DNA of 23,369 bases from a virus, in IMG/VR virus record IMGVR_UViG_3300042556_003014, positions 1 to 23,369 of that record; one strand, given 5' to 3'. The notes below the pieces were generated by a model that was not told where the DNA came from, made no database searches, and worked only from the letters and a program-made list of their open reading frames with translations. Positions within the stretch are counted from its first letter, which is position 1. Each line of letters opens with the position of its first letter. Below, piece by piece: positions 1-23,369 of the stretch. The translations under genes were made by a program, and so were the position numbers.

Positions 1-30
1 CTGAGGTAATACCCTTATACGATACTTGCA

Positions 31-107
31 TGGTACGCTCGACAGGATTTGAACCTGTGGCCGTTTGATTAGAAATCAAATGCTCTATCCAACTGAGCTA
101 CGAGCGC
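31..107 (-). tRNA. tRNA-Arg (anticodon UCU)
   Basis: Read on the minus strand this folds as a full cloverleaf. The acceptor is GCGCTCG paired with CGAGCGT, with one G-U pair. The D arm has the AGTTGGA loop, the anticodon stem is TTTGA/TCAAA around TTTCTAA, and the T arm is ACAGG TTCAAAT CCTGT. CCA is encoded in the DNA. Anticodon UCU reads AGA/AGG. It shares its 5' acceptor strand and D-arm start with the tRNA-Ile at 260-336, which suggests duplication or exchange between them. It is the last tRNA in the transcription order visible here, and the 30 bases beyond it show no further gene. Confidence 0.96.
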
Positions 108-113
108 GTGTAT

Positions 114-189
114 TGGTAGCCTAGGTGGGAGTCGAACCCACACTTGACAGATTTTAAGTCTGTTGACTCTGCCATTGGTCTACTAGGCC
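114..189 (-). tRNA. tRNA-Leu-like (anticodon UAA), short variable loop
   Basis: Minus-strand cloverleaf: acceptor GGCCTAG/CTAGGCT with a G1-U72 pair, D arm GAC/GTC with GG in the loop, anticodon stem ACAGA/TCTGT around CTTAAAA, T stem GTGGG/CCCAC around TTCGACT, encoded CCA. The bases after U33 are UAA, which reads UUA (Leu). Bacterial tRNA-Leu normally carries a long variable arm, but this one has a five-base loop (CAAGT), so it is a class I tRNA with a Leu anticodon. The tRNA call is firm; the charged amino acid is less certain. It lies six bases from tRNA-Arg. Confidence 0.9.
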
Positions 190-205
190 ATGTTGTGAAA
201 GAAGT

Positions 206-255
206 GGTAGGAAGTGAGTTCTGTCAGTCAGCCTTACGGTTTGACTCTTCCTACC
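206..255. other. Long imperfect hairpin between two tRNAs
   Basis: GGTAGGAAG at 206-214 pairs perfectly with CTTCCTACC at 247-255. The roughly 32-base interior can form a second hairpin, GTCA at 227-230 with TGAC at 242-245, capped by GCC/GGT. No T tract follows on either strand, so it does not look like a simple Rho-independent terminator. It sits in the spacer between tRNA-Ile and tRNA-Leu and would be in the precursor transcript. It could be a processing signal, a small structured RNA or a decayed tRNA-like element. Confidence 0.5.
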
Positions 256-259
256 TGAT

Positions 260-336
260 TGGTGCGCTCGGATGGATTTGAACCATCGACCTTAGCTTTA
301 TAAGAACTCTGCTCTAACCAACTGAGCTACGAGCGC
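260..336 (-). tRNA. tRNA-Ile (anticodon UAU)
   Basis: Minus-strand cloverleaf: perfect seven-base acceptor GCGCTCG/CGAGCGC, D arm GCTC/GAGC, T stem GATGG/CCATC, encoded CCA. The anticodon loop is CTTATAA, giving UAU, which reads AUA. The anticodon stem is weak: position 27-43 is a G-A mismatch and one pair is G-U. A functional AUA reader of this kind avoids the lysidine-modified CAU tRNA that most bacteria use. It is the first tRNA in the transcript, about 15 bases after the promoter-like element at 351-357. Confidence 0.9.
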
Positions 337-350
337 GTGTTCGGTCTAAC

Positions 351-357
351 ATAATAG
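351..357 (-). promoter_or_regulatory. CTATTAT promoter-like element before the tRNAs
   Basis: CTATTAT on the minus strand resembles a -10 box (TATTAT against TATAAT). It lies between the terminator at 391-429 and the tRNA cluster, where a promoter is expected. The same 7-mer occurs in other intergenic gaps at 3898, 5578, 8866 and 18754. No clear -35 box is visible. A copy of the direct repeat at 364-375 lies just upstream. Confidence 0.5.
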
Positions 358-363
358 CACCTA

Positions 364-442
364 CCCTTGACTTTTTTAAACCACCCCAATAAAAAAGAAC
401 ACCATCTTGTTACCGTCAACAAAATGGTGCCCCTTGACTTTT
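364..442. repeat. 12-base direct repeat flanking a terminator
   Basis: CCCTTGACTTTT occurs at 364-375 and again at 431-442, on either side of the terminator hairpin at 391-429. On the minus strand it reads AAAAGTCAAGGG. The copy at 364-375 lies just upstream of the CTATTAT element before the tRNAs. It may be a regulatory site or a trace of a small duplication. Confidence 0.5.
391..429 (-). terminator. Rho-independent terminator
   Basis: On the minus strand CACCATTTTGTT (418-429) pairs over 12 positions, with one G-U pair, with AACAAGATGGTG (400-411) around a six-base loop. It is followed by TTCTTTTTTATT. It lies about 30 bases past the stop of the last protein gene (460) and would end the protein operon before the separately started tRNA cluster. 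Confidence 0.88.
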
Positions 443-459
443 AGATTTAATTTTAGTAA

Positions 460-765
460 TTAACTTTTTGGGTAGCTTGAAGCTGGTCTGCTTTTAATTC
501 CTCGTATGTATCTATCCATACCTTTTTGACCTTCTTGCCTAGGTGACATACGCTCTGTTGGAGCACCTTCTCCTTTGTTTCCTCTATATGCTAATCGTAA
601 TGTCTGCTGTGATACAGGCCGTGCTGGTGCTTCTCCTTTTGGCCCTTTTCCTTTTCTTTTTGCAGCCTCTTGTCTGGCTGTTCTTTTTTCACCTCGACTA
701 CCTTCATCTATTGAAAGTGATTCATAAATTAACTGTGCTATTCTTTCATATGTATTCATAATCAT
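460..765 (-). CDS. Small basic protein, function unknown
   Basis: This 101-residue protein is rich in Arg, Lys, Gly, Ser and Gln. Only the first 20 or so residues (NTYERIAQLIYESL) look like an ordered helix; the rest is probably disordered. Its start overlaps the stop of the upstream gene (ATGA at 762-765). AAGGAG lies just upstream; the third-codon Met gives better spacing and is an alternative start. The N-terminal pattern (Y-x-R-I then LL or LI) is shared with the next gene at 762-1010, so the two may be paralogues. High positive charge suggests nucleic-acid or capsid-interior binding, but that is only inference. It is the last protein gene before the terminator at 391-429. Confidence 0.7.
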   Translation of the reverse strand: MIMNTYERIAQLIYESLSIDEGSRGEKRTARQEAAKRKGKGPKGEAPARPVSQQTLRLAYRGNKGEGAPTERMSPRQEGQKGMDRYIRGIKSRPASSYPKS

Positions 766-1010
766 TGTCTCCTTTCAGATGCTGCTCTACCAGCTCTTTC
801 CGCTTCTATTGCTGCTCTAGTATATTCTGAGCCAGTTTGACCTCTTTTACTCATTCTACGCTCCACGGAACCTACATACTTTTTACCAGCCCTTTGTGAT
901 GCTGCATAAAGAGAGTCATCTTCGGGTTTTTTTAAACTTGCTTTGTACACCCTTTTGTATCTTTTAATCCCCTCAGATAAAAGAAGGTCATGTATTCTTT
1001 GGTATATCAT
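762..1010 (-). CDS. Small basic protein, function unknown
   Basis: This 82-residue protein has a strong positive charge. It begins with a short helix (YQRIHDLLLSEG) and continues as a low-complexity stretch rich in Arg, Lys, Ala and Ser. Both ends overlap its neighbours by four bases (ATGA type): the AAA+ gene upstream and the basic protein downstream, so the three are translationally coupled. The N-terminal helix resembles that of the downstream gene. I do not recognise the family. Small proteins opening with R-I-x-x-L-L are, as I recall, common in marine phages, but I cannot name a function. Confidence 0.72.
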   Translation of the reverse strand: MIYQRIHDLLLSEGIKRYKRVYKASLKKPEDDSLYAASQRAGKKYVGSVERRMSKRGQTGSEYTRAAIEAERAGRAASERRQ

Positions 1011-2365
1011 TGTTCAGACTTCTCCGATTTTAACTTAAAATCAATGGCATTAATAATGACAGGGTTTCCGCCTATCACATCCATCTTATAATATTTAGTA
1101 TTCTCAGGAACTTTTCCTGCAATTATTACTTGTGCTATCTTTTTAGCTATGTTCTTGCGAATAAAGCGTTTAATATTTCTAGCCCCGTATTTATGGGAGT
1201 ACCCATTATCCACAATAAAGTCTAGGATAGCCTTGTTTTTACTGACAGGTAGGGACTTTAATTCCAAGGCAGCTATCTCCCTGACATTCTCCTTGGTCAG
1301 AGAATTAAAGATAACAATATCATCTATGCGGTTTACAAACTCAGGTTTAAAATGCCGTTCGACCGCTTCAGTTATTTTAAACTTCTGCTCATCAAAGGTT
1401 TTATCCTTGGAGCCAAACCCAATATCTTTACCATACTTAATTTCGGTCATACCTAAATTTGATGTGAAGATAAATATGGACTTGCTGAAATCACAAAGAT
1501 GGCCCTGTGAATCCATGATAGTTCCTTCATCCATGAGATTCATTAAGGCATCATACATTTTATCCGAAGTCTTTTCTATCTCGTCAAAGCAGATCACCCA
1601 CTTGTTTGACTCCTTAGACTTTTCATACAAAAGGCTCTTTTCGTTTGATCCAATATATCCGGGGGGTGATCCTGTTAGGCTTGACTTCTCGTGTTTGTCA
1701 CTTAAAGTCCCACAGTCTACCTTGAAGAACTTATTGCCATATCTCTCTGCTAATAACTTGGCAAGCTGGGTTTTGCCCACCCCTGTAGGCCCAACGAACA
1801 AAAGTGACGAATGATCAGCCATGTTGGACATATGGAGTTCTAGAGTCTCCATGACCACATCAATGGCTTGGTCTTGCCCTATGATTCGTCTCTTGAGGAA
1901 TTTTCGGGTCTTCTCGATTTCCCCTGCCATTATGTTGCATACTTCGCTGTCCAATGCATCCATGGGGGCAGTTCTAACTTCATCCTCTTCCAAATTTAAA
2001 AGATTGACTTCCTCCTCAATCTTATTGACCCTATTCTTTATATGATTCAATAAGTTAAGTTTCATGCAAACTATTTCTAGTTTGTAGTGAGGATACAACT
2101 CTGTAATAGAATTGTACAATGCAGATACTACCGCAGGCTCTTCATCTGGGGAAAGAATAGCTAGGATATCTCCGTAGTCAACTACCAAAGCCTCGATCAG
2201 TTTGTACTGATAAGACTTTATGGAGAATTGCCTTGTCTTCTTGCCTATTGCATTCGCTATTTTATTAAATAACGCAAGATCGTCTTCAGGCGATAAACAC
2301 CTAATGAAGACAACCTTGCGTAAAGGCTCCAAAACAACTCTGTAGTTTTCTATTGATGATGTCAT
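1007..2365 (-). CDS. ClpA/ClpC-type AAA+ unfoldase, single ATPase domain
   Basis: This 452-residue protein has an N-terminal region of about 130 residues that I do not recognise and one Clp/Hsp100 D2-type ATPase domain (about 160-420). Visible motifs are Walker A GPTGVGKT (192-199), pore loop GSPPGYIG (232-239), Walker B VICFDE (257-262), sensor 1 TSN (301-303), arginine-finger region PEFVNRID (341-348) and sensor 2 GAR (394-396). The family uses ATP to thread proteins through a hexameric ring. The tripeptide IGF (315-317) falls between sensor 1 and the arginine finger, where ClpA has IGL and ClpC has VGF for docking ClpP. No peptidase is visible in the window, so host ClpP is the likely partner if the loop works. 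Start and stop each overlap a neighbour, and it ends in the same operon as the two small basic proteins. Confidence 0.92.
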   Translation of the reverse strand: MTSSIENYRVVLEPLRKVVFIRCLSPEDDLALFNKIANAIGKKTRQFSIKSYQYKLIEALVVDYGDILAILSPDEEPAVVSALYNSITELYPHYKLEIVCMKLNLLNHIKNRVNKIEEEVNLLNLEEDEVRTAPMDALDSEVCNIMAGEIEKTRKFLKRRIIGQDQAIDVVMETLELHMSNMADHSSLLFVGPTGVGKTQLAKLLAERYGNKFFKVDCGTLSDKHEKSSLTGSPPGYIGSNEKSLLYEKSKESNKWVICFDEIEKTSDKMYDALMNLMDEGTIMDSQGHLCDFSKSIFIFTSNLGMTEIKYGKDIGFGSKDKTFDEQKFKITEAVERHFKPEFVNRIDDIVIFNSLTKENVREIAALELKSLPVSKNKAILDFIVDNGYSHKYGARNIKRFIRKNIAKKIAQVIIAGKVPENTKYYKMDVIGGNPVIINAIDFKLKSEKSEQ

Positions 2366-2703
2366 CAGTCTTCCTCGAAAAAGTCTACTTCTTCCTTCTT
2401 ATTTGGATTTGACGAGTCTTGCACTGTTGAATTGTGGATTTCGTACTTGACCAGCAAATCCATTAGCTTGGCAACAGACACCTTGGATGATTGAGCCAGC
2501 TTTAATGACTCGACCATTAACTTTTGAGCATTGGTTCTAAGCTGCATATCCAATGCTTCATCGTCCGCATCACGCTTGAACTTCGTATAAGCATCCAATG
2601 CAAGTTTACGGTCATCCGTGGAATCCTGCATCAATTGCTTGACTACTTTGCGGATACGGTTTGGTTCAACGGGGGATTTCTTTAATTTGTAGTTCGTTAC
2701 CAT
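2365..2703 (-). CDS. Small helical protein, possibly terminase small subunit-like
   Basis: 112 residues. The frame stays open up to a TTG at 2715, but the ATG at 2703 has GGAG six bases upstream and is the better start. The protein is mostly helical: a basic N-terminus, a central pair of helices (about 30-85, with RKLALDAYTKF and KLMVESLKLAQSS), then an acidic tail rich in Asp and Glu. The basic head, helical hairpin and acidic tail recall small phage DNA-packaging or scaffold-type proteins such as T4 gp16. The likeness is in general shape, not in a motif I can prove. The stop overlaps the AAA+ start by one base. The first 38 bases also encode the end of the 59-codon gene at 2666-2845. Confidence 0.75.
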   Translation of the reverse strand: MVTNYKLKKSPVEPNRIRKVVKQLMQDSTDDRKLALDAYTKFKRDADDEALDMQLRTNAQKLMVESLKLAQSSKVSVAKLMDLLVKYEIHNSTVQDSSNPNKKEEVDFFEED

Positions 2704-2845
2704 ATCTATCTCCAAATAATTCTGCCCAGTACATCAGTTGGTCTGCGTAAATGGGCATATCATATGTTGTAATCTTAAAATCAATCGGGGTATTCCAGAA
2801 TGGATTATTTAATACCCTGATTGCGTCCAAATCGTTCTTGGTCAT
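2666..2845 (-). CDS. 59-residue protein, function unknown
   Basis: A 59-codon frame starts with ATG at 2845 and ends with TGA at 2666. It fills the otherwise unexplained gap between genes at 2703 and 2805 and overlaps both neighbours, by 38 and 41 bases. The composition is protein-like and unlike the neighbouring frames: it starts MTKNDLDAIRVLNNPFW and has several Trp, Tyr and Asp residues in a balanced mix. AAGGAA lies about ten bases before the ATG. The overlapping, unidirectional packing is what the rest of this operon shows. It is easy to miss because it is under 60 residues. Function unknown. Confidence 0.7.
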   Translation of the reverse strand: MTKNDLDAIRVLNNPFWNTPIDFKITTYDMPIYADQLMYWAELFGDRYGNELQIKEIPR

Positions 2846-2999
2846 CTGTATAAAATTCCTTGTAGTTTCCTTCGTTTCTGATTTGCTCGTTGTCTTTGTG
2901 CCGCTTGTGCTGGCGTTGTTTCTTACGAGCTTCCGTCATCTTCTTGCGATTACGGAATTTGTAACTATCCTCATTGTTGCTGCGAAATGTTCTGCCCAT
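2805..2999 (-). CDS. Very basic small protein, function unknown
   Basis: This 64-residue protein is dominated by Arg, Lys, Asn, Gln and Glu, with a dense basic run near residues 15-35 (RKKMTEARKKQRQHKRHK). It is hydrophilic, with no membrane segment, and probably disordered or a single helix. Its start overlaps the upstream gene by 29 bases and its end overlaps the 59-codon gene by 41. Nucleic-acid binding is plausible from charge alone. No family recognised. Confidence 0.65.
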   Translation of the reverse strand: MGRTFRSNNEDSYKFRNRKKMTEARKKQRQHKRHKDNEQIRNEGNYKEFYTDDQERFGRNQGIK

Positions 3000-3255
3000 C
3001 TTCTAAATCTTCCTTTGCCAATCGCATCTTCTCTTCAGCCTCCTTTTGTTTATTTAGCTTTTGAGTTTCCCTAGCTCGTATCTCTCGCTCAACACGGCGA
3101 GACTCCAACCACACAAGCCAGTTCAATCCAAGATCCGATTGTAAATCATATGCAAACATCTTGCATACGATGTTCATAGTGATGGAGATCCAGTTCAGTA
3201 CATGATAGATCTTCCACTTTATAAATTCAGTTACTTGAGTCATATTCGTCATCAT
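2971..3255 (-). CDS. Small protein with hydrophobic N-half and charged coiled coil
   Basis: 94 residues from ATG 3255; a second in-frame ATG at 3243 would remove four residues and reduce overlap with the upstream gene, and neither has a strong ribosome-binding site. Residues about 10-50 are hydrophobic and Trp-rich (including YHVLNWISITMNIVC), possibly a membrane-associated segment. From about residue 52 the sequence is highly charged (Glu, Arg, Lys, Gln) with heptad-like spacing, suggesting a coiled coil. It overlaps genes on both sides, as is usual in this operon. An anchored coiled coil would fit a lysis or membrane role, but there is no specific motif. Confidence 0.6.
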   Translation of the reverse strand: MMTNMTQVTEFIKWKIYHVLNWISITMNIVCKMFAYDLQSDLGLNWLVWLESRRVEREIRARETQKLNKQKEAEEKMRLAKEDLEDGQNISQQQ

Positions 3256-3556
3256 CTTCGAATTCTAAGTCTACTTTGTATTCCTTTAGTTTGTTGTGGA
3301 TCTTCCCATCCTTTGGGAAGTAAAAAGCCACACATTGATTAACTGAATCCCAGTAGATACATCCTGCTTTGGGATCCTCTTCAGACATATCATAGACTAG
3401 GTTGTATACTTTACACATCATATCCCAATCTTGATATTCGATGGTTTCGTGTTCAAATTTAATTTCACCATTGGGCCGATTCAGGAAAAACTGAAGCTGG
3501 CCTTGTGTGACATACAACCCTGTCTCTTCTTCGATTAGTATTGGATCCCTAAACAT
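3227..3556 (-). CDS. Acidic hypothetical protein
   Basis: 109 residues, acidic, ending in an Asp/Glu-rich tail (EFEDDDEYD). The start is well supported by AAAGGAGGT about six bases before the ATG, one of the best ribosome-binding sites in the window. It is the first gene after the hairpin at 3580-3607 and so may open a transcription unit. The mixed beta pattern (GCIYWDSVNQCVAFYFP) suggests a small globular domain. No family recognised. Confidence 0.75.
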   Translation of the reverse strand: MFRDPILIEEETGLYVTQGQLQFFLNRPNGEIKFEHETIEYQDWDMMCKVYNLVYDMSEEDPKAGCIYWDSVNQCVAFYFPKDGKIHNKLKEYKVDLEFEDDDEYDSSN

Positions 3557-3579
3557 ATGTACCTCCTTTAAAATAACGA

Positions 3580-3607
3580 GGGGGTCTAGAGTATGATCTA
3601 GACCCCC
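3580..3607 (-). terminator. Perfect 11-bp inverted repeat, probable terminator
   Basis: GGGGGTCTAGA (3580-3590) and its exact reverse complement (3597-3607) flank a six-base loop. On the minus strand the stem is followed by TCGTTATTTTAAA, a weak U-rich tail. It lies between the stop of the gene at 3632 and the strong ribosome-binding site of the gene starting at 3556. It could be a terminator or an RNA-stabilising or processing hairpin. Confidence 0.65.
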
Positions 3608-3631
3608 TTCAGAAAGAGCAACTGATGGATA

Positions 3632-3871
3632 TCAGAGCTTTCCCGCCGTTTGACGGGCAAGGAACGCTTGTTGACGGCCTTCAGGCGTTTGACCATACTG
3701 GTCTAGTTCCTGCTTGGTCATGCGGAAGCGTTTACCAGTTCTCTGGCGATAGTCCTCCGCATCATTATATAGCCGTGCCGATTGTTCAGTTCCGCACGAT
3801 TCTTCGGTTTGACATCCAAAAGCGTCATTGAAGGCTTGATTAATCATGGTTTTAAGATCCTTTTCGTTCAT
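3632..3871 (-). CDS. Small hydrophilic protein, function unknown
   Basis: 79 residues, rich in Gln, Glu, Arg and Asp, mostly helical by appearance, with two Cys near residues 20 and 26. There is no membrane segment and no known motif. It stands alone between the CTATTAT element at 3898-3904 upstream and the hairpin at 3580-3607 downstream, so it may be its own small transcription unit. The ATG at 3871 has no strong ribosome-binding site. Confidence 0.65.
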   Translation of the reverse strand: MNEKDLKTMINQAFNDAFGCQTEESCGTEQSARLYNDAEDYRQRTGKRFRMTKQELDQYGQTPEGRQQAFLARQTAGKL

Positions 3872-3897
3872 GGTTAGTTACCCGATGTGGGTATTTT

Positions 3898-3904
3898 ATA
3901 ATAG
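3898..3904 (-). promoter_or_regulatory. CTATTAT promoter-like element
   Basis: The minus strand reads CTATTATAAAATA in the gap between uvsX and the 79-residue gene. It carries the recurrent 7-mer and also resembles the T4-type late box TATAAATA. It lies about 27 bases before the ATG at 3871. Confidence 0.5.
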
Positions 3905-3923
3905 TGATTACGCCTACTTAAAT

Positions 3924-4901
3924 TTAGTTGTTTTCCAAGAAATCCTTAACCCCTTGTGAGGACTGGATATACGACATGAGCTTCTCCTCGCCTTGGAACT
4001 TGTTACCCGTAGACTTTTCGGTATACCATGCCCCAGACTTTTCAATCAGCCCAGATTCCAGCACTACAGTCTCCAGACCATAGAATCTAGATAGGCCCTT
4101 GTTAAAATACAACTCAAAGTCGCATTCTTGGAAGGGGGTTGTAACTTTATTCTTGGTATTCTTTATCTTGCCTTTAATACCAAGTGGGTTATCCTTATCA
4201 TCGCGCAGAACATCTGAAGTCTTATTGGATTGGGTTCTTACGCAGACACCACAATAGAATTCCAAAGACTTGCCGCCGCCAGAGCGAGTTGTGGGATCAC
4301 CATACATAACCCCCGGTTTAGCTCTTATTTGATTGATTACAAGCAAGGCTACTTTGTTTTTACGCAATATAGGATTGATATGGCGCAAGCATTGGCCTAT
4401 CTCTTTGGCCCTAACTGCACCATCCATATTATCAAACTCGGATATCTTCTTTTCTGACTCCTTGTCTGACTGGCCTGCCATTGAATCCAAACCAATTACG
4501 ATAGGGGTGTCCTTATCATGCTTACGGATCTCCTCGATCAGGATCTCCATGCGGCTAAAGCACTCAGGCACGGTTTCTGGGTCATCGTAGATCAGCTTGG
4601 CAGGATCGACACCCATTGACTTTGCAAAGGGTGCATTGTATGAAAACTCATTGTCGTACATGGCGGTAAACCAACCATTCTTCTGCGCTGCTGCAAATGC
4701 GTGCGTCAAGAATAATGTTTTACCCGTAGATGAGTCACCCATGATTTCGGAGATATGCCCAACAGGCCATCCTCCGTTATACTTGCCAGATATGACCTTG
4801 TTCAAGGCATAACTGCCACTATCAACATAGCCTAAGTTAACTTCACGCTCAGACAGTAACCCTGCGCTGTTTAACTTCTTCAGAATCTCGATTTGGTTCA
4901 T
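3924..4901 (-). CDS. uvsX: UvsX/RecA-like recombinase
   Basis: 325 residues. The frame is open for 32 more codons upstream, but these overlap the deaminase gene; the ATG at 4901 has AAGGAA upstream and gives the usual N-terminus. Walker A is GDSSTGKT (55-62) and Walker B is VIGLDSMA (135-142). The NQIRAKPGV segment (190-198) and the DNA-binding loop region GDPTTRSGGGK (201-211) are typical of the RecA/UvsX core. The family forms ATP-dependent filaments on single-stranded DNA and drives strand exchange in phage recombination-dependent replication. A gp32-like protein is encoded at 21984-22760. The first 53 bases overlap the end of the deaminase gene, so the two are probably translationally coupled. 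Confidence 0.93.
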   Translation of the reverse strand: MNQIEILKKLNSAGLLSEREVNLGYVDSGSYALNKVISGKYNGGWPVGHISEIMGDSSTGKTLFLTHAFAAAQKNGWFTAMYDNEFSYNAPFAKSMGVDPAKLIYDDPETVPECFSRMEILIEEIRKHDKDTPIVIGLDSMAGQSDKESEKKISEFDNMDGAVRAKEIGQCLRHINPILRKNKVALLVINQIRAKPGVMYGDPTTRSGGGKSLEFYCGVCVRTQSNKTSDVLRDDKDNPLGIKGKIKNTKNKVTTPFQECDFELYFNKGLSRFYGLETVVLESGLIEKSGAWYTEKSTGNKFQGEEKLMSYIQSSQGVKDFLENN

Positions 4902-5244
4902 AAGTAATTCCTTGCGTGTATACAAATTCCGTGATGCCAAAGCTCTTAAGGATCTTTTGGCAATGGACACATGGCTTTGCAAGTAACCCACCCTCACGGT
5001 AAATGTACGCTGTTGCTCCTTCTAAATCATGGCCCCTAGACAAAGCGTCTTGTATAGCTTTTGTTTCGGCATGGAAAAAACCATGATAGCCCACACCTAA
5101 AGTAGGGTGAGTCTTGTATACATTATAGCCCCTGCCCAATATTCTACGCTTGCGAGCGATTACACATCCGAGCTTGTAAGGAGCTAAAGACTTTTCACTT
5201 TCGATCTTAGCGATTCGAAGAAAAGTACACAGGGCATCTTCCAT
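4849..5244 (-). CDS. Zinc-dependent deoxycytidylate/cytidine deaminase family protein
   Basis: 131 residues from ATG 5244, which has GGAG six bases upstream and starts one base after the upstream stop; the longer open frame begins inside the neighbour and is rejected. The zinc and catalytic signature is visible as H58-A-E60 and P91-C92-x-x-C95. The family deaminates cytosine in nucleotides. In T4-type phages dCMP deaminase feeds dUMP and then dTMP for DNA synthesis, and the neighbouring MazG and UvsX genes fit nucleotide and DNA metabolism. It is shorter than T4 Cd, and substrate specificity cannot be read from the motifs. The last 53 bases overlap uvsX. Confidence 0.82.
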   Translation of the reverse strand: MEDALCTFLRIAKIESEKSLAPYKLGCVIARKRRILGRGYNVYKTHPTLGVGYHGFFHAETKAIQDALSRGHDLEGATAYIYREGGLLAKPCVHCQKILKSFGITEFVYTQGITYEPNRDSEEVKQRRVTV

Positions 5245-5245
5245 A

Positions 5246-5569
5246 TCAGGCTCCGCGCTGTTTACGCAGTTCAGCCAACCGCTTGCCCTGTGCAACACGA
5301 CCATCAGACGCTTCCATCTTGGCAATCAAAGCCTCATACTCCGTTTTGGAAGGGATGTTGCCAGCAGGTGCCTCAGCTTTGTCTGATCCGGGCCTATAAC
5401 GCCAGAGAGGGCACACATAGGACTTGCACGATCTAGCATCGGCCCGTGACCCACCCATGCAAGAGGTACAGAACAATTCAATAGCAGAAGACCGACTACC
5501 TTCGTAATCGGCCTTAAAACCATCTTTCGGGTTCTTGACTCTGACATCGTTTTCGGTGCAGTTTCTCAT
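5246..5569 (-). CDS. Cys-rich small protein, possible zinc binder
   Basis: 107 residues. The central region holds four closely spaced Cys in the order C-x-x-C (FCTSCMGG) and then C-x4-C (SCKSYVCPLW), with a further Cys near the N-terminus (RNC). This looks like a small zinc ribbon or knuckle followed by a positively charged C-terminal helix (GKRLAELRKQRG). Its stop is one base before the deaminase start. I recall similar C-x-x-C-M-G-G proteins in phage genomes, but they have no assigned function that I can name. The start ATG lies just after a short inverted repeat containing the CTATTAT element at 5578-5584 and has no good ribosome-binding site. Confidence 0.7.
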   Translation of the reverse strand: MRNCTENDVRVKNPKDGFKADYEGSRSSAIELFCTSCMGGSRADARSCKSYVCPLWRYRPGSDKAEAPAGNIPSKTEYEALIAKMEASDGRVAQGKRLAELRKQRGA

Positions 5570-5577
5570 GGTAGTCC

Positions 5578-5584
5578 ATAATAG
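5578..5584 (-). promoter_or_regulatory. CTATTAT promoter-like element in a short palindrome
   Basis: CTATTAT on the minus strand lies 8-14 bases before the ATG at 5569. It is embedded in the inverted repeat AGTCC-ATAATA-GGACT (plus strand). If transcription started 6-8 bases downstream, the message would be nearly leaderless. It could instead be a small hairpin operator. Confidence 0.4.
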
Positions 5585-5605
5585 GACTGCACCGAGCGAA
5601 ATTTC

Positions 5606-6388
5606 TCAGTAGGTCACATACTGGATCTTATCCAATGATAAGTCCCAATAAGTATAGAATTCATACGCCATGCCTGCATTGCCCCAAGGATGTTCTATCT
5701 GTGGGAATGCACCAGACTTAAATGTTAGCTCTACTACACCATCAGGGTCTGCAAAGGTTTGTAGATAGAATGGATGCTGTATGATACAAACAGCTTCTGT
5801 CCAATATTCAGGTTGTAAGCAAAGGTTCCATTCTGTAAAGTCTGTACCTCCGCTATCCCCTTGGAAGTCCAAGACACCATCAAAGGGAGCAATATATCCG
5901 TAGAAGCAATCGTCTATTGTTATGCTTGGGATTTGTGATAGGGCTAGCATATTACCATTCTCTGTGGTTGCCCAAGTCCAAGTGTACCAATTAAATCCCC
6001 AAGGTAGGCCATTCAAAGGGTTTATGGTTCCGGGATTGCCAACTTCATTTTCGGGATCGTTCCAAAAATGGGTGGGATGCAGGTTCTCATACTTACCCGC
6101 CCAACTCAAGTGCCATCTAAATTGTAATCTAACTTCTCGTAATGGAGCAGTACCTGTGTACGCAGGGAATCTTAGGAACTTAAGATCACACTCTTGATCC
6201 TGCCCGTAGTAGAACCAACAATCTTGACTTCCTTGTAACTCCACAAAATCATAATCCAAGCCATTTGTAGTAGTGGCTGGATGGCTCTGTGGGGTTATTT
6301 CAACAACCCGACCTCTTCTAATCTGGGAGATTAGGACGGGTGCTAGTACCATAAGTAGTATAACTACACCTAATAAATATTTTCTCAT
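5606..6388 (-). CDS. Exported or membrane-anchored protein, secreted-domain-like
   Basis: 260 residues. It starts MRKYLLGVVILLMVL followed by a hydrophobic run to about residue 22, a signal peptide or signal anchor with no obvious cleavage box. The mature part is beta-rich, full of aromatic residues (Trp, Tyr, Phe) and Gly/Pro loops, with four or more Cys, as in extracellular domains. Its layout loosely recalls the choice-of-anchor type domains of secreted bacterial proteins, but I cannot show a diagnostic motif. It lies directly after mazG (four-base gap) and downstream of the sulfatase-fold gene, so it may be co-expressed with both. A protein exported during infection could alter the host envelope; that is inference. 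Confidence 0.75.
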   Translation of the reverse strand: MRKYLLGVVILLMVLAPVLISQIRRGRVVEITPQSHPATTTNGLDYDFVELQGSQDCWFYYGQDQECDLKFLRFPAYTGTAPLREVRLQFRWHLSWAGKYENLHPTHFWNDPENEVGNPGTINPLNGLPWGFNWYTWTWATTENGNMLALSQIPSITIDDCFYGYIAPFDGVLDFQGDSGGTDFTEWNLCLQPEYWTEAVCIIQHPFYLQTFADPDGVVELTFKSGAFPQIEHPWGNAGMAYEFYTYWDLSLDKIQYVTY

Positions 6389-6392
6389 AATT

Positions 6393-6719
6393 TTACCTAT
6401 TGTCTCCAGACCCAGAGATCTTATTCCTAGATTGTCGGTCTGCTAACTTATCTAGGTTAGATTGAGCAATGGTGTTTAAATCAAGGTGCAAATCCGATGC
6501 TAGAGCAGAGAGATACCATAGCACATCGCCTATTTCGGCAGCTACGACCTCTCTCTCCTCTGTATTGTATACTCCGTTCTTGTCTCTTAGGATTTTTTTA
6601 ATTTTCCCACACACTTCTCCCGCCTCCGAGGCAAGACCTAGCGCAGGGTAAATAACTTCATCCTTGTAGATTGCGTACTGCTTGGCTTGTTTTTGATATT
6701 GATTAAAGTCCATGTTCAT
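6393..6719 (-). CDS. mazG: MazG-like nucleotide pyrophosphohydrolase
   Basis: 108 residues, a single MazG domain. The metal-binding signature E-x-x-E then E-x-x-D is complete: E32-A-G-E35 and E62-I-G-D65, with K39 and K41-K42 between. The family hydrolyses nucleoside triphosphates to monophosphates and pyrophosphate. Phage copies have been proposed to tune host nucleotide or (p)ppGpp pools or to clean up non-canonical dNTPs. The start overlaps the stop of the sulfatase gene (ATGA, 6716-6719); ATG at 6713 is an alternative. The downstream exported-protein gene begins four bases later. Confidence 0.9.
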   Translation of the reverse strand: MNMDFNQYQKQAKQYAIYKDEVIYPALGLASEAGEVCGKIKKILRDKNGVYNTEEREVVAAEIGDVLWYLSALASDLHLDLNTIAQSNLDKLADRQSRNKISGSGDNR

Positions 6720-8836
6720 GTAAACTCTAGGGTAGATATGTTAAATGTTCTACCTGTTTCTTGGGTATAATAGCCAGATAGCTCCACAAATTTATTCCAA
6801 GCAGAAACAGTCCTCGCATTCGGTGATGGGCCGTCAAAAGCATTTTTTAATGATGATGGCACTATACCACTTAAAGTAAATTCGTCATTTGTATAAAAAA
6901 GTAATCCCCCTTGAGGAAGGAGCGGGTTGCTTGTACTAAGTGGATTCGTGCCACTTCCAGAATATTCCCAATTTATTAAACCAGCACTAACCGTGTTTGC
7001 ACTATAGGGAGTAAAATAATTACCACTAATGGCGAGTTCTCTAGTAGTTATTTGGTGATAGGGGCCGCTAAACGCACTTGCAGCAGGATCAAGTTGAACT
7101 ATGGTTCTGTTTGATTGAGTGGTTCCAGATGTTCCTGTTTCATCTCCAATTTCCAAGAAACAGTATTTCCTGTAAGAGTTTTCATTATTATCCGTATTGG
7201 GGCTAGTTATACTTCTAAAGAAACTACTCGAATCCAAGCTCGTTACTTGTACCGCAGTTGTTTGCAAATCTGCAAGTATAGTATTAAACAAATCCATTTG
7301 TGTGACAAGTTTAGTGCTATATGTTGCAGGGGTGTTTACACGGTTACTTAATACAAGTAGAGGAACTTGCAATCCGTGCAGTCTAATATTTCTCTTAGTA
7401 TTTTGATTTCCAGCAGAGTCGGGAACCTCTGCCATGGTAGATTCATCACCATTATCCCCAATAATGAAAATATCTGTTCTATCCCAATCGACGGTTCGGA
7501 AAAGCTCTCCTAGCATCGTATCCAAGGCTTCCATTACAAAATAACCCGATTCGGCATTTGTATATGCGCCAGAAGGGAAATTTTTATAAGATGCGTTAGA
7601 AAAGTCTGAGCTTGTAACATAACCAGCAAATATGCCCCTACTAATTACATTTGCTTGAGATGAAGGTGTTAGTAACTCAAGTGGCGGCATTTGGTGAACC
7701 AAGTGAGGTGCGTTAGGGTTTATGTAAGCAAAATATCTTTCCCCCGCACTTTGTCTATCTTTTATCCATTCAATCCCGTCTTGTATACATCTCCCTGCCC
7801 AGTTTGAATATTGATCATACCCTAACTTTTTACCACGAGAAGGGAATGTGGCGCTTGTAGGAACCCCATTGTATGAATTCGTGGAATTAAAATTTTCACA
7901 CTTTGCATAAACATCAGGAATGTTTGTATGCGATGCTACTGGAGTGAACTTAACCGTCGATGGCACATACCCCAAAGGCAAATAAGAACTGTATGCATTT
8001 GATATATCCGCTTCTTGGAATGTTCCTGAAACATAAGTCACTGTATATGTGCCATCATCAAAGGATTCTACATCTTCGTAGCTATATTGAGTTTTTCCAC
8101 TTAAGCCGTAACCAGTTGCAGAACCTGTATAAGGCGTAATCCAAGGGTACGCTGTTAATCCAGCAGGATAAGTTACTCCAGCTTCAATCGCGCTAGCAAC
8201 ACCACTTGCAGCAACAGTAGCATAATTTCCTAAATAAGGCGACCCCCAAGTTACAAAATTAAAAGAGGAAGAATCAGTAGGGGCCTGATTATTATGCATT
8301 GTGCCTTTAAAATAATTAAAACCTAAGTTATTATTGTGTAAGTACCTATACGCAGGGGCTGTATGGCTTTTACCGAACATTCCCGTTTTATAGCCCAAAT
8401 TATCTTTTAAGTATCTAGGAAGAGTTAAAATGTTCGTGTCATCACTAGATGTGTCTAATTGCAGCGTGCTTGCATATTTTCCCAAATACCAAGCAGTACC
8501 TTCCTGATTTGCGTTATATCCCCTGTGTTCGAAAAGAGTTGAAATTGAACTTGGGGCTTGAAATACAGACCCCTCATCTACTAATTGCATAGTTCCGATC
8601 TTAAAAGCATGCCTACCAGTTAAAAAACTAGCTCTTGTGGTTGTACAAATAGGGTGAACGACACAAGGGAAAGCTTTACCCCGTCTAACCCACTCCGCGT
8701 CCATATTTGGGGTATTAAATACAGTTCCCCCATAAAGTGCCTGCTGCCCATCATTAAATAATTTAAACTTACGAGCGGACACATCATCAAACATTATTAC
8801 AATAATATCTCTGTCAAATCTCGGATCTGATGCCAT
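6716..8836 (-). CDS. Sulfatase-fold (alkaline phosphatase superfamily) protein with atypical active site
   Basis: 706 residues. Sulfatase landmarks appear in order: metal site FDDVS (16-20), active-site segment C64-T-T-T-R68 followed by ASFLTGRH (69-76), GKSHT (155-159), PNAPHLVH (374-381), metal site GDNGD (460-464), and LHGLQVPLLV (487-496) matching the family's RVP-type motif. The family hydrolyses sulfate esters using a formylglycine made from Cys in C-x-P/A-x-R; here the third position is Thr, so maturation or activity is uncertain. There is no signal peptide, unlike bacterial secreted sulfatases, so a virion-associated role, for example trimming sulfated polysaccharide, is possible. The region 180-340 and the last 150 residues are rich in Ser, Thr, Tyr, Asn and Gly, like virion proteins. 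It has its own promoter-like element at 8866. A phosphatase or phosphodiesterase activity is the alternative. Confidence 0.87.
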   Translation of the reverse strand: MASDPRFDRDIIVIMFDDVSARKFKLFNDGQQALYGGTVFNTPNMDAEWVRRGKAFPCVVHPICTTTRASFLTGRHAFKIGTMQLVDEGSVFQAPSSISTLFEHRGYNANQEGTAWYLGKYASTLQLDTSSDDTNILTLPRYLKDNLGYKTGMFGKSHTAPAYRYLHNNNLGFNYFKGTMHNNQAPTDSSSFNFVTWGSPYLGNYATVAASGVASAIEAGVTYPAGLTAYPWITPYTGSATGYGLSGKTQYSYEDVESFDDGTYTVTYVSGTFQEADISNAYSSYLPLGYVPSTVKFTPVASHTNIPDVYAKCENFNSTNSYNGVPTSATFPSRGKKLGYDQYSNWAGRCIQDGIEWIKDRQSAGERYFAYINPNAPHLVHQMPPLELLTPSSQANVISRGIFAGYVTSSDFSNASYKNFPSGAYTNAESGYFVMEALDTMLGELFRTVDWDRTDIFIIGDNGDESTMAEVPDSAGNQNTKRNIRLHGLQVPLLVLSNRVNTPATYSTKLVTQMDLFNTILADLQTTAVQVTSLDSSSFFRSITSPNTDNNENSYRKYCFLEIGDETGTSGTTQSNRTIVQLDPAASAFSGPYHQITTRELAISGNYFTPYSANTVSAGLINWEYSGSGTNPLSTSNPLLPQGGLLFYTNDEFTLSGIVPSSLKNAFDGPSPNARTVSAWNKFVELSGYYTQETGRTFNISTLEFT

Positions 8837-8865
8837 AGTAATACTTTACCTCTTCAGTATATAGA

Positions 8866-8872
8866 ATAATAG
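8866..8872 (-). promoter_or_regulatory. CTATTAT promoter-like element before the sulfatase gene
   Basis: CTATTAT on the minus strand lies about 30 bases before the ATG at 8836 and just after the terminator of the upstream operon. That is the expected place for a new promoter, which makes it one of the strongest instances of the motif. Confidence 0.55.
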
Positions 8873-8880
8873 TCCATATT

Positions 8881-8923
8881 TAAATAAAAAGGTAGGAAGA
8901 GCGCACGATCCTCTCTCCCTACC
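8881..8923 (-). terminator. Rho-independent terminator ending the glycan operon
   Basis: On the minus strand GGTAGGGAGAG (8913-8923) pairs along all 11 positions, with one G-U, with CTCTTCCTACC (8891-8901) around an 11-base loop. TTTTTATTTA follows. It lies about 40 bases past the stop of the epimerase gene. Just upstream, GGGTAGGGTAGGG gives three G tracts. The 3' arm (GGTAGGAAGAG on the plus strand) is also present in the inter-tRNA hairpin. Confidence 0.88.
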
Positions 8924-8960
8924 CTACCCTATTCAGGGTTGAACTATGACGGTCCCAAAG

Positions 8961-9935
8961 TTATATACGGGACTTCACCTGTGTGTTCACCCAACTATAT
9001 GTTTTTTTCATGCCTTCAATTAGAGGTTGTGTCGGTTTCCAACCTAACTCCTTGTGAATTAAGGTGTTATCACTATTTCTACCCCGTACACCTTGTGGCC
9101 CCGGTATGTTTTTAATTGATAAAGTCTTACCTGATATGCCTATTACCATTTTGGCTAAATCATTAATACTTATCATTTCATCAGATCCAATGTTTACAGG
9201 CCCTGTAACCTCAGATTCCATTAGACGCAACACACCTTCTACACACTCATCAATGTACAAGAAAGATCTAGTCTGTATACCATCTCCCCATATCTCGATG
9301 CTTGTGCCATCTACAGCTTCTGCAACTTTTCTACATACAGCGGCAGGAGCTTTTTCCTTTCCACCTTGCCAAGTGCCCTCTGGCCCAAAGATATTATGGA
9401 ATCTAGCGATTCTGACTTGCAAGCCATGATTACGAGCAAAAGCTAAATACAGGCGTTCGCTAAATAGCTTCTCCCACCCATATTCTGAATCTGGGGCTGC
9501 TGGGTATGCTGACTCTTCCTTACAGTTAGGATTGGTTGGATCCTCTTGATTGTATGCAGGGTACATACAGGCTGACGATGAGTAGAACACTTTCTTAACT
9601 TTTGTTTTTGTACAATATTCAACACACAAAAGGTTAATTAGGGCAGAGTTATGCATTACATTTGCATCATTTTCCCCTGTAAAAATATACCCTGCTCCAC
9701 CCATATCAGCAGCAAGTTGATATACCTCATCAAAACAATATTGTGATAAAGTATCCCAGCTTGATTGTTTTGTTAAATCCAAAACATAATTAGTTGTTTT
9801 GTCGTGAAATTGAAACCATTCATTAAATGGTTTTATATCAACACAAACAAGAATGTGACCACTAGCCAATAATTTTTTAGCTAAATGACTTCCGATGAAT
9901 CCACCAGCCCCGCAAATTAAAATTTTCTTTTTCAT
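8961..9935 (-). CDS. GDP-mannose 3,5-epimerase-like NAD-dependent sugar epimerase
   Basis: 324 residues, a complete extended short-chain dehydrogenase. The NAD site is GAGGFIGSH (9-17). The catalytic region has SSSAC (119-123, Cys123), Y152-G-W-E-K156 and GGKEKAPAAVCRK (191-203). The last of these, with QTRSFLYIDECVEGVLRL (221-238), NIGSDEM (248-254) and PGPQGVRGRNSDNT further on, follows GDP-mannose 3,5-epimerase more closely than generic UDP-glucose epimerases. The reaction would convert GDP-D-mannose to GDP-L-galactose (and GDP-gulose) in the cytoplasm, supplying a rare sugar donor. It is the last gene of the glycan operon and is less AT-rich than the genes just upstream. A closely related epimerase specificity is the alternative. 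Confidence 0.9.
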   Translation of the reverse strand: MKKKILICGAGGFIGSHLAKKLLASGHILVCVDIKPFNEWFQFHDKTTNYVLDLTKQSSWDTLSQYCFDEVYQLAADMGGAGYIFTGENDANVMHNSALINLLCVEYCTKTKVKKVFYSSSACMYPAYNQEDPTNPNCKEESAYPAAPDSEYGWEKLFSERLYLAFARNHGLQVRIARFHNIFGPEGTWQGGKEKAPAAVCRKVAEAVDGTSIEIWGDGIQTRSFLYIDECVEGVLRLMESEVTGPVNIGSDEMISINDLAKMVIGISGKTLSIKNIPGPQGVRGRNSDNTLIHKELGWKPTQPLIEGMKKTYSWVNTQVKSRI

Positions 9936-9960
9936 ATTGTTTTTTTATCTTTTTTTAGTG

Positions 9961-10788
9961 TCACAGATATTGTTTTCCAAAAGTTATCAAATCTTCATTT
10001 TTATTATCAGCAATATATTTTTCATATTGTTTAATTTTTAGTAAAGAATCATAAATTGTTTTATCGAATGATATATCTTTAACCAAAGCTGGATCTATTT
10101 TAGTTTTATTAAAATTTAAATCATTAACAACTGAGTCATATTTTTTGTTAATATTATGTACAGATTGTCCCAATCCAATATGTTCCCAATGTTTGTACCA
10201 AAGCTGTTTTAACGCATAAAATTTTACATTTATACTTTGAAAATGTAATAATCCAAACTGGCTTGTTCCAAGCTTTGGTAAACCTATTGGGGCTGTCCTA
10301 GGACAATGAATATTTATTTGCGGATATTCCTTAAACGATCCTGTTTTTTTAACTGGCATTATGAAAGATTTATAATTATTGATATAACTAGGATCTTGAC
10401 GATAATGATTTACATCATCAACAAGGTTATACCAAAAATAATGAATATCATATTTAAGATGTTCTTTCATTAATTCGTTAAAAATTTCAACAAAATTAGT
10501 AGATAATACTTCATCTGCATCCAAAGCAATTACGATATCCGCATTTTCTTTACGGCTATACTCTAACATTCTATCTCTACAATAGGTTTCATTAAATTCC
10601 CCTGATCTTTTATCGTTGATGACAGTCACCTTGCTAGATATTGTTTTTTTTATTAATTCTATAGAATCATCAGTTGAATTATCATCATAAATAATCCACT
10701 CGTCTATGGGATATTTATTCCATTGAGGTAAGATTTGAGTCAGCAATAAACTTTCATTCTTTAAAACAACATTACCATGAATTTTCAT
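9961..10788 (-). CDS. GT2-like glycosyltransferase
   Basis: 275 residues, GT-A fold. The nucleotide-sugar segment has DDNSTDDS (35-42) and the metal-binding motif is DAD (90-92, in IALDADEV). The layout and the ETYCRDRMLEY segment before the DAD resemble GT2 and related families that transfer a sugar from a nucleotide donor. Acceptor and donor cannot be read. There is no membrane segment, so it should act in the cytoplasm. The gene is strongly AT-rich and sits 12 bases after the upstream glycosyltransferase gene in the same operon. Confidence 0.85.
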   Translation of the reverse strand: MKIHGNVVLKNESLLLTQILPQWNKYPIDEWIIYDDNSTDDSIELIKKTISSKVTVINDKRSGEFNETYCRDRMLEYSRKENADIVIALDADEVLSTNFVEIFNELMKEHLKYDIHYFWYNLVDDVNHYRQDPSYINNYKSFIMPVKKTGSFKEYPQINIHCPRTAPIGLPKLGTSQFGLLHFQSINVKFYALKQLWYKHWEHIGLGQSVHNINKKYDSVVNDLNFNKTKIDPALVKDISFDKTIYDSLLKIKQYEKYIADNKNEDLITFGKQYL

Positions 10789-10800
10789 AATTAATTATTC

Positions 10801-11700
10801 CTAATAGTTAATAATAGAAGAAATGTTTTTAACATTATTTTTTTTCATATAATTTGTTAATTCAATAAAATTTTTCGTAAAAATCAAATTGTAAAATTTC
10901 TCATATTGCTGAGTTACTTCGTTTAAGGTTTTTATAATATTATTATAGTCGCACCAAATTATATGTTCGTGATAAGGTATTGATTTTTTTAATGGTACAT
11001 CTTCAGATATTACTATTACCCCATTTAATAATGCTGGTAAGACTCTCAATTCTTCAAATGTATGATGGTGATCTGTTTGATGAATATTAACCATTATCTT
11101 AGTTTGACCATATAAATTTTTAAGGTCATTTTTTGAAAACACATTATCGAAATTTTTTATATTTAATTTATCTAATAAAAATTCTCTTCTCTGACTTGAA
11201 TTTCTTGAAAATAAACTGATACTTCTATGTCTTCCAGAGTTAACTAAATTTACATCATCATAAATCAATGGAGAAATGTATTTACATTTTTTAGAATAAG
11301 ATTTAATTTTTTCTGTAGGGCACTCCTCACAATTAATAATGTTTGGATTACTATATTCTATAACATGATCTAGGGAATTATAATAATTAAAATTTGGGAT
11401 CCTGACAAGGTATTTTTTTTCATTATCAGAAGTAAAAATGTTGCCTGTTATTTTTTCTTCTACAGATCTACCTCCTTCTAAAACTAAAGTATGTTCGTAT
11501 TGAACATCTATTCTTATAACCTTGTTGTCATTTTTAAAATCAAAATTTAAATTTCCAAATATGATATTAATTTTACTATTACATTTTCTCATCTCATCCA
11601 ACAATAATTTAATACAATAATTATAATATTCAGAAATATGAATACCTTGAAGATCATCAAACAACAAAAAAGATCCATTAATATTTATTAGATTTAACAA
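10801..11700 (-). CDS. Glycosyltransferase-like protein (GT-B type), start uncertain
   Basis: The C-terminal half looks like a GT-B nucleotide-binding domain: a short motif MVNIHQTDHHHTFEELRVLPALLNG is split here as MVNIHQTDHHH and FEELRVLPALLNG, followed by VIVISEDVPL. This matches the Glyco_trans_1-type pattern where a conserved Glu binds the donor and an alternative acceptor loop precedes it. Start: the frame is open to a TTG at 11772 deep inside the upstream gene and has no ATG until about codon 61. TTG at 11700 or 11667 are possible. A TAATG stop-start at 11676-11680 lies one base out of frame, separated by a run of six T. I give the TTG at 11700. Strongly AT-rich. Confidence 0.7.
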   Translation of the reverse strand: MLNLININGSFLLFDDLQGIHISEYYNYCIKLLLDEMRKCNSKINIIFGNLNFDFKNDNKVIRIDVQYEHTLVLEGGRSVEEKITGNIFTSDNEKKYLVRIPNFNYYNSLDHVIEYSNPNIINCEECPTEKIKSYSKKCKYISPLIYDDVNLVNSGRHRSISLFSRNSSQRREFLLDKLNIKNFDNVFSKNDLKNLYGQTKIMVNIHQTDHHHTFEELRVLPALLNGVIVISEDVPLKKSIPYHEHIIWCDYNNIIKTLNEVTQQYEKFYNLIFTKNFIELTNYMKKNNVKNISSIINY

Positions 11701-13255
11701 AGTATTCGTTCCAGTAGGTATAAGTTTGGTAATCGTTAGGTGTTCCCCAACAAATATAATTTTCAACTTCAAACACTTTTACAACTAGACCACTTTTTAT
11801 ATTTTGGTTCAAAACATCATCAACATAATATTCACTGTTTGTTGTTATTTTTGATTGATAATTTTTATACAAGCCATCTAAAAAAAATTTAGCTTTTCTA
11901 AAAAACATAGTTCCAATTATTGCATGATGTTTCAATGGATCATCATATATAAATTTTTTACAGGAAACATTTTTTATATTATCATTATCATCTACTTCTA
12001 ACCACGCATAGGAGTTAGGACTAAGTTTGCTTGATTGATTATTTCTAAATGACCATACAATAACATCAATATTTTCATCATCCAACAATTTTTGAACTTT
12101 TTCAGCATCAAAATACATTGTGTTATCACAAGCTGAAATCAAAATTGGGTCTTCTAAATTAATGTTTTCGTTTTTAATTCCTAATTCACAGGTACAAGCT
12201 TGTCCCTGTGTTACTGATTGAATCGAGACAATTTTACAACTGAAGTTATTTTTCAATATAGTATCTATTGAAAAATTCTTAATATGTTCTTCAAGACAAA
12301 TAAATATTTTATTGTCGGTTGTAGGTAAACATTTGACAGCTTCCACTACCATCACATTTTGATTAATAGGAAGGAGGGGTTTTGGGACATCGTATCCTAC
12401 TTCAGAAAACCTACTTCCCTTGCCTGACATTGGCAAAACTAAAGTGGTGTTTTTAGGGCAATGGCTGCGCTTGATTTGTTTTTTAATATTATTGAAATAT
12501 TTCGACCACCCTTTATATATTTCTAAATCATACGGGGTTCCCCATTGTAACATATTTTCAATTTCAAAAATATTAACCCGTAAACCATCTTTAATTAGTA
12601 AATTATAAACCAAGCTTACATAATATTCCCCATTTAAACTAATGTCTAAATCAATTAATTGTTTGAAATATTTTTTTAAAATTTGCCCACTTTTAAAGTA
12701 GTAAGTCCCATTTGAAGCATATTCACTCATTTTATTATTTGTAAATGGCTCTTTTTCTTTTATCTCAATCAGTTCTTTATTTTTTTCCCTACAAAAAGCA
12801 TAGTTGTCAGAGCCTAACATATGGGGATGGAACCCTGTGTAACAAGCTATTGAACCATCATAATTACTCGCCCTTGCAGTTTCTATAAATTTATTAAAAT
12901 TCCAATATGTCCCATAATCACAATAACTAACAATGATTTCCTTGGTTTTTGAAATTTGGTCAGCCGCCTGTAACACGGCATACACTGGGCCTTTTTTATA
13001 TGAATCAATACCAACTATTTTTCCAAATGGACATATAGTCATCAATACCTTTTCCATATCGGTATTTCTTAAGTGATCATTATTACAAATAAACACAACA
13101 TCTGTAACTCCCGAAAAAAGATTAAGTACATGGTGAATTATTGGTAATCCATCTACTTCAATTAATGGCTTTGGTCTGTCATATCCTGCATCCAAAAAGC
13201 GTTTGCCAGTTCCAGACATCGGGATAATAAGCTGAATATTATCGGCAACCTTCAT
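11678..13255 (-). CDS. Tandem double nucleotidyltransferase-family protein
   Basis: 525 residues made of two copies of a sugar-nucleotidyltransferase-like domain. Copy 1 (about 8-255) has LIIPMSGTGKRF (9-20) then GYDRPKPLIEV; copy 2 (about 270-525) has LVLPMSGKGSRF (272-283) then GYDVPKPLLPI. Each copy ends with a matching block, ENMLQWGTPYDLE (233-245) and ENYICWGTPNDYQ. The G-x-G-x-R-F and P-K-P-L motifs are the nucleotide and phosphate binding elements of the NTP_transferase family, which makes NDP-sugars or NDP-alcohols from sugar phosphates. Both copies keep them, though the substrate is unknown. It overlaps the GDPD-like gene by four bases and is followed by the start-ambiguous glycosyltransferase. 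Confidence 0.86.
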   Translation of the reverse strand: MKVADNIQLIIPMSGTGKRFLDAGYDRPKPLIEVDGLPIIHHVLNLFSGVTDVVFICNNDHLRNTDMEKVLMTICPFGKIVGIDSYKKGPVYAVLQAADQISKTKEIIVSYCDYGTYWNFNKFIETARASNYDGSIACYTGFHPHMLGSDNYAFCREKNKELIEIKEKEPFTNNKMSEYASNGTYYFKSGQILKKYFKQLIDLDISLNGEYYVSLVYNLLIKDGLRVNIFEIENMLQWGTPYDLEIYKGWSKYFNNIKKQIKRSHCPKNTTLVLPMSGKGSRFSEVGYDVPKPLLPINQNVMVVEAVKCLPTTDNKIFICLEEHIKNFSIDTILKNNFSCKIVSIQSVTQGQACTCELGIKNENINLEDPILISACDNTMYFDAEKVQKLLDDENIDVIVWSFRNNQSSKLSPNSYAWLEVDDNDNIKNVSCKKFIYDDPLKHHAIIGTMFFRKAKFFLDGLYKNYQSKITTNSEYYVDDVLNQNIKSGLVVKVFEVENYICWGTPNDYQTYTYWNEYFVKSNKY

Positions 13256-13716
13256 AGATATATACCTTTAAGTTTATTGGTATAATCTGTGCAAATTCCA
13301 GCTACGCGATCCTTGTGCTTGAAACTGTTGATATCATCCATACTGATTAGTGGTACAATACAGGATGTATAGTCCGTAATCAATGATATGTCGTGAACCC
13401 ATAGGTAGTAAGGATGGATTAAAGAAAATGGATCTGAAACATGGCAAAAAAAACGAAACGCTCCGCACTCATTAATGATAGAAGCTGCTCGAAGATCTTT
13501 ACAATGAATCCAAAGTCTATCGCGTCTATCATATAACCATGATAAGTTGATGTGATGGTTTGGATAATCATGACCTAGATATAGTTCATTGTCAATACAT
13601 CTAAGGTCGATCTCAACATCAAACCCAACACGAATTGCCTTGTCAATGTATGCTGGACTATTCTCTTGAGTTAGATCAGGCCCATCAAGATTGCCTCTAT
13701 GTGACACGATGATCAT
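13252..13716 (-). CDS. GDPD-like (glycerophosphodiester phosphodiesterase fold) protein
   Basis: 154 residues, shorter than the usual 230-250 for the family. Residues SHRGN (5-9, His6 and Arg7), ENS (18-20), VEIDLR (34-39, Glu35 and Asp37) and LGHD (47-50, His49) match the N-terminal catalytic core of GDPD-like TIM barrels. The C-terminal half is compressed. The family cleaves phosphodiesters such as glycerophosphodiesters; in this context it could act on a nucleotide- or lipid-linked phosphodiester intermediate, but that is inference. The stop overlaps the start of the double nucleotidyltransferase and the start overlaps the HAD gene stop, each by four bases. GC content looks higher than in the genes on either side. 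Confidence 0.78.
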   Translation of the reverse strand: MIIVSHRGNLDGPDLTQENSPAYIDKAIRVGFDVEIDLRCIDNELYLGHDYPNHHINLSWLYDRRDRLWIHCKDLRAASIINECGAFRFFCHVSDPFSLIHPYYLWVHDISLITDYTSCIVPLISMDDINSFKHKDRVAGICTDYTNKLKGIYL

Positions 13717-14015
13717 AGTTCTTCTATCCTAATACTTTTGTCTTCTACAAATATATCATAGTACGGCTTGTCACAGTATAGCTCATGATATTTGGCTCCC
13801 CATTGACTAAGCTGCTGTTTGGTAAGAGCAGTCCAGTCTATGCCAGATCTGCTACCTCTTGCAGTCCAATAGACAATTCGATTGCCTTCGTCATAAAGCT
13901 TATTTATCTTACTGATGTTTGTTTTATTGGGAATAGCTAAAGCATACTGTCGTTCGCCATCATAGAAGCAAATAGTTTCATCAATATCAACATATATTAT
14001 TTTTGTTTGTTTCAT
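13713..14015 (-). CDS. Small HAD-superfamily phosphatase-like protein
   Basis: 100 residues, compact. Motif I is D10-I-D12-E-T (nucleophile D10 and D12), motif II is YWTARG with Thr51, a likely motif III Lys is K83, and E91-D92 in FVEDKS sits where motif IV acid residues fall. This matches small HAD proteins found in sugar and capsule gene clusters, which remove phosphate from phosphorylated intermediates. It overlaps the aldolase upstream and the GDPD-like gene downstream by four bases each, which argues that the three act in one pathway. Substrate unknown. Confidence 0.82.
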   Translation of the reverse strand: MKQTKIIYVDIDETICFYDGERQYALAIPNKTNISKINKLYDEGNRIVYWTARGSRSGIDWTALTKQQLSQWGAKYHELYCDKPYYDIFVEDKSIRIEEL

Positions 14016-14692
14016 ATATTTTTTCTATATTTTTCTCTTTCATCATTTTCTAAATCTAATATTTGTTTTTCATTAAGAAAGGTTGGAAATTCTGCCATGC
14101 TCATAACCCCATTAAAAATTTCTGCTGATTTATCACATATTTCAGTAATTGTAATAGCTTCAGAAAAACTATTAGCACAACAGATGATACCGTGATTTTG
14201 CAACAAAATTAATCTAGGAAATTCATTATTTTCTTGTTCATATTTTGTTACTTGAAAACATATTTGCTCAAACAAATCTTTACCCGGATTTGCGTAAGGA
14301 ACAACGCATGATTTTTTTCCATTAAACACAACCTGATCTGGGAACATTCTTTTTGATGAAAAAATATTAGTATTTTTTTCAGAACACAATATTTTCATTA
14401 CATTTGTAGGGTGTGTATGCGCTATAACTTTGAATTTAGTATTTTTTAATAACCAAGAATGAAAGCCAACTTCTATACTAGGTCGTTTATTATTTTCAAA
14501 TTTTTTTAAAGAATCATTTAGATCACAAATTACTAAAGATTCTTCGGTAATTTCTGAAAGTTTATACCCACTGCACTTAATAACAAAATTAGTATCATTA
14601 AACTTCCAAGAAATATTACCTTCTGCACCAACTACAAATTTGGACATTTTTTTGTTAAATTTTATAAAATCAAACATTAGTGAATTATTCAT
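14012..14692 (-). CDS. Class II aldolase/adducin family protein
   Basis: 226 residues, the usual length for L-fuculose-phosphate or ribulose-phosphate epimerase/aldolase relatives. Visible motifs are AEGNIS (23-28, phosphate-binding region), E74 in SIEVGFH (catalytic acid/base), H92 and H94 in AHTHPTN (zinc ligands) and H167 in LQNHG (third zinc ligand). The complete metal set suggests an active enzyme. Members cleave or form bonds in sugar phosphates using zinc, or act as epimerases or decarboxylases. It overlaps the kinase upstream by eight bases and the HAD gene downstream by four, so a kinase-aldolase-phosphatase pathway is likely. Strongly AT-rich. Confidence 0.85.
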   Translation of the reverse strand: MNNSLMFDFIKFNKKMSKFVVGAEGNISWKFNDTNFVIKCSGYKLSEITEESLVICDLNDSLKKFENNKRPSIEVGFHSWLLKNTKFKVIAHTHPTNVMKILCSEKNTNIFSSKRMFPDQVVFNGKKSCVVPYANPGKDLFEQICFQVTKYEQENNEFPRLILLQNHGIICCANSFSEAITITEICDKSAEIFNGVMSMAEFPTFLNEKQILDLENDEREKYRKNI

Positions 14693-15452
14693 TTATCAAA
14701 GTTAAAATTAAATGTGTTAAAAAAGCATAATATTCCGTAGACGCTAATCTATTTTTAAATAAAATTTTATTGTATAAAAAACAATTCTCTATTACAAAAT
14801 AATTTTTATAGTCTGGGAAAGCTTCTAAAAAATATGAGAGATTGAAACTGCTTTTTATAAAAATAAATAAACTAGTGTGATCCCATTTACTAATATCTAT
14901 AGTATTAGCATCATTATCAGAAAAAAAATTTATTATTAAATCTGCTTTATATTTTTGGGGTTCTATGTATTTTATGTAATCTGCTTTTCTAATTTTTAAC
15001 TGTTCTAATACTTTTTCAACTGAATATCCTCTCTTAGTTACATCCCTATTAATTTTCCAATGGCGTTTCAATGCATCAGAAGTATTCATGTAGATTTTAA
15101 AATCAAATAAATAATCAGAACAATATAAAGAATGTAAACCACAACAAACTAAAATATCATTAGGATATATAATTTTTTCTTCTGTAAACTGCCCGGAAGA
15201 ATGATCATAATCTCTTCTACTTACTATTTTATTATTTTTTAAATCTTTTAAATCTTGTTCTAATAGCTCTAAAAAATTTGCAGAAGGATTTAAATGAGTT
15301 ATATTTTTCCAATTACTATCTTTTCTAGGCCACTTATGGTATCTATCACATTCTAAAATAGTGCATGATTTCAAAGAATTAGACAACATCTTTGATAGTG
15401 TTGTTTTTCCACTAGCTGAATCCCCTGCTATTCCTACTATTTTATTAATCAT
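14685..15452 (-). CDS. Uridine kinase/phosphoribulokinase-like kinase
   Basis: 255 residues. The P-loop is GDSASGKT (10-17) near the N-terminus, followed by ECDRYHKW, NPSANF, YDHSSGQF and the late segment RDVTKRGYS, which match the uridine kinase/phosphoribulokinase layout, including the arginines near the lid. The family moves phosphate from ATP to the hydroxyl of a nucleoside or sugar. The substrate here is probably a small sugar or polyol feeding the adjacent aldolase, but this cannot be proven. The start immediately follows the methyltransferase stop (TAAATG). No ribosome-binding site is visible, so translational coupling is likely. Strongly AT-rich. Confidence 0.83.
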   Translation of the reverse strand: MINKIVGIAGDSASGKTTLSKMLSNSLKSCTILECDRYHKWPRKDSNWKNITHLNPSANFLELLEQDLKDLKNNKIVSRRDYDHSSGQFTEEKIIYPNDILVCCGLHSLYCSDYLFDFKIYMNTSDALKRHWKINRDVTKRGYSVEKVLEQLKIRKADYIKYIEPQKYKADLIINFFSDNDANTIDISKWDHTSLFIFIKSSFNLSYFLEAFPDYKNYFVIENCFLYNKILFKNRLASTEYYAFLTHLILTLINE

Positions 15453-16064
15453 TTATTTTTTTATTATTATACACAATTTTTCATTTAATTCAAATTTACA
15501 AGTTTTAATATTTTCATTAATATAATCACAACTTTCTTTGGAAATTTTATTAGTTTTTATTTTTCCTTCATTAACCATATTTTTTATTATGCTGCTATTA
15601 ACTACATGAAGATCCTCTATGAAGTAAACACCTCCATTTTCTAGTTTAGGAAATAAAACTGATAATGAAGTTAATATAGCTTGCTCTTCATGGCATCCAT
15701 CATCAATGATGAATTTAAATTTAGGTTTATCGTCTATGTATGCTTTCAATTCAGCTTCACTTGTCTGATCAACAATACCTATGTGAATTTTTTCAGATGC
15801 TTCTTGTGTACAATCAACAATGTCTATTCCAAAATAGTTTGAATTTTTAAAATATTCAGACCATGCTTTTATGGAAGCTCCGGGAAAATAAGGACACCAT
15901 AATCCGATTTCTAATAAATTAATTGGTTCATTCCTAAATTGATCCATGTACATTTCATATATGGAAGTATAGTTATGTGCTATATTATGGTTTGAATTTT
16001 TATGGCAGAAGAAAGAACCTTTATCTCCTCCATGTTTATTAAAAATTTCTGTTAATGTTTTCAT
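15453..16064 (-). CDS. SAM-dependent methyltransferase-like protein
   Basis: 203 residues from ATG 16064, which has AAAGGAAA upstream and leaves a 13-base gap to the previous gene; the longer frame overlaps that gene and is rejected. N-terminal LTEIFNKHGGDKG (4-16) and LLEIGLW (50-56, SAM motif I) followed by FGIDIVD (78-84, acidic end of strand 2) and FIIDDGCHEE later are typical of sugar O-methyltransferases related to the macrocin-O-methyltransferase/cephalosporin hydroxylase group. The likely role is to methylate a sugar in the glycan made by the cluster. AT-rich. Confidence 0.82.
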   Translation of the reverse strand: MKTLTEIFNKHGGDKGSFFCHKNSNHNIAHNYTSIYEMYMDQFRNEPINLLEIGLWCPYFPGASIKAWSEYFKNSNYFGIDIVDCTQEASEKIHIGIVDQTSEAELKAYIDDKPKFKFIIDDGCHEEQAILTSLSVLFPKLENGGVYFIEDLHVVNSSIIKNMVNEGKIKTNKISKESCDYINENIKTCKFELNEKLCIIIKK

Positions 16065-16077
16065 TTTTTTATTTCCT

Positions 16078-16833
16078 TTAATATAAATCTTTAGTATTTT
16101 CAGTTTTTTGTTGAACTTTTTTAACAAAAAAAGTTTTCAAATTATCATATACATTTACATTCCAAGTATCATAGTGATTTAATGTTAAATCTATACAATT
16201 CCCATCAATAGCCCCACAATCTCTATGTTCATTTAATTCAAATAAAATTCTTGCTAGATATCTTTCAGATGCACAACTTTCCCATCTTCTTAAAACTACT
16301 ATAGAAGTTAGATATGAGTACAGTTGTTTAACCTTTATAGAATCTACTACAAAACTAGAACACCAACAAAAATTAATTTTGTCCCAATGATCATTCATTC
16401 CTAATTTAGTCATTACTGGAATAACAACATCGGAACATTCTCCATCAGCATACATAGAGTTTATAGGTCTAGCATAAATGTTATTATTAAACATATTACT
16501 AAAATCGTATTTGTTTTTTAGAATAAAAGTATCTTGAGTGAAAATATAATACTTATAATCATTCAATAAATTTTTTTCTAAAATATAATTGATACCTACT
16601 TGATATGCTCCCAACTCAAATTTGGATTGTATATTATTATCCAAAAATATAACATTATCAATATGGCTTAATTTATTAAAGATATCATCCTTATGTAATG
16701 AATTGTTATCGACAACAATTGTTAAAGCCTCAGGATAGCATTTTTTTATATTGCTTATATAATATTCTAAATAAGATTCATAACCCCTAAAATATTTATG
16801 AGCTATTATGAAACAAACTTTGTTAACATTCAT
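16078..16833 (-). CDS. Glycosyltransferase-like protein (GT-A type)
   Basis: 251 residues. The N-terminal beta-alpha pattern CFIIAHKYF and TIVVDNNS (38-45), with FTQDTFIL later, looks like a GT-A nucleotide-sugar transferase, but the match is weaker than for the GT2 genes nearby: the central acidic motif is QDT rather than D-x-D. It overlaps the GT61-like gene upstream by 11 bases and precedes the methyltransferase. Function in glycan assembly is inferred from context. AT-rich. Confidence 0.68.
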   Translation of the reverse strand: MNVNKVCFIIAHKYFRGYESYLEYYISNIKKCYPEALTIVVDNNSLHKDDIFNKLSHIDNVIFLDNNIQSKFELGAYQVGINYILEKNLLNDYKYYIFTQDTFILKNKYDFSNMFNNNIYARPINSMYADGECSDVVIPVMTKLGMNDHWDKINFCWCSSFVVDSIKVKQLYSYLTSIVVLRRWESCASERYLARILFELNEHRDCGAIDGNCIDLTLNHYDTWNVNVYDNLKTFFVKKVQQKTENTKDLY

Positions 16834-17971
16834 AATTAAAAAAAACCTCCTTGAAAGTTTCTAAATTTATTTTCCATTCTGAATTAAGTCCATTATCTAA
16901 TGGACATATACTTGATTTATTAACTAAAAGAGTTTCATAATTCACTTTTGAATTCCAGCCAGCCAGATTATCATAGCTGAACATAACTAATACTTCATCA
17001 TCAAAAATTTCTATTATTTCTCCAACTACATCTTTTGTTAGAACTCTTACTCTCATATTTTTTTTTAATTTTTCTGTATTGGAATGGGAGCAATCAAAAA
17101 AATATTTGGTTGTTACATTTTTAAAGCTATGAACAAATCTACCATTCACAGTTAAAAATTCTGGGGAAACAATACATAATAACTTTGTTTCTTTTTGTGA
17201 AAATAATACATTACACAGTCCTCCCCCTATAGGACCGATAACATGACTACAATTTTTAAATAATTTTATTTTTTCTGTCGTACTTAATAGCTCTGTAAAA
17301 ACTTCAGTATAGCCATTTTTTACCAGAAAATCAACTAAAGAATCTTCATTAATTAGTTTTCTCCGTTGAGTATAGTCTGTTCCTATGTTGTTATAATTTC
17401 CATGAATATGAGATCTTCTTGAAACATATATTTTTTTAGAATTAGATTTATCAATTTTTACATCTTGAATCATATTTGAAAAAAAATCATATATTTTATT
17501 ATCTGGAATTTGTAACTCATTATTAGTATATGATTTAGAAACAAATAATGTTTCATAAATTGTTGAGTCATTTACTAATATTAAATCACTACTAAAAATA
17601 TTCAATAACTCAAAAAACTCCAAAACAAAAGTATTAAATTTAGTTGTTCCTTTTGGATAATTAACTAATAATTTTAAATTAGGATATTCTTTTTTTAATT
17701 CACTATAAGTTATTAAATAAGGAAGAGTATCATAAACAAAATGGTAATAATTATCAAAATTATATATAAAATAAAATAATGGAGTTTTTTCTGTATTCTT
17801 ATGTTTTTTTAATGTAGTGTTATCTTTATTTAAGGTAACACTTGATAAAGACATTATTTTTTCTTTGACAGGAAAATCATACTTGTTATTATAAAAAGAA
17901 TAGATTTTAGGATCTGGATAAGCGGTTAGATTTTCTACGAACTGAACATTTATTAATTTTGTAAATGTCAT
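16823..17971 (-). CDS. GT61-family glycosyltransferase with C-terminal SH3-like extension
   Basis: 382 residues. The GT61 (DUF563) pattern is clear: YYHFVYDTLP (75-84), IYVSRRSH (181-188), RRKLINED (203-210) and HVIGPIGGGLCNVLF (243-257, donor-binding glycine loop). Family members act in plant xylan, eukaryotic O-GlcNAc (EOGT) and bacterial capsule synthesis. After residue 300 there is an extra segment (about 304-352, with MRVRVLTKDVVGEIIEIF and then DDEVLVMF) that resembles a small SH3-like or KOW-like beta barrel; this is unusual for the family. It overlaps neighbours on both sides by 4 and 11 bases. AT-rich. Confidence 0.85.
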   Translation of the reverse strand: MTFTKLINVQFVENLTAYPDPKIYSFYNNKYDFPVKEKIMSLSSVTLNKDNTTLKKHKNTEKTPLFYFIYNFDNYYHFVYDTLPYLITYSELKKEYPNLKLLVNYPKGTTKFNTFVLEFFELLNIFSSDLILVNDSTIYETLFVSKSYTNNELQIPDNKIYDFFSNMIQDVKIDKSNSKKIYVSRRSHIHGNYNNIGTDYTQRRKLINEDSLVDFLVKNGYTEVFTELLSTTEKIKLFKNCSHVIGPIGGGLCNVLFSQKETKLLCIVSPEFLTVNGRFVHSFKNVTTKYFFDCSHSNTEKLKKNMRVRVLTKDVVGEIIEIFDDEVLVMFSYDNLAGWNSKVNYETLLVNKSSICPLDNGLNSEWKINLETFKEVFFNYEC

Positions 17972-18723
17972 AATTGGTCTTTTCTATTCCAATAAAATTG
18001 TTCTACTGTATGAAGTTTTGGTGTTATATTTTTACATATAACATTTTTATTCATTATTCCATAATTTTTACCATTACTGTTATCAATAGTATATTTTTCA
18101 TTATTAATAAAATCGTAATTAAATTTAGAATATTTAGAATTTGCTTTTTTCATACCTATCAAACAATTATTATGATCTACATGATTTATTATTCCATGTA
18201 AAAATAAATTAGGGATAGTCTTTCCTTTACTTATTTCACCAAATCTCCACTCAAAATCACCGTCTTCTTCTCCTATACTTAATAATCTTTCATCAAACCA
18301 GCCTACTTCATTTACAACTCTTCTATCTAATAATATATGGCTCCAACTAGAATTTATTTTAAACATTGTAAGCCCCTTTTCCATATACGATTCTAGTTCA
18401 TTAAAAAAAATGTCTGATGTTATAGAAATATCATCATTTAAAGATAATACTAAATGATTACTAGAATTTATCAGTAGATTATTCCATAACTTAGATAATC
18501 CCCTAAAATTAGGGTACATAGTTATATAAACATTTTCTTTATCTGCTAGAAATTGTAAAATATTTTTTCTATAATCCTGATCAAATTTTTGTTCATGCTC
18601 TCCGTTAATAGCCACTAATATTTCTACTTCTGGTCTAAATTTTTTTATTTGGTTAAGGAGAGGCTTTAACCAAGTTTCAAATCTATACTTATAAGTAGTA
18701 ATAGTTATTGAATATTTATTCAT
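17968..18723 (-). CDS. GT2-like glycosyltransferase
   Basis: 251 residues, GT-A fold. The start MNKYSITITTYKYRF gives the first beta strand, and LSLNDDIS (94-101) supplies the acidic metal-binding motif as N-D-D. The later GWFDERLLSIGEEDGDFEWR segment is typical of the GT2 acceptor side. It starts the sub-operon downstream of the CTATTAT element at 18754-18760 and overlaps the GT61 gene by four bases. Donor and acceptor unknown. AT-rich. Confidence 0.82.
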   Translation of the reverse strand: MNKYSITITTYKYRFETWLKPLLNQIKKFRPEVEILVAINGEHEQKFDQDYRKNILQFLADKENVYITMYPNFRGLSKLWNNLLINSSNHLVLSLNDDISITSDIFFNELESYMEKGLTMFKINSSWSHILLDRRVVNEVGWFDERLLSIGEEDGDFEWRFGEISKGKTIPNLFLHGIINHVDHNNCLIGMKKANSKYSKFNYDFINNEKYTIDNSNGKNYGIMNKNVICKNITPKLHTVEQFYWNRKDQL

Positions 18724-18753
18724 AAATATAAATTATTTTATACTCTTAAATAT

Positions 18754-18760
18754 ATAATAG
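18754..18760 (-). promoter_or_regulatory. CTATTAT promoter-like element inside the glycan block
   Basis: CTATTATATATTTAAG on the minus strand lies about 31 bases before the ATG at 18723, in the only long gap (65 bases) inside the glycan block. A T4-like TATAAAATA lies slightly further on. It may start a second transcript for the AT-rich part of the block. Confidence 0.5.
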
Positions 18761-18788
18761 TACATTGGTTCAAAAATATATAGTTTTT

Positions 18789-19481
18789 TCATTTATTTAA
18801 TTCTCTAATTTCACAATCTTCTAACCATTGTTTATTTCTAGTTTCTGGGTTAGTGCTAAGACCTGTTGGGTTAGAATAATAACTTCCTAAATATTCCTCA
18901 ACTCTCATAAATTTTTTACCAGCTTTAGATATTCTTAACCACATGTCATAATCACCTGACATAGTATATTTTTGGTTAAATCCGCCTAACTCTTTAATTG
19001 TTTGTTTTTTAAGTAATGGGAAAGGACCACCATAACAAGCTTTTAATAACTCCTGATGGTCATGCACTTTAGGAAAACTATAAAAAGAACTTAATTTATC
19101 ATGTTTTTCTGAATAAGTTATGAAAGCATTTTGATAAAAAATATCTACACTTGGATATTTTTTTATATATCCAATCAAGGTAGTTAAAGCTGCTGGAAAA
19201 AGTCTATCGTCAGTATTGTAGTTCATCACATAGTCAGTTTCGGAATTATGTATCGCTATATTCCAAGCATCATATAGTCCAACTCTAGTTTTATATTCTA
19301 GTATTTTTACTTCTATTCCTTCTCTAAATTTAAAATTTTTAATTTTATGTAAGGAATCATCAGATGAATTTGCATCTATAAATACTATAAAAAATTTATC
19401 TAAAAATTGTTGATTAACACTTTCTAAATACCCATCAATCCATTTAGTAGAATTGTAATTAGAACAAATTAAAGTAATCAT
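18789..19481 (-). CDS. GT2-family glycosyltransferase
   Basis: 230 residues from ATG 19481, which overlaps the upstream stop (ATGA) and has GGAGGGG just before it; the longer frame is rejected. Features are the first strand TLICSNYNS (3-11), FIDANSSDDS (34-43, nucleotide-binding), NYNTDDR (87-93, metal-binding D-D) and later GGPFPLL and SGDYDMWLR, a standard GT2 pattern. Members add sugars from nucleotide donors. It is the third gene of the block. AT-rich. Confidence 0.88.
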   Translation of the reverse strand: MITLICSNYNSTKWIDGYLESVNQQFLDKFFIVFIDANSSDDSLHKIKNFKFREGIEVKILEYKTRVGLYDAWNIAIHNSETDYVMNYNTDDRLFPAALTTLIGYIKKYPSVDIFYQNAFITYSEKHDKLSSFYSFPKVHDHQELLKACYGGPFPLLKKQTIKELGGFNQKYTMSGDYDMWLRISKAGKKFMRVEEYLGSYYSNPTGLSTNPETRNKQWLEDCEIRELNK

Positions 19482-20062
19482 AAGCCCCTCCCATTTGTTC
19501 CATCTAATTTTGGCCGTACTAGATATAAAATTTGATTGTACCAATTAACCTTGCTACCAAGAGTGTGTAAAATTGATACATGATTAAAATCTGTATAATT
19601 AGGATCTTTTCCTCCTATTCCTTTATAAAAAGGAACAATAAATAATAGTTCTGTTTTGTATGTTGGAACAGCTATATTCCCCGGAACTACTCCTAGCTCT
19701 GGTTGCGTGCATAACGCGATTCCATTGTTCAATTTTAGTCCGGGTATCCATATGTCAACTTGAGGATTGGCTTGAACAGACCTACGCATAAAATCGCCAG
19801 CACCTACAACAAACTCATCGTCATCGTCTAATAGACAAAAATAGGGTGTTGAACAGGCATATGCCCCCATATTGATAGCGGCACTTCCATACTTATCATA
19901 ACGCATACCTGTTTTGAGGTAAGTAACCCCCCTAGGCAAAGTTTTAATAGGGAGATCTACTGCATCAGCAACTACTATCACATTATCAAATTCTCTCTTA
20001 GCAGATAGTATTGCATCCTTTAAACTAGGTCTACCAATAGTTCTTATTAATACGCTAATCAT
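19478..20062 (-). CDS. GT2-like glycosyltransferase, short
   Basis: 194 residues from ATG 20062, which overlaps the upstream stop (ATGA); the frame also opens at a TTG five codons earlier. The start VLIRTIGRPSL (4-14) with GRP is typical of GT2, and LLDDDDE (77-83) supplies the metal-binding acids. It is shorter than most GT2 proteins and ends soon after a segment with GGKD and HVSILH, so it may be a compact or partly reduced form. It overlaps both neighbours by four bases. Confidence 0.8.
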   Translation of the reverse strand: MISVLIRTIGRPSLKDAILSAKREFDNVIVVADAVDLPIKTLPRGVTYLKTGMRYDKYGSAAINMGAYACSTPYFCLLDDDDEFVVGAGDFMRRSVQANPQVDIWIPGLKLNNGIALCTQPELGVVPGNIAVPTYKTELLFIVPFYKGIGGKDPNYTDFNHVSILHTLGSKVNWYNQILYLVRPKLDGTNGRGL

Positions 20063-21309
20063 TTTGAGTTTTTCCAATCATAAAATTTCTTGTACATCGT
20101 AAGCCTATGGTGTACTACTTTATTCAGATCAAAGTATTCTTGTGTTATCTCATGCAGGTTTTTACCCATTTCAAGTCTCATATCTTTATCCTTAATTACC
20201 TTACTTAGGACAGATACCCACTCGCTCTTCGGAGCGTCATGAGGAATCAAGAATCCTGTCTTACCATTTTTGATTGTTTCATCGTAGCAGCCGACATTAG
20301 ATGCGATAAGAGGGACAGAATATCTTCCTGCCTCTGCAACCTTGATCTCAGACTTAGAATCGTTAAACTCATTCATCTGTAATGGTGCAATAGCCAACTC
20401 CATGTGGCTATACATTACCCCATATTGATCTGTAGGAAGGGCTGGGTTGATTGTATAATTTTTATTGCCGCGAAACCCTGACATAATTATACGCTCGTAG
20501 TTTTTCCACACATCATGTTGCCAGTCTGGGCCTGTGTTAGGATCTACTGGTGGACGGCCATAGAAATCCCAACGAACATTTTCTTTTCCTACTCGCTGAT
20601 TTACAAAATGTGGAACCCCAGAGAATTCTTTAACATCTTCCTCATGGTGAATTCCGCCAGCCCACCCAATGCGGACAAATCGATCTTTAGGGACAAAAGT
20701 TTTTTGAGCATTCCAACAAGGTAATTCATAATCTATAGCATTCTTAATTACGGCTAATATTCCTCTGCCCATAAATTCCTTGATTCTATCTTGGAACTTT
20801 CGTTGGGTAACAGTAACTATATCACTGTTATGGTAAATAAACTTAGTAATGTCAGAAAGCCCAGATTTGTAAACCTGTTCTAATCTATGCCCTTCATAAA
20901 GTTGAGTAAGCAAATCATCGGTATCGTAGTGGAATATTTTATTTTTTTCTTTGGTTTTTCCACAAACCCTTGCTGTGTACGGGCCTCCGTAGTTGCTAAT
21001 ATTGTTTGCCATCACAATGTCAGCCCAATCCATATCCGCCCAGTCCCAATCTTCCTTCCATTTTGGGACATTCTTCTTAGCCGCTTCCTCATCTATACCT
21101 AAGATATTTTCAGTAAATCTAACCTCCACAACATTAGGGTATAATTGAGCTAATTTTGCGTAAGGTGCTATAGCCCTGTAATAAGCACACCCGCCACGAT
21201 TTGGAAGAGCTACGGTAATTCTTAGCTTTCTTCCTAACCCCGGAAACCCATCTTGGGCTTTCCAAAAATTTATGTCGTATTCTTGTGTATTTAAGGATTC
21301 TGTTTGCAT
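20059..21309 (-). CDS. GT-B (GT4-like) glycosyltransferase
   Basis: 416 residues. The first half has the GT-B N-terminal domain, with LRITVALPNRGGCAYYRA (29-46) and HYDTDDLL (127-134); the second half has the donor domain, with IGWAGGIHHEED (214-225) and the conserved ESEIKVAEAG-type loop here as SEIKVAEAGRYSVPLIAS (320-337), then GKTGFLI. This is a retaining GT4-like enzyme probably acting in the cytoplasm. It is the first gene of the glycan block, immediately after a terminator: the T tract of that terminator abuts the ATG, which lacks a normal ribosome-binding site. Its composition is less AT-rich than the genes that follow. Confidence 0.86.
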   Translation of the reverse strand: MQTESLNTQEYDINFWKAQDGFPGLGRKLRITVALPNRGGCAYYRAIAPYAKLAQLYPNVVEVRFTENILGIDEEAAKKNVPKWKEDWDWADMDWADIVMANNISNYGGPYTARVCGKTKEKNKIFHYDTDDLLTQLYEGHRLEQVYKSGLSDITKFIYHNSDIVTVTQRKFQDRIKEFMGRGILAVIKNAIDYELPCWNAQKTFVPKDRFVRIGWAGGIHHEEDVKEFSGVPHFVNQRVGKENVRWDFYGRPPVDPNTGPDWQHDVWKNYERIIMSGFRGNKNYTINPALPTDQYGVMYSHMELAIAPLQMNEFNDSKSEIKVAEAGRYSVPLIASNVGCYDETIKNGKTGFLIPHDAPKSEWVSVLSKVIKDKDMRLEMGKNLHEITQEYFDLNKVVHHRLTMYKKFYDWKNSK

Positions 21310-21341
21310 AAAAAAAGATGAGGAGTTATTAGCTCCTCATC
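21310..21341 (-). terminator. Rho-independent terminator abutting a start codon
   Basis: On the minus strand GATGAGGAG (21333-21341) pairs perfectly with CTCCTCATC (21317-21325) around a seven-base loop, followed by seven T at 21310-21316. The ATG of the GT4-like gene begins with the next base (21309). It closes the gp32/lipoprotein transcript. Confidence 0.9.
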
Positions 21342-21342
21342 C

Positions 21343-21349
21343 ATTATAG
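21343..21349 (-). promoter_or_regulatory. CTATAAT promoter-like element just before a terminator
   Basis: CTATAAT on the minus strand, a near-perfect -10 box, lies one base upstream of the terminator stem. A start six to eight bases downstream would fall inside the hairpin, so the new transcript would lose part of the 5' arm and might not terminate there. It would then run into the glycan block. Confidence 0.45.
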
Positions 21350-21364
21350 TCTCGTTACTTTAAT

Positions 21365-21982
21365 TCAACCGTTCACTTGTTGAGATTTTTGTTGAGTAAT
21401 CACATCAGGCGATTCTTTGGGTGCCAGCGTGACAGCCTTGGTTAGGTCTACCAGAGCCTCACGGAGGTCATCTAGGTTAGGCATCTTACCGTCTTGGTTA
21501 GGCCCTTCAACCCCCGGGACAATCCGCTTGACAGCCGTGACTGTGTGCTTACGGAATCTACTAGACAAGAAGGGCAGGATAACAACAAGAAGCTGCATCC
21601 AAGGTGCCGATCCGGGAACAGTAGACCCAAACACATTTGCAATCATGCTTACAACACTAGGAGATAGGATCTCCTTAGTCGCATTGCCGTCCAAGGTAAC
21701 TACAATAGCCCCCGGAGTTTCCTTAAGATGATCTGATGTAGTGATAACGGGCTGGGTTCCTCGTGCAGCAAACTCAGCCTTAAGTGCATCTCCTACATCC
21801 CCACCCAAAGTTTCAATCGGAATTACAACCGATTGCTTTGCTTGCAAAGACTCAGGCGTGACATTGCTAGTTTCAGTAATAACTAGCGGAGCTATGGGTT
21901 CGGTGCCTTCCATGGCACCTGTTCCCGGACAAGAAGCTAACCCGAGGGCTAGCATGCAGGCAACTATAAGATTTCTAATCAT
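21365..21982 (-). CDS. Lipoprotein-like protein with a central membrane segment
   Basis: 205 residues. It starts MIRNLIVACMLALGLASC; L-A-S-C18 is a lipobox, predicting a lipid-anchored Cys. A second hydrophobic segment (about 130-145, in WMQLLVVILPFLS) is followed by basic residues RFRKH, and the C-terminal part is a charged helix. The start follows gp32 by one base and has AAGGA at good spacing. A lipoprotein with a transmembrane segment near lysis or envelope functions could be a spanin- or holin-like protein, but no diagnostic motif is present. It is followed by the terminator at 21310-21341. Confidence 0.72.
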   Translation of the reverse strand: MIRNLIVACMLALGLASCPGTGAMEGTEPIAPLVITETSNVTPESLQAKQSVVIPIETLGGDVGDALKAEFAARGTQPVITTSDHLKETPGAIVVTLDGNATKEILSPSVVSMIANVFGSTVPGSAPWMQLLVVILPFLSSRFRKHTVTAVKRIVPGVEGPNQDGKMPNLDDLREALVDLTKAVTLAPKESPDVITQQKSQQVNG

Positions 21983-21983
21983 A

Positions 21984-22760
21984 TCATCCTTTCAGTTTAT
22001 TTAGATAATTAGACTCAGGGCCACTATCCTCGTCAGAGGTCATGACCTTGGGAGAGAGACTAGCAATGCCAATCTCGGACAAGAGGATCTCTGCGCTCTT
22101 ACGCATCTCTTCAAAATCCTCAAGTTTGACTAGGCTATGGATATCATGGAGAGATTCCATGAATCCAGCAATTTCTTGTCCTGTGCCAGCAGAACTAGAC
22201 TTGGGACGAGGGGACGATTGATCGTACTTCGGGAAACCGCCATCCATTTCCTTGACGATCTTGAAATCATAACCGCTCTTCAAATCGGTGATATCGCCGT
22301 AGTCAGGATCCATCATGGTATTGAGGATCTTCTTGAATACGATTTGACCAATCGACAAAATCTTAACATCATTAGCCGGACGGACGGCTACATTGAGATA
22401 GTAGCGTTCACGGGGCTTGATTTGACGAGCAAGAGTCGCGTATTGATCCTTGCCATCCTTACCAGTTTTCTTGCTGTAATCCCACAACTTATAGTAGGCA
22501 TCACACAAGGGGCACTTCTCATTGTGGATCTTGCGGCAATGGAAGTTCTTTACATTCTCACCTTCCCCAATCCGGTGAATCTTGGTTTCGGCATAGAACC
22601 ACCGATCATCGCCTTCCTTGGAGGGAAGAATGCGAAGGGTGGTTGTGCCTTCTTCTAGCTGGACAAAGTTCTTGAGGAAGTCTTGTCCGCCGCCAGCAGC
22701 CTTTCCAGACTGGAGTTGTTCATGCTTCTTGCGAAGCGCATCGAGATCTACTTTTGCCAT
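21984..22760 (-). CDS. gp32-like single-stranded DNA-binding protein
   Basis: 258 residues. It has a basic N-terminal segment (LDALRKKHEQL) like the gp32 cooperativity domain. A zinc region follows with H62, C75, H79, C83 and C86 (segment FHCRKIHNEKCPLC), the gp32 His/Cys zinc cluster in outline. An OB-fold core follows, and then an acidic C-terminal tail. gp32 coats single-stranded DNA at replication and recombination sites and works with UvsX and UvsY. Ribosome-binding site GGAG lies eight bases before the ATG. The next gene starts one base after its stop. Confidence 0.87.
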   Translation of the reverse strand: MAKVDLDALRKKHEQLQSGKAAGGGQDFLKNFVQLEEGTTTLRILPSKEGDDRWFYAETKIHRIGEGENVKNFHCRKIHNEKCPLCDAYYKLWDYSKKTGKDGKDQYATLARQIKPRERYYLNVAVRPANDVKILSIGQIVFKKILNTMMDPDYGDITDLKSGYDFKIVKEMDGGFPKYDQSSPRPKSSSAGTGQEIAGFMESLHDIHSLVKLEDFEEMRKSAEILLSEIGIASLSPKVMTSDEDSGPESNYLNKLKG

Positions 22761-22772
22761 GTTGTTTCTCCG

Positions 22773-23213
22773 TTATTTAGCGTAAAGCTTAGTTTCTGCT
22801 CTTTGGTTACTAGACAGTTGAATTAGCATATCCTTCTTGTGGTCGAGAGCAGTCACTAGCGACTTCAAGAGGGAGTACCGAGTGGTGAGGTTGTTATAGT
22901 CTTGCTTAAGTGCAAAAATCTCAGGGTCTGCTGCAACGATGGCTTCCAAGTTTTTATCTGTTATCTTCTTGTCAGCACCATCCACAGCAGCCAGCCTGAC
23001 CTGAGCGGACTTTTGTTCTACTTGTACTTCAACGGAGTCCATCTTCTGTTTTACAAGTACCATGGCTCCAGCATAGTACGCATAAATAGAAGATTGCCGC
23101 TCCATCTCATGATCAATTTGATGTTTGTCTATCAAAGTTAGATTGTCGCATAGACTGATATAGAGTTCCATATCAAGCTTGTCTGCGATGTTTTTTATAA
23201 TTTCAGACTTCAT
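22773..23213 (-). CDS. Helical protein, possibly UvsY-like recombination mediator
   Basis: 146 residues, almost all helical by appearance, with charged heptad-like stretches. The layout (helices, a central acidic patch DGADKKITDKN, then ALKQDYNNLTTRYSLLKSL and a HKKDMLIQLSS segment) resembles the general shape of UvsY, the T4 recombination mediator that loads UvsX on gp32-coated DNA. The gene is next to gp32, which supports this, but no signature residues prove it. It follows the partial gene at 23221 by seven bases and has no clear ribosome-binding site. Confidence 0.72.
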   Translation of the reverse strand: MKSEIIKNIADKLDMELYISLCDNLTLIDKHQIDHEMERQSSIYAYYAGAMVLVKQKMDSVEVQVEQKSAQVRLAAVDGADKKITDKNLEAIVAADPEIFALKQDYNNLTTRYSLLKSLVTALDHKKDMLIQLSSNQRAETKLYAK

Positions 23214-23220
23214 TGTGTAT

Positions 23221-23367
23221 TTATTGTAAATAATCTTCGCGCACTACTAGTATTTTAAATAGAGTTGGATTTAGCCTAGCTAGTAATAGGAAGCCCCTAC
23301 TTATATTTGTAGCAAGTTCCTCGTTGGTTGGATTAAATTGTTTTTCATCATCAGGATTGGTATATCC
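23221..23367 (-). CDS. C-terminal end of a gene running off the window
   Basis: A minus-strand frame enters at 23367 and stays open for 48 codons to TAA at 23221-23223, seven bases before the start of the next gene. The translated end contains NPTNEELATNISRGF and a hydrophobic-basic stretch LFKILVVRED, so it reads like real protein rather than random sequence, and its spacing to the next gene fits the operon style. Only the C-terminus is present, so no function can be assigned. Confidence 0.6.
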   Translation of the reverse strand, partial: GYTNPDDEKQFNPTNEELATNISRGFLLLARLNPTLFKILVVREDYLQ

Positions 23368-23369
23368 CG

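Follow-up and report, generated by a model that had tools for sequence, protein, structure and literature searches.

A leaderless S1-type sulfatase gene in a phage genome, with a threonine variant of the active-site box and a possible place in the virion

An intact open reading frame of 706 codons (P0001), read from 8836 to 6716 on the minus strand of the window (the whole 23,369-nt stretch of DNA analysed here), codes for a protein that, judged by its fold, phylogeny, and catalytic set and not by its signature, is a phage sulfatase of the S1 type. These grounds are used because the strict [PA] signature pattern fails. The interpretation put forward, with a probability of roughly 0.5, is that of a formylglycine (FGly) sulfatase that is matured by the host, acts on a sulfated surface glycan, and is probably virion-borne; we infer the FGly, the activity, the substrate, and the presence in the particle. 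That P0001 is an active S1-type sulfatase is, taken by itself, predicted with considerable confidence. The source contig is an IMG/VR virus record with phage replication genes, and the gene span given in the initial annotation, 6716-8836, coincides exactly with the bounds of the open reading frame.

A complete catalytic set around a variant box

P0001 matches the Pfam family PF00884 (Sulfatase) with 74.5 bits, where the cut-off is 25. In alignments with cellular sulfatases, 10 of 10 catalytic and metal-binding residues are kept (D17, D18, C64, R68, K156, H158, H378, D461, N462, and K481). The Ca-binding pair of the sulfatase core, Asp17-Asp18 (8783..8788, on the minus strand like all sites in this paragraph), is invariant, as are His378 of an APH motif (7703..7705), the Ca-binding Asp461-Asn462 of a GDNG motif (7451..7456), and the substrate-binding Lys481 (7394..7396). 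K156-S-H158 (8363..8371) reads GKSH in place of the usual GKWH, with K and H invariant. The Ca ligands Asp-Asp and Asp-Asn and the active-site Lys, His, His, and Lys expected of S1 enzymes are all present. The active-site box, C64-T-T-T-R68 (8633..8647), is evident from the translation and the alignments, and combines the predicted FGly precursor Cys64 (Cys or Ser in S1 enzymes) with an Arg four residues on, both invariant. Its sole departure from the S1 signature is Thr66, which replaces Pro at position 3, where the updated PROSITE-type pattern has Pro or Ala. The initial annotation had pointed to this Thr amid otherwise intact metal- and phosphate-binding motifs, and the direct reading of C64-T65-T66-T67-R68, together with the invariance of the ten residues, bears this out.

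Threonine at position 3

In SulfAtlas, position 3 of the S1 box is Pro in 87% of 4058 sequences, with Ala as the main substitute and each other residue below 1% (PMC5066984). The view that the segment should read C-x-P/A-x-R nevertheless does not hold as a rule, as CTTTR recurs in more than 100 cellular sulfatases. The pattern CTTTRAx[hydrophobic]2TG, scanned in the 84,980 prokaryote species genomes of GTDB, is found in at least 120 stretches; of the 81 loci L064-L144, among them the viral contig L064, 78 have a box-bearing ORF, nearly all with the other sulfatase motifs, and CxTxR sulfatases amount to more than 100 distinct ORFs in all. Carriers of CTTTR include gammaproteobacterial lipoprotein sulfatases of the clade to which P0001 itself belongs. 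In six sulfatase-bearing genomes, each chosen for having one CTTTR-type copy, raw pattern counts at position 3 are Pro 127, Ala 21, and Thr 9, and six of the nine Thr come from the very copies for which the genomes were chosen; in three of the six genomes, the best PF00884 matches have Pro 27, Ala 3, Ser 1, and Gln 1 at this position. Judged from these sequences, normal sulfatases include a minor, lineage-bound variant with Thr at position 3, so that no Thr mechanism is called for. A sizeable set of natural enzymes has Thr for the Pro of the CxPxR signature and is overlooked by strict signature-based annotation; no paper on CTTTR or CxTxR boxes, or on viral arylsulfatases as auxiliary genes, was found in the open-access papers searched. 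The only other viral contig found with a CTTTRA box, L064, has a signal-like N-terminus; it groups with other bacterial sulfatases and was ruled out as close kin of P0001.

With a box that lies outside the strict signature at position 3, and in a superfamily that is promiscuous, P0001 might be thought a phosphatase or phosphodiesterase with a sulfatase fold in which Cys or Thr acts directly and no formylglycine is used, and a Ser/Thr-type mechanism of this kind had been suggested at the outset. PyuS, for one, is a CxPxR sulfatase that is active on phosphate esters as well (PMC8746622), and a choline sulfatase with an unmodified Cys shows slow turnover (PMC6189696), both of which count in favor of this idea. 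Against it stand the S1 residues that P0001 retains, namely Cys, Arg, two Lys, two His, and the Ca ligands, and the commonness of CTTTR in sulfatases of ordinary architecture, members of the same clade included. Furthermore, where PF00884 proteins do have a Thr nucleophile, it replaces the Cys, in a TXNXE box, and does not stand at position 3 (PMC5066984). P0001 has no Thr nucleophile in a TXNXE box; its nucleophile position is Cys64 in CTTTR. With the nucleophile Cys and all its partner residues in place, and the Thr common to many cellular sulfatases, the suggestion finds no support, and an enzyme working without FGly is considered very improbable.

Fold and phylogeny

The predicted structure of P0001 is confident only in the core (mean pLDDT 53.5); its best Foldseek matches in the PDB are carrageenan sulfatases (E 1.3e-15), with a probability of 1.00 to S1 structures. 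PF00884 and Foldseek thus both assign the alkaline-phosphatase-superfamily sulfatase fold, and Foldseek does so more strongly for L185 (IMGVR_UViG_3300033067_000628, a 73.7-kb contig), which harbors the only viral sister of P0001 found (26% identity, E 7e-16). The L185 model (pLDDT 86.8, pTM 0.92) is a complete sulfatase, matching carbohydrate sulfatases with E 1e-26 and TM 0.77. In a library of predicted viral structures, the only protein that P0001 matches significantly is a sulfatase of Yasminevirus, a giant virus.

The search for close relatives yielded none in bacterial genomes, and tblastn of the INPHARED phages gave no relative of P0001; for the other sulfatases, most INPHARED matches are fecal contigs that lack annotation or records of bacterial appearance. 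In sulfatase-bearing gammaproteobacterial genomes, the best profile matches are lipoprotein sulfatases that are themselves CTTTR. Among 299 Pseudomonadota genomes searched at 1e-15, two have a match, namely this CTTTR lipoprotein type and the L205/L206 pair, lipoprotein sulfatases with the boxes CSPSR/CTPSR. At L206 (2-883 and 826-3057), the cellular relative of P0001 has an overlapping FGE-like ORF directly after it.

A maximum-likelihood tree pairs P0001 with the viral L185 (support 97/93) and places the pair inside a clade with both lipoprotein groups (support 100/97); in a tree without P0001, L185 alone still joins the lipoprotein clade (support 99). The pairing is a long-branch grouping, and the branch order is less sure than the clade because the branches are long. 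Profile-profile comparison (hhalign) gives E 1.7e-38 over residues 7-565 of P0001.

Termini, insertion, and composition

No signal peptide or lipobox, the mark of an exported bacterial sulfatase, is found in P0001. Maximum hydropathy over 15 residues within the first 45 is 0.8, against 1.8-2.9 in seven of the eight exported relatives checked; for the eighth, L108, the ORF that was measured begins upstream of the lipoprotein start. A second phage, L063, carries a near-identical copy of the gene, in which three codons (SIT) precede the ATG, with a stop before them, so that a longer N-terminus is impossible there. The low hydropathy and this lack of room uphold the earlier statement that there is no signal peptide.

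Two regions depart from the sulfatase norm. The first is an insertion of residues 182-340 (7817..8293, minus strand), between H158 and H378, which faces a gap in L185 and in YHYH-type sulfatases and has a pLDDT mostly below 50. The second is a divergent, polar C-terminal region, residues 566-706 (6719..7141, minus strand), which hhalign leaves unaligned. The low-complexity, virion-like C-terminus described in the initial annotation is not what the composition shows: over its last 166 residues, P0001 has a Shannon entropy of 3.6-3.9 bits, no different from ordinary sulfatases, and the region is instead polar (45% S/T/N/G/Q) and divergent. As a whole, P0001 is the most polar of the large proteins of the window (39% STNGQ, 16% charged). 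The virion proteins around the L185 sulfatase have 31-39% STNGQ, and because the exported relatives L143 and L108 also reach 36%, this content is weak evidence for a virion protein.

Such divergence, with a large insertion and an unalignable C-terminus, could be that of a catalytically dead sulfatase fold that serves the particle by binding sugar or as a structural part. Between the two phage variants, dN/dS is about 0.5 overall and about 1 in residues 201-530, on few changes, which cluster in the insertion and the C-terminal third. The first 200 codons, however, are identical, and neither phage lineage has lost any of the ten catalytic residues; a dead enzyme is rated as unlikely as one without FGly, or scarcely less so.

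Gene neighbourhood and cassette exchange

Recognizable phage genes in the window include UvsX (3924-4997), a gp32-like single-strand DNA-binding protein (21984-22760), a weak UvsY-like match (22773-23213), and three tRNAs. A MazG-like pyrophosphatase gene (6393..6719, minus strand) starts within the sulfatase stop, overlapping by four bases, and is followed by a gene for a 260-aa protein with an N-terminal hydrophobic segment (5606..6388, minus strand) that has no family match and is kept together with the sulfatase in L063. Sulfatase and MazG are likely on the same transcript, and the overlap speaks for co-transcription with non-structural genes; the position of the sulfatase beside MazG, UvsX, and glycan genes further suggests that it is expressed early or in the middle phase. 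A T4-like late promoter (TTTAAATA) upstream of P0001 was considered and dropped, such sites being no commoner than chance in the window. As none of the genes in the 23,369 nt is structural, the window itself gives no evidence for a virion protein.

Upstream of the sulfatase lies an exchangeable glycan cassette (8968..20058, minus strand) of glycosyltransferases, an NTP transferase, an epimerase, a class II aldolase, and a kinase, recognized by Pfam matches, GC content, and the breaks in homology to L063, and separate from the sulfatase unit. L063 shares the flanks of the window at 95-98% DNA identity, but homology is lost over the 11-kb block from 8968 to 20059, in whose place L063 has another set of glycosyltransferase-type genes. 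The break falls at gene borders, 132 bases before the sulfatase start. In the kept part, between cassette and sulfatase, RNA folding predicts a terminator-like hairpin (8875..8945, minus strand) of 13 stacked pairs followed by U5 (-26.7 kcal/mol, z -3.57); a simple consensus terminator scan lists none at this place. GC content is 28% in the cassette, 39.7% in the sulfatase, and 42.5% in the remaining window, and P0001 is 97% identical to the L063 copy despite the full exchange of the cassette. On account of its core-like GC and its retention across the exchange, the sulfatase is a stable gene of the phage, and the cassette at its side a swappable one. This cassette is in its own right an 11-kb, swappable surface-glycan island in a phage genome (8968-20058). 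Its core (11678-15452) encodes a protein that has two NTP-transferase domains, a class II aldolase, a kinase of the PRK type, and a small protein matching phrog_1238 (phosphoheptose isomerase), a gene content which suggests that an unusual activated sugar or polyol is made.

These surroundings bear on the possibility that P0001 is an active FGly enzyme of the infected cell's cytosol that acts on sulfated metabolites or glycan precursors, in sulfate scavenging or in editing the sugars of the neighbouring cassette, and is never packaged. The absent leader, the overlap with MazG, the replication and metabolism genes nearby, and the fact that the sulfatase borders a glycan cassette in both phages are all consistent with this notion. 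Conversely, no sulfotransferase was found by Pfam among the cassette genes of the window, and with the cassette swapped in L063 and a hairpin in between, the sulfatase is not serving one particular glycan pathway.

Viral relatives and the place of action

The leaderless sulfatase of L185 matches phrog_19870; its gene lies in a stretch of very large genes, and its two neighbours there code for 339 and 1727 aa. On either side of it, proteins encoded in this stretch, five in total, match PHROG families annotated as 'virion structural protein', and the contig, that of a contractile-tailed phage, also has tail sheath and baseplate wedge genes. Location in a structural or tail module is thus seen for L185 and not for P0001 within the window, and is a single example. 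A different context is found in L250, a 150.8-kb viral contig, where a leaderless sulfatase lies in a glycosyltransferase cassette with two Sulfotransfer_2 genes; this favours an intracellular role for the L250 enzyme and lends support to such a role for P0001. Both roles therefore have a possible precedent, in the virion module of L185 and in the glycan cassette of L250. With the sulfatase flanked by the Sulfotransfer_2 genes (L250:3891-4463, 5238-6623, 7994-8584), one virus has genes for both the addition and the removal of sulfate. A further leaderless phage sulfatase (L251:2187-3548; box CTPSR, phrog_19870) adjoins a phage peptidase gene (phrog_16701).

The placement of the sister enzyme of L185 among virion genes tips the balance: a virion-borne P0001 is given somewhat less than even odds, and an intracellular one is possible at roughly one chance in three. 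The leaderless L185 relative among virion genes and the fold matches to carbohydrate sulfatases lend indirect support to the virion-borne enzyme for sulfated polysaccharides first proposed; the window contributes no structural gene.

Maturation and mechanism

Bacterial FGE and anSME work in the cytosol, and cytosolic sulfatases exist. A leaderless enzyme can therefore be matured by the host, and a missing leader alone is no sign of a virion protein. No FGE gene is present on the four phage records, which are possibly fragments, so that maturation would depend on the host. Cys64 would most likely be oxidized to formylglycine by host FGE or anSME in the cytosol, after which the Ca-bound FGly hydrate would attack sulfate esters. 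As in other S1 enzymes, K156, H158, H378, and K481 would bind the substrate and protonate it. The S1 mechanism is assumed because every participating residue is present. The substrate would most likely be a sulfated sugar of the host envelope or of the surrounding polysaccharide, reached probably as a component of the virion or after lysis and not via the Sec pathway.

With the closest viral relative of P0001 among virion structural genes, it may be that certain phages have particles equipped with enzymes that remove sulfate. A broader and more tentative proposal, held at a little under even odds, is that phages have a deep-branching lineage of leaderless, host-matured virion sulfatases that desulfate host surface polysaccharide at adsorption. 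If particle-borne sulfatases exist, sulfated capsules and slimes would be a barrier that phages open by removing sulfate. Infection by such a phage would then hinge on a host enzyme that makes formylglycine, and it is unusual for infectivity to depend on a modification by the host. In the open-access full texts searched, no paper was found that joins a phage sulfatase with tail fiber and depolymerase.

Comparison with known systems

The best PDB matches in sequence and fold are S1_19 carrageenan sulfatases (6bia/6b0j, 6prm/6psm, and 9hh2) and an S1_16 enzyme (9fo1). They are about 15% identical to P0001 and 20-25% to L185 and do not have the P0001 insertion, and the box of 6bia is C-G-P-S-R, with Pro where it was checked, in contrast to CTTTR. 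Gammaproteobacterial lipoprotein sulfatases with a C-terminal YHYH-containing region (Thalassotalea L143, Thalassomonas L133, Catenovulum L108, Saccharophagus L123, and others) share with P0001 the CTTTRA box, all catalytic residues, and the clade, at 24-29% identity, but differ in their lipoprotein signals, their extra C-terminal region, and the lack of the insertion of about 150 residues. The L185 sulfatase is, like P0001, leaderless with DD[VI]SxxK near the N-terminus, whereas it is shorter (431-439 aa), has a CGPTR box and no insertion, and is encoded inside a virion module. Known virion-borne glycan enzymes of phages, such as tail depolymerases and deacetylases, cleave or deacetylate their substrates. 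Particle-borne sulfatases would be a counterpart of tail depolymerases and, if the inferred location holds, P0001 would likewise act on surface glycan at adsorption, as do the virion-borne phage enzymes that modify polysaccharides.
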